NCBI GenBank assembly: GCA_902362595.1
Contig: CABIXF010000027.1
Location: 1-53,285 of the forward strand
Direction of reading: 5' to 3'
Source: Bacteroidaceae bacterium
Lineage (GTDB): Bacteria; Bacteroidota; Bacteroidia; Bacteroidales; Bacteroidaceae
Length of the DNA: 53,285 nt
Shown here: one piece after another, positions 1 through 53,285 of the stretch
Numbering within the stretch: the first letter of the stretch is position 1
Layout: the number at the start of each line of letters is the position of its first letter
Made by a program: the position numbers and the translations under genes
Notes under the pieces: generated by a model
Seen by the model: only the letters and a program-made list of their open reading frames with translations
Database searches by the model: none
Told to the model about the DNA's origin: nothing

Positions 1-27
1 TAAAGATACAAAATCTTTAGGTAATAA

Positions 28-59
28 CAATGCCTCGGCTTGGGAAAGTCGGGGCGTTG
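28..59. other. G/C-rich hairpin at left edge, role unknown
   Basis: Bases 28-40 can pair with 47-59 over 13 positions, three of them G-U wobbles, around a 6-nt loop. A smaller hairpin (2-7 with 13-18) precedes it. No T-tract follows on either strand, so it is not a convincing terminator for a gene I can see. It may belong to a gene beyond the window edge. Confidence 0.3.
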
Positions 60-63
60 TCAT

Positions 64-100
64 AAAAAAAGAGGGTATGCATTTTGACACACCCTCTTTT
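64..100 (-). terminator. Intrinsic terminator of rplS
   Basis: The inverted repeat AAAAGAGGGT (67-76) / ACCCTCTTTT (91-100) lies just past the rplS stop codon. Read on the minus strand it ends in a run of T (the A-run at 64-70 on the plus strand). Confidence 0.8.
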
Positions 101-130
101 ATTTTGTCTGTTTTCAGGGAATAGACTGAA

Positions 131-484
131 TTACGCGTTTGCACGTTTTTCCTGAATTCTGGCTTTCTTACCGGTAAGTGCACGCAGGTAATACAATTTA
201 GCGCGGCGAACTTTACCCACTTTGTTGACAGTGATGCTGTCGATAGCCGGAGATTCCAACGGGAAGATACGTTCAACTCCTACTGTTCCTGACATCTTGC
301 GAACAGTGAAACGTTTCTTTTCACCGTGACCTGAAATTTTGATAACAACACCGCGATACAACTGTACACGTTCCTTGCTACCTTCAACGATACGGTATGC
401 TACTGTGATAGTATCACCAGCTTTGAATGAAGGATGCTGTTTGCCAGTAGCAAATGCTTCTTCTGCAATTTTAATTAAATCCAT
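131..484 (-). CDS. rplS: 50S ribosomal protein L19
   Basis: 117-residue L19 of the large ribosomal subunit, which sits near the 30S-50S interface. The protein starts [11 protein letters not shown] and carries the L19 core: FKAGDTITV, the [14 protein letters not shown] stretch, [18 protein letters not shown], and a basic tail ([12 protein letters not shown]). The frame is open upstream to 589, but an exact sigma-ABfr promoter lies at 570-601, so a start there would precede the transcript; 484 is also where L19 similarity begins. The gene is transcribed alone, with its own promoter and terminator. The leader is about 80 nt, long for this genome and a possible place for ribosomal autoregulation (inference). 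Confidence 0.97.
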
Positions 485-569
485 GTTTTGTAATAAATTA
501 AATTGTTTGATCGTTACAACGCAACATATCAAGTAACTCTTCTTTGACAGCGATTGCGCGAAAGCGGGA

Positions 570-601
570 CAAAAGTAGTGATTTTCCATGAGGTAGCCAA
601 A
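570..601 (-). promoter_or_regulatory. sigma-ABfr promoter of rplS
   Basis: On the minus strand TTTG (598-601), 20 nt, then TACTTTTG (570-577): an exact match to the Bacteroidetes -33/-7 consensus TTTG - 19 to 21 nt - TAnnTTTG. The predicted transcript start near 563 gives a leader of about 80 nt. Confidence 0.75.
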
Positions 602-659
602 TGTTTCTCTGCTATTTTATTAAAAAATGAGAACGGAATTGTATCGTATTTGCCATTCC

Positions 660-690
660 TTTGTGAGTTTTTCTTTTTTCGCTACTTTTG
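660..690 (+). promoter_or_regulatory. sigma-ABfr promoter of the nucleotidase/GH3 operon
   Basis: TTTG (660-663), 19 nt, TACTTTTG (683-690), an exact consensus match. The start codon at 712 is 22 nt past the -7 box. A TTG at 688 in the same frame overlaps the -7 box and so cannot be the start. It points away from the rplS promoter about 60 nt to the left. Confidence 0.8.
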
Positions 691-711
691 ACTTCAAATA
701 AATATGATTTT

Positions 712-1494
712 ATGAATTACCTGAAAGTTAAAATTGTAAGAGGAATGGCCATCGGTATGCTTGCTGGTTGGCTGTTGGGCAGTTGTAGTTCCAGCTATTC
801 GCTGGTTGGTGTGGAAGGAGGACGTGTGGCCATTACCCGTCAATACGATAATCACTCAGATGCGGAGGCATTCAATATATTGCGACCGTATCAGCAGAAG
901 GTGGATAGCATCATGTCGCCTGTTATCGGACATTCGGCTATGAGTATGAGTGCTTTCCGTCCTGAATCTCCTTTGTCGAACCTGATTGCCGATGTGCTTC
1001 GTCAGGCTGGAGAAACGGCTGTTGGCAAGCCGGTGGATGTAGCTGTCATGAATATGGGAGGAATCCGGAATGCGATGCCCGAAGGGGAAATTACGTTTGG
1101 CACAATATATGAAATTGCACCTTTTGAAAACGCCTTGTGTGTGCTTACCATGGATGGTGCTACGCTCGAAGAACTTTTCAAGCAGATTGCTTCCGTTCAC
1201 GGTGAAGGACTTAGCGGGGCTACGTTGCAGATTGATGAACAAGGACATTTGCTGGAGGCAAGGGTAAACGGTCGTCCGGTGGAAGCAAAGAAAGTTTATA
1301 CGGTAGCGACAATCGATTATCTGGCTGAAGGAAACGATAAGATGGAAGCGTTTCGGAATGCACAGTCGAAGTTGTTTCCGAAAGATGCCTTGTTGAGAAG
1401 TTTGTTATTGGATTATGTGAAGAAATGTGAGCAGAAAGGACAGTTTGTGTCTTCACAAGTGGAAGGGAGAATAAAAGTGAATGCATCCAATTGA
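712..1494 (+). CDS. 5'-nucleotidase C-terminal domain lipoprotein
   Basis: 260-residue lipoprotein. The signal peptide ends in a lipobox-like LGSC, so the mature protein begins with a lipidated Cys followed by SSSYS. The rest corresponds to the substrate-binding C-terminal domain of UshA-type 5'-nucleotidases: SNLIADVLRQAG, VAVMNMGGIRNAMPEGEITFG, ENALCVLTMDG and VATIDYLAEGND match the family's conserved blocks. In UshA this domain follows the metallophosphatase domain on one chain; here it is a separate protein encoded just upstream of that partner (17-nt gap). It has no metal ligands of its own, so activity presumably needs the product of the next gene. It is likely envelope-anchored and acts in nucleotide or sugar-nucleotide dephosphorylation (inference). 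Confidence 0.9.
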   Translation: MNYLKVKIVRGMAIGMLAGWLLGSCSSSYSLVGVEGGRVAITRQYDNHSDAEAFNILRPYQQKVDSIMSPVIGHSAMSMSAFRPESPLSNLIADVLRQAGETAVGKPVDVAVMNMGGIRNAMPEGEITFGTIYEIAPFENALCVLTMDGATLEELFKQIASVHGEGLSGATLQIDEQGHLLEARVNGRPVEAKKVYTVATIDYLAEGNDKMEAFRNAQSKLFPKDALLRSLLLDYVKKCEQKGQFVSSQVEGRIKVNASN

Positions 1495-1511
1495 ATAGAA
1501 AGGGAAAAAAT

Positions 1512-2354
1512 ATGAAAAAAATATATTGCTTGTGGCTGATGTGTCTGTTGGCTGGTGTGGTGGCGGCTCAGTCGGTAAAAGAATTGTATATATTTCACAC
1601 CAACGATATGCATAGCCGTATAGAACCGTTTGCGACTTATTTCCCGGATTCAGTGTTGGCCGGGAAAGCGGGTATGTTACGTCGGGCAACGTTTGTCAAG
1701 GAACAACGGAGAGAACATAAGGATTTGTTGCTTTTTGATTCGGGTGACTTTTCACAAGGAAGTCCTTATTATAATATGTTCAAAGGAGAAGTGGAAATCA
1801 AGATGATGAATGAAATGGGATATGATGCAGGCACCATTGGCAATCATGAATTTGATTTTGGGCTGGACAACATGGCTCGTTTGTTCAAAATGGCGAAGTT
1901 CCCGATAGTTTGTGCCAATTATGATGTAACCGGAACAGTACTCGAAGGATTGGTGAAAGAATATACAATTATCGAGCGGAACGGTATCCGTATCGGAGTC
2001 TTTGGACTGGGTGCTGAACTCGACGGACTTGTGGCACATGCTAATTATGGGAATGTGAAGTTTGAAGATCCGGTTTCCGAAGGACAGCGTGTGGCCGATT
2101 TGTTGAAGAATCAGGAACATTGTGATTTGGTGATTTGTTTGTCGCATCTGGGCTGGAAGGGAGAACCCTACTCTGACGTGGAACTGGTTGAAAATACTCG
2201 TAATATTGATATTGTATTGGGAGGACATTCTCATTCTTTCTTTGACGGCCCCAAGTTTTATAAGAATCTTGACGGGGTGGAAGTGCCTGTACAGCAGATG
2301 GGGAAACATGCAGCTTTCGTCGGAAAGATGGTGGTTAAGATGCAGAAAAATTAA
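1512..2354 (+). CDS. Secreted metallophosphatase, 5'-nucleotidase N-terminal domain
   Basis: 280 residues with a cleavable signal peptide (about 1-20, ending VVAAQ). The calcineurin-like metallophosphatase signature is complete: D32-x-H34 in NDMH, GD 78-79, GNHE 110-113, SH 211-212 and GGHSH 237-241, the ligands for a two-metal centre. It corresponds to the N-terminal half of UshA/5'-nucleotidase/2',3'-cyclic phosphodiesterases. It lacks the C-terminal substrate-binding domain, which is the preceding gene. A TTG at 1491 in frame is possible, but the ATG at 1512 directly begins the signal peptide (MKKIYC). Second gene of a three-gene operon; the next gene follows after 12 nt. Confidence 0.92.
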   Translation: MKKIYCLWLMCLLAGVVAAQSVKELYIFHTNDMHSRIEPFATYFPDSVLAGKAGMLRRATFVKEQRREHKDLLLFDSGDFSQGSPYYNMFKGEVEIKMMNEMGYDAGTIGNHEFDFGLDNMARLFKMAKFPIVCANYDVTGTVLEGLVKEYTIIERNGIRIGVFGLGAELDGLVAHANYGNVKFEDPVSEGQRVADLLKNQEHCDLVICLSHLGWKGEPYSDVELVENTRNIDIVLGGHSHSFFDGPKFYKNLDGVEVPVQQMGKHAAFVGKMVVKMQKN

Positions 2355-2366
2355 AAGGAAGAAAAT

Positions 2367-5336
2367 ATGAAGAGACAAGTTTTATGCAGTGTGGTACTGT
2401 GTTTGCTGGCCGTAGCGGGGATTTCCGCGCAAGGTCCTGCACTCCTGAACGGGATACGGGACACTGCGGCTTGCCGTAAATGGGTAGACAGGCAGATGGA
2501 ACGCATGACCCTGAAACAGAAGGTCGGGCAGTTGTTTATCTATACTCTTCAGCCGGTCGTTACTCAGTATAATAAAAATGTGTTGCGTAAGGCAGTTGAA
2601 GATTATGCTGTGGGTGGATTGTTGTTTACCGGTGGAGAGGCTCGGAAGCAGGTACAGCTGACCAATTATGCCCAGTCGTATGCTTCTGTACCACTGATGG
2701 TGACTTTCGATGGAGAGTGGGGACTGGGAATGCGGTTGAAAGGTACCCCCTCGTTCCCTTACAATCGCGTACTAGGATGCATACAGAATGATTCATTGTT
2801 GTATGCCTATGGAAAAGAAGTGGCTCGTCAGTGTCATACAGTAGGAGTACAGGTGAATTTCGCCCCTGTCGCAGACGTAGACAACAATCCTCAGAACCCG
2901 GTAATTAATTTTCGCTCGTTCGGTAGTGACCCAAAGCGGGTGGCCGATAAGGTGGTATCCTATACAAGAGGGTTGGAAGAAGGGGGAGTGCTGGCGGTAT
3001 GCAAACATTTTCCCGGGCATGGAGATACGGAAATCGACTCGCACAAGGCTTTGCCGGAATTGAGTTTCGACCGTTCTCGTTTGGATAGTATCGAACTTTA
3101 TCCTTTTCGTAAGGCTATAGAGGCTGGCATCGGAGGGGTAATGGTGGGGCACCTTCATGCACCGGTGCTGGGAGAGGAACCTGCGTCTATTTCTCAGCAA
3201 GTCATCATGCATACTCTGATAGAGGAATTACGTTTTCAGGGGTTGGTGGTGACCGATGCGTTGGAAATGAAAGGAATTGCAGGACATGACGATGTCTGTG
3301 CACTTGCATTGATGGCTGGGAATGATATGCTGCTGGCTCCTCGTAATTTGAAGAAAGAGATTGATGGAGTGATGACAGCTCTAAAAAAAGGAACATTGTC
3401 AAAGGAAGAAATTGACAGGAAATGTCGGAAGGTGTTGACTTTTAAGTATGCACTGGGACTTTCAGACTGGCATGATGTGGCAGAAGATGGCATTGAAGAA
3501 AAATTGCAGACGCCGGAGTTATCAGAACTTCAGCAAGAATTGGCTAAGGCTGCAGTAACGGTTTTAAAAGATTCTTCCGCCTTGCTCCCGCTCGATTTGT
3601 CAGTGTCGGGTACTGTCTTGTTGAGTGTATCTTCTTCTCTTTCGGAAGCTTATCCATTTTATAATCAGTTGCATCAGGGCTTTCCACTCAGCTGGATACA
3701 TGCCGATGCCGATTCGCTGGAGGTGATTGCTACCCGTTTGCGTCCGGCGCAGCGGATTTTGGTGGCCTTGCATTCGCAAGAGGTAGAACCCTATGCTTCT
3801 TTATTGGAAAATCTGGCTGCCGACAAGCCGTTGGCTCTAGTATGTTTTGAAGATATGAAGGTGCTGGAGAAGATTCCAGAAGCGGTCCGTCATGCGTCGA
3901 CGGTTGTTCTGGCTCATTCCGATGAGGCTTACCTTCAGCGTGAGGTGGCCGACCTGTTTTTAGGTAATGCTTGTGCCAACGGACGTCTTTCCATTCCACT
4001 GGCTGGAATGTTCAAGGCAGGCAGTGGGATTACAATCGATCCGGATGCTCCCCGAAAATATTGTCCGGCAGATTTGGGAATGGATGCTTCCATTTTGGCA
4101 CATATTGACAGCATTGCTGAGGAAGGTATCCGGCTGGGAGCCTATCCAGGTTGCCATGTGATGGTTCTGAGGGAAGGATTGCCCGTGTATAACAAATGTT
4201 TTGGATATTATACGTATGAAGGAAAGAATCCGGTCAAGGAAAACAGTTTGTATGACTTGGCTTCACTGACGAAAGTGACAGCTACTCTGCTGGCAGTTAT
4301 GAAGTTGTATGATGAAGGTAAATTCGGACTTACCGATAGGGTATCTGATTATTTGCCTGTTTTAAAGAAGACGGATAAATCGCGTATTACGGTGCAAGAC
4401 TTGCTGTTTCATGAGTCTGGACTTCCTGCTTATCTGCCTTTTTATGAAGAAGCTGTCGACATGAAGTCGTGCAAGGGAGAATTGTTCCGGAAGAAGCCCG
4501 ATAAGAATCACACTTTGAAATTGGCTGAGAATGTGTATGCTTGCAATGATTTTCGTTATAATCCGGAGTGGGTATCACATACTCCGTCGGCTGAATATTC
4601 GCTTCAGGTGGCCGATAGCCTGTTCTTGAAACCGGAGTTTAGCCAGCACGTCATGGAACAGATTGTGAAAGCTCCCCTGAAGGGAAAATCCTATCGCTAC
4701 AGTTGCCTGAATTTCATGCTTCTCAAAGAGATGGTAGAGAAAATAACAGGTATGCCGATGGATTTATATCTTGACAGTGTATTTTATACTCCGATGGGAT
4801 TAAGACATACGGCTTTCCGTCCTTTGCGTAAGTTTGCGAAGGAAGAGATTGTCCCTTCAGTAAAGGAGGATTATCTCCGTGGGGGGCTGCTGCAAGGCTT
4901 TGTGCAGGATGAGGCAGCAGCTTTCATGGGAGGGGTTTCCGGAAATGCCGGTTTGTTTGCTACAGCGCACGATGTGGCAAAAATTGCGCAGATGTGGTTG
5001 GATAAAGGAGTCTGTGGAGACCGGAGGTATTTGAGCCGGGCAACTTGCGAACTGTTCATGACTCTGAAATCCCGCAGCAGCCGTCGGGGACTGGGATTTG
5101 ACAAGCCCGATGTGGACCATCCGGAGAATAGTCCTTGTACGCCTGAAGCTCCGGCTTCTGTGTTTGGACATACTGGATATACGGGTACTTGTGTCTGGGT
5201 GGACCCGGAGCATGAATTGGTTTTTGTGTTCTTGAGCAATCGTACGTATCCTTCTGCACTTGGACCGAACAATTTGGTTCGCTATAATATCCGGACACGG
5301 ATACAACAGGCAATGTACCAGTCTTTAATGCGTTGA
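2367..5336 (+). CDS. GH3 beta-N-acetylglucosaminidase fused to serine hydrolase (class C beta-lactamase fold)
   Basis: 989 residues with a signal peptide (about 1-21). Residues 35-370 form a GH3 NagZ-like catalytic domain: KHFPGHG at 213-219, DSH at 224-226 (the His of the NagZ Asp-His dyad) and VTDALEMKGI with the nucleophile Asp297. A GH3 C-terminal alpha/beta region follows to about 560. Residues 570-985 are a serine beta-lactamase/D-Ala-D-Ala-peptidase-like domain: SLTK (Ser633, Lys636), a YSC variant of the Y-x-N motif at 778-780, and HTG at 935-937. The pairing suggests one secreted enzyme removing GlcNAc from muropeptides and acting on their peptide part (inference). It closes the operon with the split 5'-nucleotidase. 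No terminator is obvious after it. Confidence 0.93.
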   Translation: MKRQVLCSVVLCLLAVAGISAQGPALLNGIRDTAACRKWVDRQMERMTLKQKVGQLFIYTLQPVVTQYNKNVLRKAVEDYAVGGLLFTGGEARKQVQLTNYAQSYASVPLMVTFDGEWGLGMRLKGTPSFPYNRVLGCIQNDSLLYAYGKEVARQCHTVGVQVNFAPVADVDNNPQNPVINFRSFGSDPKRVADKVVSYTRGLEEGGVLAVCKHFPGHGDTEIDSHKALPELSFDRSRLDSIELYPFRKAIEAGIGGVMVGHLHAPVLGEEPASISQQVIMHTLIEELRFQGLVVTDALEMKGIAGHDDVCALALMAGNDMLLAPRNLKKEIDGVMTALKKGTLSKEEIDRKCRKVLTFKYALGLSDWHDVAEDGIEEKLQTPELSELQQELAKAAVTVLKDSSALLPLDLSVSGTVLLSVSSSLSEAYPFYNQLHQGFPLSWIHADADSLEVIATRLRPAQRILVALHSQEVEPYASLLENLAADKPLALVCFEDMKVLEKIPEAVRHASTVVLAHSDEAYLQREVADLFLGNACANGRLSIPLAGMFKAGSGITIDPDAPRKYCPADLGMDASILAHIDSIAEEGIRLGAYPGCHVMVLREGLPVYNKCFGYYTYEGKNPVKENSLYDLASLTKVTATLLAVMKLYDEGKFGLTDRVSDYLPVLKKTDKSRITVQDLLFHESGLPAYLPFYEEAVDMKSCKGELFRKKPDKNHTLKLAENVYACNDFRYNPEWVSHTPSAEYSLQVADSLFLKPEFSQHVMEQIVKAPLKGKSYRYSCLNFMLLKEMVEKITGMPMDLYLDSVFYTPMGLRHTAFRPLRKFAKEEIVPSVKEDYLRGGLLQGFVQDEAAAFMGGVSGNAGLFATAHDVAKIAQMWLDKGVCGDRRYLSRATCELFMTLKSRSSRRGLGFDKPDVDHPENSPCTPEAPASVFGHTGYTGTCVWVDPEHELVFVFLSNRTYPSALGPNNLVRYNIRTRIQQAMYQSLMR

Positions 5337-5381
5337 TGTTATTTAGACGGGATATAAATTGGCTAGAAAATGCAAACTGGA

Positions 5382-5413
5382 TGTGACAACTGATTGGAAA
5401 AAGATTAACTTTG
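5382..5413 (+). promoter_or_regulatory. sigma-ABfr promoter of the ferredoxin gene
   Basis: TAACTTTG (5406-5413) is an exact -7 box. TGTG (5382-5385), 20 nt upstream, matches the -33 box with one mismatch. The start codon is 45 nt past the -7 box. Confidence 0.65.
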
Positions 5414-5457
5414 CACTATCAAATTAGGACTAATAATAACTTAACTTTTTTACAACA

Positions 5458-5625
5458 ATGGCTTACGTAATTAGTGACGATTGTATCGCTTGCGGTACTT
5501 GTATCGATGAATGCCCGGTAGGAGCAATCTCAGAAGGTGATAAATATTCAATCAATCCGGACGCTTGCACAGAATGTGGAACTTGTGCTGACGTTTGTCC
5601 TTCTGAAGCAATTCACCTGGGATAA
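5458..5625 (+). CDS. 2[4Fe-4S] ferredoxin, 55 residues
   Basis: Small open frame from ATG 5458 to TAA 5623-5625, coding 55 residues that begin MAYVISDDCIACGTC. Two clostridial-type CxxCxxCxxxCP motifs are complete (CIACGTCIDECP and CTECGTCADVCP), so the protein should bind two [4Fe-4S] clusters and act as a cytoplasmic low-potential electron carrier. Length and motif spacing are typical of clostridial ferredoxins. It is transcribed alone: own promoter upstream, strong terminator immediately downstream. The first half and second half resemble each other, as in the ancient duplication of the family. Its redox partners cannot be told from the neighbours; anaerobic oxidoreductases such as PFOR are the usual ones. 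Confidence 0.95.
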   Translation: MAYVISDDCIACGTCIDECPVGAISEGDKYSINPDACTECGTCADVCPSEAIHLG

Positions 5626-5649
5626 TCGCATCGTCTGTATGACACACAA

Positions 5650-5685
5650 TAAGGGAACTCTTTTCGGGTTCCCTTATTTTTTTTT
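5650..5685 (+). terminator. Intrinsic terminator of the ferredoxin gene
   Basis: A perfect 9-bp stem TAAGGGAAC (5650-5658) / GTTCCCTTA (5668-5676) is followed by nine T (5677-5685), starting 25 nt after the stop codon. Confidence 0.9.
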
Positions 5686-5727
5686 GTGGTTTTGAGAAGA
5701 CATTTGAAGACTTTTGATACCTGTGAA

Positions 5728-5854
5728 AAAACGTAAGGGCGTTCGGGGTAAAACGCTTCGACGTTTGATTCAAAACGTCAAAGCGTTTTAGATCAAACGT
5801 CGAAGCGTTTCCTTTCAAATGTCAAAGCGTTTTACTTGAAACGCTTAGGCGTTT
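5728..5854. repeat. Array of six 16-nt dyad units with 22-nt period
   Basis: Units begin at 5728, 5751, 5773, 5795, 5817 and 5839; spacings are 23, 22, 22, 22 and 22 nt. Each has the form AAACG-6 nt-CGTTT or a close variant; for example AAACGCTTCGACGTTT at 5751 is the exact reverse complement of AAACGTCGAAGCGTTT at 5795. Units 5773 (AAACGTCAAAGCGTTT) and 5817 (AAATGTCAAAGCGTTT) are the same type. The linkers of about 6 nt vary. The array lies between two convergent genes, bracketed by their terminators, and holds no promoter or credible gene. It is not a CRISPR: the repeats are too short and the spacers are only 6 nt. Two further arrays of the same period are in this window. Confidence 0.85.
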
Positions 5855-5863
5855 TGGAGGGCA

Positions 5864-5900
5864 TAAAAAAACAGCTCTGGAAATCTTTCCCCAGAGCTGT
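5864..5900 (-). terminator. Intrinsic terminator of the aminotransferase gene
   Basis: ACAGCTCTGG (5871-5880) pairs perfectly with CCAGAGCTGT (5891-5900). On the minus strand the stem is followed by a seven-T run (A-run 5864-5870 on plus). Confidence 0.9.
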
Positions 5901-5923
5901 TTTGTCATATTATTCTGACGATG

Positions 5924-7117
5924 TTATTTCAGGCGGGCCAAAGTTTCCTTGATGCGACGCATAGATTCCACGATGTTTTCGTCGGAAGTGGCGTAGCTCA
6001 TACGGATGCATTCAGGCGCTCCGAAAGAAGTACCGCCTACGCAAGCCACGTGGCCTACTTCCAGCAGGTACATAGCCAAGTCATCGGCATTGTTGATTAC
6101 GCGGTCGCCGTCTTTCTTTCCGAAGAAAGAATCACATTTCGGGAATAGGTAGAAGGCTCCCTGCGGTACGTTCACTTCGAATCCCGGGATTTCTTTTGCC
6201 AGTTTCACAATCAGGTCGCGGCGGCGTTCGAATGCCTTGCGCATTTCTTCTACCGGAGCCTGTGTGCCTGTGTAAGCAGCTTCAGCGGCTTTCTGTGATA
6301 CAGAGCAAGGTCCTGAAGTGTACTGTCCCTGCAATTTGTTCACACCTTTTACAATCCATTCCGGACCAGCGATGAAACCGATACGCCATCCCGTCATAGC
6401 GTATGCCTTTGATACACCGTTGACAATGACTACACGGTCTTTGATGTCAGCAAACTGAGCGATGCTTTGGTGTTTGCCGATGTAGTTGATATGTTCGTAG
6501 ATTTCGTCGGCAATGACGATGACACGTTCGTGTTTAGCGATGACTTCTGCCAGTCCTTTCAGTTCTTCCTTTGAATAGACAGAACCTGTCGGGTTAGACG
6601 GAGAGCAAAGAATCAGGGCACGGGTCTTGGGAGTGATGGCAGCTTCCAACTGGGCCGGAGTGATTTTGAAGTCTTGTTCGATACCTGCGCGTACGATGAC
6701 CGGAGTACCTTCAGCCAGTTTCACCATTTCCGGATAGCTTACCCAGAAAGGAGCCGGAACAATCACTTCGTCACCTTTGTTGACCAGTGCCAGGATGGTG
6801 TTGCAGACAGACTGCTTGGCACCGTTTGCACAGCTGATTTGAGCGGCGGTGTATTCCAGACCGTTTTCATTTTTCAGTTTTGCCACGATGGCGTTGCGCA
6901 GTGCCGGATAGCCGGCTACGGGTGAATAACGAGAGTAGTTTTCGTCAATGGCCTTTTTGGCCGCTTCTTTGATGTGGTCAGGAGTGTTGAAATCCGGTTC
7001 TCCCACACTCAGGTTGATGACGTCAACCCCCTGAGCTTTAAGTTCACTACTTTTCTGTGACATAGCCAGTGTAGCCGAAGGCGACAGGCTGTTCAAACGA
7101 TCTGAAAGTTGGTTCAT
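5924..7117 (-). CDS. Pyridoxal-phosphate aminotransferase, aspartate aminotransferase type
   Basis: 397 residues, the normal size of class I/II fold-type-I aminotransferases of the Ib aspartate aminotransferase group. Visible landmarks: the N-terminal LSVGEPDFNTP, SPSNPTGSVY with N175, D204 and Y207 around ADEIYEH, and VNGVSKAYAMTGWRIGF in which K237 is the Schiff-base lysine. YATSDENI and the earlier RMSYA near the end carry the carboxylate-binding Arg. It would transfer an amino group between aspartate and 2-oxoglutarate in the cytoplasm; related enzymes also act on aromatic or prephenate substrates, so substrate range is inferred from family. A terminator separates it from the upstream Bax-inhibitor gene, so it should have its own promoter, which I could not place with certainty. 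Confidence 0.9.
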   Translation of the reverse strand: MNQLSDRLNSLSPSATLAMSQKSSELKAQGVDVINLSVGEPDFNTPDHIKEAAKKAIDENYSRYSPVAGYPALRNAIVAKLKNENGLEYTAAQISCANGAKQSVCNTILALVNKGDEVIVPAPFWVSYPEMVKLAEGTPVIVRAGIEQDFKITPAQLEAAITPKTRALILCSPSNPTGSVYSKEELKGLAEVIAKHERVIVIADEIYEHINYIGKHQSIAQFADIKDRVVIVNGVSKAYAMTGWRIGFIAGPEWIVKGVNKLQGQYTSGPCSVSQKAAEAAYTGTQAPVEEMRKAFERRRDLIVKLAKEIPGFEVNVPQGAFYLFPKCDSFFGKKDGDRVINNADDLAMYLLEVGHVACVGGTSFGAPECIRMSYATSDENIVESMRRIKETLARLK

Positions 7118-7154
7118 GTTATTGTGTTATTAAAGTTGGAAATTCTTTGCAAAA

Positions 7155-7192
7155 GAAGCTAATTTCTTTCACATATAAAAGAAATTAGCTTC
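7155..7192 (-). terminator. Hairpin terminator of the lptF/G-ribBA-BI1 operon
   Basis: A perfect 15-bp inverted repeat GAAGCTAATTTCTTT (7155-7169) / AAAGAAATTAGCTTC (7178-7192) with an 8-nt loop lies 9 nt after the stop of the Bax-inhibitor gene. On the minus strand the stem is followed by TTTT. It separates this operon from the aminotransferase gene. Confidence 0.75.
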
Positions 7193-7201
7193 GAAAAAGG
7201 T

Positions 7202-7903
7202 TTATTTTCTGTCTCCAAGTATCCGGAGGAGATAAATGAACAAGTTGATGAAGTCGAGATACAAAGTCAAGGCTCCCATCAGGGCTATCTTCTGTGTGGT
7301 TTCGTTGACTTCAATGTCGTCGTGCGACAGGAGTTGCTTGATTTTCTGTGAATCATAGGCTGTAAGTCCCACAAAGAGCAGCACGCCGATGTAGGAAATA
7401 ATCATGTCCATCATCGTGTTGTGCAGGAAGATGTTCACCAGTGAGGCGATAATCAGTCCGATTACTCCCATCAGGCAAAGACTGCCGATGCGGGTAAGGT
7501 CTTTCTTGGTGATATAACCGTATAAGGCCGTTACTCCGAATGTTCCGGCTGTCACAAAGAAGGTCGTGGCAATGGAACTGAGGGTATAAATCAGAAAGAG
7601 CACAGACATCGTGACCCCGTTCAGAACTGAATAGGCGATGAACAGGAGGGTAGCCGTGGTGAAGCTGATTTTATGTATGCGGGCAGAAAGATACATCACC
7701 AAGGCCACTTCGGCAATCAGTAAGCCCCAGAACAAGATGGAATTCTGCATCATGGCCTCAATGAGGGTGTACGATTTGGCCACATACATGGCTACAAAGC
7801 CCGTAATGACCAATGCCAGCGTCATCCAAATGTATACACTGCGAAACAAAGCGGTCTGCGCAGCCTTGCTGGCATAACTTTTTACTAAATTGTTTGTTTC
7901 CAT
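7202..7903 (-). CDS. Bax inhibitor-1 / YccA family membrane protein
   Basis: 233 residues with about seven hydrophobic segments, as expected for the BI-1/TMBIM family. Landmarks are VYIWMTLALVITGFVAMYVA near residues 24-43, repeated helices through the centre, the conserved ALTLYLDFINLF block near 213-224 and a short charged C-terminus. BI-1 homologues are proton-sensitive calcium-leak channels in the few bacterial cases studied, and E. coli YccA interacts with the FtsH protease; a role in the inner membrane is secure, a precise function here is not. The start is 9 nt after the ribBA stop, so it is the last gene of the lptF/G-ribBA operon. Confidence 0.9.
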   Translation of the reverse strand: METNNLVKSYASKAAQTALFRSVYIWMTLALVITGFVAMYVAKSYTLIEAMMQNSILFWGLLIAEVALVMYLSARIHKISFTTATLLFIAYSVLNGVTMSVLFLIYTLSSIATTFFVTAGTFGVTALYGYITKKDLTRIGSLCLMGVIGLIIASLVNIFLHNTMMDMIISYIGVLLFVGLTAYDSQKIKQLLSHDDIEVNETTQKIALMGALTLYLDFINLFIYLLRILGDRK

Positions 7904-7912
7904 ACGTCTTGA

Positions 7913-9127
7913 TTATTTGTTGAAATGTAAGGTATGTCCCATTCTGTCTTTTTTGGTACGCAGGTAGCGCTCGTTGTATTTGTTGGGAGTCACTTCGATG
8001 GGCACGTTTTCTACGATTTCCAGTCCGTAAGCTTCCAGTCCCACGCGCTTGACCGGGTTGTTGGTGAGCAGACGCATCTTGTGGATACCGATTTCGCGAA
8101 GAATCTGTGCGCCTACTCCGTAGTCACGTTCGTCGGCCTGATGTCCCAGGCAAAGGTTGGCGTCTACCGTGTCCATGCCTTCTTCCTGCAGCTTGTAGGC
8201 TTTCATTTTTTCCATGAGGCCGATGCCGCGCCCTTCCTGGTTCAGGTAGATAATGGCTCCCTTTCCTTCTTTCTCGATTTGCTGCATGGCCTTGTGCAAC
8301 TGTTCTCCGCAGTCGCAGCGCATGGAGCCGAAGATGTCGCCCGTGGCGCAGGAAGAGTGTACACGTACCAGCACCGGTTCATCTTCAGCGAAAGTGCCTT
8401 TGATCAGGGCCACATGTTCCAGTCCGTTACTCTTTTGGCGGAAAGGAATCAGACGGAAGTGGCCGTATTCGGTTGGCATGTCTACTTCCACTCCTCTTTC
8501 TACCAGTGACTCCTGTTTCAGGCGGTAAGCAATGAGGTCGGCAATGGAAATCAGTTTGAAGCCGTATTCATCGGCCATCTTCTTCAATTCCGGCAGACGG
8601 GCCATTGTTCCGTCTTCGTTCATCACTTCCATCAGGGCTGCGGCAGGATAGAGTCCGGACAAGCGGGCCATATCTACACAAGCTTCCGTATGTCCGGCAC
8701 GGCGGAGCACACCTTTGTCTTGTGCATACAGCGGGTTCACGTGTCCCGGACGTCCGAAAGTTTCCGGTTTGGAAGTAGGATCGGCCAGTGCGCGGATGGT
8801 AGCCGCACGGTCGGCTGCCGATACACCGGTAGTACATCCTTCCAGCTTGTCGATGGTCACAGTAAACGGAGTACCCAGTACGGAAGTGTTGTTAGACACT
8901 TGATGGGGCAAGTCCAGTTCCTCGCAGCGAGATATAGTGATAGGGGCGCAAAGTACACCTCTTGCATGTTTCAGCATGAAATTTACTTTTTCCGGGGTAA
9001 TCAGTTCTGCAGCCACTACCAGGTCGCCTTCATTTTCGCGGTCTTCGTCGTCTACGATGATGACGAATTCTCCTTTGCGGAAATCTTCGATTGCCTCTTC
9101 AATTGTATTCAGTTTGATTTTCTCCAT
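7913..9127 (-). CDS. ribBA: Bifunctional DHBP synthase / GTP cyclohydrolase II
   Basis: 404 residues with two riboflavin-pathway enzymes in series. Residues 1-205 are RibB, making 3,4-dihydroxy-2-butanone 4-phosphate from ribulose 5-phosphate; [12 protein letters not shown] (26-37) and RAGHTEA (143-149) are its catalytic and metal-binding motifs. Residues 206-404 are RibA, which opens GTP to the pyrimidine precursor; [20 protein letters not shown] holds the zinc cysteines C260, C271 and C273, followed by EGRGIGL. Both active sites look intact. The gene lies 14 nt after the lptF/G-like gene and 9 nt before the Bax-inhibitor gene. That spacing leaves no room for an FMN riboswitch here. Confidence 0.97.
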
Positions 9128-9141
9128 AATGATATGATAGT

Positions 9142-11034
9142 TTAGAATGATTTCTTGATTCTTTCTTGTATGTCACGGTTGGTTTTGACAATGGTTTTTA
9201 AATCTTTGTCCAGACGCACACGGTAACGCCAGATATTCAGCCAAATAAGTATTCCGGCAGGAACAATGATGCCAATCAGGAGGTTGAGCCAGCGGTTGTC
9301 CGATACGCTCTTGTGAGCCTTTATCGATAAGAACGGATAATTGTTCAATAAGTTCAGCAATACGCTGTCTTTTGTATTGGACAGTTCTTCAATCAGGCCT
9401 TCCATTTGTTGGCTGATTTCTTTGATGGCATCGTCGTGCTTGTTGTTGGTAAATATCTGATAATAGTTTGGTGGCCCCAGCAGTTTGTGAGTCTTTTCGT
9501 AAGCTTCACATTCTTGGCAGAGTGTGTCCAAATCGTGGCTGATTCTATTATAGTCTGGTGTATGGATAATGACTTCTTTTTTGAATATATGACGTGAAAC
9601 TCTGATGCCCAGTATCTTCCGGAAGAAGGCTGCATATACATCAATATTGAATACCACAGAATCTTTGTTGGATTTGTAGGTCAGGAATCCACCCAGTGGA
9701 GCCAGGATGATTGTACTCATCCATGTTCCCAGTACGATGTTCATTTCTCCACTTTTGGCCACACGGGTAGCTCCGGAGTCGATGATGTAGTAGAGCACGA
9801 AAATCAATACAGAGATTACGACCGGCATACCCAGTCCTCCTTTTCGGATGATGGCACCCAGTGGGGCACCGATAAAGAAGAAGATGATACAAGCCAGTGA
9901 CAAGGTAATTTTTTTATGCCAGTCCGACTGATGGCGGCGGATGTTATTGTCTGCATCCCTTGTCATATAACTTTTCATGCTCCAGTCCGAAATAAGAGAA
10001 GAAAGGCGCATTTCTGTTGTATTGAGCGCTTTTAGGCGTTGGGCAGACGTCATACTGTTGAGAATGCTGTCTGTATTGATGATGGTCAGATGCTCTTGCT
10101 TGATTTTTGTGGAATCATTTTTTGAGAGTATCGGTTTCCGATAAGTTGTTTTCATGGCATCTGAATACATGGCCTGTCCTACGCTGTCGGCGTACATGTT
10201 CAACGAGTCGATAGCCAATGAAATTTCACGCATGTTTTTAATGTCTGAACGCTGGTTCAGGAAGTTTCCGTCTACCATTTCAAAATTGGTATCAAAAGCA
10301 ATCAAGGTATGTTTTTCCTTGAATGTTTCTCGACGGTAGGGTACATTGCGCGAAATGACCGACTGCGATTTCAGGTTCTCGAACTGTTCACCATTGTACA
10401 GATGCAGATACAAATGTTTTTTGTCGGCAGTCAGTTCCAGTTTACCTTCTGCAGCCCAGATGATATGGGCATTTTCGAATCCATCAGAGAAATTATAGAT
10501 AAGTACATCTTGCAGAATACCTGTATCCCGGTCTTTTTTCTTGACATAGATATTATATCCTTCGATGTCGCTGTAGAACACTCCTTCAGGGATATCTACT
10601 TCCGGTGATTTCTGCTTCATGGAAACAAGCAGCGTCCAAAGTTCCTTTTGTGCTTTAGGCCCGATTACATTCTGAAAAAAAAAGGACATGACCCCTAGAA
10701 AGGTACAGAAAAGTACTACTGGGCGAATAATGCGCAACAAGGGAATACCTGCTGCCTTCATGGACAACAGTTCATATCGTTCTCCAAAGTTTCCGAAAGT
10801 CATCAGGGCAGCCAGAAGAATAGCCAATGGAAGGGACAACGGAATCAGCGTCAGTGCCGATAGAAAGAAGAACTGGGCAAGGACACTCATTTCCAGCCCC
10901 TTTCCTACCAGTTCGTCGACATATCTCCATAAAAACTGCATCATGAAGATGAAGAGGCAGATAAAGAATGTCCCCGAAAAGAGCAGTAGAAAACTCTTTA
11001 AGACGAATATATCAAGTTTTTTTATGCGTAGCAT
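9142..11034 (-). CDS. LptF/LptG (YjgP/YjgQ) family permease
   Basis: 630 residues, much longer than E. coli LptF or LptG (about 360) but of the size common in Bacteroidota. The N-terminus [15 protein letters not shown] leads into paired helices (about residues 12-40 and 50-80). A long periplasmic section follows, then membrane segments near 375-450, a second soluble section and a last helix near 595-615. LptF/G form the membrane part of the LptB2FG transporter that extracts lipopolysaccharide from the inner membrane. Only one such gene is visible, so the partner is elsewhere. The ATG at 11034 was chosen because an in-frame ATG at 11070 lies upstream of the promoter -7 box at 11059-11066. First gene of an operon with ribBA. 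Confidence 0.88.
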
Positions 11035-11058
11035 TCCGTTTCCTATATTATCAGCATG

Positions 11059-11066
11059 CAAAAGTA
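11059..11066 (-). promoter_or_regulatory. -7 box of the lptF/G-ribBA-BI1 operon
   Basis: TACTTTTG on the minus strand, an exact TAnnTTTG box, 24 nt before the start codon at 11034. A TTTG at 11084-11087 lies 17 nt upstream, slightly closer than the usual 19-21 nt. Confidence 0.6.
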
Positions 11067-11112
11067 GCACAAAAAACGGACAGCAAAGTAAAGTTTTGTA
11101 TATTTTATAGAT

Positions 11113-11496
11113 TTATACCCCGAAAACTCTTTTTAGAGTTTCAATTTGCGAGTCCCAGAGGCTGCGTGTGTCATCTTCTTCACCCGGTTCCACAAAGTCT
11201 GTGATTTCCAGGCTATGGTCGGTAGTCAGTTCATTATAGTGTATTTTCATTTCAAAATAGCTTTTGGATTCTTCGTCGTCCAGCCAGTGAAAGCGGATGA
11301 AAAATTCTGGTCGGCTGTTGACCACAATGGCCTGGCGGGTTTCAGTTTTTCCCCAGCGGAACGTATAAGTTTTGCCATCTTTGGTGACCTGATCGGCAAA
11401 CCAGCGTTGCAGACCGGCAGTTGTACTGATGGCATTCCATATAATGATACTCGAAGATGGGTTTAGTGGATATTCAATTTGTGTTTTTCTTTTCAT
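11113..11496 (-). CDS. START-like domain protein
   Basis: 127 residues beginning MKRKTQIEYPLNPSS. The pattern resembles AHSA1/SRPBCC (START-like) helix-grip domains of Bacteroidota: an N-terminal strand with SSIIIWNAISTTAGLQRWFAD, FRWGKTETRQA and IRFHWLDDEE in the middle, and a long C-terminal helix (DDTRSLWDSQIETLKRVFGV). Such domains bind hydrophobic ligands or act as co-chaperones; no catalytic residues can be read. The in-frame start at 11541 would add an unrelated Asn/Lys-rich stretch, so 11496 is preferred. It stands alone, 78 nt before (upstream of) the lptF/G-like start on the same strand, with no clear terminator between them, so read-through is possible. Confidence 0.8.
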   Translation of the reverse strand: MKRKTQIEYPLNPSSSIIIWNAISTTAGLQRWFADQVTKDGKTYTFRWGKTETRQAIVVNSRPEFFIRFHWLDDEESKSYFEMKIHYNELTTDHSLEITDFVEPGEEDDTRSLWDSQIETLKRVFGV

Positions 11497-11714
11497 GACG
11501 TTTCTAGTGTTTTTATTTGTATTTTTCAGCAACGGCGGCAAATTAAAGTATTTTTTTGTTCACTCCATAATGATTGGAGGATTTTTTTTGTGGCTTTGCT
11601 TTGATTTAGGTCATTCAGGTAGCAGGAGAAGAAGTGTATAGTTTGTTATCTTGGATGTGTAACCTTTCTTATTTTGAGTTTTTGCGGGAAAAAACATAAA
11701 AAAGAGACGATAAA

Positions 11715-11746
11715 TTTGCGCAATTCAAAAACTTGCTCTATCTTTG
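11715..11746 (+). promoter_or_regulatory. sigma-ABfr promoter of the tRNA-Met pair
   Basis: TTTG (11715-11718), 20 nt, TATCTTTG (11739-11746): an exact match to both boxes. The first tRNA begins 22 nt past the -7 box. Confidence 0.8.
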
Positions 11747-11767
11747 CACCCGCAATCACGAAATGAT

Positions 11768-11841
11768 GGCGGGATAGCTCAGCTGGTTAGAGCGCATGAT
11801 TCATAATCATGAGGTCCCCGGTTCAATCCCGGGTCCCGCTA
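11768..11841 (+). tRNA. tRNA-Met (CAT), copy 1
   Basis: A 74-nt cloverleaf. The acceptor arm GGCGGGA / TCCCGCT (G1-U72 wobble, discriminator A) encloses a D arm GCTC/GAGC, an anticodon arm CATGA-TTCATAA-TCATG with anticodon CAT, and a T arm CCCGG-TTCAATC-CCGGG. The GGCGG...CCGCTA ends resemble elongator tRNA-Met of Bacillus rather than tRNA-Ile2, but a lysidine-modified tRNA-Ile(CAT) cannot be fully excluded. CCA is not encoded. Confidence 0.93.
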
Positions 11842-11896
11842 CGAAGAATGATTTAGCCGTTGGGTGGCTTCCACGCCTGGCGGTTTTTTAATGAAT

Positions 11897-11970
11897 GGCG
11901 GGATAGCTCAGCTGGTTAGAGCGCATGATTCATAATCATGAGGTCCCCGGTTCAATCCCGGGTCCCGCTA
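11897..11970 (+). tRNA. tRNA-Met (CAT), copy 2
   Basis: Identical over all 74 nt to the copy at 11768-11841 and 55 nt downstream of it. The two are presumably cut from one transcript that ends at the terminator just beyond. Confidence 0.93.
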
Positions 11971-11971
11971 C

Positions 11972-12011
11972 AAAAAAAGACATTCAGAAATTAACTGAAT
12001 GTCTTTTTTTT
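11972..12011. terminator. Bidirectional terminator between tRNA-Met pair and xylE
   Basis: GACATTCAG (11979-11987) / CTGAATGTC (11995-12003) is flanked by seven A on the left and eight T on the right. It can therefore end both the tRNA transcript (plus) and the xylose operon (minus), whose last stop codon is at 12026. Confidence 0.9.
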
Positions 12012-12025
12012 GTGCATATAGGCGT

Positions 12026-13507
12026 TTATTTCTGTTTTTCTTTCCATAAACGTGTCATGTCTTCCAGTGTTTTGCCCTTAGTCTCTGGAACCAGCCGCCA
12101 TACAAAGAGGGCAGCAAGGATACAGATTGCTCCGTAGAGTCCATATACGAACATGTGGCCGAATTTATCTCCCATCTCTCCGGCACTCATGTTATACATG
12201 GGCAGGAAGGTGGAGGAGACAATGAAGTTGAATATCCATTGGAAGGCTACGGCGATGGCTACGGCAGCTCCACGAATGGTATTGGGGAAGATTTCAGCAA
12301 TAAGTACCCAGCAGATAGGTCCCCAGCTGAACATAAACGAGGCACTGTAGACCATGATGCTGATAACTGGTATCATGGGGGATAGTCCTGTAACCGCGTT
12401 GCTGAGAGCCACTCCGAAGGCACCTGCTGCCATGCCGATGGAACCATAAATCAGTAGTGGCTTGCGTCCCCATTTTTCTACCGTAAAGACGGCTAACAGT
12501 GTGAACAGGATGTTGATAATTCCCATGAATACAGTTTGTACCATTGGGTTACCCATGCCCATACTTTCGAAAATACGCGGAGCGAAATAGAGTACGGCGT
12601 TGATGCCTACTGCTTGTTGGAATACGCTCAGCATGATGCCGATGAAGATGACCATCCAGCCGTAAGTGAAAAGTTTTTCAGTTTTTTCATTCGCTGTGGC
12701 TTTGATGTCATTGAGAATCGCTTTGGCTTGTGTCAGTCCGTTGATGCGGCTTAGTACGAACAGGGCTCTTTCATCTCGTCCGGTCATGGCCAGGTAGCGA
12801 GGAGTCTCGGGTACGAATAATACCAGAAGAGTGAATAAACCGGCAGGTACGGCTTCACTGACAAACATCAGACGCCATCCGGTTTCAATACTCCAGGCTG
12901 CAGCCTCTGGATTCATGATGCGGTTCACGCCGTCTACGATTTCGACTACCGGGTTCAGATGGTCGCCTAAGATGAGGAAGTTGACGAAATAGACTACCAG
13001 CTGGCCGAAGATGATGGCAAACTGGTTCCAGGAAACTAATGTTCCTCGGATGTTACTTGGCGCAATTTCGGCAATATACATCGGGCAGATGGCCGAAGCC
13101 AATCCTACACCTATTCCTCCAACTACACGATAAAAGTTGAATGCTACCAACAAAGAGTAGGAAGGGTCTCCGTAGGGAAATATAAGAAATTCCGGATAGT
13201 ATGAGCCCAAGGCGGACAGGAAAAACATCACTCCCGCAGCCAGCAAAGACAGCTTTCTTCCAAAACGGGATGCAAAATAGCCGGAAAGCGCACTGCCGAG
13301 AATACAGCCCAATAGAGCACTTGAGGAAGTGATTCCGTGCCAGGTATCGGTATAGATGAAATCGTCTGCTCTAATGAAGAAAGCCTGGAGGCCTTTTTCT
13401 GCTCCAGAAATGACAGCCGTATCATAACCGAACAGTAGCCCTCCGAGAACGGCTACAAGTACGATGGAAAACAGATAGGCTCTGCTTCCTTTTTCTGTGT
13501 AATTCAT
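12026..13507 (-). CDS. xylE: D-xylose:proton symporter, MFS sugar porter
   Basis: 493 residues with twelve predicted membrane helices and all sugar-porter marks: LLFGYDTAVISG after helix 1, RFGRK in the loop between helices 2 and 3, PETPRYL after helix 6, the QQAVGINAVLYFAP motif in helix 7, KWGRKPL, and PETKGKTLEDM at the C-terminus. It moves xylose across the inner membrane. The ATG at 13507 (MNYTEKGSRAY) was taken; the in-frame extension to 13570 runs through a structured intergenic hairpin. It is the distal gene of xylR-xylB-xylA-xylE, 101 nt after the xylA stop. Substrate is inferred from the operon; the sequence itself only shows a sugar porter. Confidence 0.93.
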   Translation of the reverse strand: MNYTEKGSRAYLFSIVLVAVLGGLLFGYDTAVISGAEKGLQAFFIRADDFIYTDTWHGITSSSALLGCILGSALSGYFASRFGRKLSLLAAGVMFFLSALGSYYPEFLIFPYGDPSYSLLVAFNFYRVVGGIGVGLASAICPMYIAEIAPSNIRGTLVSWNQFAIIFGQLVVYFVNFLILGDHLNPVVEIVDGVNRIMNPEAAAWSIETGWRLMFVSEAVPAGLFTLLVLFVPETPRYLAMTGRDERALFVLSRINGLTQAKAILNDIKATANEKTEKLFTYGWMVIFIGIMLSVFQQAVGINAVLYFAPRIFESMGMGNPMVQTVFMGIINILFTLLAVFTVEKWGRKPLLIYGSIGMAAGAFGVALSNAVTGLSPMIPVISIMVYSASFMFSWGPICWVLIAEIFPNTIRGAAVAIAVAFQWIFNFIVSSTFLPMYNMSAGEMGDKFGHMFVYGLYGAICILAALFVWRLVPETKGKTLEDMTRLWKEKQK

Positions 13508-13533
13508 AATGAATAAGTTTTTAGGGAAAACAA

Positions 13534-13587
13534 AACCGGCATACCCAGTCGGGGGGAAGATAAACTTCACCGACGGGCATGCCGGTT
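13534..13587 (-). other. Stem-loop between xylA and xylE
   Basis: AACCGGCAT (13534-13542) pairs perfectly with ATGCCGGTT (13579-13587), and inside it GTCGG (13549-13553 region) can pair with CCGAC (13570-13574 region). No T-tract follows on the minus strand, so it is more likely an RNA stability or processing element that sets the xylE level relative to xylA than a terminator (inference). Confidence 0.45.
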
Positions 13588-13608
13588 GAGCGCTAAATTT
13601 TTAGCTCA

Positions 13609-14925
13609 TTAGCAATACATGTTTACAATAGCTTCGTACAATTCTTGTTTTCCGCTGGTCTGTTTCGGTTCGCCTGCGGTCTTTGCGTATGCTACAACAT
13701 CTTCCAGAGTCAGCTTGCCTTTTTCAAAGTCTTTTCCTTTTCCGCTGTCAAATGAAGCGTAACGTTCAGCAAACATTTTCTTGTAAGGAGATTCTTCGAG
13801 CAGACGGGCTGCATTTTCCAATGCACGGGCCATGGCATCCATTCCGGCGATGTGTGCGATGAAGATGTCTTCCAGGTCGGTAGAGTTACGGCGTGTCTTG
13901 GCATCGAAGTTGGTACCGCCGTTGCCCAGACCACCGCCACGGATAATCTGCATCATGGCCTGAATCAGTTCATAATTGTCGATAGGGAACTGGTCGGTAT
14001 CCCATCCGTTTTGATAGTCACCGCGGTTGGCGTCGATAGAACCCAGCATGCCGTTGTCGACAGCAACAGCCAGTTCGTGTTCAAAGGTATGACCGGCCAG
14101 TGTGGCGTGGTTTACTTCAATGTTTACTTTGAAGTCTTTGTCCAATCCGTGTGCTCTCAAGAAGCCGATTACGGTTTCTGTATCTACATCATACTGGTGT
14201 TTAGTCGGTTCCATCGGTTTGGGTTCAACCAGGAAAGTTCCTTTGAAGCCTTTGGCACGGGCGTAGTCACGAGCCATTTTCAGCATCTGTGCCAGGTGTT
14301 CCTTTTCACGTTTCTGGTCGGTGTTCAGCAGTGACATGTAACCTTCACGTCCACCCCAGAATACATAGTTTGTACCACCCAGTTCGATGGTTGCATCGAT
14401 GGCATTTTTAATCTGTACGGCGGCACGGGCTACTACGTCGAAATCAGGATTGGTAGCTGCACCGTTCATGTAACGTGCGTGACCGAATACGTTGGCAGTA
14501 CCCCACAACAGTTTGATACCTGTTTCTTCCTGTTTTTTCTTGAGATAAGCAACGACTTCTTTCAGGTTTGCTTCGTATTCTTCGATGGTAGCAGCTTCGT
14601 CGCACAAGTCTACATCGTGGAAGCAGTAGTATTCGATACCGATTTTCTGCATGAATTCAAAACCTGCATCAGCCTTGTCTTTTGCAGCCTGTACTTTGTC
14701 AGGATTTCCTTTCCAAGGGAAGGTTTTTGTACCGCCACCAAATTGGTCGCCGCCTTCAGCACACAAGGTATGCCACCAAGCCATAGCAAACTTCAACCAT
14801 TCTTTCATTGGTTTGCCCATGATGATTTTGTTTGCATCATAATAACGGAAAGCCATCGGGTTTTTGCTTTCTACACCTTCAAATTTGATTTTTCCGATAC
14901 CCGGAAAGTACTCTTTTGTTGCCAT
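13609..14925 (-). CDS. xylA: Xylose isomerase
   Basis: 438 residues, the size of class II xylose isomerases, with the longer N-terminus. It converts D-xylose to D-xylulose in the cytoplasm. Catalytic FHDVD (H103, D106), WGGREGY, the metal-binding [16 protein letters not shown] and [14 protein letters not shown], and [17 protein letters not shown] are all present, so the two-metal TIM-barrel site is complete. The start ([10 protein letters not shown]) is 18 nt after the xylB stop. It is transcribed with xylB and, through the stem-loop region, xylE. Confidence 0.98.
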
Positions 14926-14943
14926 AATATTTTCGTTTAAAAG

Positions 14944-16443
14944 TTAATGGATGATTTTATTTTTTGTTGATTTTTCGAGACATTCTTTCCAACGTGCGTA
15001 TGCGTCGGCGTAGGCTGCTTCATCGGATGCTTTCGGCTCGATGACGGCCAGTTTGTCGAGAGTAGCAAAAGCCTCTACGTGGTCGCGGTAGATGCCTGCT
15101 CCCATACCTGCTCCTTTGGCTGCTCCTACGGAACCGTCTGTGTCATACAGTTCAATGGTGGCTCCGGTTACTCCGGCCAGGGTGTCACGGAAGAGCGGGC
15201 TCAGGAACATATTCGCATGTCCTGCGTGAATCTTTTTCACATCCATGCCCATGCCTTTCATGATATCGATGCCATAACGGAAGGAGAACACAATTCCTTC
15301 TTGTGCGGCACGCAGCAGGTGACTGCGGTTGTGCAGGTTGAAGTTGATACCTTGGATGGAACAGCCTGTTTCCTGATTCTGCAACATGCGTTCTGCACCG
15401 TTTCCAAACGGAAGGATACTGATACCGTCTGCACCAATAGGAGCTTGTGCAGCCACTTCGTTCATTTCTGCATAGTTCAGGTCGGAAGCGAGCGTACGCT
15501 TCATCCAAGAGTTCAGGATGCCTGTGCCGTTGATGCAGAGCAGGACGCCCAAACGGGTTTGTGAAGCGGTGTGATTGACGTGTGCAAAGGTATTGACACG
15601 TGATTGTGGGTCGTAGTTTACGCTGCCGTTCACACCATATACCACTCCGGATGTGCCCGCGGTAGAAGCTATCTCTCCCGGGTTGAACACGTTCAGTGAC
15701 AGGGCGTTGTTAGGCTGGTCTCCCGCACGGTAGGTTACGGGAGTGCCTGCTTTCAGTCCCAGTTCAGCTGCTACCTTTTCGGTCAGTTTTCCTTGTTCGG
15801 AGAAGGTCGGGCGGATATCGGCCAAAAGGGAAGCATCAATACCGTAATAATTCAGCAAGAAATCGGCTACCTTGTTTTCTTTAAAATCCCAGAACATTCC
15901 TTCCGACAATCCAGAGACAGTGGTACAAATTTCTCCGGTCAGGCGCATGGCGATGTAGTCGCCCGGAAGCATTACTTTATAGATTTTTGCATATATGTCA
16001 GGTTCGTTTTCTTTGACCCATGCCAGTTTGGAGGCCGTGAAATTACCCGGTGAGTTGAGCAGGTGAGAAAGGCACTGTGCTTCTCCTAACTCTTGAAAGG
16101 CTTTCTGTCCGTAAGGTACAGCTCTGGAGTCACACCAGATGATAGAAGGGCGGAGCACTTGTTGGTTCTTGTCCACACAAACCAGTCCATGCATCTGGTA
16201 AGAAATACCGATGGCTTTGATTTCTTCTGGTTTGGCTCCTGAAGTGGACAGTACAGCCTGTGTGGACAGTTTCAGATTTTCCCACCAGCTTTGTGGGTCT
16301 TGTTCAGCCCATCCTTGTTTCACGGCGAGGATGGGTGCTTCTGTCTTCGGGAAAAAGGCGGATGCTGCACATTTTCCAGTTTCTACGTTGACCAGACTCG
16401 CCTTGACCGACGAGCTTCCTATGTCATAACCTAATAAATACAT
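14944..16443 (-). CDS. xylB: Xylulokinase
   Basis: 499 residues of the FGGY carbohydrate-kinase family, phosphorylating D-xylulose to feed the pentose phosphate pathway. The first phosphate-binding loop is YDIGSSSVKASL near the N-terminus. The substrate region QMHGLVCVD matches xylulokinase. AGDQPNNALS, ASTAGTSGVVYGV and AKGAGMGAG lie in the C-terminal ATPase half. It starts 18 nt downstream of the xylR stop and ends 18 nt before xylA, so all four genes are likely one unit. Confidence 0.95.
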   Translation of the reverse strand: MYLLGYDIGSSSVKASLVNVETGKCAASAFFPKTEAPILAVKQGWAEQDPQSWWENLKLSTQAVLSTSGAKPEEIKAIGISYQMHGLVCVDKNQQVLRPSIIWCDSRAVPYGQKAFQELGEAQCLSHLLNSPGNFTASKLAWVKENEPDIYAKIYKVMLPGDYIAMRLTGEICTTVSGLSEGMFWDFKENKVADFLLNYYGIDASLLADIRPTFSEQGKLTEKVAAELGLKAGTPVTYRAGDQPNNALSLNVFNPGEIASTAGTSGVVYGVNGSVNYDPQSRVNTFAHVNHTASQTRLGVLLCINGTGILNSWMKRTLASDLNYAEMNEVAAQAPIGADGISILPFGNGAERMLQNQETGCSIQGINFNLHNRSHLLRAAQEGIVFSFRYGIDIMKGMGMDVKKIHAGHANMFLSPLFRDTLAGVTGATIELYDTDGSVGAAKGAGMGAGIYRDHVEAFATLDKLAVIEPKASDEAAYADAYARWKECLEKSTKNKIIH

Positions 16444-16461
16444 GTTTATATTGTTTTTTGA

Positions 16462-17190
16462 TTATCTTCTTGTCTTGTTGTAGATTTTCCGGTCAAAGCG
16501 GTAATACCGTGCGGCACGATGAGATACTCCTTGTTCATATTCCTCCAAAGGTACGATGTATTCCATCATGGAAATCTTTTTGTGGAAGTTTCGCACATCC
16601 AGTTGTTTTCCGTATACCACTTCGTAGAGCATACGTAATTGCAAGGCTGTGAATTTTCTTGGCAGCAGCTCAAAAATGCACGATGGATTGAATTCTATGT
16701 GCTGACGGATGAGCCTCATGGCTTCTGCGATTATCAGGTTATGGTCAAACGCCAGATCTTTTACTTCTTCGAGCGCTACCCATTCAGCTTTGTATTCATT
16801 CAAATTTTTATTTAATGCCTTGTCTATTTTTACTAAAGCAAGATAGGCTATAGTGACAATTCGTTCTACCTTGGCTTTTTCCGCTCTTTCCAGCCAATGT
16901 ACATCTTTCGGGTTCTTGGTACGGTCTTTAGAACCGAAAGCCTTGAATTGCATCAGATCTACATTTTTTAGGCCAGTCAAATCCTGAAGTACCCGTTTGG
17001 CCGCATCGTCCAAGTCTTCATCCATATAGATAAGGCTTCCTGGGAGCTTCATGTCGTGGAAAACTTCTCCACTTTCTTCTCCCATACGTTTGACGAGTAG
17101 CACTTTTAATTTCTCTCCGTCGAATCCGATGACTACGCAATCTACTGAGATGTGGTTGTTGGCCAATTGTCTTGTGTATTCCATAAGCAT
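16462..17190 (-). CDS. xylR: Nudix-fold transcriptional regulator of xylose genes (XylR/NrtR type)
   Basis: 242 residues. Residues about 12-150 show a Nudix-hydrolase fold (VDCVVIGFDGEKLKVLLVKR), but the Nudix box at 51-73 is degenerate: the expected REUXEEXGU core reads KRVLQDLTGL, so the Glu residues that bind catalytic metal are missing. Residues about 165-235 form a winged-helix DNA-binding domain (FTALQLRMLYEVVYGKQLDVRNFHKK). This plan is that of NrtR-family regulators, and Bacteroides use such Nudix regulators for arabinose (AraR) and xylose. Its place as first gene of the xyl operon supports xylose sensing. ATG at 17184 is an alternative start. Confidence 0.88.
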   Translation of the reverse strand: MLMEYTRQLANNHISVDCVVIGFDGEKLKVLLVKRMGEESGEVFHDMKLPGSLIYMDEDLDDAAKRVLQDLTGLKNVDLMQFKAFGSKDRTKNPKDVHWLERAEKAKVERIVTIAYLALVKIDKALNKNLNEYKAEWVALEEVKDLAFDHNLIIAEAMRLIRQHIEFNPSCIFELLPRKFTALQLRMLYEVVYGKQLDVRNFHKKISMMEYIVPLEEYEQGVSHRAARYYRFDRKIYNKTRR

Positions 17191-17237
17191 TTTTCTGTCT
17201 ACTTTGCAAAGAACGTCTTTTTAATTGAATTATGCAA

Positions 17238-17250
17238 TAGGAAAATCCTA
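17238..17250. promoter_or_regulatory. Palindrome upstream of xylR, candidate operator
   Basis: TAGGAAAATCCTA is a perfect 5-bp inverted repeat with a 3-nt centre, 48 nt before the xylR start. Its position suits an operator for the autoregulated xyl operon. Assignment to XylR is inference only. Confidence 0.3.
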
Positions 17251-17316
17251 ATTGTAAAAGCTTATTGTTCAATGGAATAAATATCTTCTTTCGTACAATA
17301 TCATGATTTGTTGTTT

Positions 17317-17331
17317 TTGTATCTCATACAA
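17317..17331. promoter_or_regulatory. Palindrome TTGTAT-CTC-ATACAA, candidate operator
   Basis: A perfect 6-bp inverted repeat with a 3-nt centre lies about 127 nt upstream of xylR, followed by a partial third half-site (ATATGTAT, 17331-17338). The rest of the 17191-17548 gap is A/T-rich with no gene I can support. I found no exact TAnnTTTG box for xylR. Confidence 0.35.
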
Positions 17332-17548
17332 TATGTATTCGGGGTGATTTTCCTTTTGGATTTTTTTTAAATCATGGTAGAATTGAAGTAACGAATATTC
17401 AAGGATTTAAGTCGTGTGAATGAAGCAACGAGGATAGGTCACTTATTGTATTTTACGCCTGAGGAATTTTATAGGGTTGCTGTCGGGGAAATAGTGGGGG
17501 ATAATGGTAATTTTCTTTATGTGTTAAAAATCTAAAAGAGAAAAAATG

Positions 17549-17556
17549 TACCTTTG
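17549..17556 (+). promoter_or_regulatory. -7 box of the MBL hydrolase gene
   Basis: TACCTTTG is an exact TAnnTTTG box, 24 nt before the ATG at 17581. No clear TTTG lies at the -33 distance. The in-frame TTG at 17554 overlaps this box and is not the start. Confidence 0.55.
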
Positions 17557-17580
17557 CATTGTTTTTTAGAGGAAATAATT

Positions 17581-18393
17581 ATGGAGAATTCAATGAAATT
17601 AATCATGTTGGGTACGGGAAATGCTGCCGTAGTGAACTGTTACAATACGTGTTTCGCACTTTGTCGAGGAGAAAATTTTTTTCTGGTGGATGCGGGAGGA
17701 GGCAACGGTATCTTGCAGCAGCTTCAGAAAGCCCATATACCTTTGAATGGGATTCATGAGATTTTTGTAACGCATGCCCATACCGATCATATTTTAGGAG
17801 TGATTTGGATGATTCGTGTGGTGGCACAGGCCATGCAGAAAGGAGAGTACGAAGGAAAATTACGTGTGTACGGCCATGACAAGGTGGTGAAGGTGCTCGA
17901 CTGGATTTGTCGGATGACTTTACCGAAAAAGATTGTAGTCCGCTTGGGAGAGGACATTCTGTTGTGTGAAGTAGAGAATGGAGGAAAATTTCAGGCCATT
18001 GGTCTGGAGGTAGAATGCTTTGATATTGCTTCTACAAAAGAAAAGCAGTTTGGTTTTCGTACTTGTTTGCCCGACGGACAGTCGCTGGTCTGTCTGGGCG
18101 ACGAACCCTACAATGAATGTAACCGGCATTATGTCGAAGAAGCCGACTGGTTGTTGTGTGAGGCCTTCTGTTTGTATGAAGACCGGGAGCGTTTTAAGCC
18201 TTACGAGAAACATCACAGCACGGCACTTGATGCCGGACGGCTGGCAGCCCAACTGGGTGTGAAAAAACAGCTGTTGTATCATACGGAGGATAAAACGCTT
18301 GCTACTCGAAAAGAACGTTATACGGCAGAAGCTGCTTCACAGTTTAGCGGGAAGGTATATGTGCCGGATGATTTAGAGGAGATTATATTATAG
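17581..18393 (+). CDS. MBL-fold metallohydrolase, RNase Z-like
   Basis: 270 residues of the metallo-beta-lactamase fold. After MKLIMLGTGNAAVVNCYNT comes FLVDAGGGNG and then the metal-binding HAHTDH (H65, H67, D69, H70). CLGDEPYNE near 185 and a late HHSTALDAG (about residue 222) supply further ligands, and H246 in YHTEDK fits the last one. The order and the short early GTGNA segment resemble RNase Z/ElaC-like and beta-CASP-free hydrolases, but the length and sequence do not let me decide between tRNA 3' processing and a small-molecule ester or phosphodiester hydrolase. AGAGGAAATAATT before ATG 17581 is a plausible ribosome site. Alone on its transcript, ended by a shared terminator. Confidence 0.85.
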   Translation: MENSMKLIMLGTGNAAVVNCYNTCFALCRGENFFLVDAGGGNGILQQLQKAHIPLNGIHEIFVTHAHTDHILGVIWMIRVVAQAMQKGEYEGKLRVYGHDKVVKVLDWICRMTLPKKIVVRLGEDILLCEVENGGKFQAIGLEVECFDIASTKEKQFGFRTCLPDGQSLVCLGDEPYNECNRHYVEEADWLLCEAFCLYEDRERFKPYEKHHSTALDAGRLAAQLGVKKQLLYHTEDKTLATRKERYTAEAASQFSGKVYVPDDLEEIIL

Positions 18394-18496
18394 GGCAGTA
18401 AGAGAGTGTTGTTTGTTTGAGGGCAATTACTGCGGAATAGTAAGCGAGTTTTCGTGGCCAGTTTGGAAGTCGTTATAAAAGGAAGGTTTACTGAAA

Positions 18497-18538
18497 TAAA
18501 AAAGCCGCTCCAGTAGTAAGTCTGGAACGGCTTTTTTT
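18497..18538. terminator. Bidirectional terminator between MBL gene and nuclease block
   Basis: AAAAAAGCCGCTCCAG (18498-18513) pairs with CTGGAACGGCTTTTTT (18522-18537) with a single C-A mismatch. A-run and T-run flanks serve both convergent genes. Confidence 0.9.
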
Positions 18539-18550
18539 ATGGTAAATATT

Positions 18551-19591
18551 TTATTTCATTATCTTGACAAAGTAAGTCAGAGTAGGAAGATGGTCACTGA
18601 AACCGTTTTGGAAAGTTGTACCAGAGAAGGTTCGGAGCGGATAGCCTTTGTATTTTCCTTCCTGTTGGATAAGGAAAGGACGGTTGAATACTTCGCTTTT
18701 CCAGAACTTCAGTGTAGTACGGTCTTTTCCAATAAGGTTGCCGGATATTATCTGCTGATCGAACAGATTCCACTGATTCTGATAGCAAAGAGAGCCGATA
18801 CCTTGGTCGTATAGTTTCCATGTGGCATTGTAATATCCGTTAGCTTTTACTTTCTTGATATCTTTTTTGGCACCCAGTACCTCACTGCAACTTTTGTTAT
18901 ATGGGTCATCGTTCAAGTCACCCACAATCAGCACCTTGGCTTCCGGATTCTGTGCATGGATGGAATCACCGATATGCTTCACGATGCTGGCTGCAAATTC
19001 TCTTAGCGGAGAGGAGGCAGCACCGCCGTAGCGTGAAGGCCAGTGATTGACAATCAGGTGGAAGGGTTCTCCTGCCAAGATACCGCTTACCAACAAGATA
19101 TCACGGGTCTTGTAGTTGGGCATATCCGGTTTGTGGAAGGGATAAGTACGTGCGTCAATTAGCTTAAACAATTTTGGGTTGTATAATGCTGCTACGTCGA
19201 TACCTCTGTGGTCGGGTGACTCAAAGTGTACGATTTCATATCCCATTCCATCGATAGGAGTTGTGTGGGTCAAGTCTTCCAATACCTTTCGGTTTTCTAC
19301 TTCAGCCACGCCGATGATGGCAGGACCAGCCGGGCAATAATCTTTTCCTAGCTGAGAAATCACTTTGGCAATGTTCTGTAATTTTTGTTCATACTTGGAC
19401 TGAGTCCATTCATATTTTCCTTCAGGTGTGAAATCATCGTCACCTTTATTGTTGGGGTCGTCAATTGTGTCCCAAAGATTTTCCAAGTTATAGAATGCGG
19501 CTGCATATACTCCCAGTCTGTCTTGTGCAGACAGACGGAGAGTATACACACAAGCGATGAACAAAGTGAAAATGAGTAATCGTTTATTCAT
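18551..19591 (-). CDS. Secreted endonuclease/exonuclease/phosphatase (EEP) family protein
   Basis: 346 residues with a signal peptide ending near LRLSAQD. The EEP fold is complete: FYNLENL (N35, E37), the metal ligand in VAEVEN (E97), HRGIDVAALY (128-137), NHWPSR (182-187), GDLNDDP (224-230) and the terminal SDHLP (332-336) with the catalytic Asp-His. The family covers DNase I-like nucleases and several phosphodiesterases; the NLENLWD opening is what is seen in ExeM/NucH-type extracellular nucleases. It is the last gene of a five-gene minus-strand block, 18 nt after the DUF5689 gene, with a terminator just beyond. Likely periplasmic or secreted nucleic-acid cleavage (inference). Confidence 0.9.
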   Translation of the reverse strand: MNKRLLIFTLFIACVYTLRLSAQDRLGVYAAAFYNLENLWDTIDDPNNKGDDDFTPEGKYEWTQSKYEQKLQNIAKVISQLGKDYCPAGPAIIGVAEVENRKVLEDLTHTTPIDGMGYEIVHFESPDHRGIDVAALYNPKLFKLIDARTYPFHKPDMPNYKTRDILLVSGILAGEPFHLIVNHWPSRYGGAASSPLREFAASIVKHIGDSIHAQNPEAKVLIVGDLNDDPYNKSCSEVLGAKKDIKKVKANGYYNATWKLYDQGIGSLCYQNQWNLFDQQIISGNLIGKDRTTLKFWKSEVFNRPFLIQQEGKYKGYPLRTFSGTTFQNGFSDHLPTLTYFVKIMK

Positions 19592-19609
19592 AACTTCTGT
19601 TGTTTGGTA

Positions 19610-21004
19610 TTAATGCTCGGGTGTGGGTTCAATGGTGGTTCCTTCTTCGTTGCCGGAGGTGCTGCTACCTGGAACATAGAGTTTTACATTGTATAGGCGC
19701 AATCCATAGGCGTTGTCAGTAGTTGTGCAATAGAATTCCAAGGTCGTATTGTCGGATACTGTGACATTTTCGATAGTCATCTTGAAAGGAGTGTTTCCTT
19801 GCTTGGCATCGCCTGTAACTTCTTTGCTCGGGATACTCAACTCTTGTCCGTTGCATTTGACTTTCAGTGTGTTCAAATCCTGTTTCTCACCAGCATTATA
19901 TACGTTAGCGCCTACCTGGTATTCTAATGTTGCAGAGGTATTGCCTTGTGCATTGATACCTTTAATGGCAATAGCTACGTCCTTATTTCCTGGGAACCAA
20001 ACATTGGTAAGGTTGCTGACGATACGAACAGAGGCTTTTTCTTCCGAAGTATTCTCAAACATGCTGGCAGGATTGTCAAATCCTTTATAATCGCTGAGGT
20101 AAGGCCAGTAGTTCCCGCTCTTTTCAGGAGTTCCAAAAGATTCCTGGAATAGCACTTTTTCGCTGCTGGGTGTTTGTTCTCCTCCTTCATTACCACCTTC
20201 TTCACTGCTTCCAGTAAAGTCGCTGACATCGCTGGCAGTGCGTAGCGTGAGCTGCCATGTACCTCTGAATCGTCCTAAAATACCTGTTACGTTACCTTTT
20301 CCTGTTGGCAGTTTGTTGCCAGCAAAGCTGGCATAGTTGCTGGTACGAATCATGAGTGTATTTCCATGGCTGTCGGTAATGTTTTCTTCACCATAACCGC
20401 TTTCAGGAGCGAAGATTCCAGTTCCTCCGTTTTGGAAAGTTACTCCAGTAAATTGAATCAGTTTGAATTTGTATGCATCAGGGTTTGTATTGATGGTGCT
20501 GATGTCATCGATTACAAGAGGTTTTGCATTTTCGGGATTAGCCCATCCGTCTTTACTTACGTGTTTCTCAAAATCTTCCCATGGAGTTCGATACAAATAG
20601 CCTTGCGGGTGACCCAATTGCTGTTCGTCACCATATACGGAGATGCTCAGTCCGTTCAGGTCTACATAAACGGTCTGACCTACCGGGTAGTAATTGTATA
20701 CACTGCTTTGGTCTACTTCCATTTCAATGGCACCCGTTTCATCCTGCAGGTAGATTTTCTTGAAGATGTTTCCCGATTCATCGTTGCCGGTGATTACTGC
20801 TTTCAGTACCTGATCTTGCGAAATGATGACAGGAGTGTCTTCAGTAGCCGCAGCCGTTTGTGTGCGAAGTTCGGAAATCGTAATATTAGCTGACGGGCCT
20901 GTATATTCAGGTTCTGTCAGGAGAGGAGCGTCGTAGTCTCGTTCACAGGCAAAAAGAGCGAGTGAAGCAATGAGTGGCAGACTGATATTTTTTAAGAGTT
21001 TCAT
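19610..21004 (-). CDS. DUF5689 (OB-fold-like) lipoprotein
   Basis: 464 residues with a lipobox LFAC near residue 19, then ERDYD: acidic residues next to the lipidated Cys, as in Bacteroidota surface-export signals. Residues about 38-225 are a DUF5689 region. Its VLKAVITGNDESGNIFKKI / LQDETGAIEMEVDQS / YPVGQTVYVDLNGLSI series looks like the OB folds of YhcR/NucH-type nucleases. A Gly/Glu linker (about 235-250) leads to a C-terminal beta-sandwich-like region starting LFQESFGTPEKSG. No catalytic residues are evident, so nucleic-acid or glycan binding is the likely role. It sits between the TonB receptor and the EEP gene with short gaps (28 and 18 nt). Confidence 0.82.
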   Translation of the reverse strand: MKLLKNISLPLIASLALFACERDYDAPLLTEPEYTGPSANITISELRTQTAAATEDTPVIISQDQVLKAVITGNDESGNIFKKIYLQDETGAIEMEVDQSSVYNYYPVGQTVYVDLNGLSISVYGDEQQLGHPQGYLYRTPWEDFEKHVSKDGWANPENAKPLVIDDISTINTNPDAYKFKLIQFTGVTFQNGGTGIFAPESGYGEENITDSHGNTLMIRTSNYASFAGNKLPTGKGNVTGILGRFRGTWQLTLRTASDVSDFTGSSEEGGNEGGEQTPSSEKVLFQESFGTPEKSGNYWPYLSDYKGFDNPASMFENTSEEKASVRIVSNLTNVWFPGNKDVAIAIKGINAQGNTSATLEYQVGANVYNAGEKQDLNTLKVKCNGQELSIPSKEVTGDAKQGNTPFKMTIENVTVSDNTTLEFYCTTTDNAYGLRLYNVKLYVPGSSTSGNEEGTTIEPTPEH

Positions 21005-21032
21005 ATATTCTGAGTTTTATGTAAGTTATTGA

Positions 21033-23750
21033 TTAAAAACGGTAGCTGACATTCAAGAAGCAGTTGATTCCCTGCATGTAATAGTATTTTCCTCCAAAGC
21101 GTTCCGGATGTTCAAGGTCGAAACGGCCTTGTTCATATCCTCCAGTACAAATGTCTTTTTTATTCAGTACATTGTTTAGAGAGAGATTAAAGTTGATAGA
21201 CTGTTTTCCAGGTAGATAAAAGATTTTTCCTACAGATAAATCCAGTGTATAGGCTGCTGGGAAACGTTCTTGTGTAGTCAGTTGTTTGAAAGCATCGTAG
21301 TATTGGTTATACGGTGTGACAGAAGTGTAACTTGATGCCAAGCGGCGGAGTGGTGCTGCTTCAATGTAATTGCGTGCAAATCCATTCAGGTTGGCTCCCA
21401 GGAACCAATAGTTGATGAAGTAACGAATTCCGAATGTACCGGCTATTTGTGGAACTCCACCCACATATACATCTTTCATGTATACTTTTTCTTGTGCGAC
21501 AATTTTTCCGTTTTCTGAATTCTTTATACCGTCCGGATTATTGCTATAGTAATATTCACCCACGGTGCCGGCCAAGTCAAAGCTCCAGTGGTCATCTACT
21601 TTATAAGTAGCTCCCAGTTCAACTCCTCTGTGGATCCGATTCACTCCATAAAGCACGTGGTTGATGAATGTTCCTTCAATGCCATCGTAGTAGCTGCTAC
21701 GTTCCATCTGGTCGTAGAAATTGGTTTGGAATACTCCGATACGTCCGGCCAGGTGAGGAGTAGAGAAGATGTAGTTGATATCAGCAGAGAGAATGCGTCC
21801 GCTCTTCATATTATCGATTGTACGGTCGGTGATACGTGGTGATACGTACGCTTCGTTGGGCAGAGGAGCTTCGCTTCCGTAGCTGATATTGGCATTGATC
21901 ATGTGACGTCCGTTGAATTTATAGGTCAATCCTCCTTTTACTGTCAGGTCGGTAAACTGGTGGCGTGCACCTTTTCCGAAGGAGCTGTCAGGATAACGTC
22001 CGTTACGCATTTTACCGTCACGCTGGAAACTGGTATAAGTCAGTTTCATACCATAATAGTAGTCCCAATAACGTGAATGATACTGGTTAACTACCCATGC
22101 GTTCAATGAGTAAATGTTCAGGTTGTAGTTGTAACCGAAGATGCCATCCTCATACACCTTTCTTTGTGGACGGTTCAAGTCATTTTGTATTTTATCCGGG
22201 TCTCCGGAGAAATCCTGTTCTGCAAACTTGTCGATGTCCAATACGTATTCGGCTCCCAAGAGGTCGTTTACGGTTTTAAATTGGCGTGACTGGGTATATC
22301 TTGCCCCTATGCCAGCCGTAATGTCAAAGTGTCGGCTCATGTGTGCATTCAGGGTAGAGTTGAATGAGGTTTCCAATAAATCACTGCGGCGTTCTTCTAC
22401 CATGTAGACAGCAGCTCCATTGCCATTACGGATATTGTTGGCATTAGCCAGGTACAAGTCATTCCAGTTAATCTGAGTAAAATCCGTTTGATTGCTGCTC
22501 CATAAGGCTTTGTATCTAGCCTGTGTTTCCTCGTTTTCGAAATATGACGGCAAATAACGGTAATAATCCGGTCGTGGGTCTGGGGCATTATACCAGTTCA
22601 ATGCTGTATTTCCATAACGGGCATAGTGTGCTCCTACGCCTGTGGTCAGCGTCATGTTGTCATTGATTTTCCAAATGTGTGAAATAATAGCTGTCGGGTC
22701 GAAGGCCGTTACCACCTTGGCATTTCTTTTCTTTCCGTTCTGATATCCCCAGTTCGGGTTATAAAGGTAGTTTCCTGTCAGTTCATATACTTCACGGTAG
22801 GAACTTCCTTGCTGTCCGCGTTGTACAGGCGAAACGAAAGCCACCATAGACAGGCTGTGCTTTCCACCCAGCCATTGCTTTTCGGCAGAAAAAGCGAAAG
22901 AAACATTCTTGTAGAATGTACCATCGATATTACCTTCATTGGAATAACGTCCACCGATGGAAGTTGTGAACGCCCATCCGTTGTCTTTTAATCCGGTAGA
23001 ATAGGTAAACATACCCCGGAGATAATAATTTCGGTTCGTGTAGCTTAAAGTTAACTTTCCACCTGGAGTGTAAGTACTAGCCCGCATGTTGATGTTTTCG
23101 GTCCCTCCCAGTTCTCCAAAAGTAAAAGAAGAAGGTGCGGTGAAGTTTGTCACGTCTCCGTTGCGGGTCATATCGTTCAACGCTCCCACTGATGCATAAT
23201 TGAAGACACCTCGGTTTTGGTCGTTGAATTCTACTCCGTTGATGTATTTCACTTCTTGTGTGCTGTTGTAGCCGCGTGGAGAAAAACGGGCTGGTGACAG
23301 TTGATAAGCCGCCTTGTTCAGGAAAATATCGTTAGATAAAATAACGGTAGAACTTACATCCTGGCCGGAAGTTTCTACATCATCGTCTACCATGCCTGCA
23401 TCAATGATACCAATCATGGATACATCTTCGTTGGCGTTCAGTTCAGTTACTCGGATAGGTTTTAGTTCAGTTACGCCTAAGTCTTCTACTTCAATGGATA
23501 CACTCTTGGGCGTAATCATTACGGAGTTAAGCTGAATGACGTATTTTCCCGGCTTGATGTCCCGGATGGTAAAGTTTCCATCCGCGTCGGTTCTAACTTG
23601 ACGGTTTTGTCCTTTTACCGTCACGATGACTCCGGGAACGGGGTCATTGCTTACTGCTCCGATCACACTTCCTTTCACGTTCACATTTCCTTGTGCAAAG
23701 GCAAGGTAAGGAAGGAAGAATGCCATGAAGAACAGTAATTTGTGTTTCAT
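21033..23750 (-). CDS. TonB-dependent outer-membrane receptor
   Basis: 905 residues with a signal peptide ending LAFAQG. Residues about 22-110 are a carboxypeptidase-regulatory-like beta-sandwich (VKGSVIGAVSNDPVPGVIVTVKG, DADGNFTIRDIKPGKY). A plug domain follows (about 125-240; RFSPRGYNSTQEVKYINGV). The rest is a 22-strand barrel rich in aromatic girdle residues, ending in aromatic Phe (LNVSYRF). No SusD-like partner gene is adjacent, so it is not a classical polysaccharide locus; its neighbours are nucleases. I infer import of nucleic-acid fragments or nucleotides, but metal or another ligand is possible. A tonB gene is present at 50447. The start lies just after a 19-bp hairpin. Confidence 0.92.
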   Translation of the reverse strand: MKHKLLFFMAFFLPYLAFAQGNVNVKGSVIGAVSNDPVPGVIVTVKGQNRQVRTDADGNFTIRDIKPGKYVIQLNSVMITPKSVSIEVEDLGVTELKPIRVTELNANEDVSMIGIIDAGMVDDDVETSGQDVSSTVILSNDIFLNKAAYQLSPARFSPRGYNSTQEVKYINGVEFNDQNRGVFNYASVGALNDMTRNGDVTNFTAPSSFTFGELGGTENINMRASTYTPGGKLTLSYTNRNYYLRGMFTYSTGLKDNGWAFTTSIGGRYSNEGNIDGTFYKNVSFAFSAEKQWLGGKHSLSMVAFVSPVQRGQQGSSYREVYELTGNYLYNPNWGYQNGKKRNAKVVTAFDPTAIISHIWKINDNMTLTTGVGAHYARYGNTALNWYNAPDPRPDYYRYLPSYFENEETQARYKALWSSNQTDFTQINWNDLYLANANNIRNGNGAAVYMVEERRSDLLETSFNSTLNAHMSRHFDITAGIGARYTQSRQFKTVNDLLGAEYVLDIDKFAEQDFSGDPDKIQNDLNRPQRKVYEDGIFGYNYNLNIYSLNAWVVNQYHSRYWDYYYGMKLTYTSFQRDGKMRNGRYPDSSFGKGARHQFTDLTVKGGLTYKFNGRHMINANISYGSEAPLPNEAYVSPRITDRTIDNMKSGRILSADINYIFSTPHLAGRIGVFQTNFYDQMERSSYYDGIEGTFINHVLYGVNRIHRGVELGATYKVDDHWSFDLAGTVGEYYYSNNPDGIKNSENGKIVAQEKVYMKDVYVGGVPQIAGTFGIRYFINYWFLGANLNGFARNYIEAAPLRRLASSYTSVTPYNQYYDAFKQLTTQERFPAAYTLDLSVGKIFYLPGKQSINFNLSLNNVLNKKDICTGGYEQGRFDLEHPERFGGKYYYMQGINCFLNVSYRF

Positions 23751-23790
23751 AAAAAATTAATTGTTAGTTTAGTGTAATTTATAAGGGGTT

Positions 23791-23838
23791 AAAAGAGAAC
23801 ATGAAAAAGTTTTATAAAGCTTTTTCATGTTCTCTTTT
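23791..23838 (-). other. Perfect 19-bp stem-loop between lipoprotein and receptor genes
   Basis: Bases 23791-23809 and 23820-23838 are perfect reverse complements around a 10-nt loop. On the minus strand it lies 23 nt after the lamin-tail lipoprotein stop and 40 nt before the receptor start. The stem ends CTCTTTT and is followed by AACC, so termination would be partial. It may set a higher level of the two upstream lipoproteins than of the receptor, or it may end one operon. I saw no TAnnTTTG box between it and the receptor gene. Confidence 0.65.
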
Positions 23839-23861
23839 TAGAGGAATTCAAAATGAAAATA

Positions 23862-25817
23862 TTAGTCCATAGTGTGATTTCCTAATCCACTCACATCATC
23901 TTTGGAAAGAGTTTCCCATTGAGATGCATTATACGTAGAAGAAGGCGCTGTCACATTAGACTTTCTACGTAAAGTCACATCTTTAGCAAAATCAGCGCTA
24001 CCGCCATTAAATGTTCCAATAATATCGATAAGGACTCCATTTTTGAATAAACCAACCGGGTCGTTTCCATTGAAATTGATTGCGTTGCAAACAGTAGCTT
24101 CTCCTGGGTAAATTGTAGCGTTACTATTTTTGTAAACTATGGTTGATTTTGCTGCAATGGTTCCAGATAGTTCGCTATAATTTGAATATCCTGTGCCATC
24201 TTTACTCCACGATGCTCCTCCATTTGTATTTAAATCAATTGCATAAGCAGACAAATCGATTACTTCGTTAGTCGGATTATAGATTTCAATGTATTTGTTG
24301 TTGCTTGACCCTTCTACATATTCAGAAATAAATAAGTCTGCATTTCCAGTTTCCGTCCCTGGTTCTGGATCCGGTTCTGGTGTAACTGTTCCGCCACCTT
24401 CTCCGTTGGCAATGACTTTCACATCATAAACTTCCCATGTAGCTGCAGCCGCAGTTGTACTTACATACTTGAAGGCAAACTTGATTTTTTTGCCAGTATA
24501 AGCAGATAAGTCTATATTTCCTGAAGAAACTTTATCCCAGTTGTTTCCAGCAGGGTAGTTTGGAATCGCTACTTGTTGCCAGTTCTCTGTAGATGTTTCG
24601 GTAACCCATAAGGTCTGTTGAGTTTTCATATCACCTGCATGGTTAATGATATGCATGAAACTCAGGGTGGCAGTAGTAGCGGTAGACAAATCTACTTCTG
24701 GAGAAATCAACCAGCTTTCTGATGCTTTGGCACCACTGATAAATGCACTGGCTTTCATATAGTAATAAGGAGTTCCTCCTGTGGTTGTTCCTGCGTCATG
24801 TTTCCAAACATAACTTCCTCCTTCCGGAAGTTGTTTATCTTCAATGGTAAAGTTTCCTTGGCTGGTAGCGAATGATTCATCTAATACTACGGTTTCTTTA
24901 CCTGGTTGAACTTCACCATCAAAATCTACATTAATATCTCCACCTGGTTTTTCAGTCCAATCTTCAATGGTTGCTGTACCTACAGTTACTACTGGTTTGC
25001 CATTGTTGATGGACAAGTTGGCGTTGAAGGTAACGTTTTTGCCTTCTTCAAAGATTGAAGCATCAGTTAGGGTATAAGTGTATGATTTACCTGCGAGGTT
25101 GAATTTCAAAGTCACAGCAGTCTGATCGGTAGAGGCTGCGGTTGGGAGAATGATTGCAGTGGCGGTTGTACCTTCTGCATTCACATTCATGGCCACGTCT
25201 TTCTGGTTGGTGCCAGCGGTAGCAGTCAACGTTCCATTGCCTAAATTGAATTCTCCTTCTGTACTGATTCCGTTCATGTCGATAGTCAGTCCGTTCAAAG
25301 TCTCAATTGTGGCGTCTTTTGATACGTTGATGGTCATTTTCGACAATTTGTGAGTAAACGTCAGGCTGATGTTGGAAGATGTGGTTGCTGCTACTCCTTT
25401 AGTTCCGTTAGAGTAAATCAAGTCGATGGCGGCTGGTTTACTTTGGTCTGATACGTTGACTGCAATTTTGTTACCACTTACGCTTGTGGTATAAGGATAG
25501 TATGCAATGAAGTCTACACTTCCACTTTCCGGAAGGTAGATGCCATTGCCCGAAGCTGCTGTCAGTGTACCGTTGGTTTGTGCAATGTACTTCTTGTTTT
25601 GTGCAGTAGCTGCATCAATAGTACCTCCTGCGTTCATCATGTAGATACCTACTTCGTCGTTCGCATTCCAAGTGTTGCCGGATACTCTTGACTGAATGGC
25701 AGTAGTAAAGACGATACCTTCACTTCCGTACCATTCGCTGTTGTCATCGTTGTTTGTACAGCTCACTAGAGCTAGGGTTGATAATGCCCCCATGTACAGT
25801 AAATTCGAGATCTTCAT
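23862..25817 (-). CDS. Fimbrillin-like lipoprotein with choice-of-anchor J and lamin-tail domains
   Basis: 651 residues. A signal peptide with lipobox LVSC (C20) is followed by TNNDD, an acidic stretch that fits a Bacteroidota surface-export signal. Residues about 30-290 match the fimbrillin-like (Mfa-like) fold and share the motif VDFIAYYPY with the next upstream protein. Residues about 310-480 resemble a choice-of-anchor J beta-sandwich (LDESFATSQGNFTIED, SWLISPEVDLS). A Pro/Glu linker then leads to a C-terminal lamin-tail domain at 492-651 (LFISEYVEGSSNNKYIEIYN, DPVGLFKNG, VTLRRKS). Lamin-tail domains accompany EEP catalytic domains in extracellular nucleases. Here it is a separate surface protein with no catalytic motif, possibly for DNA or partner binding. 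Confidence 0.85.
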   Translation of the reverse strand: MKISNLLYMGALSTLALVSCTNNDDNSEWYGSEGIVFTTAIQSRVSGNTWNANDEVGIYMMNAGGTIDAATAQNKKYIAQTNGTLTAASGNGIYLPESGSVDFIAYYPYTTSVSGNKIAVNVSDQSKPAAIDLIYSNGTKGVAATTSSNISLTFTHKLSKMTINVSKDATIETLNGLTIDMNGISTEGEFNLGNGTLTATAGTNQKDVAMNVNAEGTTATAIILPTAASTDQTAVTLKFNLAGKSYTYTLTDASIFEEGKNVTFNANLSINNGKPVVTVGTATIEDWTEKPGGDINVDFDGEVQPGKETVVLDESFATSQGNFTIEDKQLPEGGSYVWKHDAGTTTGGTPYYYMKASAFISGAKASESWLISPEVDLSTATTATLSFMHIINHAGDMKTQQTLWVTETSTENWQQVAIPNYPAGNNWDKVSSGNIDLSAYTGKKIKFAFKYVSTTAAAATWEVYDVKVIANGEGGGTVTPEPDPEPGTETGNADLFISEYVEGSSNNKYIEIYNPTNEVIDLSAYAIDLNTNGGASWSKDGTGYSNYSELSGTIAAKSTIVYKNSNATIYPGEATVCNAINFNGNDPVGLFKNGVLIDIIGTFNGGSADFAKDVTLRRKSNVTAPSSTYNASQWETLSKDDVSGLGNHTMD

Positions 25818-25847
25818 AATTGTATATTTATAAGGAACATGATTAGA

Positions 25848-27458
25848 TTATTTCCATGCAGTCTTTTGGCTTTTTATGCTTTCAGTGATTTCCGGTTTAT
25901 CTGGGAAAAATGTAAAGCCAGTCATTTCTTCCAATTCTTTGACAGATACAAGTCCTATGTTAAAGTTTCTGTCGCTGTACGAAATGTTGTCTAACTTATA
26001 GCCTACAGTCTGATATTGTCCGTTTACTTTTCGTGCAAGTGCCTTGAAATAGTATTTAGGTATGGCTATTTTATTTCCGTCGCGGTCAGTAGTATATTGG
26101 ATAGTCTGGTCGGTGGCGGTTGTAGGCATAGCTCCTGTTACGACATACAATGTATCTGTTGCGCTGCTCCATCCTCTGACTGCATCTTCCAGATCTGCCC
26201 AAATAGTCTGGTTCAGTTTTTTGCCTATTTGGGGAGTCATGTTGGTGTAGTAAAACGTTTGGCTGTTGATGGCGTTTGACCGCAGGCGGTCACCGCTTGG
26301 AAGTTGGTGTCCTCGGTCATAATCGTTGGCAGGATATGAACTTGACAGGTTGGCTTGTAGTGATTTAGATAATTGAGGGTCATAGTCCCATGCATCAGTA
26401 CGTTTTCCGCTTCCATTTACGTACCAGTTGCACAGAGGATAAGCTACCCAGTAGGCTATCTTTAAATCGGTATCATAAAGCATGCTGTAATTTCGGATTT
26501 CAGTTCCATTGAATGTGTTGCTGGGGTAATACTCTCCAGTGTAATGAGTAATGTATTTTATATTTGATTTGGCCAGTTGAGACTCGGTAATCAATGGTGT
26601 TTCTGTCCATCTTGTATATTTTGCCTGAGGATCGGTTGTGATTTCTCCCCCTTTATAATTTATATTGACATTGCAAATATATTTGGCTCCTTGTTCGATG
26701 TTTCCCGTAACCGTTGTTTCAATATCTTTAGTCTGTCCGTTCAGTTCCAGCTGAATTTTTAATTTCCCGGTCAGGGGTTGCGGAAGTAGGATTGCTTCAG
26801 CCTGCGTACCGTTTTCGTTCATATAGAAAGAGATGGTAGCAGTTTCATTGGTGGCCGTAATGATACCGCTGGAAAGATTGGCTGTACCTTTCACTTTCAG
26901 CCCATTAATAGATGCTTTTATACCTTTTAATGAACTGCCGGTTGTAGATTTCAGGTTCAACACCATTTTGGCCAGCAAGTGTTTGAATTGAAGGTTTCCT
27001 TGTGGAGAAGTTTGGTTGCGTCCCGTCAGGTTTGTAGCCGTCATCAGGTCGATGGTATTTTGTGTAGTTTGGTTGCTCAAGTCTATAGGGTATGCTTTAT
27101 AGTCGCTGACCTGTTCACTGTAAGGGTAATATGCAATGAAATCAACTGCACTTCCATCTTCCGGATAGTTCATGGAAGTGTTCAGTCCAGTAAAATAACC
27201 GTTCCCACTTTTCGTAATATATGGCACATTTCCACTCACCATATTCTGTCCTTCGTGTGAAAGCATGAAAAGCCCGATCACGTCGTTTGTTTCCCATGAT
27301 CCGTCGTAGGCTCGTGAAGCATTGGAATCATCTATGATGGAAGTGAAAGTGATTCCATACTTGTTCACTTCGTTCTGGATGATACTTGTTTCGTCATTCT
27401 GACAAGCGGGCAGAATGCTTAGGGAAAGCATAATCCCTAGTAATGATTTCATTTTCAT
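25848..27458 (-). CDS. Fimbrillin-like lipoprotein with DNA/RNA non-specific endonuclease domain
   Basis: 536 residues. Lipobox LPAC (C19) is followed by QNDE, a likely surface-export signal. Residues about 30-270 are fimbrillin-like and related to the neighbour's N-terminus. Residues about 285-530 are a NUC-family nuclease: DRGHQ at 381-385 with the general base H384, TNMTPQ (405-410) and N416 with W420 and E424 supplying the Mg-binding Asn helix of Serratia-type nucleases, and a later YVVTGA. All hallmark residues are present, so activity on DNA and RNA is likely. It is the first gene of the block; 30 nt separate it from the lamin-tail gene. ATG at 27452 is an alternative start. Confidence 0.9.
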   Translation of the reverse strand: MKMKSLLGIMLSLSILPACQNDETSIIQNEVNKYGITFTSIIDDSNASRAYDGSWETNDVIGLFMLSHEGQNMVSGNVPYITKSGNGYFTGLNTSMNYPEDGSAVDFIAYYPYSEQVSDYKAYPIDLSNQTTQNTIDLMTATNLTGRNQTSPQGNLQFKHLLAKMVLNLKSTTGSSLKGIKASINGLKVKGTANLSSGIITATNETATISFYMNENGTQAEAILLPQPLTGKLKIQLELNGQTKDIETTVTGNIEQGAKYICNVNINYKGGEITTDPQAKYTRWTETPLITESQLAKSNIKYITHYTGEYYPSNTFNGTEIRNYSMLYDTDLKIAYWVAYPLCNWYVNGSGKRTDAWDYDPQLSKSLQANLSSSYPANDYDRGHQLPSGDRLRSNAINSQTFYYTNMTPQIGKKLNQTIWADLEDAVRGWSSATDTLYVVTGAMPTTATDQTIQYTTDRDGNKIAIPKYYFKALARKVNGQYQTVGYKLDNISYSDRNFNIGLVSVKELEEMTGFTFFPDKPEITESIKSQKTAWK

Positions 27459-27823
27459 ATTAAGAATAGTTTATTTTATGTTTTTAATCATTCGGAATAA
27501 GGTTTTGCTACTATTTTATTTGTTTGCCATGTGTTGTGTGGATATTTATTCCCAAATTTTGGGTTTAATTTAGACTTTTTTCTTGAAATAGGAAAATGTT
27601 TAATGAGGTTTTTTCAAAATGTTCATGTTTTATTGCTATTTAAATCAATTTTTTCATGTAGTTATGACACTATGATGAATATTGAGTAAAATGTGATATT
27701 TATAGTTGATAATTTTTCAAGATTTATCTGAGTGAAAAGAGGATGAGATGTCTTCTTTGAGGGATTGGTCATTCTTTATGTGAAAATAAATGTGAAAGAT
27801 AATTTATGTCTTTTGTGGAATAT
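27459..27823. other. A/T-rich intergenic region, presumed nuclease-block promoter
   Basis: 365 nt without a gene. It must hold the promoter of the minus-strand nuclease block, yet no exact TAnnTTTG box is present on the minus strand. A 13-bp palindrome CCCAAATTTTGGG (27551-27563), about 95 nt upstream of the nuclease start, is the only clear symmetric site and a candidate operator. The missing standard box suggests an activator or an alternative sigma factor (inference). Confidence 0.4.
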
Positions 27824-27864
27824 AAAAAATCCCGTTTCTGTTTATAACAATCAACAGAAACGGG
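27824..27864 (-). terminator. Intrinsic terminator of the DUF349 gene
   Basis: A perfect 12-bp stem CCCGTTTCTGTT (27831-27842) / AACAGAAACGGG (27853-27864) is followed on the minus strand by six T (27824-27829). Confidence 0.9.
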
Positions 27865-27897
27865 AGTATGAAAAAAGGAATTATCTCCTTTATGTAA

Positions 27898-29703
27898 TTA
27901 TTCTTTTTCTTTCAGGCTTTCATCAATGGCCTTAATCTTGTTCAATACAAGTTCCATGTCTTTCTTCAGGCGTTCAATTTTGCGTGTGATGTCAGCTACC
28001 AATGTGCTTCCTTTCTTTGAAGAAGAATTCAGGAAGCCAAGATTGTTTTCGTATGTCTGAATGTCGTTTTTCAATCCTTCATACGTGCGGACCAATCGTT
28101 CTCGGTCACGATAAAGGTTACTTTCTTTGTTTCCTCCAGTGCGTACACTGCTCAAACGTTTTTCTGTGGCCGACATGTGCAGACGGTCGAATAATTTATC
28201 CACAAGTCCGTGGAATTCTTTGTACAAGCGGTCCTTTTCCTTGAAAGGTACAAAGCCGATGGAATTCCATTCTTTCATCAAGGCACGTACTTGTTCCGCA
28301 GTTGCTTCGTCGGAGGTTCCAGATGCTTCCAATGCGGCCATACGCTTGATGACCTCTTCTTTTTTAGCCTGATTTTCCACTTCTTCTGTCCGTTGTGAAG
28401 ATGTTGCTTTGTTTTTTTGTTCAAAGAAATAATCGCAAGCACCGATGAAACGTTTCCATACAGCATCAGAATGTTTCTTAGCTACCGGTCCAATCGTTTT
28501 CCATTCTTTCTGGAGTTTGGTCAGAATATCGGCAGTTTCCTTCCAGTTGGTACTGTCTTTTAAGGCTTCAGCCTTTTCGCAGAGAGCTTTCTTTTTTTCC
28601 AGATTAGCTGCCATGGTTTCCTTTACGGATTTAAAGAAGGCGGCTTTTCGGCGGAAAAATTCATCGCAAGCTGCACGGAAACGCTCGAATATCTTGACGT
28701 TCATTTTCTGAGGTGCATAACCGATGGTTTTCCATTTGGCTTGTAGGGCCAGGATTTCCTGGGTCTTTTCTTCCCAATCGGCAAAAGTGGTAAACGTATC
28801 GTATTCCATGCCTTCCACGATTTCGCAAATTACGGTCTTCTGGTCAAGATTATGCTGTTCTTTTTCCTTGAGTTCTTCAAAGTGCTGCTGATGACGTTTG
28901 TTGACTACTGTGGAAGCAGCTTTGAAGCGTGTCCAAATTGCTTCGCGCAAATCTTTGGCCACAGGGCCGATGGCACGGAACTCTTGGTGTAGCTTTTGCA
29001 GCTGGTGGAATGCTGAGATGACATCGGGTTCTTCAGCCAGTTTTTCTGCAGCTTCACACAAGCGTGTTTTTTGTTCTAGATTCTTTTTAAAGTCATATTC
29101 GCGGAACTCATTGTTCAACTTTACCATGTCGTAAAATTTTTCTGTGTAGAGTTGGTAAGTTTTCCACAATTCGTTGACTTTGGCTACAGGTATCTGTCCA
29201 ACTTCGTTCCATTCCTGTTGGAGTTTCTTGAACTCATCATAAATCTTGTTGGTATCTTCCTGTGATTCTGTCAAGTATTTCATCCTTTCCAGGATACCCA
29301 GTTTCTTGGTCAGATTTTCTTCCTTTTCTTTCTCTTGTGCAGCTGCCAAGGCATTTCGTTTTTCTTTGATGGCATTCATGACAGTTTTGAATTCCTCTTC
29401 TGCAGGTTCTGCTTCCTGGATAAAGTCTTCTGCCTTTCCTCCCCCGTCGATGAAAGCTTTCCGTGCCGCTTCTGTTTTGGCTTTTTGTAGTTTGTAGAAT
29501 GTTTGTTTAAGTGAATCGATTTCCTGTTTGTCTGTCAGGTCGTTTTTTTCGTTGATTTCCTTCAGGCGTTGCACCACTTCTTCCAATGTTTGTTTAGGTG
29601 TGTACATCTCCTTTTCAGTTTCTTCAACAGTAGGAACCGGAGTTTCAATAGTGTTTTCCATTGGAGCCTCGGTTAATGGGCGGTTGGTTTCATTTACTTC
29701 CAT
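27898..29703 (-). CDS. DUF349 repeat protein
   Basis: 601 residues, strongly charged and alpha-helical, no signal peptide or membrane segment, so cytoplasmic. An acidic, low-complexity N-terminus (1-60) precedes a coiled-coil-rich body with five DUF349-type repeats. Each carries a core such as LQQEWNEVGQIP, FRAIGPVAKD, WKTIGYAP, WKTIGPVAKK and WNSIGFVP followed by a helix with F/W-x-x-F. A final coiled coil (about 545-600) ends in Lys/Glu. Function is unknown; nothing here looks catalytic. It is transcribed alone with its own terminator, and no exact TAnnTTTG box was found upstream (a one-mismatch TTAATTTG lies about 70 nt before the start). Confidence 0.9.
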   Translation of the reverse strand: MEVNETNRPLTEAPMENTIETPVPTVEETEKEMYTPKQTLEEVVQRLKEINEKNDLTDKQEIDSLKQTFYKLQKAKTEAARKAFIDGGGKAEDFIQEAEPAEEEFKTVMNAIKEKRNALAAAQEKEKEENLTKKLGILERMKYLTESQEDTNKIYDEFKKLQQEWNEVGQIPVAKVNELWKTYQLYTEKFYDMVKLNNEFREYDFKKNLEQKTRLCEAAEKLAEEPDVISAFHQLQKLHQEFRAIGPVAKDLREAIWTRFKAASTVVNKRHQQHFEELKEKEQHNLDQKTVICEIVEGMEYDTFTTFADWEEKTQEILALQAKWKTIGYAPQKMNVKIFERFRAACDEFFRRKAAFFKSVKETMAANLEKKKALCEKAEALKDSTNWKETADILTKLQKEWKTIGPVAKKHSDAVWKRFIGACDYFFEQKNKATSSQRTEEVENQAKKEEVIKRMAALEASGTSDEATAEQVRALMKEWNSIGFVPFKEKDRLYKEFHGLVDKLFDRLHMSATEKRLSSVRTGGNKESNLYRDRERLVRTYEGLKNDIQTYENNLGFLNSSSKKGSTLVADITRKIERLKKDMELVLNKIKAIDESLKEKE

Positions 29704-29890
29704 CGTATATAGATTTTAAAGAGTATAATTCTTTTATATTAATGTCTCTATTTTAGAAAAGACTCTTACAAATTAAAGAAATAAAATCTGATTTTCATAC
29801 TTTTTCAGACAAAAACTGCAAAAAAAAGATGATTTTTTATGATTGACAAAGAAGAGAAAAGACGGTTTTCAGTGTTTTTTGATATCAGAA

Positions 29891-29994
29891 AAATGCTTTT
29901 GGATGCCAAGGGAAACGTTTTGCTATGTTGATGAAAACATAAAGGCGTTTGAAATAGAATATCTTCACATTTTTCTTCAAACGCCTTTGTACTT
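29891..29994. repeat. Degenerate 22-nt-period array overlapping the mgtE terminator
   Basis: Units begin at 29891 (AAATGCTTTTGGATGC), 29913 (AAACGTTTTGCTATGT), 29935 (AAACATAAAGGCGTTT), 29957 (degenerate) and 29979 (AAACGCCTTTGTACTT), exactly 22 nt apart. The 29935 unit matches the AAACG-6 nt-CGTTT plan of the array at 5728-5854. The remaining part of the 29704-30007 gap is A/T-rich and holds the DUF349 upstream region. Confidence 0.5.
29941..29988 (-). terminator. Inverted repeat after mgtE, possible terminator
   Basis: A perfect 13-bp repeat AAAGGCGTTTGAA (29941-29953) / TTCAAACGCCTTT (29976-29988) with a 22-nt loop lies 19 nt after the mgtE stop. The T-tail on the minus strand is weak (TATGTTTTC), so termination efficiency is doubtful. 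Confidence 0.5.
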
Positions 29995-30007
29995 TTTCTT
30001 TAAAAGT

Positions 30008-31348
30008 CTAAGAAAGTAATACGGTGATTCCCATGTACATCAGCATACCGATGATGTCGTTGGTAATGGAGATAAACGGTCCGGTTGCAATGGCTGGATC
30101 AATTTTCAGTTTTTCTAAAGTCATGGGAACCAATGTGCCGAATATGGAGGCAAACATGACTACGGCAAACAGACTGATGGACACAGAATAGCTTACTGTG
30201 GCGGTGGCTCCGAAGCGGATGAAATTGTAGATGTATACCAGCATAGAGATGATGGTCGCATTGATAACGGCTACCACAGACTCTTTTAGTACTTGCTTGA
30301 AAGTGTTTTCTGCATTCAGTGAGCTGTTGGCCAGTCCTTGTACCACTAAAGCGGATGACTGTGTTCCCACATTTCCTCCTGTACCTCCGATAAGGGGAAT
30401 GTAAAGTGCCATCTCCGGGTGAGCCGCAAAGGTGGTATCGAAATTTCCCAAAATCATGGAGTTGCCGATACCTCCGAGCATTCCGATTAGCAGCCAAGGC
30501 AGACGGGCAGTGGTTTGGCGGAATACGTTGTCATCAGTTTCTACATCCTGCGACAAACCGGATGCCAACTGATAGTCGCGTTCGGCTTGTTCACGCACTT
30601 CATCCATTACGTCGTCGACAGTGATACGCCCTACCAGACGGCCGATGCTGTCGACCACCGGTACAGCTACCAGGTCGTATTTTTCAATGGTCTGTACCAC
30701 TTCCTCAATGGGAGTGTCCACATGGACGGATATCGGATCTTTTTTCATCACGTGCTTCACTTTTGATACCGAAGGACTGGTAATCATTTTTTTTAGAGGA
30801 AATACGCCGCGCAGACGTTCGTCGTCGTCTACAACATACACATAATAGATTTCGTCCATATCTTCGGCTTGCAGACGCATTTCTCGCAAGCATTCGGGCA
30901 TACTCCAGTTTTCGTTTACAATCACCATTTCCGTACCCATCAAACCACCGGCAGTATCTTCGTCGTATTTCAGCAGGTCGACGATATCGCCTGCCTGTTC
31001 GATGTCTTCAATGTGTGAAAGCACTTCTTCCTGTTTATCTTCATCCATTTCTCGGATGATGTCGACGGCATCGTCCGAATCCATGTAGTCGACGAAGCGC
31101 TTGGCAATCGTTTCCGACGGGAGAATCTCGAGGAATTTCTTTCGCGCATCCTCGTCCATTTCAATCAGTACGTCGGCTGCAGTTTCGTTGTCCAGCAGCA
31201 GGTAGATGAAGCGGGCGTCTTCTGCGTCCAGTTCGTTGCACAGTTCGGCTATATCGGCCGGGTGAAGATCTTTAAGGACCTCCTTCAACTGATCAGAGTC
31301 TTTTTTCTCAATCAGTTCTGTGACTAGTTTTAGTTCTTCGGTGTTCAT
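30008..31348 (-). CDS. mgtE: Magnesium transporter MgtE
   Basis: 446 residues, the usual MgtE length. The N-terminal superhelical domain (about 1-130) shows MgtE repeats such as LKEVLKDLHPADIAEL and the DEDKQEEVLSHIE acidic helix. Two CBS domains follow (about 135-255; MGTEMVIVNENWS, LVGRITVDDVMDEVREQAERD). Five membrane helices form the C-terminal pore (about 280-446), with ALYIPLIGGTGGNVGTQSSAL as the selectivity segment of the family. It is a Mg2+-gated inner-membrane channel for Mg2+ entry. It follows rsmA by 54 nt on the same strand; AAAAGG just before the ATG is a possible ribosome site. Confidence 0.97.
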   Translation of the reverse strand: MNTEELKLVTELIEKKDSDQLKEVLKDLHPADIAELCNELDAEDARFIYLLLDNETAADVLIEMDEDARKKFLEILPSETIAKRFVDYMDSDDAVDIIREMDEDKQEEVLSHIEDIEQAGDIVDLLKYDEDTAGGLMGTEMVIVNENWSMPECLREMRLQAEDMDEIYYVYVVDDDERLRGVFPLKKMITSPSVSKVKHVMKKDPISVHVDTPIEEVVQTIEKYDLVAVPVVDSIGRLVGRITVDDVMDEVREQAERDYQLASGLSQDVETDDNVFRQTTARLPWLLIGMLGGIGNSMILGNFDTTFAAHPEMALYIPLIGGTGGNVGTQSSALVVQGLANSSLNAENTFKQVLKESVVAVINATIISMLVYIYNFIRFGATATVSYSVSISLFAVVMFASIFGTLVPMTLEKLKIDPAIATGPFISITNDIIGMLMYMGITVLLS

Positions 31349-31402
31349 CCTTTTAGCTCCTGATGAGGGTTGTTATCGTAGTCTGTAATTTCTTGTATAC
31401 CT

Positions 31403-32206
31403 TTACCCGGCGTTTTCTGTCGTGCCTTTCAATGCTTTCTCTACCCGGTTGGTCAGGTCGATGAATTCTTGAACGGATAGTTGTTCCGGGCGTTTGTTGA
31501 AAATGGGGTCGGCACTGAGCGGGTTTCCCTTGTCCAAAATAGACGAAATGGAATTGCGGAGTGTCTTGCGCCGCTGGTTGAACGTAGTTTTGACTATTTG
31601 TTTGAAGAGTGTTTCGTTACAACCTAGTTCCTTGGTCTCGTTACGTGTCATGCGGATGACGGCGCTCTTTACTTTTGGGGGTGGGTTGAACACATGTTCA
31701 TGGACGGTAAACAGGTATTCTACGCTATACCAGGCTTGTATCAGTACGCTCAGAATGCCGTAGGTCTTGTTTCCCGGAGAAGCAGCAATACGCTCGGCCA
31801 CTTCTTTTTGAATCATGCCGGTGCAGCAGGGAATCAGGTCCTTGTAGTCGAGCATCTTGAAGAAAATCTGGCTGGATATGTTGTAGGGATAGTTTCCGGT
31901 CAATACGAAAGGCTGGCCGTCGAAAAGTTGCTGGAGATCCATCTTCAGGAAATCCTGTTCAATGATGTGGTCTCCCAGTTGCGGAAAATTCTCTCTCAGA
32001 TAAGCTACCGATTCAAAGTCAAGTTCCACGACTTTGAGCGGACGGTTTTTCTTTAGCAAATATTGGGTGAGAACTCCCATTCCGGGGCCTACTTCGAGGA
32101 CGGGAAGTGCCGGACAGGCATCCACCGTGTCGGCGATGTCTTGTGCCACTTGCAGGTCTTTCAGGAAGTGTTGTCCTAAAAACTTTTTAGGTTTTACTAA
32201 TTTCAT
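31403..32206 (-). CDS. rsmA: 16S rRNA (adenine1518/1519-N6) dimethyltransferase
   Basis: 267 residues (KsgA). The family start KKFLGQHFLKD is present. The S-adenosylmethionine loop EVGPGMGVLTQYLL (about 38-51), the catalytic GNYPYNIS (about 108-115, the NLPY-type motif) and VFNPPPKVKSAVIRM are all intact, with the small C-terminal helical domain (FNQRRKTLRNSIS). It dimethylates two adenines at the 3' end of 16S rRNA during 30S assembly. Likely co-transcribed with mgtE. Its -7 box interleaves with that of the divergent flippase gene. Confidence 0.97.
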   Translation of the reverse strand: MKLVKPKKFLGQHFLKDLQVAQDIADTVDACPALPVLEVGPGMGVLTQYLLKKNRPLKVVELDFESVAYLRENFPQLGDHIIEQDFLKMDLQQLFDGQPFVLTGNYPYNISSQIFFKMLDYKDLIPCCTGMIQKEVAERIAASPGNKTYGILSVLIQAWYSVEYLFTVHEHVFNPPPKVKSAVIRMTRNETKELGCNETLFKQIVKTTFNQRRKTLRNSISSILDKGNPLSADPIFNKRPEQLSVQEFIDLTNRVEKALKGTTENAG

Positions 32207-32230
32207 GCCTCAGGTTTTAAATGTTCGTAT

Positions 32231-32253
32231 TATCTTTGTATCTTGCAAAGTTA
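32231..32253. promoter_or_regulatory. Overlapping divergent -7 boxes for rsmA and the flippase-like gene
   Basis: TATCTTTG (32231-32238, plus) and TAACTTTG (32246-32253, minus) are both exact TAnnTTTG boxes facing each other. Predicted transcript starts (about 32245 plus and 32239 minus) cross by a few bases, so polymerase should not occupy both at once. No good -33 TTTG is seen for either. Confidence 0.55.
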
Positions 32254-32275
32254 AACATAAATCTTTATATACCGA

Positions 32276-33289
32276 TTGATTTTGGAACGAACAGGTTTAA
32301 AAAAAATAATAAATAGAGCCTGCCAAATCGCGCTTCCACTGGTGTTGGGAGCTGCCATTCTGTGGTGGACTTACCATGATTTCGATTTCCGACGGGTGTG
32401 GAGTGTGCTCGACGGAGGAATGAATTACGGCTGGATGGCCTTTTCACTGGTCTTTGGCGTGTTTGGACATCTGTTTCGTGGATGGCGCTGGAATCTGACA
32501 TTGGCCCCCTTGGGAGAATACCCTAAATTGTCGAACAGCGTGTACGCGGTGTTTATTTCCTATGCGGCCAATCTGGTGGTGCCTCGTGTGGGAGAGGTCT
32601 CCCGCTGTGGTATTTTGGCCAAGTACGACGGGGTTTCTTTTTCCAAGTCCTTGGGTACGGTGGTAACCGAACGGCTCATCGACAGTATTTGTGTGATACT
32701 GATCACGGTGGTAACCTTGTTGCTTCAGTCGCGTATTTTTGCGGCTTTCTTTGAGAAAACGGGTACGAATATGGGATTCTTTACGGGGCTTTTCACTTCT
32801 ACTAATTTTTACATCACCCTGACCTGCCTGTTTGCCGCAGGAGTGCTGGCTTTCTTCCTGATACGTAAACTGGCTATTTTCACGAAAGTACGGAGCATCT
32901 TGAACGATGTGTGGGCCGGATGCCTCTCCCTCCGTCATGTGAAAAAGCCATGGCTCTTTACCTTATATACTATAGGTATATGGGCTTGCTACTTCTTGCA
33001 GTTTTATGTCAGTTTCTATTGTTTCGACTTTTCTGCTTCGCTGGGCTGGATGCCGGGGCTGGTGATGTTCGTAGTAGGAAGTATTGCGGTGGCTGTGCCC
33101 ACTCCCAATGGGGCCGGTCCGTGGCATTTTGCGGTTATCACCATGATGATGATGTACGGAGTAGATAAGGATGATGCAGGAATATTTGCCCTGTTGGTGC
33201 ACGGTATTCAAACCTTTTTATTAATTTTGCTAGGTATTTATGGCCTTGTGGCTTTGCCGCTGGTAAATAAGAAACAAGCCGGGAAGTGA
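32276..33289 (+). CDS. Flippase-like integral membrane protein (LPG synthetase TM / UPF0104)
   Basis: 337 residues with about eight hydrophobic helices, matching the lysylphosphatidylglycerol-synthetase transmembrane family (AglD2-like). Family marks are FGHLFRGWRWNLTL, NLVVPRVGEVSRCGIL, GTVVTERLIDSICV and the late PTPNGAGPWHFAV. There is no LPG synthetase soluble domain, so it is the membrane part alone, which is thought to move lipids across the inner membrane; the substrate is not known. There is no ATG until residue 49, so a TTG start is needed: 32276 or the TTG at 32282. pepD follows 30 nt downstream. Confidence 0.85.
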   Translation: MILERTGLKKIINRACQIALPLVLGAAILWWTYHDFDFRRVWSVLDGGMNYGWMAFSLVFGVFGHLFRGWRWNLTLAPLGEYPKLSNSVYAVFISYAANLVVPRVGEVSRCGILAKYDGVSFSKSLGTVVTERLIDSICVILITVVTLLLQSRIFAAFFEKTGTNMGFFTGLFTSTNFYITLTCLFAAGVLAFFLIRKLAIFTKVRSILNDVWAGCLSLRHVKKPWLFTLYTIGIWACYFLQFYVSFYCFDFSASLGWMPGLVMFVVGSIAVAVPTPNGAGPWHFAVITMMMMYGVDKDDAGIFALLVHGIQTFLLILLGIYGLVALPLVNKKQAGK

Positions 33290-33319
33290 TTTGCTTTTCG
33301 GATAAAATCAGATAATAAT

Positions 33320-34777
33320 ATGAACGAAATTCTTTCTTTGGCTCCGCAGAATGTGTGGAAGCATTTCTATTCGTTGACTCAAATTCCTCGTCCGTCGGGA
33401 CATTTGGAAAAAATTCAGGCCTTCTTGCTGGATTTCGGTAAGCAGGTGGGTGTGGAATCATTTCAGGATGAAGCCGGAAATATCATTTATCGCAAGCCGG
33501 CTGCTCCGGGTATGGAAGACCGGAAGGCGGTTATCTTGCAAGCTCACATGGACATGGTTCCTCAGAAAGACAAACATTCGCAGCATGATTTTGAGAAAGA
33601 TCCTATTCCGGTCTATGTGGACGGTGAATGGGTGAAGGCCAAAGGTACGACTTTGGGCTCAGATAACGGCATGGGAGTGGCAGCCATCATGGCAGTTATG
33701 GAAGACAAGTCGTTGAAACATGGTCCGCTGATGGCCTTGATTACAGCCGATGAGGAAACAGGAATGTATGGTGCTTTCGGTTTGAAGCAGGGCACTGTAG
33801 AAGGAGATATCCTTTTGAACCTGGATTCGGAAGAAGAAGGTGAACTTTATATAGGTTGCGCAGGTGGGGAAGACCTGACTGCTACATTGGAATACAAGGA
33901 AGAAGAAACCGATCCGGAAGACGTGGCACTGAAAGTGACCTTGAAAGGCTTGCGGGGTGGCCATTCCGGTATTCAGATTGGCTGGGGACATGCCAATGCC
34001 AACAAGCTGATGGCACGTTTCATGAACCAGGTGATTGCCTACGATGAGGCTTGTCTGGTATCATGGGAAGGTGGAAACATGCGCAATGCCATTCCGCGTG
34101 ATTGTGAAGTCGTGATAACCATACCGGCTTCGGAAGTAGACGATGTGCTGGCATTCGTGGGTGAATGTGAGCAGGTATGGCGCGATGAATTTGCCACCAT
34201 CGAAGACAACCTGAGCTTTACGGCTGAACGGGTGGACTTGCCGAAGATGATGGTACCTGATGAAATTCGTGATAACTTGGTGGATGCCATTTATGCGTGC
34301 CCGGATGGGGTAGAACGGTTTATTCCGACGATTCCAGATACGGTAGAGACTTCTTCCAACCTGGCTATTGTGGAAATCGGCAAAGGAAAAGCTACGATTA
34401 AAGTGCTGACACGTAGTTCGCGCGAATCCATGAAGGATTACCGTAATACAGCCATTGAAAGCTGCTTCTCTATGGCAGGAATGCATGTAGAGCGCTCTGG
34501 TAGCTATTCTGGTTGGGAACCGGATGTGAACTCTCCGATTCTGCATGCCATGAAGGATGCCTACAAGGAACAGTTTGGAGAAGCACCGGAAGTGAAGGTA
34601 ATTCATGCCGGACTGGAATGTGGTATCATTGGTGCCATTGTGCCGGGATTGGATATGATTTCATTTGGTCCGACGTTGCAATGTCCGCATACTCCAGAAG
34701 AACGTTGCCACGTGCCGTCGGTGAAGAAATTCTATGATTTCTTGATTGCCACACTGGAAAATACACCGAAGAAATAA
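33320..34777 (+). CDS. pepD: Aminoacyl-histidine dipeptidase (peptidase M20)
   Basis: 485 residues, the length of PepD. LQAHMDMVPQK near 73-83 carries the first zinc His and the following Asp, DNGMGVAA gives the bridging Asp, TADEETGMYGA the catalytic and zinc Glu, and LNLDSEEEGEL another ligand. GLRGGHSGIQIGWGHANA marks the lid/dimerisation domain, and HAGLECGII and CPHTPEERCHVP the C-terminal metal site. It hydrolyses Xaa-His and other dipeptides in the cytoplasm. It probably shares the flippase transcript and is followed by a terminator. Confidence 0.95.
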   Translation: MNEILSLAPQNVWKHFYSLTQIPRPSGHLEKIQAFLLDFGKQVGVESFQDEAGNIIYRKPAAPGMEDRKAVILQAHMDMVPQKDKHSQHDFEKDPIPVYVDGEWVKAKGTTLGSDNGMGVAAIMAVMEDKSLKHGPLMALITADEETGMYGAFGLKQGTVEGDILLNLDSEEEGELYIGCAGGEDLTATLEYKEEETDPEDVALKVTLKGLRGGHSGIQIGWGHANANKLMARFMNQVIAYDEACLVSWEGGNMRNAIPRDCEVVITIPASEVDDVLAFVGECEQVWRDEFATIEDNLSFTAERVDLPKMMVPDEIRDNLVDAIYACPDGVERFIPTIPDTVETSSNLAIVEIGKGKATIKVLTRSSRESMKDYRNTAIESCFSMAGMHVERSGSYSGWEPDVNSPILHAMKDAYKEQFGEAPEVKVIHAGLECGIIGAIVPGLDMISFGPTLQCPHTPEERCHVPSVKKFYDFLIATLENTPKK

Positions 34778-34805
34778 CTTTTAGATTTAAAAAATATCGA
34801 TGTGG

Positions 34806-34845
34806 AGAGAATCAGGTTCGTAGAGAACTTGGTTCTCTTTTTTTA
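34806..34845 (+). terminator. Intrinsic terminator of pepD
   Basis: AGAGAAC (34822-34828) / GTTCTCT (34832-34838) has a 3-nt loop and is followed by seven T. An alternative pairing of GAGAATCA (34807-34814) with TGGTTCTC would use the same right arm. Confidence 0.7.
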
Positions 34846-34956
34846 TGCCCTCAGGTAACCTCGTTTGCTTCTTTTAATTAAAAACTATGCAGTAATTTAA
34901 GAAATCTACTTTATCTTTATAAGAAACAACCGAAGTGAAATTTTAATTTGAAGGAT

Positions 34957-37900
34957 ATGAACAGACTATTCTTACTGTGTGCCATCGTATGGCTGACTTT
35001 TATTTTCCCACTGGCTGGAGTGGCCCAAAGTTATGAACGCTTGTGGAAGAATGTAGAAGAGAGTCGGAAAAAGGATTTGCCGCAGACACTGATTGCGCAG
35101 GTGAATCAGATTTATGAAAAGGCCAGGAAGGAGAAAAATACTCCGCAGATGCTGAAGGCGTATTTTTCACGGGTGGAATGTCAGGTAGAACTTACGCCGG
35201 ACAGTTTGCAGAAGGAACTTCAGTATATGGAAGATTGGGCCATGAAGGAGAGCGACCCTTTGCAGAAAGCCGTACTGATGTTCCTTACGGGATATTATAA
35301 ACTGGAGCTTTATCCTGAGAAGATGGATAGCGTGCTGTATTATTTCAATCAGGCAGTAAAAGAAAAAGAGGCCTTGTCGTCTGTATCGGCTGTAGATTTT
35401 CGTCCGATGACGGAGATTGGAAAATGGAGCCAGCGTTATTTCGGTGACAATATGTACGACCTGTTGTTGCGGCAGGTCATTTATCGCTTGAAGATGAACG
35501 GGCAGGACAGCAAGGAGGTGCAATGTGCCGTGTATGAAGATTATGAAAAGTTGCTGGCACAATACAAGGCTGTACACAATCGTGAAGCCGAGTTGCTGAC
35601 CCGTTTGGATCGGTTGAGCTGCTGGCAACGCAGGGGATGGCGATATCCGCAACCGGTGTCGGACACCCAGGCGGTGGATTTGTGGAAGTCGTGGGCGGAA
35701 ACCTATGTTGGATTGGATGCCTGTGCGGCGGTATATATCTGCTGGGCAGATTTCTATCACCGGAAGCAGGATTTTGTGTCTGAAATGAAGGTGATTGAAG
35801 AGGGATTGAAGCGTTATCCCGATTCGGAGTTTGCAGCCGACCTGGAAGACAAGCAGCGTATTGTGTGCATGCCTTCGCTTTCGGTACAGGTGACTCGGCC
35901 TTATCCGCAGGTGGAAACGGAACTTCGTGTCACTAGCAAGAACCTGGCAGGGGCCACGCTGGAATGGTATAAATTGAATCTCAAGGCTTCTTCTTCTGTG
36001 TTTGCCAATAGTGTGGACCATGCAGCGTTAATTAAGAAATATGGCACACTGGTGGATAAGGTGCGGTTGGACTTGCCGGAGACGCCTGATTATAAGGACT
36101 CGGTATCTATTTTGACTTGTCGGATACCGGAAGCTGGAATTTATGTGTTGAAGTCCATTCCCGATGGTTATAAGGATAAGACAGGATACGATGTGGTGCA
36201 TTTGTCTTCGCTTCAGGTAGTTTCTTTCCCGATAGAAGGAAAGCAGACCGAATGTCACGTGGTAGACCGGAAAACGGGGTTGCCGGTGGCAGGAGCCGAA
36301 CTGGTGTTCTATTCAATTCCGGTGCCGGGTAATTATACGGTATACAAGACGTATCATACAGACAAGCAAGGGAAGGTAGTGGTTCCGGATATGAATACAC
36401 AGTTGTGGATGCATGCACGGACTGCGAAAGATGATTTTATGGAGGTATCCTATTGGTCCAGAAGAATCTTGTCTACCGTAAGCAGCACGCAGAAGGCTAT
36501 CGACCGGATGGATTTGTTTACAGACCGTGCACTCTATCGTAAAGGACAGACGGTGTACGTATCGGGAGTGGCCTATACGCAGAATGGGGATGAGGTGCAG
36601 GTACGTAAGGAGGCAACTGTGTGGCTGGCTTTGCGGGATGCCCACAATCAGGAAATCGCCCGAAAGGAGTTGACGACCGACGATTTTGGCGCATTCTCCA
36701 CAGAGTTCCAGTTGCCGACGGAAACATTGGCCGGAACGTTCCGCATTGAATCGGACAAGACTTCTTGTGCTATTCGGGTGGAAGAGTACAAACATCCGAC
36801 GTTTGAGGTGACTTGGAAGGAGGTGCAGGAGGCCTATACCATGGGAGACTCTCTGACGTTGGAGGGAATGGCGAAGAAGTTCTCGGGTGCGCCGGTACAG
36901 GGCGGTAAGATACGTTATACTTTGACTCGCTCGAAAGCTTGGTTCTGGCGTATGGATGCGGAAGAGAAGCTGTTGGCGGAAGGGGAACTGATGACGCAGG
37001 CAGACGGAACCTTTGCGGTGAAAGTCTGCTTGGAGCGCCCGGATACGGAGGTTTCCTTGGGATGGGACGGATTTTACCATTACCGGATAGAAGCGGAGGT
37101 GACGGATGTGGCAGGAGAAACCCAGCAAGGGGTACTGGTACTTCCGGTGGGTGAACATGCTGTTGGATTACAGATAAAGGGATTGGCTGGAAAAGTGGCT
37201 CGTGAGAAGCTGGAGAAGATTCAGGTGCAAGCCTTGAATCTGCAACGTCAGCCGGTGGCCTTGGAGGTGGCTTGTCATCTTTACCTCTTGGAGGAGACTG
37301 GAAAGAAGGGGCAGACGGTATGGTCGGATACGGTGAAGTCGGGCCAGCCTTTCTTGCCGGAGGCGTGGAAACAGCTGGCTTCCGGGAAATACGTGCTGGA
37401 AGTATCTGCCCGTGATGCGCATGGACGTCTTTGTCGCGCGGAACAGGAATTGGTACTCTTCTCTTTGAGTGACAGCGTTCCTCCGATAAAGACTGTGGAA
37501 TGGTTCTATCAAGACGGTACGGAACTGCAGGCCGACCGGCCGGTGACTTTGTACGTGGGCAGCAGTGAGAAGAATGTACATCTGTTTTATCATGTATATA
37601 GCGGAAATCGGATGCTGGTGTCCGAGGCCCAGGTGTTGAACGAGGAAATTCGCCCGTTCTCCTATACCTGGAGGCCGGAGTATGGCGATGGAATCACCGT
37701 CAGCTTCGGATTTATGAAGGAGGGCATCTGGTATTCCAAACAGGTGGTTCTGAAGCGTCCGGTTCCCGAGAAGAAACTGACATTGAAATGGGAGACTTTC
37801 CGCGACCGTCTGCGTCCGGGTACGGAGGAAACTTGGACGATGCGGATTCTGGATGCCTCCGGTAAGCCGGCAGATGCCCGTCTGTTGGCTACTTTGTACG

Positions 37901-40566
37901 ATGCTTCTCTCGACCGTTTGTGGGAGAATCCATGGAACTTCCATTTGACTTTCAGGCGTTATACACCCTCGGTGATGCCATTCATCCAGCAGATGAACAG
38001 TGTGGCAATGGCTTACTCTCCCTTCTATACCTATTCACTGTCTTCCGTCTATGTACCGGATAACTGGCAGTTGTACAGTCGCTTGTGGATTCCTTCTTTG
38101 CAGCTGTATAGAAGTCTGACACGTAATGTGCAGATGATTCGAGGTGCGGGAGTCATGATGAAGGCAGCTGCAGCGGTACCGAATGTGATGATGAAAGAAG
38201 ATGTGGCTTTGGCGGAAGAGGGATTTTCTCAAAATGATGGTGTAGAGAGAGTGGAACTTCAGTTTGCGAATTTTGAATTGGAAGCAGAGCCGGATTTGAC
38301 TTTACGGGAAAATTTCGCGGAAACCGCTTTCTTCTATCCCGATTTGCGGACCGATTCGACCGGTACCGTACGGTTGGTCTTTACCGTACCGGATGCGTTG
38401 ACTCAGTGGAAGTTCCAGGGATTTGCCCATACGCGGGACATGGATTATGGACTCATGCAGACCGAAACCCGTACCGAAAAACCGTTTATGGTTCAGCCGA
38501 ACCTGCCTCGCTTCCTTCGTCGGGGGGATGAGGCTTCACTGGCAGCTTCGTTGATAAATTTATCTACCGAGGAGGTAAAAGGAAAGGCCCGGTTGGAGCT
38601 GGTGAATCCGGTGGATGGAAGCGTGGTTTACCAGTCGGCTCAGGATTTTTTAGTAAAGGCCGGAGAAACGGGCAGTGTACGTTTTGCTTTCCCAGTGAAA
38701 ACGGATTGTGAGGTCTTGATTTGTCGGATGCAGGCCGAAGCGGGTGAGTTCAGTGACGGTGAACAGCACTACCTGCCTGTTCTGACCGATAAGCAATGGA
38801 TGACTGAGACGCAGTCGTTGCAGGTGGAAGCCGGACAGTCTCAGCAGGTGGACCTGAAGGACAGGTTTAATGGGCAGAGCAAGACGGCCGAAAACCGCAG
38901 ATTGACCATTGAATTAACTTCCAATCCGATCTGGTATGCCGTGCAGGCACTTCCGGTAGTTAGCAATCCGCAGCAGGACGATGCGTTTTCTTGGGCTACG
39001 GCTTATTATGCTCAGGCGCTGGCACAGAAGATTGTGGAATTGAATCCTCAGATTCAGACGGTGTTTGACAGCTGGCGGAAGCAGGGCATGAAGAAAGAGA
39101 TTTTTTGGAGTGAGCTGGAACAGAATCCGGATTTGAAGAATCTGTTGCTGGCAGAAACTCCTTGGCTGGCGGAAGCGGCCAGTGAGCAGGAACAACGGCA
39201 ACGGATTGGGTTGCTGTTCGAATTGAATACGATGAAATATCGTATGGATCAGGCCGTAACAAAGCTGAAGGCCTTGCAAAAGTCGGATGGAGGCTGGAGC
39301 TGGTTCGGCGGCATGCAGGGAAGCCGGATGGTCACCACGCAGGTGACGGAACTGCTGGCTCGTCTGAAATTCATGCAAGTGATGAGCGAGGTACGTGTGT
39401 CGGATATGTACTTGAAAGCCTTAAATTACTTGGAGGCAGCGTTCTGTGAGGAATACCGGCAGCTCAAGGAGAATGAATCGAAAAAGAATGGAGTTCAATT
39501 GCCCAGTGAACTGGCCGTGAGATACTTGTATATTGTTTCGCTGGATAAAGCGGCAGCTGGCCGGGTACAGCAGGCCGCCAAGGAATATATGGTGGCAAAA
39601 CTGGAAAACCGTTCCAATGAATACTCTATCTATGAGAAGGCTTTGATTGCCCGGATTCTGCAGGCGCAAGGAAAGAAGTCGCAGGCGGAAGTTTTGGTAC
39701 ATTCCATCAAGGAATATACTGTAGCAACTCCAGAAATGGGACGTTATTTCGATACACCGAAAGCTTTGTATGCCTGGAACGGGTATCGGATTCCGACACA
39801 GGTGGCCGCCATGGAGGCCATTCAGCTGGTGGAAAAGGATGAAACGATGCTGAACGAGATGAAGCACTGGCTGTTGAAGCAGAAGCAGGTACAATGCTGG
39901 AGTACCCCGTTAGCTACGGCAGATGCCCTCTATGCGTTGTTGTCCGATGGAACCGCCTTGCAAGAAACAGGGAAGATGGAGGCAAAGGCGACAGGTATCC
40001 AGCTGGAGACGCCGGACGACGGACTGGGATATATCCGTCAGACTTGGACAGGGAAAGCTACAGAGGTAAAGAATCTGACAGTAAGTCATGCGGGAAAAGG
40101 AGCCGGATGGGGGGCCGTTTATACCCAATACCTGGAAGATATGGACCGGATTCAGCAGTTTGAAGGAGACGGCTTGAAGGTGTCACGTGAATATATATAT
40201 AAAGGTGAGACCTTGAGCCGGAAGTCTCTCTTGCATGTGGGTGACCGGTTGACCGTCCGATTGACTTTCCGTACCGACCGGGATATGGATTTTGTCAGCC
40301 TGAAAGATGAACGGGCTGCCTGCATGGAACCTGTGCAACAATTGTCCGGCTATGTGTGGAAAGATGGGCTGGGATATTATCAGGCTCCGGAAGATGCAGC
40401 TACCTCATTCTTTATCGACCACTTGCGGAAAGGCAGTTACGTGATAGAATACGAGGTCTACGTAGATCGTGCAGGAACCTATCAGGCCGGAACGGCCACC
40501 ATACAGTCGGTATATGCGCCGGAGTTTGGAAGCCATACGGAAGGGCGTAGCCTTCAAGTGGAATAA
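34957..40566 (+). CDS. Alpha-2-macroglobulin family protein lacking the thioester motif
   Basis: 1869 residues with a signal peptide ending PLAGVAQS. An alpha-helical N-terminal region (about 25-320) is followed by macroglobulin-type beta domains; DRALYRKGQTVYVSGVAY near 520-540 is the MG2 mark. The central A2M block NFAETAFFYPDLRTDSTGTVRLVFTV is near residues 1120-1145 (given in two parts: NFAETAFFYPDLR, then DSTGTVRLVFTV). A helical TED-like domain follows (LQKSDGGWSWFGG, about 1440), then a receptor-binding-like C-terminus. Where thioester members have GCxEQ, this protein reads NPQQDDAFSWATAYY, so the protease-trapping thioester is absent. No pbpC lies next to it. Role in envelope protection against proteases is inferred. 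ATG 34957 follows AAGGAT; an upstream TTG at 34948 is less likely. Confidence 0.9.
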   Translation: MNRLFLLCAIVWLTFIFPLAGVAQSYERLWKNVEESRKKDLPQTLIAQVNQIYEKARKEKNTPQMLKAYFSRVECQVELTPDSLQKELQYMEDWAMKESDPLQKAVLMFLTGYYKLELYPEKMDSVLYYFNQAVKEKEALSSVSAVDFRPMTEIGKWSQRYFGDNMYDLLLRQVIYRLKMNGQDSKEVQCAVYEDYEKLLAQYKAVHNREAELLTRLDRLSCWQRRGWRYPQPVSDTQAVDLWKSWAETYVGLDACAAVYICWADFYHRKQDFVSEMKVIEEGLKRYPDSEFAADLEDKQRIVCMPSLSVQVTRPYPQVETELRVTSKNLAGATLEWYKLNLKASSSVFANSVDHAALIKKYGTLVDKVRLDLPETPDYKDSVSILTCRIPEAGIYVLKSIPDGYKDKTGYDVVHLSSLQVVSFPIEGKQTECHVVDRKTGLPVAGAELVFYSIPVPGNYTVYKTYHTDKQGKVVVPDMNTQLWMHARTAKDDFMEVSYWSRRILSTVSSTQKAIDRMDLFTDRALYRKGQTVYVSGVAYTQNGDEVQVRKEATVWLALRDAHNQEIARKELTTDDFGAFSTEFQLPTETLAGTFRIESDKTSCAIRVEEYKHPTFEVTWKEVQEAYTMGDSLTLEGMAKKFSGAPVQGGKIRYTLTRSKAWFWRMDAEEKLLAEGELMTQADGTFAVKVCLERPDTEVSLGWDGFYHYRIEAEVTDVAGETQQGVLVLPVGEHAVGLQIKGLAGKVAREKLEKIQVQALNLQRQPVALEVACHLYLLEETGKKGQTVWSDTVKSGQPFLPEAWKQLASGKYVLEVSARDAHGRLCRAEQELVLFSLSDSVPPIKTVEWFYQDGTELQADRPVTLYVGSSEKNVHLFYHVYSGNRMLVSEAQVLNEEIRPFSYTWRPEYGDGITVSFGFMKEGIWYSKQVVLKRPVPEKKLTLKWETFRDRLRPGTEETWTMRILDASGKPADARLLATLYDASLDRLWENPWNFHLTFRRYTPSVMPFIQQMNSVAMAYSPFYTYSLSSVYVPDNWQLYSRLWIPSLQLYRSLTRNVQMIRGAGVMMKAAAAVPNVMMKEDVALAEEGFSQNDGVERVELQFANFELEAEPDLTLRENFAETAFFYPDLRTDSTGTVRLVFTVPDALTQWKFQGFAHTRDMDYGLMQTETRTEKPFMVQPNLPRFLRRGDEASLAASLINLSTEEVKGKARLELVNPVDGSVVYQSAQDFLVKAGETGSVRFAFPVKTDCEVLICRMQAEAGEFSDGEQHYLPVLTDKQWMTETQSLQVEAGQSQQVDLKDRFNGQSKTAENRRLTIELTSNPIWYAVQALPVVSNPQQDDAFSWATAYYAQALAQKIVELNPQIQTVFDSWRKQGMKKEIFWSELEQNPDLKNLLLAETPWLAEAASEQEQRQRIGLLFELNTMKYRMDQAVTKLKALQKSDGGWSWFGGMQGSRMVTTQVTELLARLKFMQVMSEVRVSDMYLKALNYLEAAFCEEYRQLKENESKKNGVQLPSELAVRYLYIVSLDKAAAGRVQQAAKEYMVAKLENRSNEYSIYEKALIARILQAQGKKSQAEVLVHSIKEYTVATPEMGRYFDTPKALYAWNGYRIPTQVAAMEAIQLVEKDETMLNEMKHWLLKQKQVQCWSTPLATADALYALLSDGTALQETGKMEAKATGIQLETPDDGLGYIRQTWTGKATEVKNLTVSHAGKGAGWGAVYTQYLEDMDRIQQFEGDGLKVSREYIYKGETLSRKSLLHVGDRLTVRLTFRTDRDMDFVSLKDERAACMEPVQQLSGYVWKDGLGYYQAPEDAATSFFIDHLRKGSYVIEYEVYVDRAGTYQAGTATIQSVYAPEFGSHTEGRSLQVE

Positions 40567-40572
40567 GCAAAT

Positions 40573-40601
40573 CCGGGTGGGTAAGTCCTGCCCGGTTTTT
40601 T
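40573..40601 (+). terminator. Intrinsic terminator of the A2M gene
   Basis: CCGGG (40573-40577) pairs with CCCGG (40591-40595), extended inside by further G-C pairs, then six T (40596-40601). Confidence 0.8.
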
Positions 40602-40639
40602 ATGCAGAAAGCAGGACAGAATAAATTTTCAGGCTTGAT

Positions 40640-40670
40640 TTTGCTTGTTCCTGTTTTCTCTTTATCTTTG
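40640..40670 (+). promoter_or_regulatory. sigma-ABfr promoter of DUF1573-meaB
   Basis: TTTG (40640-40643), 19 nt, TATCTTTG (40663-40670), an exact consensus match 28 nt before the ATG at 40699. Confidence 0.8.
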
Positions 40671-40698
40671 TTTCCATAATTTAGAAAGAATAAAATCA

Positions 40699-41784
40699 AT
40701 GAAACGTATATATACTTTTTTCCTGTTGTGTATGGCTGCCTGTTTTTCTTTGTTTGCACAGCCCAAAATCACTTTCGACATGCAGACAAAGGATTTGGGG
40801 TATGTCTTATGGAGAAATCCGGCCACTGTCATTTATTCGTTTACCAATACAGGCAATAAGCCGCTGGTCATTTCCAATGTGACGACCTCTTGCGGTTGTG
40901 CCAAAGCGAAATGGACGGAAGACCCCGTGCCGGCAGGAGGGAAAGGAGAGATTACGGTGGTGTTTGATGCAGAAGCCATCGGGCATTTCTACAAAGATGT
41001 GGGTGTGTACTGCAATGCTTCACCTATGCCGATTTATCTCGACTTCAACGGAGAGGTGACGGCAGATGCGAAGAACTTCTCGTTTACGCATCCTTATGCT
41101 GTGGGAGCCATTCGCCTGAATCTGGATGAACTGGACTTTAAATCGGTGAACAAAGGCGACCGTCCGGTGATTGAATTGCTGGTTGCCAATACTTCCAATA
41201 AAGCATATTCTCCTGTATTGATGCATTTGCCTCCTTACTTGGAAGCTACGGCTGAGCCGGAAAAGCTGGGACGTGGAAAGACGGGAAAAATCCGAGTGAC
41301 ACTGGACTCCGAGAAACTTCCGAAACTGGGTATTACGCGTGCTTCTGTGTATCTGTCCCGTTTCCCGGGTGATAAGGTGGGAAGTGAAAATGAAATTCCG
41401 GTATCTGTAGCCCTGTTGCCCGATTTCTCCAAATTGACAGAACAGCAGAAGAATAATCCGCCTCAGATTACCTTGTCGGCCAAGGAACTGGAATTTGTAG
41501 ACCTGAAACCCAAACAGAAAAAGTCGCAGACCATTGTCATTTCGAATACGGGTAAATCTGATTTGAATATTCAGGATATGCAGGTGTTCAGTATGGCTTT
41601 GGCCGTGAAGCTGAATAAGAGGGTGCTGAAACCGGGAGAATCTACCAAAATGAAGATTACCGTGTTGGCGCAGAACCTTCCCCGTGTGAAAGGTTCGCCA
41701 CGTGTCTTGATGATTACCAATGACCCTAACCAACCGATGATTACCATCCGTGTGAAAGCCCGGCTGAAATCGTCTGATAAATAA
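40699..41784 (+). CDS. DUF1573 secreted protein
   Basis: 361 residues with a signal peptide (MKRIYTFFLLCMAACFSLFAQ). Three consecutive immunoglobulin-like segments are visible. The first is a classical DUF1573 domain (FTNTGNKPLVISNVTTSCGCAKAKW, given here as FTNTGNKPLVI then TSCGCAKAKW). The second and third repeat the pattern with LLVANTSNKAYSP and IVISNTGKSDLNIQDMQV. ASH/MSP-like folds of this sort often mediate protein binding; no enzyme motif is seen. An in-frame TTG at 40645 lies upstream of the promoter's -7 box and is excluded. It precedes meaB by 7 nt, an association with no obvious functional link. Confidence 0.85.
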   Translation: MKRIYTFFLLCMAACFSLFAQPKITFDMQTKDLGYVLWRNPATVIYSFTNTGNKPLVISNVTTSCGCAKAKWTEDPVPAGGKGEITVVFDAEAIGHFYKDVGVYCNASPMPIYLDFNGEVTADAKNFSFTHPYAVGAIRLNLDELDFKSVNKGDRPVIELLVANTSNKAYSPVLMHLPPYLEATAEPEKLGRGKTGKIRVTLDSEKLPKLGITRASVYLSRFPGDKVGSENEIPVSVALLPDFSKLTEQQKNNPPQITLSAKELEFVDLKPKQKKSQTIVISNTGKSDLNIQDMQVFSMALAVKLNKRVLKPGESTKMKITVLAQNLPRVKGSPRVLMITNDPNQPMITIRVKARLKSSDK

Positions 41785-41791
41785 ATGAAGT

Positions 41792-42892
41792 ATGGAACAC
41801 CCCGAGAACAACGAAGCTTATAAGGGGTTAACTGTCAATCAAGGAGTGGAACAGCCCTCCATTGTTAATCCTTATCTGAAACTGAGAAAGAAACCCAAAC
41901 GTCGTCAGTACACGGCAGCAGAGTATGTGGAAGGCATCGTGAAAGGCGATGTGACCATGCTGAGCCAGGCAGTGACGCTGGTGGAGAGTGTGAAACCGGA
42001 ACACCAGGTGCTGGCACAGGAGGTGATTGAAAAATGCCTGCCTTATTCCGGCAATTCCATCCGTATCGGCATCAGTGGGGTGCCGGGAGCCGGAAAGAGT
42101 ACGTCAATCGATGTGTTCGGCTTGCACGTACTGGAAGAAAAAGGTGGAAAGTTGGCCGTATTGGCTATCGACCCCAGCAGTGAGCGTTCCAAAGGAAGTA
42201 TCCTGGGCGATAAGACCCGTATGGAGAAACTGTCTGTACACCCAAAATCCTTTATCCGTCCGAGTCCTTCTGCTGGCTCACTGGGAGGAGTAGCCCGCAA
42301 AACCCGTGAGACCATCATCTTGTGCGAGGCCGCCGGTTTCGACAAAATCTTTGTGGAAACAGTCGGAGTCGGGCAGAGTGAGACAGCTGTTCATTCCATG
42401 GTCGATTTTTTCCTGCTGATTCAGCTGGCCGGTACAGGTGATGAACTGCAAGGCATCAAGCGAGGAATTATGGAAATGGCCGACGGCATTGTCATCAACA
42501 AGGCCGACGGAAACAACATTGAGAAAGCCAAGCTGGCAGCCACTCATTTTCGGAATGCCTTGCATCTTTTCCCGGCTCCCGAATCGGGCTGGACGCCTCA
42601 GGTGCTGACTTATTCCGGTTTTTACAATATCGGTATCAAGGAAATCTGGGACATGATTTATGCCTACATTGATTTTGTCCGCAAAAACGGCTATTTTGAA
42701 CGTCGCAGAAATGAACAGGCTAAATACTGGATGTACGAAACCATCAACGAGCATCTGCGCGACAGTTTCTATCAGAATCCGCAGATTGCCTCTTTATTGC
42801 CTTTGCAGGAACAGGAAGTGTTGGAAGGAAAAGCTACCTCTTTCTCTGCGGCACGGAAACTGCTCGACATGTATTTTTCGGGTTTGAAATGA
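41792..42892 (+). CDS. meaB: Methylmalonyl-CoA mutase-associated GTPase MeaB
   Basis: 366 residues of the SIMIBI G3E/ArgK family. An N-terminal helical region (1-88) leads to the Walker A loop GVPGAGKST (96-104). AIDPSSERSKGSILGDKTRM follows as the Walker A' / switch region, then ETVGVGQSE (switch II) and NKADGNN (guanine specificity). A C-terminal dimerisation helix ends the chain. MeaB loads and protects adenosylcobalamin in methylmalonyl-CoA mutase, part of succinate-propionate metabolism typical of Bacteroidota. The mutase genes themselves are not in the window. It is probably the last gene of the DUF1573 transcript. Confidence 0.95.
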   Translation: MEHPENNEAYKGLTVNQGVEQPSIVNPYLKLRKKPKRRQYTAAEYVEGIVKGDVTMLSQAVTLVESVKPEHQVLAQEVIEKCLPYSGNSIRIGISGVPGAGKSTSIDVFGLHVLEEKGGKLAVLAIDPSSERSKGSILGDKTRMEKLSVHPKSFIRPSPSAGSLGGVARKTRETIILCEAAGFDKIFVETVGVGQSETAVHSMVDFFLLIQLAGTGDELQGIKRGIMEMADGIVINKADGNNIEKAKLAATHFRNALHLFPAPESGWTPQVLTYSGFYNIGIKEIWDMIYAYIDFVRKNGYFERRRNEQAKYWMYETINEHLRDSFYQNPQIASLLPLQEQEVLEGKATSFSAARKLLDMYFSGLK

Positions 42893-42907
42893 ATATGTTG
42901 CATAAAT

Positions 42908-42925
42908 ATGTAAATTCTTTTACAT
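42908..42925. promoter_or_regulatory. Palindrome upstream of potA
   Basis: ATGTAAA (42908-42914) and TTTACAT (42919-42925) form a perfect 7-bp dyad with a 4-nt centre, 70 nt before the potA -7 box and 16 nt after the meaB stop. It may be an operator or a weak A/T-rich terminator for meaB. Confidence 0.3.
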
Positions 42926-42994
42926 TCCTTTGTGGACTGAATAAAAATAAAGAAGAAAAGCCGGAGATATCGTACTGCAAAATGAATTAATATG

Positions 42995-43002
42995 TAACTT
43001 TG
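42995..43002 (+). promoter_or_regulatory. -7 box of the potABCD operon
   Basis: TAACTTTG is an exact TAnnTTTG box 21 nt before the potA ATG at 43024. No TTTG lies at the usual -33 distance. Confidence 0.55.
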
Positions 43003-43023
43003 CGGACCAATTTTTCAGAAATC

Positions 43024-44421
43024 ATGCAAAGTGAAACTAAACCGATTATAGAGGTAAAGGGCGTATCGAAGTTTTTTGGCGAGAAAACGGCCTTGGATCA
43101 TATCAATCTGTCCATTAAAAAAGGAGAGTTTGTAACCATACTGGGACCTTCAGGTTGCGGCAAGACTACCTTGCTGCGCCTGATTGCCGGTTTCCAGACG
43201 GCTTCCGAAGGAGTGATTTGCATTGCGGGTAAAGAGATTACCCAGACTCCGCCTCACAAGCGTCCGGTGAACACGGTGTTCCAGAAGTACGCATTGTTTC
43301 CCCATCTGAATGTGTATGACAACATTGCTTTCGGATTGAAACTGAAGAAACTTCCGAAAGACGTGGTATTGAAAAAAGTCAAGGCTGCCCTGAAAATGGT
43401 GGGGATGACCGACTATGAGTATCGTGACGTGAATTCCCTTTCCGGTGGACAGCAACAGCGTGTGGCCATTGCGCGGGCCATCGTGAACGAGCCGGAGGTG
43501 TTATTGCTCGACGAGCCGTTGGCTGCACTCGATCTGAAGATGCGAAAGGACATGCAGATGGAACTGAAGGAGATGCACAAGTCATTGGGTATCACTTTTG
43601 TGTATGTCACTCACGACCAGGAGGAAGCCTTGACCCTGAGCGATACCATCGTGGTGATGAGCGAGGGACGTATCCAGCAGATTGGTACTCCTACCGATAT
43701 TTACAATGAACCTATCAATTCGTTCGTGGCCGATTTCATTGGCGAAAGCAATATCCTGAACGGGGTGATGGTGAAAGACAGACTGGTGCATTTCTGCGAC
43801 CGGGATTTCGAGTGTGTGGACGAAGGTTTCGGGGAACAGACACCGGTGGATGTGGTGATTCGTCCGGAAGACCTGTATATCTTTCCTGTATCGGACATGG
43901 CACAGCTTCGCGGTGTGGTGCAGTCGTGTATCTTCAAGGGAGTGCATTATGAAATGGTGGTGCTGTGCCAAGGGTATGAGTTCGTGGTGCAGGATTATCA
44001 TGCGTTTGAAGCAGGTACGGAGGTCGGCCTGCTGGTGAAGCCTCACGACATTCATATTATGAAAAAGGAACGCTTGTGCAACACTTTCGATGGAAAACTG
44101 CTGGATGAAACGCATGTGGAGTTCCTTGGTTGTACATTTGAATGTGCTCCAGTCGATTTGCAGCAAGTGCCTTTGGGCGAAGTGCAGGTGGAAGTGGATT
44201 TCGACAAGATTGACTTGCAGGACGATGCCGAAGACGGAGCACTGACGGGAGAAGTGAAATTCATTCTTTATAAAGGAAACCATTATCACCTGACCGTCTG
44301 GTCGGACTGGGATGAGAATGTGTTTGTCGATACCAACGACGTATGGGATGACGGAGACCATGTGGGAATATCCATTGCTCCGGAAGACATCCGGGTACGT
44401 GTAAAACGGGAGGAACGATGA
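43024..44421 (+). CDS. potA: Spermidine/putrescine ABC transporter ATPase
   Basis: 465 residues, about 85-90 longer than E. coli PotA. The ATPase domain holds Walker [10 protein letters not shown] (41-49), Q-loop FQKYALFPH, signature LSGGQQQ (139-145), Walker B LLLDEP (160-165) and the H-loop [10 protein letters not shown]. The extra length is C-terminal: residues about 240-465 appear to hold two TOBE-like beta domains, which may regulate or contact the permeases. Start 43024 ([11 protein letters not shown]) was chosen because the longer frame begins inside the promoter -7 box. Its stop overlaps potB by 4 nt (ATGA). Polyamine specificity is inferred from the whole operon. Confidence 0.93.
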
Positions 44422-45215
44422 ACAAGCTGCGTTTGTTTTTTCTGTCGCGGAGAAGCTGGACTTTGCCTTACCTGATTTTTTCAATCATCTTCGTGATTAT
44501 TCCGCTGGTCCTGATTGTGATTTATGCCTTTACGGATGACACGGGCCGGATTACCTTGGATAACTTTCGGAAGTTTCTGGCGCATCCGGAAGCCGTCAAT
44601 ACCTTTGTGTATTCCATCGGCATTGCTCTGCTTACTACCATCGGGTGTATTGTGCTGGGGTATCCGGCGGCTTGGATTCTGAGCCGGAGCCGTTCCAGCT
44701 ATTCCCGTACGCTGATTATGCTGTTTATCCTTCCCATGTGGATTAACATCCTGATACGTACGCTGGCTACCGTGGCCTTGTTCAACTTTGCCAGTCTTCC
44801 GTTGGGAGAAGGGGCCTTGATTTTCGGAATGATTTACAATTTCATCCCGTTTATGATTTATCCCATTTACAATACGCTTCAGAAGATGGATCCCAGTTAC
44901 GTGGAAGCGGCTCAAGATTTGGGGGCCAACTCGTTTCAAGTGTTCTGGAAAGTGGTCTTCCCTCTGTCCATGCCAGGAGTGGTGAGCGGCATCATGATGG
45001 TGTTCATGCCTACTATCTCGACCTTTGCCATTGCGGAACTGCTCACCATGAACAACATTAAATTGTTTGGAACCACCATTCAGGAGAATATCAACAACAG
45101 CTTGTGGAACTATGGTGCTGCGCTTTCACTGATTATGCTCTTCCTGATTGCCGCCACTTCCTTGTTCAGTGCCGACGATAAGAACGAGTCGGAGAAAGGA
45201 GGACAGGTATGGTAA
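44418..45215 (+). CDS. potB: Spermidine/putrescine ABC transporter permease PotB
   Basis: 265 residues with six hydrophobic helices. The EAA loop that contacts PotA is [27 protein letters not shown] near residues 158-184 (key part [20 protein letters not shown]). The [22 protein letters not shown] first helix and [11 protein letters not shown] are typical of PotB. It overlaps potA by 4 nt and potC by 7 nt, so translation is likely coupled. Inner-membrane half of the polyamine channel. Confidence 0.94.
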
Positions 45216-46000
45216 AGAAAATATTGATGCAGACCTATCTGTGGGTGTTGCTGCTGATGCTGTATGCCCCGATTCTGATTATTGTGATTTATTCGTTTAC
45301 CGAGGCCAAGGTGCTGGGTAACTGGACCGGTTTCTCGTTCAACCTGTATCGCTCGTTGTGTAATACGGGTGCCCATCATTCCCTGATGAATGCGCTGGTC
45401 AATACGATTGCCATCGCCTTTATTGCCGCCACGGTTTCTACCCTGCTGGGCAGTGTGGCCGCTATCGGCATTTATAACCTGAAGGCCCGGAGCCGGAAAG
45501 CCATGGGATTCATCAATACCATCCCCATTTTGAACGGAGATATCATTACCGGTATTTCCTTGTTCCTGCTTTTTGTGTCATTGGGTATTACCCAAGGTTT
45601 CACGACCGTGGTGTTGGCACACATCACTTTCTGCACGCCCTATGTGGTGTTGAGTGTATTGCCGCGCCTGAAGCAGATGAATCCGAACCTGTATGAGGCA
45701 GCACTCGATTTAGGAGCTACTCCCATGCAGGCCTTGTGGAAGGTGATTATCCCGGAAATCCGTCCCGGAATGATCAGCGGTTTCCTGCTGGCACTGACCA
45801 TCTCCATCGATGATTTTGCCGTGACGGTGTTTACCATCGGCAACCAGGGACTGGAGACGCTTTCTACCTATATTTATGCGGATGCCCGCAAGGGAGGATT
45901 GACACCGGAACTCCGTCCGTTGTCTGCCGTGATTTTTGTGGTGATTCTGGTGCTGCTGATAATTATTAACCGTAGAGCTGACAAAGCAAAGAACAAATGA
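45209..46000 (+). CDS. potC: Spermidine/putrescine ABC transporter permease PotC
   Basis: 263 residues with six hydrophobic helices. LYAPILIIVIYSFTEAK in the first helix, the EAA loop LYEAALDLGATPMQALWKVI and SIDDFAVTVFTIG, a strong PotC-type motif, are all present. It pairs with PotB to form the pore. It overlaps both neighbours (7 nt with potB, 4 nt with potD). Confidence 0.94.
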   Translation: MVKKILMQTYLWVLLLMLYAPILIIVIYSFTEAKVLGNWTGFSFNLYRSLCNTGAHHSLMNALVNTIAIAFIAATVSTLLGSVAAIGIYNLKARSRKAMGFINTIPILNGDIITGISLFLLFVSLGITQGFTTVVLAHITFCTPYVVLSVLPRLKQMNPNLYEAALDLGATPMQALWKVIIPEIRPGMISGFLLALTISIDDFAVTVFTIGNQGLETLSTYIYADARKGGLTPELRPLSAVIFVVILVLLIIINRRADKAKNK

Positions 46001-47340
46001 AACAGAAGATGAAAAGGTGGAGCTGGTGGGCGATGCTCTGTGTATGCTCCCTGCTGACAAGCTGTTACAATGCCGGGGAGTCGCGTGAGAATGTGCTGAA
46101 GGTGTACAACTGGGCCGATTACATTGGCGAAGGGGTATTGGAAGATTTCCAGCAATACTATAAGGAACAGACGGGAGAGGATATCCGCATTGTGTATCAG
46201 ACGTTCGATATCAATGAAATCATGCTGACCAAGATTGAAAAAGGGCATGAAGATTTTGATGTGGTCTGTCCGTCGGAATACATTATCGAGCGCATGCTGC
46301 ACAAAGGACTGCTGCTGCCCATCGACACTGTTTTTGCTCACTCACCCAATTACATGAAAGGGGTAGCCCCTTATATCCGCCAGCAGATTGACAAGCTGAC
46401 GGTGCCGGGCGACCAGCCGGCCAGCCGTTATGCGGTCTGTTACATGTGGGGTACGGCCGGACTGTTGTACAATAAGAAATATGTCTCTGCGCAGGATTTA
46501 CGCTCCTGGGGGTGTCTGTGGGACAAACGGTATGCAGGAAAAATTCTGATGAAGGACTCTTACCGGGATGCGTATGGCATGGCGTTACTGTATGCCCATC
46601 GGGAAGACTTGAAAGACAGTACTCGCAGTGTGGCCAGTCTGATGAACGACTATTCACCGGCTTCTATGGACTCGGTGGAAAAATATCTGAAACTGCTGAA
46701 GCCTAATGTGGCAGGTTGGGAAGCCGATTTTGGCAAGGAGATGATGACCAAGGGGAAGGCATGGATGAACATGACCTGGAGTGGCGATGCGCAGTGGGCC
46801 ATCGAAGAAGCTGCGGAGGTAGGAGTGGATTTGGGATATACCATTCCGGAAGAAGGAAGCAACGTGTGGTACGACGGCTGGGTGATTCCCAAGTATGCCC
46901 AGAATCCGAAGGCTGCCAGCTATTTCATCAACTTCCTGTGTCGTCCGGACATTGCCTTGCGGAACATGGAAGAAAACGGATACGTCAGTTCCATTGCCGC
47001 TCCGGAAATTATGGAGGCCTGCATTGATTCTACTTTGAACAAGGAAGTGGATGCCAGTTACTTCTTCGGTTCGGAAGCGCGTCACGTGAAATTGCGGAAC
47101 ACCCAGTATCCCGACAAGTCGGTGATAGCCCGTTGTGCCATGATACGCGATTTCGGCGACAAGACTGTAGATGTGCTGGAAATTTGGTCGCGGGTGAAAG
47201 GAGACAACCTGAACAGTGGGCTGGTCATTCTGATTCTGCTGGTGTTTGTCGGACTGAGTGCCTGGCAGATTCGTCGTCGCTGGCTGCGCTATAAGCGGAG
47301 CCATTACAAGCGTTCGCGCCGGAAGCTTCGCCACAAGTAA
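45997..47340 (+). CDS. potD: Spermidine/putrescine-binding protein with an added C-terminal membrane anchor
   Basis: 447 residues; PotD proteins are usually about 350. A lipoprotein signal ends LLTSC (C23). The periplasmic binding domain follows from VLKVYNWADYIGEGVLEDF, with DVVCPSEYII, YMWGTAGLLYNKK, MNMTWSGDAQWA and EGSNVWYDGWVIPKYA matching PotD/PotF ligand residues (the Trp and Asp contacts of polyamines). Residues about 370-405 are an extra linker. Residues 409-424 (VILILLVFVGLSAW) form one membrane helix, followed by a strongly basic tail to 447. If both signals work, the protein is anchored at both ends in the inner membrane next to PotBC. Last gene of the operon, before a strong terminator. 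Confidence 0.93.
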   Translation: MKQKMKRWSWWAMLCVCSLLTSCYNAGESRENVLKVYNWADYIGEGVLEDFQQYYKEQTGEDIRIVYQTFDINEIMLTKIEKGHEDFDVVCPSEYIIERMLHKGLLLPIDTVFAHSPNYMKGVAPYIRQQIDKLTVPGDQPASRYAVCYMWGTAGLLYNKKYVSAQDLRSWGCLWDKRYAGKILMKDSYRDAYGMALLYAHREDLKDSTRSVASLMNDYSPASMDSVEKYLKLLKPNVAGWEADFGKEMMTKGKAWMNMTWSGDAQWAIEEAAEVGVDLGYTIPEEGSNVWYDGWVIPKYAQNPKAASYFINFLCRPDIALRNMEENGYVSSIAAPEIMEACIDSTLNKEVDASYFFGSEARHVKLRNTQYPDKSVIARCAMIRDFGDKTVDVLEIWSRVKGDNLNSGLVILILLVFVGLSAWQIRRRWLRYKRSHYKRSRRKLRHK

Positions 47341-47359
47341 GTCACAAATTGAGGGAACC

Positions 47360-47407
47360 AAAAAGAAACCTCCTTTCCGGGTGCGCCCGAAAAGGAGGTT
47401 TCTTTTT
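47360..47407. terminator. Bidirectional terminator between potD and pfkA
   Basis: Bases 47360-47376 and 47391-47407 form a perfect 17-bp stem. An inner CGGG/CCCG pair (47378-47381 / 47386-47389) extends it. Flanking A and T runs serve both convergent genes. Confidence 0.95.
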
Positions 47408-47425
47408 ATGTGATATAAGGGAATA

Positions 47426-48406
47426 TCAGATAGACAATTCATGCAATACGTTCACCAGTTCACGGTCAATCGGCTTGTCGTTCTTGATAGCCTTGGCAAA
47501 CGGTACGTACACAATCTGGTCGTTTTCGATACCGATCATTACGTTGCGCTGGCCTTCCATCAATGCCTGGATGCTGGCTACACCCATACGGCTGGCGATG
47601 ATACGGTCGTGAGCTGTCGGACGTCCACCACGCTGCAAGTGTCCCAGAATGGTGACACGAACATCATACTGCGGATATTCGTTCTTCACACGTTCCGCAT
47701 AGTGCATGGCTCCACCCGTGATTTCACTTTCGGCTACCAGTACGATGGAACTGTTCTTTGATTTACGGAATCCGTTGTTGATGAATTCTTCCAGCTGGTC
47801 TACTTCCGTGTTGAATTCCGGAATGATGGCTGCCTCTGCTCCGGCAGCGATGGCACCGTTCAATGCCAAGAAGCCGGCATCACGTCCCATCACTTCCACG
47901 AAGAACAGACGTTCGTGAGAAGTTGCGGTATCACGAATCTTGTCCACTGCATCCAGAATCGTGTTCAGGGCAGTGTCATAACCGATGGTCGTGTCTGTAC
48001 CAAACAGGTCATTGTCGATGGTGCCGGGAAGTCCGATGCAAGGTACGTCAAACTCTTGTGCCAGCAGACGGGCACCGGTCAAAGAACCGTCTCCACCGAT
48101 GATGATGAGGGCATCGATGCCTTCACGTTGCATGGTTTCGTAAGCGATTTGACGTCCTTCTGGGGTACGGAATTCCTGACAACGTGCGGTTTTCAGGATT
48201 GTACCTCCTAATTGTATGATATTGCTGACATTTTCAGTCTTAAATTCCTTGATTTCACCCGTAATCAATCCTTTATAGCCTCTGTAAATACCTTTTACTT
48301 TCAGTCCGTTGTAGATAGCGGAACGGGTGACGGCTCTGATTGCGGCATTCATGCCTGGTGCATCACCTCCGGAGGTCAGAATACCGATACATTTAATAGT
48401 TCCCAT
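47426..48406 (-). CDS. pfkA: ATP-dependent 6-phosphofructokinase
   Basis: 326 residues, normal for bacterial Pfk[19 protein letters not shown] (8-25) and GGDGSLTGA bind [12 protein letters not shown] is the catalytic loop with its Asp, and VEVMGRDAG binds fructose 6-phosphate. GGDGS with Gly after the GGD indicates ATP rather than pyrophosphate as donor. It commits fructose 6-phosphate to glycolysis. It is transcribed from its own -7 box and ends at the shared terminator with potD. Confidence 0.97.
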
Positions 48407-48438
48407 AATTGTTAGTTGTTAGTTTGATTTTTATGAAG

Positions 48439-48446
48439 CAAAAGTA
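48439..48446 (-). promoter_or_regulatory. -7 box of pfkA
   Basis: TACTTTTG on the minus strand, an exact TAnnTTTG box, 32 nt upstream of the pfkA ATG. No TTTG is seen at the -33 distance. Confidence 0.55.
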
Positions 48447-48481
48447 CAAAAACTGTTGCTATTTTGCGGTGAATTTCTTCC

Positions 48482-49348
48482 TTATTCTTCGTTCATTATA
48501 ACTTTTTTACACGCTTCCATCAGCCATTTAGGCGTAGAAGTGGCTCCACAGATTCCAATGGAATGTGCACGTGACAATATGCTCTTGTCAATCTCTTCCG
48601 GTTTGTCAATCTGATAGGAGTTGGGGTTGACTTTCTTGCATTCCTGAAAGAGAATCTTTCCGTTGGAACTTTTGTGTCCGCAGACGAAGAAAATCAGGTC
48701 ATGGCTGGCCGCGAATTCCCGGATGTGGGGCATGCGGTTGGCCACCTGCCGGCAGATGGTATCGAAATATTGGAAAGAGGCTTCCGGAGAGATGTGTTCC
48801 TCGATATAGGAGACAATCTGGCGGAACTCGTCGAGCGACTTGGTGGTCTGTGAATACAGCCGGATGTCTTTTGTCATGTCGAGCTTGCTCACTTCTTCCA
48901 GTTTCTCGATAACGATGGCTTTTCCTTTTGTCTGGCCTACCAGTCCCAGCACCTCGGCATGACCGTTTTTCCCGTAGATGACAATCTGTCGTTCCCGACC
49001 GTTGGGAGTGGTGTCGTATTCCTGCTTGATTCTTTTCTGCAACCGCAATACCACCGGACAAGTGGCATCGATGATTTCAATCTGATTTTTTCGGGCCAGT
49101 TCGTAAGTTTCGGGTGGTTCGCCGTGAGCACGCAGCAGTACCTTTACATTCCGCAGGCGGGCAAACTCTTCGTGGTTGATGGTAATCAGTCCCAGTTTTT
49201 TCAGACGCTCACATTCCTGTCCGTTGTGCACGATGTCGCCCAGGCAATATAAGGGTTCTCCTTTTGCCAGTTCTTCTTCTGCCTTGGAGATGGCCGTGGT
49301 CACTCCGAAACAAAATCCGGACTCCTTATCTATTTCAATGTGATGCAT
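48482..49348 (-). CDS. ispH: 4-hydroxy-3-methylbut-2-enyl diphosphate reductase
   Basis: 288 residues. IspH performs the last step of the MEP isoprenoid pathway using a [4Fe-4S] cluster. The three cluster cysteines sit in GFCFGV (C13), DATCPVV (C97) and [10 protein letters not shown] near the end; [16 protein letters not shown] and SQTT carry further active-site residues. The frame is open to a TTG at 49363, but ATG 49348 gives the normal N-terminus [12 protein letters not shown]. The start overlaps the end of cmk by 14 nt, so translation is probably coupled. Together with the polyprenyl synthase at 51214 it marks isoprenoid supply in this neighbourhood. Confidence 0.95.
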
Positions 49349-50033
49349 GGGTGGCTTTTTCAAATTGTTCCTTTAACCATTCTTTCTGTTCGGGAATCGT
49401 CATTTCGCTGTTGTCCAGCAGGATGGCGTCGTCGGCCTTGCGGAGCGGGCTCACTGTCCGGTTTTGGTCAATGCGGTCGCGTTCTTCCACGTTGTGCAGG
49501 ATTTCATCGAAGGAGGCTTCCTGTCCTTTGGCCTTGAGTTCCTCGTAGCGGCGCTGGGCACGAATCTGGGCGGAAGCTGTGACGAAGATTTTCAGTTCGG
49601 CGTCGGGAAAGACTGCGGTACCGATGTCTCGCCCGTCCATGACAATCCCTTTTTCCTTGCCCATTTCCTGTTGCTGACGTACGAGTGCCTCCCGTACGAA
49701 ACCGAGAGCGGCTACCGGGCTGACATGGGAGGAGACTTCCATGGTACGGATGCGTTCTTCCACGTTTTTCCCGTTGAGGAAAGTCATCGGGCGCTGGGTT
49801 TCCGGGTTGAGCTGGAAGGAAATCTGGATTTGTCCCATCTGCTGGCGGAGCGCTTCTTCCTGAATGCTTCCGTCGGCATTAAACAATCTGTTTTCCAGAC
49901 AATACAGTGTAACGGCCCGGTACATGGCGCCGCTGTCTATATAGATGTATCCGATTTCTTTGGCTAAGTCTTTAGCCATGGTACTTTTCCCGCAGGAAGA
50001 GAATCCGTCGATGGCAATAATAATTTTTTTCAT
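49335..50033 (-). CDS. cmk: Cytidylate kinase
   Basis: 232 residues. The P-loop is [12 protein letters not shown] (10-21). [14 protein letters not shown] binds the nucleotide monophosphate, and [13 protein letters not shown] and [10 protein letters not shown] (lid region) match Cmk. It converts CMP/dCMP to the diphosphates in the cytoplasm. First gene of the cmk-ispH pair. Its leader contains the start of the 50 kb intergenic region. Confidence 0.96.
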
Positions 50034-50064
50034 GATTCAGTGAGTATGTGAATGATAATGTGTA

Positions 50065-50072
50065 CAAAGATA
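50065..50072 (-). promoter_or_regulatory. -7 box of cmk-ispH
   Basis: TATCTTTG on the minus strand is an exact TAnnTTTG box, 31 nt before the cmk ATG. No clear -33 TTTG. Confidence 0.55.
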
Positions 50073-50203
50073 GGGAAAATCCTTTGGATTTCGAATGCTT
50101 TTTCTGGAAGTTTATGGGTGGTGGTTTGGCGAGAAGCAGAAAGAAAGAACAAACTGAGATGGATTAAAAAACGTTGTGGAGTAGATGGAAACGGCTCCTG
50201 GCA

Positions 50204-50297
50204 TTTTTTATGTTTCCCTGCTGGAAAACGTATGTCTCTGCTTGGGGAAATGTACGTTTCCTGTATGGAAAACGTATGTTTTCGCCTTGTGAAAACT
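50204..50297. repeat. Array of 12-nt palindromic units with 22-nt period
   Basis: Units begin at 50204 (TTTTTTATGTTT, degenerate), 50226 (AAACGTATGTCT), 50248 (AAATGTACGTTT), 50270 (AAACGTATGTTT) and 50293 (partial), spaced 22, 22, 22 and 23 nt. The consensus AAACGTAYGTTT is almost a perfect palindrome, and flanking GGAAA/TTTCC extends the symmetry. It lies in the middle of the 413-nt divergent gap between cmk and tonB, upstream of both promoters. The rest of the gap holds no gene I can support. Confidence 0.75.
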
Positions 50298-50402
50298 GAA
50301 AAAAAATAAGGCATTTGCCGCTTATTGCCAAGGCGAAATAAAAAATATGCTTGGTTTTGCATTATTTTTACTTCCGGAAGATGAATTTTTAAGGATTTGT
50401 GT

Positions 50403-50410
50403 TACCTTTG
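50403..50410 (+). promoter_or_regulatory. -7 box of tonB
   Basis: TACCTTTG is an exact TAnnTTTG box 36 nt before the start codon at 50447. Confidence 0.55.
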
Positions 50411-50446
50411 TCGCGTATAGAGTATTAACCTTTAATAAACACATTT

Positions 50447-51136
50447 ATGGAAGTCAAAAAATCGCCTAAAGCGGACCTCGAGGGAAAAAGAACCACGTGG
50501 TTGTTGTTCGGCTTCATACTGGTCTTGGCAGCGATGTTCGTAGCGTTCGAATGGACAGAACGTGACAAGCAGATTGTTACCGAAACAGGTATCGTCGAAC
50601 CTATTTTTGAGGAAGAAATGATTCCTATCACTGAACAGCAGGAACAGCAGCAGGCACCGCCTCCTCCTGAAGCTCCGAAAATGGAAGAAGTGTTGCAGAT
50701 TGCAGATAATGATGCAAACGTAGAGGAATCTACCATCCAGTCAAGTGAGGATGACAACACGCAGGCTGTGGAAATCAAGTATGTGCCGGTTGAAGTGGAA
50801 GAAGAAGAACCGGAAGAACAGCAGATTTTCCAGGTAGTAGAAGAGATGCCGGAATTCCCGGGTGGTATGGCTGAATGTTTGAAGTTCATTAGTAAGAATA
50901 TCAAATATCCGACTATTGCACAGGAAAACGGTGTACAGGGACGTGTAATCATCCAGTTTGTGGTTAACCAGGATGGTTCTATCGTTGACCCGGTGGTGAT
51001 GCGTAGTGTAGACCCGTACTTGGATAAGGAAGCGCTCCGTGTGATTAAGATGATGCCGAAATGGAAACCAGGTAAGCAGCGTGGTAAACCTGTACGTGTG
51101 AAATATACCGTACCTGTAACCTTTAAGTTGCAGTAA
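50447..51136 (+). CDS. Energy transducer TonB
   Basis: 229 residues. A short cytoplasmic head (1-17) precedes one membrane helix (about 18-36, TWLLFGFILVLAAMFVAF). The periplasmic linker is acidic with QQAPPPPEAP rather than the long Pro-Lys repeat of E. coli TonB. Residues 138-229 are the TonB C-terminal domain (EFPGGMAECLKFISKNIKYP, GRVIIQFVVNQDG, MPKWKPGKQRGKPVRVKYTVP). It passes proton-motive energy to outer-membrane receptors such as the one at 21033. It stands alone with its own promoter and terminator and no exbBD next to it. Bacteroidota carry several TonB paralogues, so its receptor set is unknown. Confidence 0.93.
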   Translation: MEVKKSPKADLEGKRTTWLLFGFILVLAAMFVAFEWTERDKQIVTETGIVEPIFEEEMIPITEQQEQQQAPPPPEAPKMEEVLQIADNDANVEESTIQSSEDDNTQAVEIKYVPVEVEEEEPEEQQIFQVVEEMPEFPGGMAECLKFISKNIKYPTIAQENGVQGRVIIQFVVNQDGSIVDPVVMRSVDPYLDKEALRVIKMMPKWKPGKQRGKPVRVKYTVPVTFKLQ

Positions 51137-51160
51137 TCTATTGACCGTTATAATAAAGTG

Positions 51161-51191
51161 AAGGCTGCGTTTTGCAGCCTTTCTTTTTTCT
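51161..51191 (+). terminator. Intrinsic terminator of tonB
   Basis: AAGGCTGC (51161-51168) / GCAGCCTT (51174-51181) with a 5-nt loop is followed by a T-rich tail (TTCTTTTTTC region). Confidence 0.85.
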
Positions 51192-51213
51192 CTTATTTTA
51201 AAATTGCATTTCC

Positions 51214-52197
51214 ATGAAACAACAGACAAGTGAACAATTGTTGCAGCAGATTCACGAATATATTGGAAGCCTTTCTTATATGCGGAATCCGATGGGACTT
51301 TACGACCCGATTGAATATGTGCTGGGGCTGGGTGGCAAACGTCTGCGTCCGGTTTTGATGCTGCTGGCTTATAATTTATACAAGGAAGACGTGACCCGTA
51401 TCTTTTCTCAGGCGGCAGGCATTGAAACGTACCATAACTTTACCTTGTTGCATGATGACTTGATGGACAAGGCCGACATGCGCCGGAATAAACCGACGGT
51501 ACATAAGAAATGGGATGAAAATACGGCGATTCTTTCGGGAGACGCCATGCTGATTCTTGCTTATCAGTTCATGATGCAGCAATGTCCGGCAGAATACGTG
51601 GGAAGGGTGATGGAAGTGTTTGGCCGTACCGCTCTTGAGGTATGCGAAGGACAGCAGTGGGACATGGAGTTCGAACATCGTCTGGATGTGACGGTCGACG
51701 AGTATATCGAAATGATTCGTCTGAAGACTTCCGTGTTGCTTGCGGCAGCCTTGAAAATTGCTGCCATCTTGGGAGGTGCTCCCGAAAAGGATGCGCAGTT
51801 GCTCTATGATTTTGGCATTAAGATGGGACTGGCTTTCCAGTTGCAGGATGATTACCTGGATGTGTATGGTGATCCGGCTGTCTTTGGAAAGAAGATTGGA
51901 GGAGATATTCTTTGCAATAAGAAGACCTTTATGCTGATTACCGCCTTGAGCCTGGCTGAAGGAGAAGATAAGGAAACGTTACTGAACTGGCTTCGTGCTA
52001 CGGACTATGTGGCTGAAGAAAAAATCCGGTCGGTTACAGCTCTATATAATAAGGTAGGAGTGCCGGAACTTTGTCAGGCTCGCATTGATGCATATTATGA
52101 AGAAGGGCTGTTGCTGCTGGAGAAGGTGAGTGTGGAGCCGTCTCTTAAAGAGGAACTGAAAAAGTTTGTCTGTCACTTGATGGAACGTAAACTGTAA
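51214..52197 (+). CDS. Trans-isoprenyl diphosphate synthase
   Basis: 327 residues of the all-helical IspA/IspB family. GGKRLRP (40-46) is the allylic-substrate site. The first Asp-rich motif is DDLMD (81-85) with the following RR (90-91), and the second is DDYLD (212-216). It elongates isopentenyl diphosphate into longer prenyl chains for quinones or polyprenyl carriers. Phe76 lies five residues before the first motif, which tends to limit chain length, so a farnesyl/geranylgeranyl-type product is possible; octaprenyl cannot be excluded. It overlaps in transcription with the tatD-type gene 4 nt downstream. Confidence 0.92.
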   Translation: MKQQTSEQLLQQIHEYIGSLSYMRNPMGLYDPIEYVLGLGGKRLRPVLMLLAYNLYKEDVTRIFSQAAGIETYHNFTLLHDDLMDKADMRRNKPTVHKKWDENTAILSGDAMLILAYQFMMQQCPAEYVGRVMEVFGRTALEVCEGQQWDMEFEHRLDVTVDEYIEMIRLKTSVLLAAALKIAAILGGAPEKDAQLLYDFGIKMGLAFQLQDDYLDVYGDPAVFGKKIGGDILCNKKTFMLITALSLAEGEDKETLLNWLRATDYVAEEKIRSVTALYNKVGVPELCQARIDAYYEEGLLLLEKVSVEPSLKEELKKFVCHLMERKL

Positions 52198-52201
52198 AGA
52201 G

Positions 52202-52990
52202 ATGAATGCCCTGATTGATACCCATACCCATCTTTATGTGGAAGAGTTTGACGCGGATCGTGAGCTTGCGGTGATTCGTGCGGTCGAAGCAGGTGTGACG
52301 CGCTTGTTCATGCCTAATATTGATGACACTACGGTGGAGGCAATGCTCCGGCTGTGTGATGCACACGAGTGTTGTTATCCGATGATTGGCCTCCATCCCA
52401 CTTCGGTGGATGAAAACTGGAAGAAACGGCTGGAAAAAGTGAAAGGCTATCTGACTTCTTCTCATCGTTTTTATGGAATCGGTGAGGTCGGCATCGACTT
52501 GTATTGGGACAAGACGTTCCGCAAGGAGCAGATGTGGGTGTTTGAAGAACAAGTGAAGTGGGCTTTAGAATACGGCCTGCCCTTGATTATACATTGCCGG
52601 GAAGCTTATCCGGAACTGCTGGAAGTGTTGTCCGGCTATAAACATACGGCGTTGCGGGGAATTTTCCATAGTTTTACCGGAACCGGAGAAGATGCGGAGC
52701 GGTTGCTGGAATTCGAATCCTTCATGCTGGGAATAAACGGGGTGGTCACTTTCAAAAAAAGCTGTCTTCCGGAAGTCCTGAAAGAGGTGCCTTTGAAACG
52801 TGTCGTGCTCGAAACCGATTCTCCTTATCTGGCTCCGGTACCCTATCGTGGCAAGCGGAATGAAAGTGCGAATCTGGTGAAGGTGGCAGAATGTCTTTCC
52901 TTCATTTATGGGATACCCTTGTCGGACATCGCTTCTCAGACTACGGAAAATGCCTTAAAAGTCTTCACAAATGCGGAGAAAAGTTTTTAA
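52202..52990 (+). CDS. TatD family metal-dependent hydrolase
   Basis: 262 residues. The family opening LIDTHTHLY gives the first metal pair (H8, H10). GEVGIDLYWD (about 96-105) supplies the Glu, IIHCREAY and GIFHSFTG the two further His, and ETDSPYLAPVPYRGKRNES the catalytic Asp with the family signature. TatD proteins are Mg-dependent 3'-5' exonucleases acting on DNA and RNA; some family members have other roles. It starts 4 nt after the polyprenyl synthase stop, so both are one transcript. Confidence 0.93.
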   Translation: MNALIDTHTHLYVEEFDADRELAVIRAVEAGVTRLFMPNIDDTTVEAMLRLCDAHECCYPMIGLHPTSVDENWKKRLEKVKGYLTSSHRFYGIGEVGIDLYWDKTFRKEQMWVFEEQVKWALEYGLPLIIHCREAYPELLEVLSGYKHTALRGIFHSFTGTGEDAERLLEFESFMLGINGVVTFKKSCLPEVLKEVPLKRVVLETDSPYLAPVPYRGKRNESANLVKVAECLSFIYGIPLSDIASQTTENALKVFTNAEKSF

Positions 52991-53009
52991 AGTTTATTAA
53001 TTTCGACTT

Positions 53010-53025
53010 CAAAAGTAAACTTTTG
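53010..53025. other. 16-nt palindrome downstream of the tatD-type gene
   Basis: CAAAAGT-AA-ACTTTTG is a perfect dyad. Its left half read on the minus strand is TACTTTTG, a -7-like box pointing toward the tatD-type gene. No T-tail follows, so it is not a convincing terminator. Confidence 0.3.
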
Positions 53026-53059
53026 CAGGCTTGATGTTATGTAAGACGAAAAAAAAGAA

Positions 53060-53067
53060 TACATTTG
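53060..53067 (+). promoter_or_regulatory. -7 box of tRNA-Ser
   Basis: TACATTTG is an exact TAnnTTTG box 60 nt before the tRNA. No clear TTTG at the -33 distance. Confidence 0.45.
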
Positions 53068-53127
53068 TGACTGAAATCAGCAAGGGGATAAAAAACGTTG
53101 AAAGGAGCCTCCGGCTGATTGGAAAAA

Positions 53128-53215
53128 GGAGAGGTGCTCGAGTGGTTGAAGAGGCACGCCTGGAAAGCGTGTATACGCCAAAAGCGTATCACGGGTTCGA
53201 ATCCCTGTCTCTCCG
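53128..53215 (+). tRNA. tRNA-Ser (GGA)
   Basis: An 88-nt class II tRNA with anticodon arm CACGC-CTGGAAA-GCGTG (anticodon GGA), a long variable arm ATACGC-CAAAA-GCGTAT, acceptor GGAGAGG / TCTCTCC and discriminator G. The T arm is odd: ACGGG (53191-53195) faces CCCTG (53203-53207), so the outer two pairs (A-G and C-T) do not form. CCA is not encoded. Confidence 0.9.
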
Positions 53216-53285
53216 CAACAAACGCTGAAAATCAGCAAATTGCAAAACAAACACCCAGTTTTACACCCAAGAATGTAAAGTCGAG
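53216..53285. other. Sequence after tRNA-Ser, possible integration-site flank
   Basis: 70 nt to the window edge, with a direct repeat ACACCCA at 53251-53257 and 53263-53269. No gene is visible. Position directly 3' of a tRNA-Ser would suit an integrated element, but no integrase can be seen here. Confidence 0.25.

Follow-up and report, generated by a model that had tools for sequence, protein, structure and literature searches.

We analysed a 53,285-nucleotide stretch of Bacteroidaceae DNA (the window), in which five minus-strand open reading frames lie between positions 18551 and 27458. All five had been proposed in a sequence-only reading of the window. Its domain calls (lamin tail, EEP, DUF5689 and NUC) were borne out by Pfam, and each active-site or motif residue that it named is found at the position it gave. 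The genes encode two lipoproteins that we refer to as NUC and LTD, a TonB-dependent receptor, a DUF5689 lipoprotein and an EEP nuclease. Gaps of 30 bases separate NUC from LTD, 28 the receptor from DUF5689, and 18 DUF5689 from EEP. The gap between LTD and the receptor folds into a hairpin that divides NUC-LTD from receptor-DUF5689-EEP. Given these gap sizes and the hairpin, the locus likely comprises two transcription units, NUC-LTD and receptor-DUF5689-EEP. The equivalent gap has a fold energy of -19 kcal/mol or lower in 12 of 14 loci with the same five-gene arrangement, in a survey of folding energy in which longer gaps fold more; hairpin shape was inspected for the window gap alone.

Table 1. 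Features of the locus in the window, and fimbrillin genes with exchangeable C-termini in related loci (prefixed by the locus).
Feature	Position	Strand	Description
EEP nuclease gene	18551..19591	minus	PF19580; catalytic E97, D333, H334
DUF5689 lipoprotein gene	19610..21004	minus	OB-like DUF5689 part, C-terminal jelly roll; RA0C_RS04920 homologue
TonB-dependent receptor gene (outer membrane)	21033..23750	minus	N-terminal CarboxypepD_reg; RA0C_RS04915 homologue
LTD-receptor gap	23751..23861	minus	111 bases; 19-pair hairpin, terminator- or attenuator-like
LTD lipoprotein gene	23862..25817	minus	Fimbrillin-like, choice-of-anchor J and C-terminal lamin tail (Pfam, NCBIfam)
NUC lipoprotein gene	25848..27458	minus	N-terminal PF13149, C-terminal PF01223, DRGH with H384
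Fimbrillin gene	L014:7483-9822		DUF5689
Fimbrillin gene	L006:2134-3861		BACON
Fimbrillin gene	L172:6863-8569		BACON
Fimbrillin gene	L173:11527-13443		Lamin tail

Around the locus, a sugar transporter gene, a xylose-isomerase-like gene and an FGGY kinase gene, together with a NUDIX-type regulator identified by eye (16462-17190), occupy positions 12026-17190 and probably constitute a xylose-use cassette. A plus-strand gene at 17554-18393, convergent with the EEP gene, encodes a metallo-beta-lactamase-fold protein that is RNase Z-like but scores far under the family cut-off. Further away on the plus strand (34948-40566) is a bacterial alpha-2-macroglobulin of 1872 residues.

The C-terminal Endonuclease_NS domain of NUC (PF01223, E 1e-40) belongs to a protein whose sequence matches the structures of EndoG, NucA and the Serratia nuclease. 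Together with a lipobox judged by eye, this makes NUC a probable surface nuclease. Its nearest named relatives, at 79% identity in Phocaeicola plebeius and at 74% in Bacteroides mediterraneensis, make a Phocaeicola-like host within Bacteroidaceae probable. LTD and NUC share an N-terminal fimbrillin-like domain (PF13149, E 2.9e-55 and 1.2e-46, respectively), which the sequence-only reading had not included, nor had it included the choice-of-anchor J domain found by NCBIfam within LTD. The lamin tail of LTD matched PF00932 at E 7.1e-14. The EEP protein matched Exo_endo_phos_3 (PF19580) at E 4.8e-120 and has a signal peptide with no lipobox clear to the eye, and it is probably periplasmic.

In the receptor, Pfam recognised CarboxypepD_reg (PF13715/PF13620) and no plug or barrel model at E 0.01, and the predicted structure is a TonB-dependent receptor fold, a barrel with a plug. 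A search for a TonB box pointed to a low-confidence stretch at 104-137 with a conserved acidic motif, in which no box was recognised. Receptors for siderophores, cobalamin and PQQ headed the fold matches, as would be the case for this fold generally. Such matches would accommodate import of an unrelated ligand (a metal chelate, a cofactor or a peptide) by a receptor to which the nucleases are mere neighbours. We regard this as very unlikely, in view of a neighbour order that persists across several orders and seems to have been passed on as one block, and of the transformation phenotype of the homologues in Riemerella anatipestifer, both described below.

The DUF5689 protein matched PF18942 at E 1.3e-63. 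Its structural model (pLDDT 86.9) gave jelly-roll matches at 279-449, and the fold search reported mainly this C-terminal jelly roll. An OB-like part, which had also been proposed from the sequence, finds some support in a relative (L070) in which the OB profile PF01336 scores 28.9 bits, against a cut-off of 27, in the first half of DUF5689; counting weaker matches, at E 1, the profile matches 6 of 23 DUF5689 members. We do not claim an internal duplication of two OB folds, for which hhalign of the two halves gave a probability of 2.3%.

The sequence-only reading had suggested checking the order of these genes in relatives. We compared the best 80 of 588 confirmed loci plus loci from whole genomes, the latter from Weeksellaceae (some with longer flanks) and from hand-picked Bacteroidaceae and Porphyromonas places, so that the counts do not describe a random sample. 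Eight loci repeating a place, receptors shorter than 780 aa and receptors below 590 bits (distant paralogues) were dropped before counting. The order proved conserved: the DUF5689 gene immediately follows the receptor in 114 of 119 main-family loci. An EEP gene lies within four genes of the receptor in 55 of 75 loci; none was found within that distance in the other 20, which counts against a DNA-import function. Across the same 75 loci, EEP homologues make up 57 of the 597 open reading frames within four genes, versus 1 of the 555 farther off. Because of these two counts, for DUF5689 and for EEP, we conclude that the adjacency of receptor, DUF5689 and EEP is not due to chance. NUC lies this close to the receptor less often (22/75), and the full order of NUC, fimbrillin protein, receptor, DUF5689 and EEP occurs in 14 loci including the window. 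Outside this five-gene form, EEP is divergent and just upstream in 31 of the 75 loci.

The gene preceding the receptor encodes a fimbrillin domain in all 14 five-gene loci, but a lamin tail in only two (the window and L173). Elsewhere its C-terminal part carries BACON (2/14, L172 and L006) or DUF5689 (1/14, L014), or no further Pfam domain above cut-off (9/14); L172 has three fimbrillin genes of this kind, the receptor-adjacent one being the one scanned. Because this part of the gene varies between loci, the lamin tail is an exchangeable module and no fixed part of the cassette. Fimbrillin-type domains on both NUC and LTD, and variable C-terminal modules including BACON, would suit management of extracellular DNA in biofilms, with nucleases that clear matrix DNA and import secondary. 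The B. thetaiotaomicron extracellular DNase BT3563, which is required for bile-dependent biofilm (in the part of PMC11078008 consulted), might offer a precedent. Such a role would leave unexplained a dedicated receptor that accompanies DUF5689 and is highly conserved, at 56% identity or more to each of 21 chosen homologues, and we consider it unlikely.

A receptor tree of 129 rows gives a single origin to the 17 rows labelled five-gene (three of them, L002, L096 and L097, on partial evidence), set against 61 rows with a divergent EEP (quick method, support 100); the five-gene clade also holds rows short of one cassette member (L001, L004, L010, L011 and L030). Copies from Sphingobacterium and Elizabethkingia nest within the Bacteroidales group, and the cassette therefore seems to have moved between orders. 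One Elizabethkingia genome (G010) carries the cassette, at 55% identity, alongside an older copy, at 34%, whose EEP gene is divergent. The older copy has two tandem distant receptor paralogues (L125; 24-25% identity) some 8 to 13 kb away. Among 100 Weeksellaceae genomes, a receptor match reaches E 1e-10 in 98 and, in 93 of these, 1e-77 or better; three contain the 55% form. From this distribution and the tree, receptor, DUF5689 and EEP appear to form an old core, to which NUC and the fimbrillin lipoprotein would be a later addition that travels along.

Some loci are arranged differently. In L174 and L175 the order is NUC-EEP-receptor-DUF5689 on one strand, and L175 has additional convergent fimbrillin-NUC and fimbrillin genes; by these two loci, either NUC was added to the core on more than one occasion or the genes were reshuffled. 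Four Bacteroidaceae genomes that have no DUF5689 match (G188, G271, G243 and G170; loci L168, L169, L170 and L171) retain a receptor paralogue, about 25% identical, in front of a choice-of-anchor J protein; these loci may represent a second branch of the system. In a locus from the genus Porphyromonas (L164, genome G309), DUF5689 is split over two overlapping frames beside the receptor; a relative (G314) has a single frame of 506 aa, and no EEP gene was recognised near the receptor in either genome.

The sequence-only reading knew of no described system of this form. The core has in fact been described: in R. anatipestifer, a distantly related bacterium of birds, RA0C_RS04915, a CarboxypepD_reg outer-membrane protein, adjoins RA0C_RS04920, which contains DUF5689 and DUF5017, and markerless deletion of either gene makes transformation undetectable (PMC8459023, consulted in part). 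In the open-licence literature we found this pair, and no account of the five-gene cassette or of the pair in Bacteroidales. The parts of PMC8459023 consulted suggest a new machinery, leave the conversion of double- to single-stranded DNA unexplained, and place homologues of RA0C_RS04915 only in Flavobacteriaceae; here they extend to Bacteroidales, Sphingobacterium and Saprospiraceae. A contig of 2,164,087 bases (genome G062) has the order RecA, DinB, SdhB, SdhA, SdhC, ComEC, a 145-aa protein, a carboxyltransferase, EEP, receptor and DUF5689 with DUF5017. ComEC, carboxyltransferase, EEP, receptor, DUF5689 and DUF5017 were tested with Pfam (PF03772, PF01039, PF19580, PF13620, PF18942 and PF16409), and the other genes were named by eye. 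This order fits RA0C_RS04870 to RA0C_RS04920, with RecA at 04870, ComEC at 04895, the receptor at 04915 and DUF5689 at 04920; the receptor gene (locus L136) is equated with RA0C_RS04915 through its annotation and its place in the register, not by name. By the same register, EEP would be RA0C_RS04910. The portions of PMC8459023 consulted mention the gene upstream of the receptor (RA0C_RS04910 by register) for its transcription and report no mutant of it, which counts against a DNA-import function. The window receptor is 29% identical to that of L136 (963 columns, E 1e-116), the DUF5689 proteins are 27% identical (281 columns), and the window EEP is 35% identical to the EEP adjoining the L136 receptor. 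At only 27-35% identity to the Riemerella proteins, function may have shifted, a further point against import.

We then considered whether these genes accompany comEC. Of the 100 Weeksellaceae genomes, 4 have no comEC match and 7 no DUF5689, and all 4 comEC-less genomes are without DUF5689 (Fisher p 8.9e-6, a value that ignores kinship, follows a prior look at 25 genomes that had prompted the test, and depends on few comEC-less genomes in a set that includes fragmentary assemblies). Leaving out G041 gives p 1.3e-4; this genome counts for little because the Omp85 control is missing there too, the only such case among nine genomes tested. In G067, DUF5689 is present and comEC is a 31-position fragment, and treating it as comEC-less gives p 4.4e-5. 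The absence of DUF5689 is partly an artefact: G039 has a receptor and, in the place of DUF5689, an unrecognised gene of 490 aa. Among the other genomes, G017 has a receptor frame interrupted by one stop, G043 and G089 each have a longer EEP gene at a contig start (in G089, with DUF5689 and no receptor match), and G055 retains a 29% receptor with comEC and DUF5689 absent. PF19580 occurs in 100 of 100 genomes, and the EEP family as such therefore does not follow comEC. Each comEC-less genome has one PF19580 match, of 320-331 aa in G041 and G098 and, judging from the scores, probably of the same short type in G032 and G055.

Among 201 Bacteroidaceae genomes, comEC is found in 196 and DUF5689 in 102, and no link between them was found (99 with both, 97 with comEC only, 3 with DUF5689 only, 2 with neither; p 1.0, with the same caveats on kinship, few comEC-less genomes and fragmentary assemblies). 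ComEC is present in all 14 genomes whose receptor is 51-83% identical (G001-G010, G118, G122, G262 and G312; up to four candidates per genome scored), against a Bacteroidaceae base rate of 196/201. The co-loss in Weeksellaceae supports a coupling of DUF5689 with transformation in that family. The null result in Bacteroidaceae gives no support for such a coupling there and weakens the transformation reading in the window's own family.

Together, these observations lead us to favour, at rather better than even, an outer-membrane DNA-import module encoded by the five genes. In this module, the surface NUC nuclease would cut or nick extracellular DNA, as its family suggests, and the DUF5689 lipoprotein, with its putative OB fold, would hold DNA at the surface, assisted by the second fimbrillin lipoprotein (with a lamin tail here). 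Driven by TonB energy, the receptor would pass DNA into the periplasm with DUF5689 as its lid or partner, a step supported because homologues of both are needed for transformation of R. anatipestifer. DNA in the periplasm would be processed by EEP, and strands would go to ComEC and recombination, or nucleotides be used as food. Import is supported by the deletion phenotypes of RA0C_RS04915 and RA0C_RS04920, the gene register of G062 and the occurrence of the trio in distant relatives. The TonB-receptor fold, the Weeksellaceae co-loss and the single origin of the five-gene rows also argue for it, as do two published phenotypes. Deletion of tonBA, described by the group that reported the Riemerella pair, lowers transformation without an iron defect (PMC8383284, consulted in part); the authors speculate on nutrient transport, and TonB-driven DNA passage is an alternative reading that the consulted part of their report does not raise. 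The second is NucM of Moraxella, a partly membrane-associated entry nuclease whose loss abolishes plasmid transformants and lowers transformation with genomic DNA by at least three logs (PMC6384898, consulted in part).

As to the end use of imported DNA in Bacteroidaceae, transformation stands beside nutrition and the evidence does not decide. The sequence-only reading had proposed a nucleic-acid utilisation locus. Its concerted role on nucleic acid is supported, and it has the import step in common with the module above, from which it differs in the end use. A purely nutritional locus, in which NUC fragments nucleic acid, the receptor imports oligonucleotides, EEP finishes them and no transformation follows, is a serious contender that we place somewhat short of even. 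It would account for two nucleases in one cassette and for a comEC unlinked to DUF5689 in Bacteroidaceae, and in Bacteroidota for which DNA may be a food source, nucleases or nucleotidases both outside the cell and in the periplasm have been reported (PMC8289736, consulted in part). Against it, transforming DNA is not taken up without the core homologues, these vary together with comEC in Weeksellaceae, and the scanned flanking genes of the window included no recognisable nucleotidase or nucleoside transporter. NUC and EEP fit both uses, since an entry role as in NucM and the food-type nuclease pattern are both on record.

More tentatively, and doubtfully, gut Bacteroidaceae might possess a pilus-free natural transformation system: a TonB-energised DNA transporter of the outer membrane, equipped with a dedicated nuclease for entry at the surface and another in the periplasm, built on a Bacteroidota-wide core, with a five-gene cassette passed between orders. 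Two nucleases could degrade transforming DNA, and no Bacteroides of this kind is known to be naturally competent; both points count against the import module as proposed. In most Bacteroidota, type IV pili are not known to serve DNA passage over the outer membrane. That passage is an unanswered problem in Bacteroidota on which the locus bears. EEP, a receptor neighbour across several orders, and NUC would be candidate nucleases for the double- to single-strand step. The receptor-DUF5689 pair is now extended beyond Flavobacteriaceae, and the locus directs attention to gut Bacteroidaceae, whose named relatives in culture would allow uptake to be measured. If the import reading is true, it would amount to an overlooked route of free-DNA intake in gut commensals.

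Several known systems resemble parts of the locus. The sequence-only reading took it for a split ExeM/Xds/NucH nuclease, and the cassette does contain EEP and putative OB-like domains and a lamin tail that resembles that of ExeM (123 bits). These reside on one chain there but in three separate open reading frames in the window, where the EEP belongs to PF19580 and a receptor and a DRGH nuclease are added. Descent by splitting is rejected for EEP, which scores 18.2 bits against the ExeM/NucH family NF033681 (cut-off 300), and is further weakened by a lamin tail unconserved among the 14 loci. SusCD loci likewise combine a TonB receptor, a surface lipoprotein and enzymes. That interpretation was also rejected: as the sequence-only reading had noted, none of the five proteins has a SusD family match (at E 0.01), and the receptor scores 24.9 bits against a SusC/RagA cut-off of 368. 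EndA and NucM belong to the same DRGH-type nuclease family as NUC. NUC differs in that a fimbrillin domain is fused to the nuclease and the protein is probably a lipoprotein, and its role in uptake is putative. DNA-degradation loci of Ca. Izemoplasmatales (PMC8289736, consulted in part) also bring lamin-tail and nuclease domains together for use of DNA, but in former Tenericutes and with TonB unmentioned in the main text. In the Riemerella pair, the EEP is divergent, comEC and the receptor are four genes apart, and the Riemerella-type locus L136 showed no recognisable NUC or fimbrillin gene in the four-gene neighbourhood of its receptor. What the pair and the window have in common is a CarboxypepD_reg receptor gene, a DUF5689 lipoprotein gene after it and a neighbouring EEP gene, by register RA0C_RS04910.
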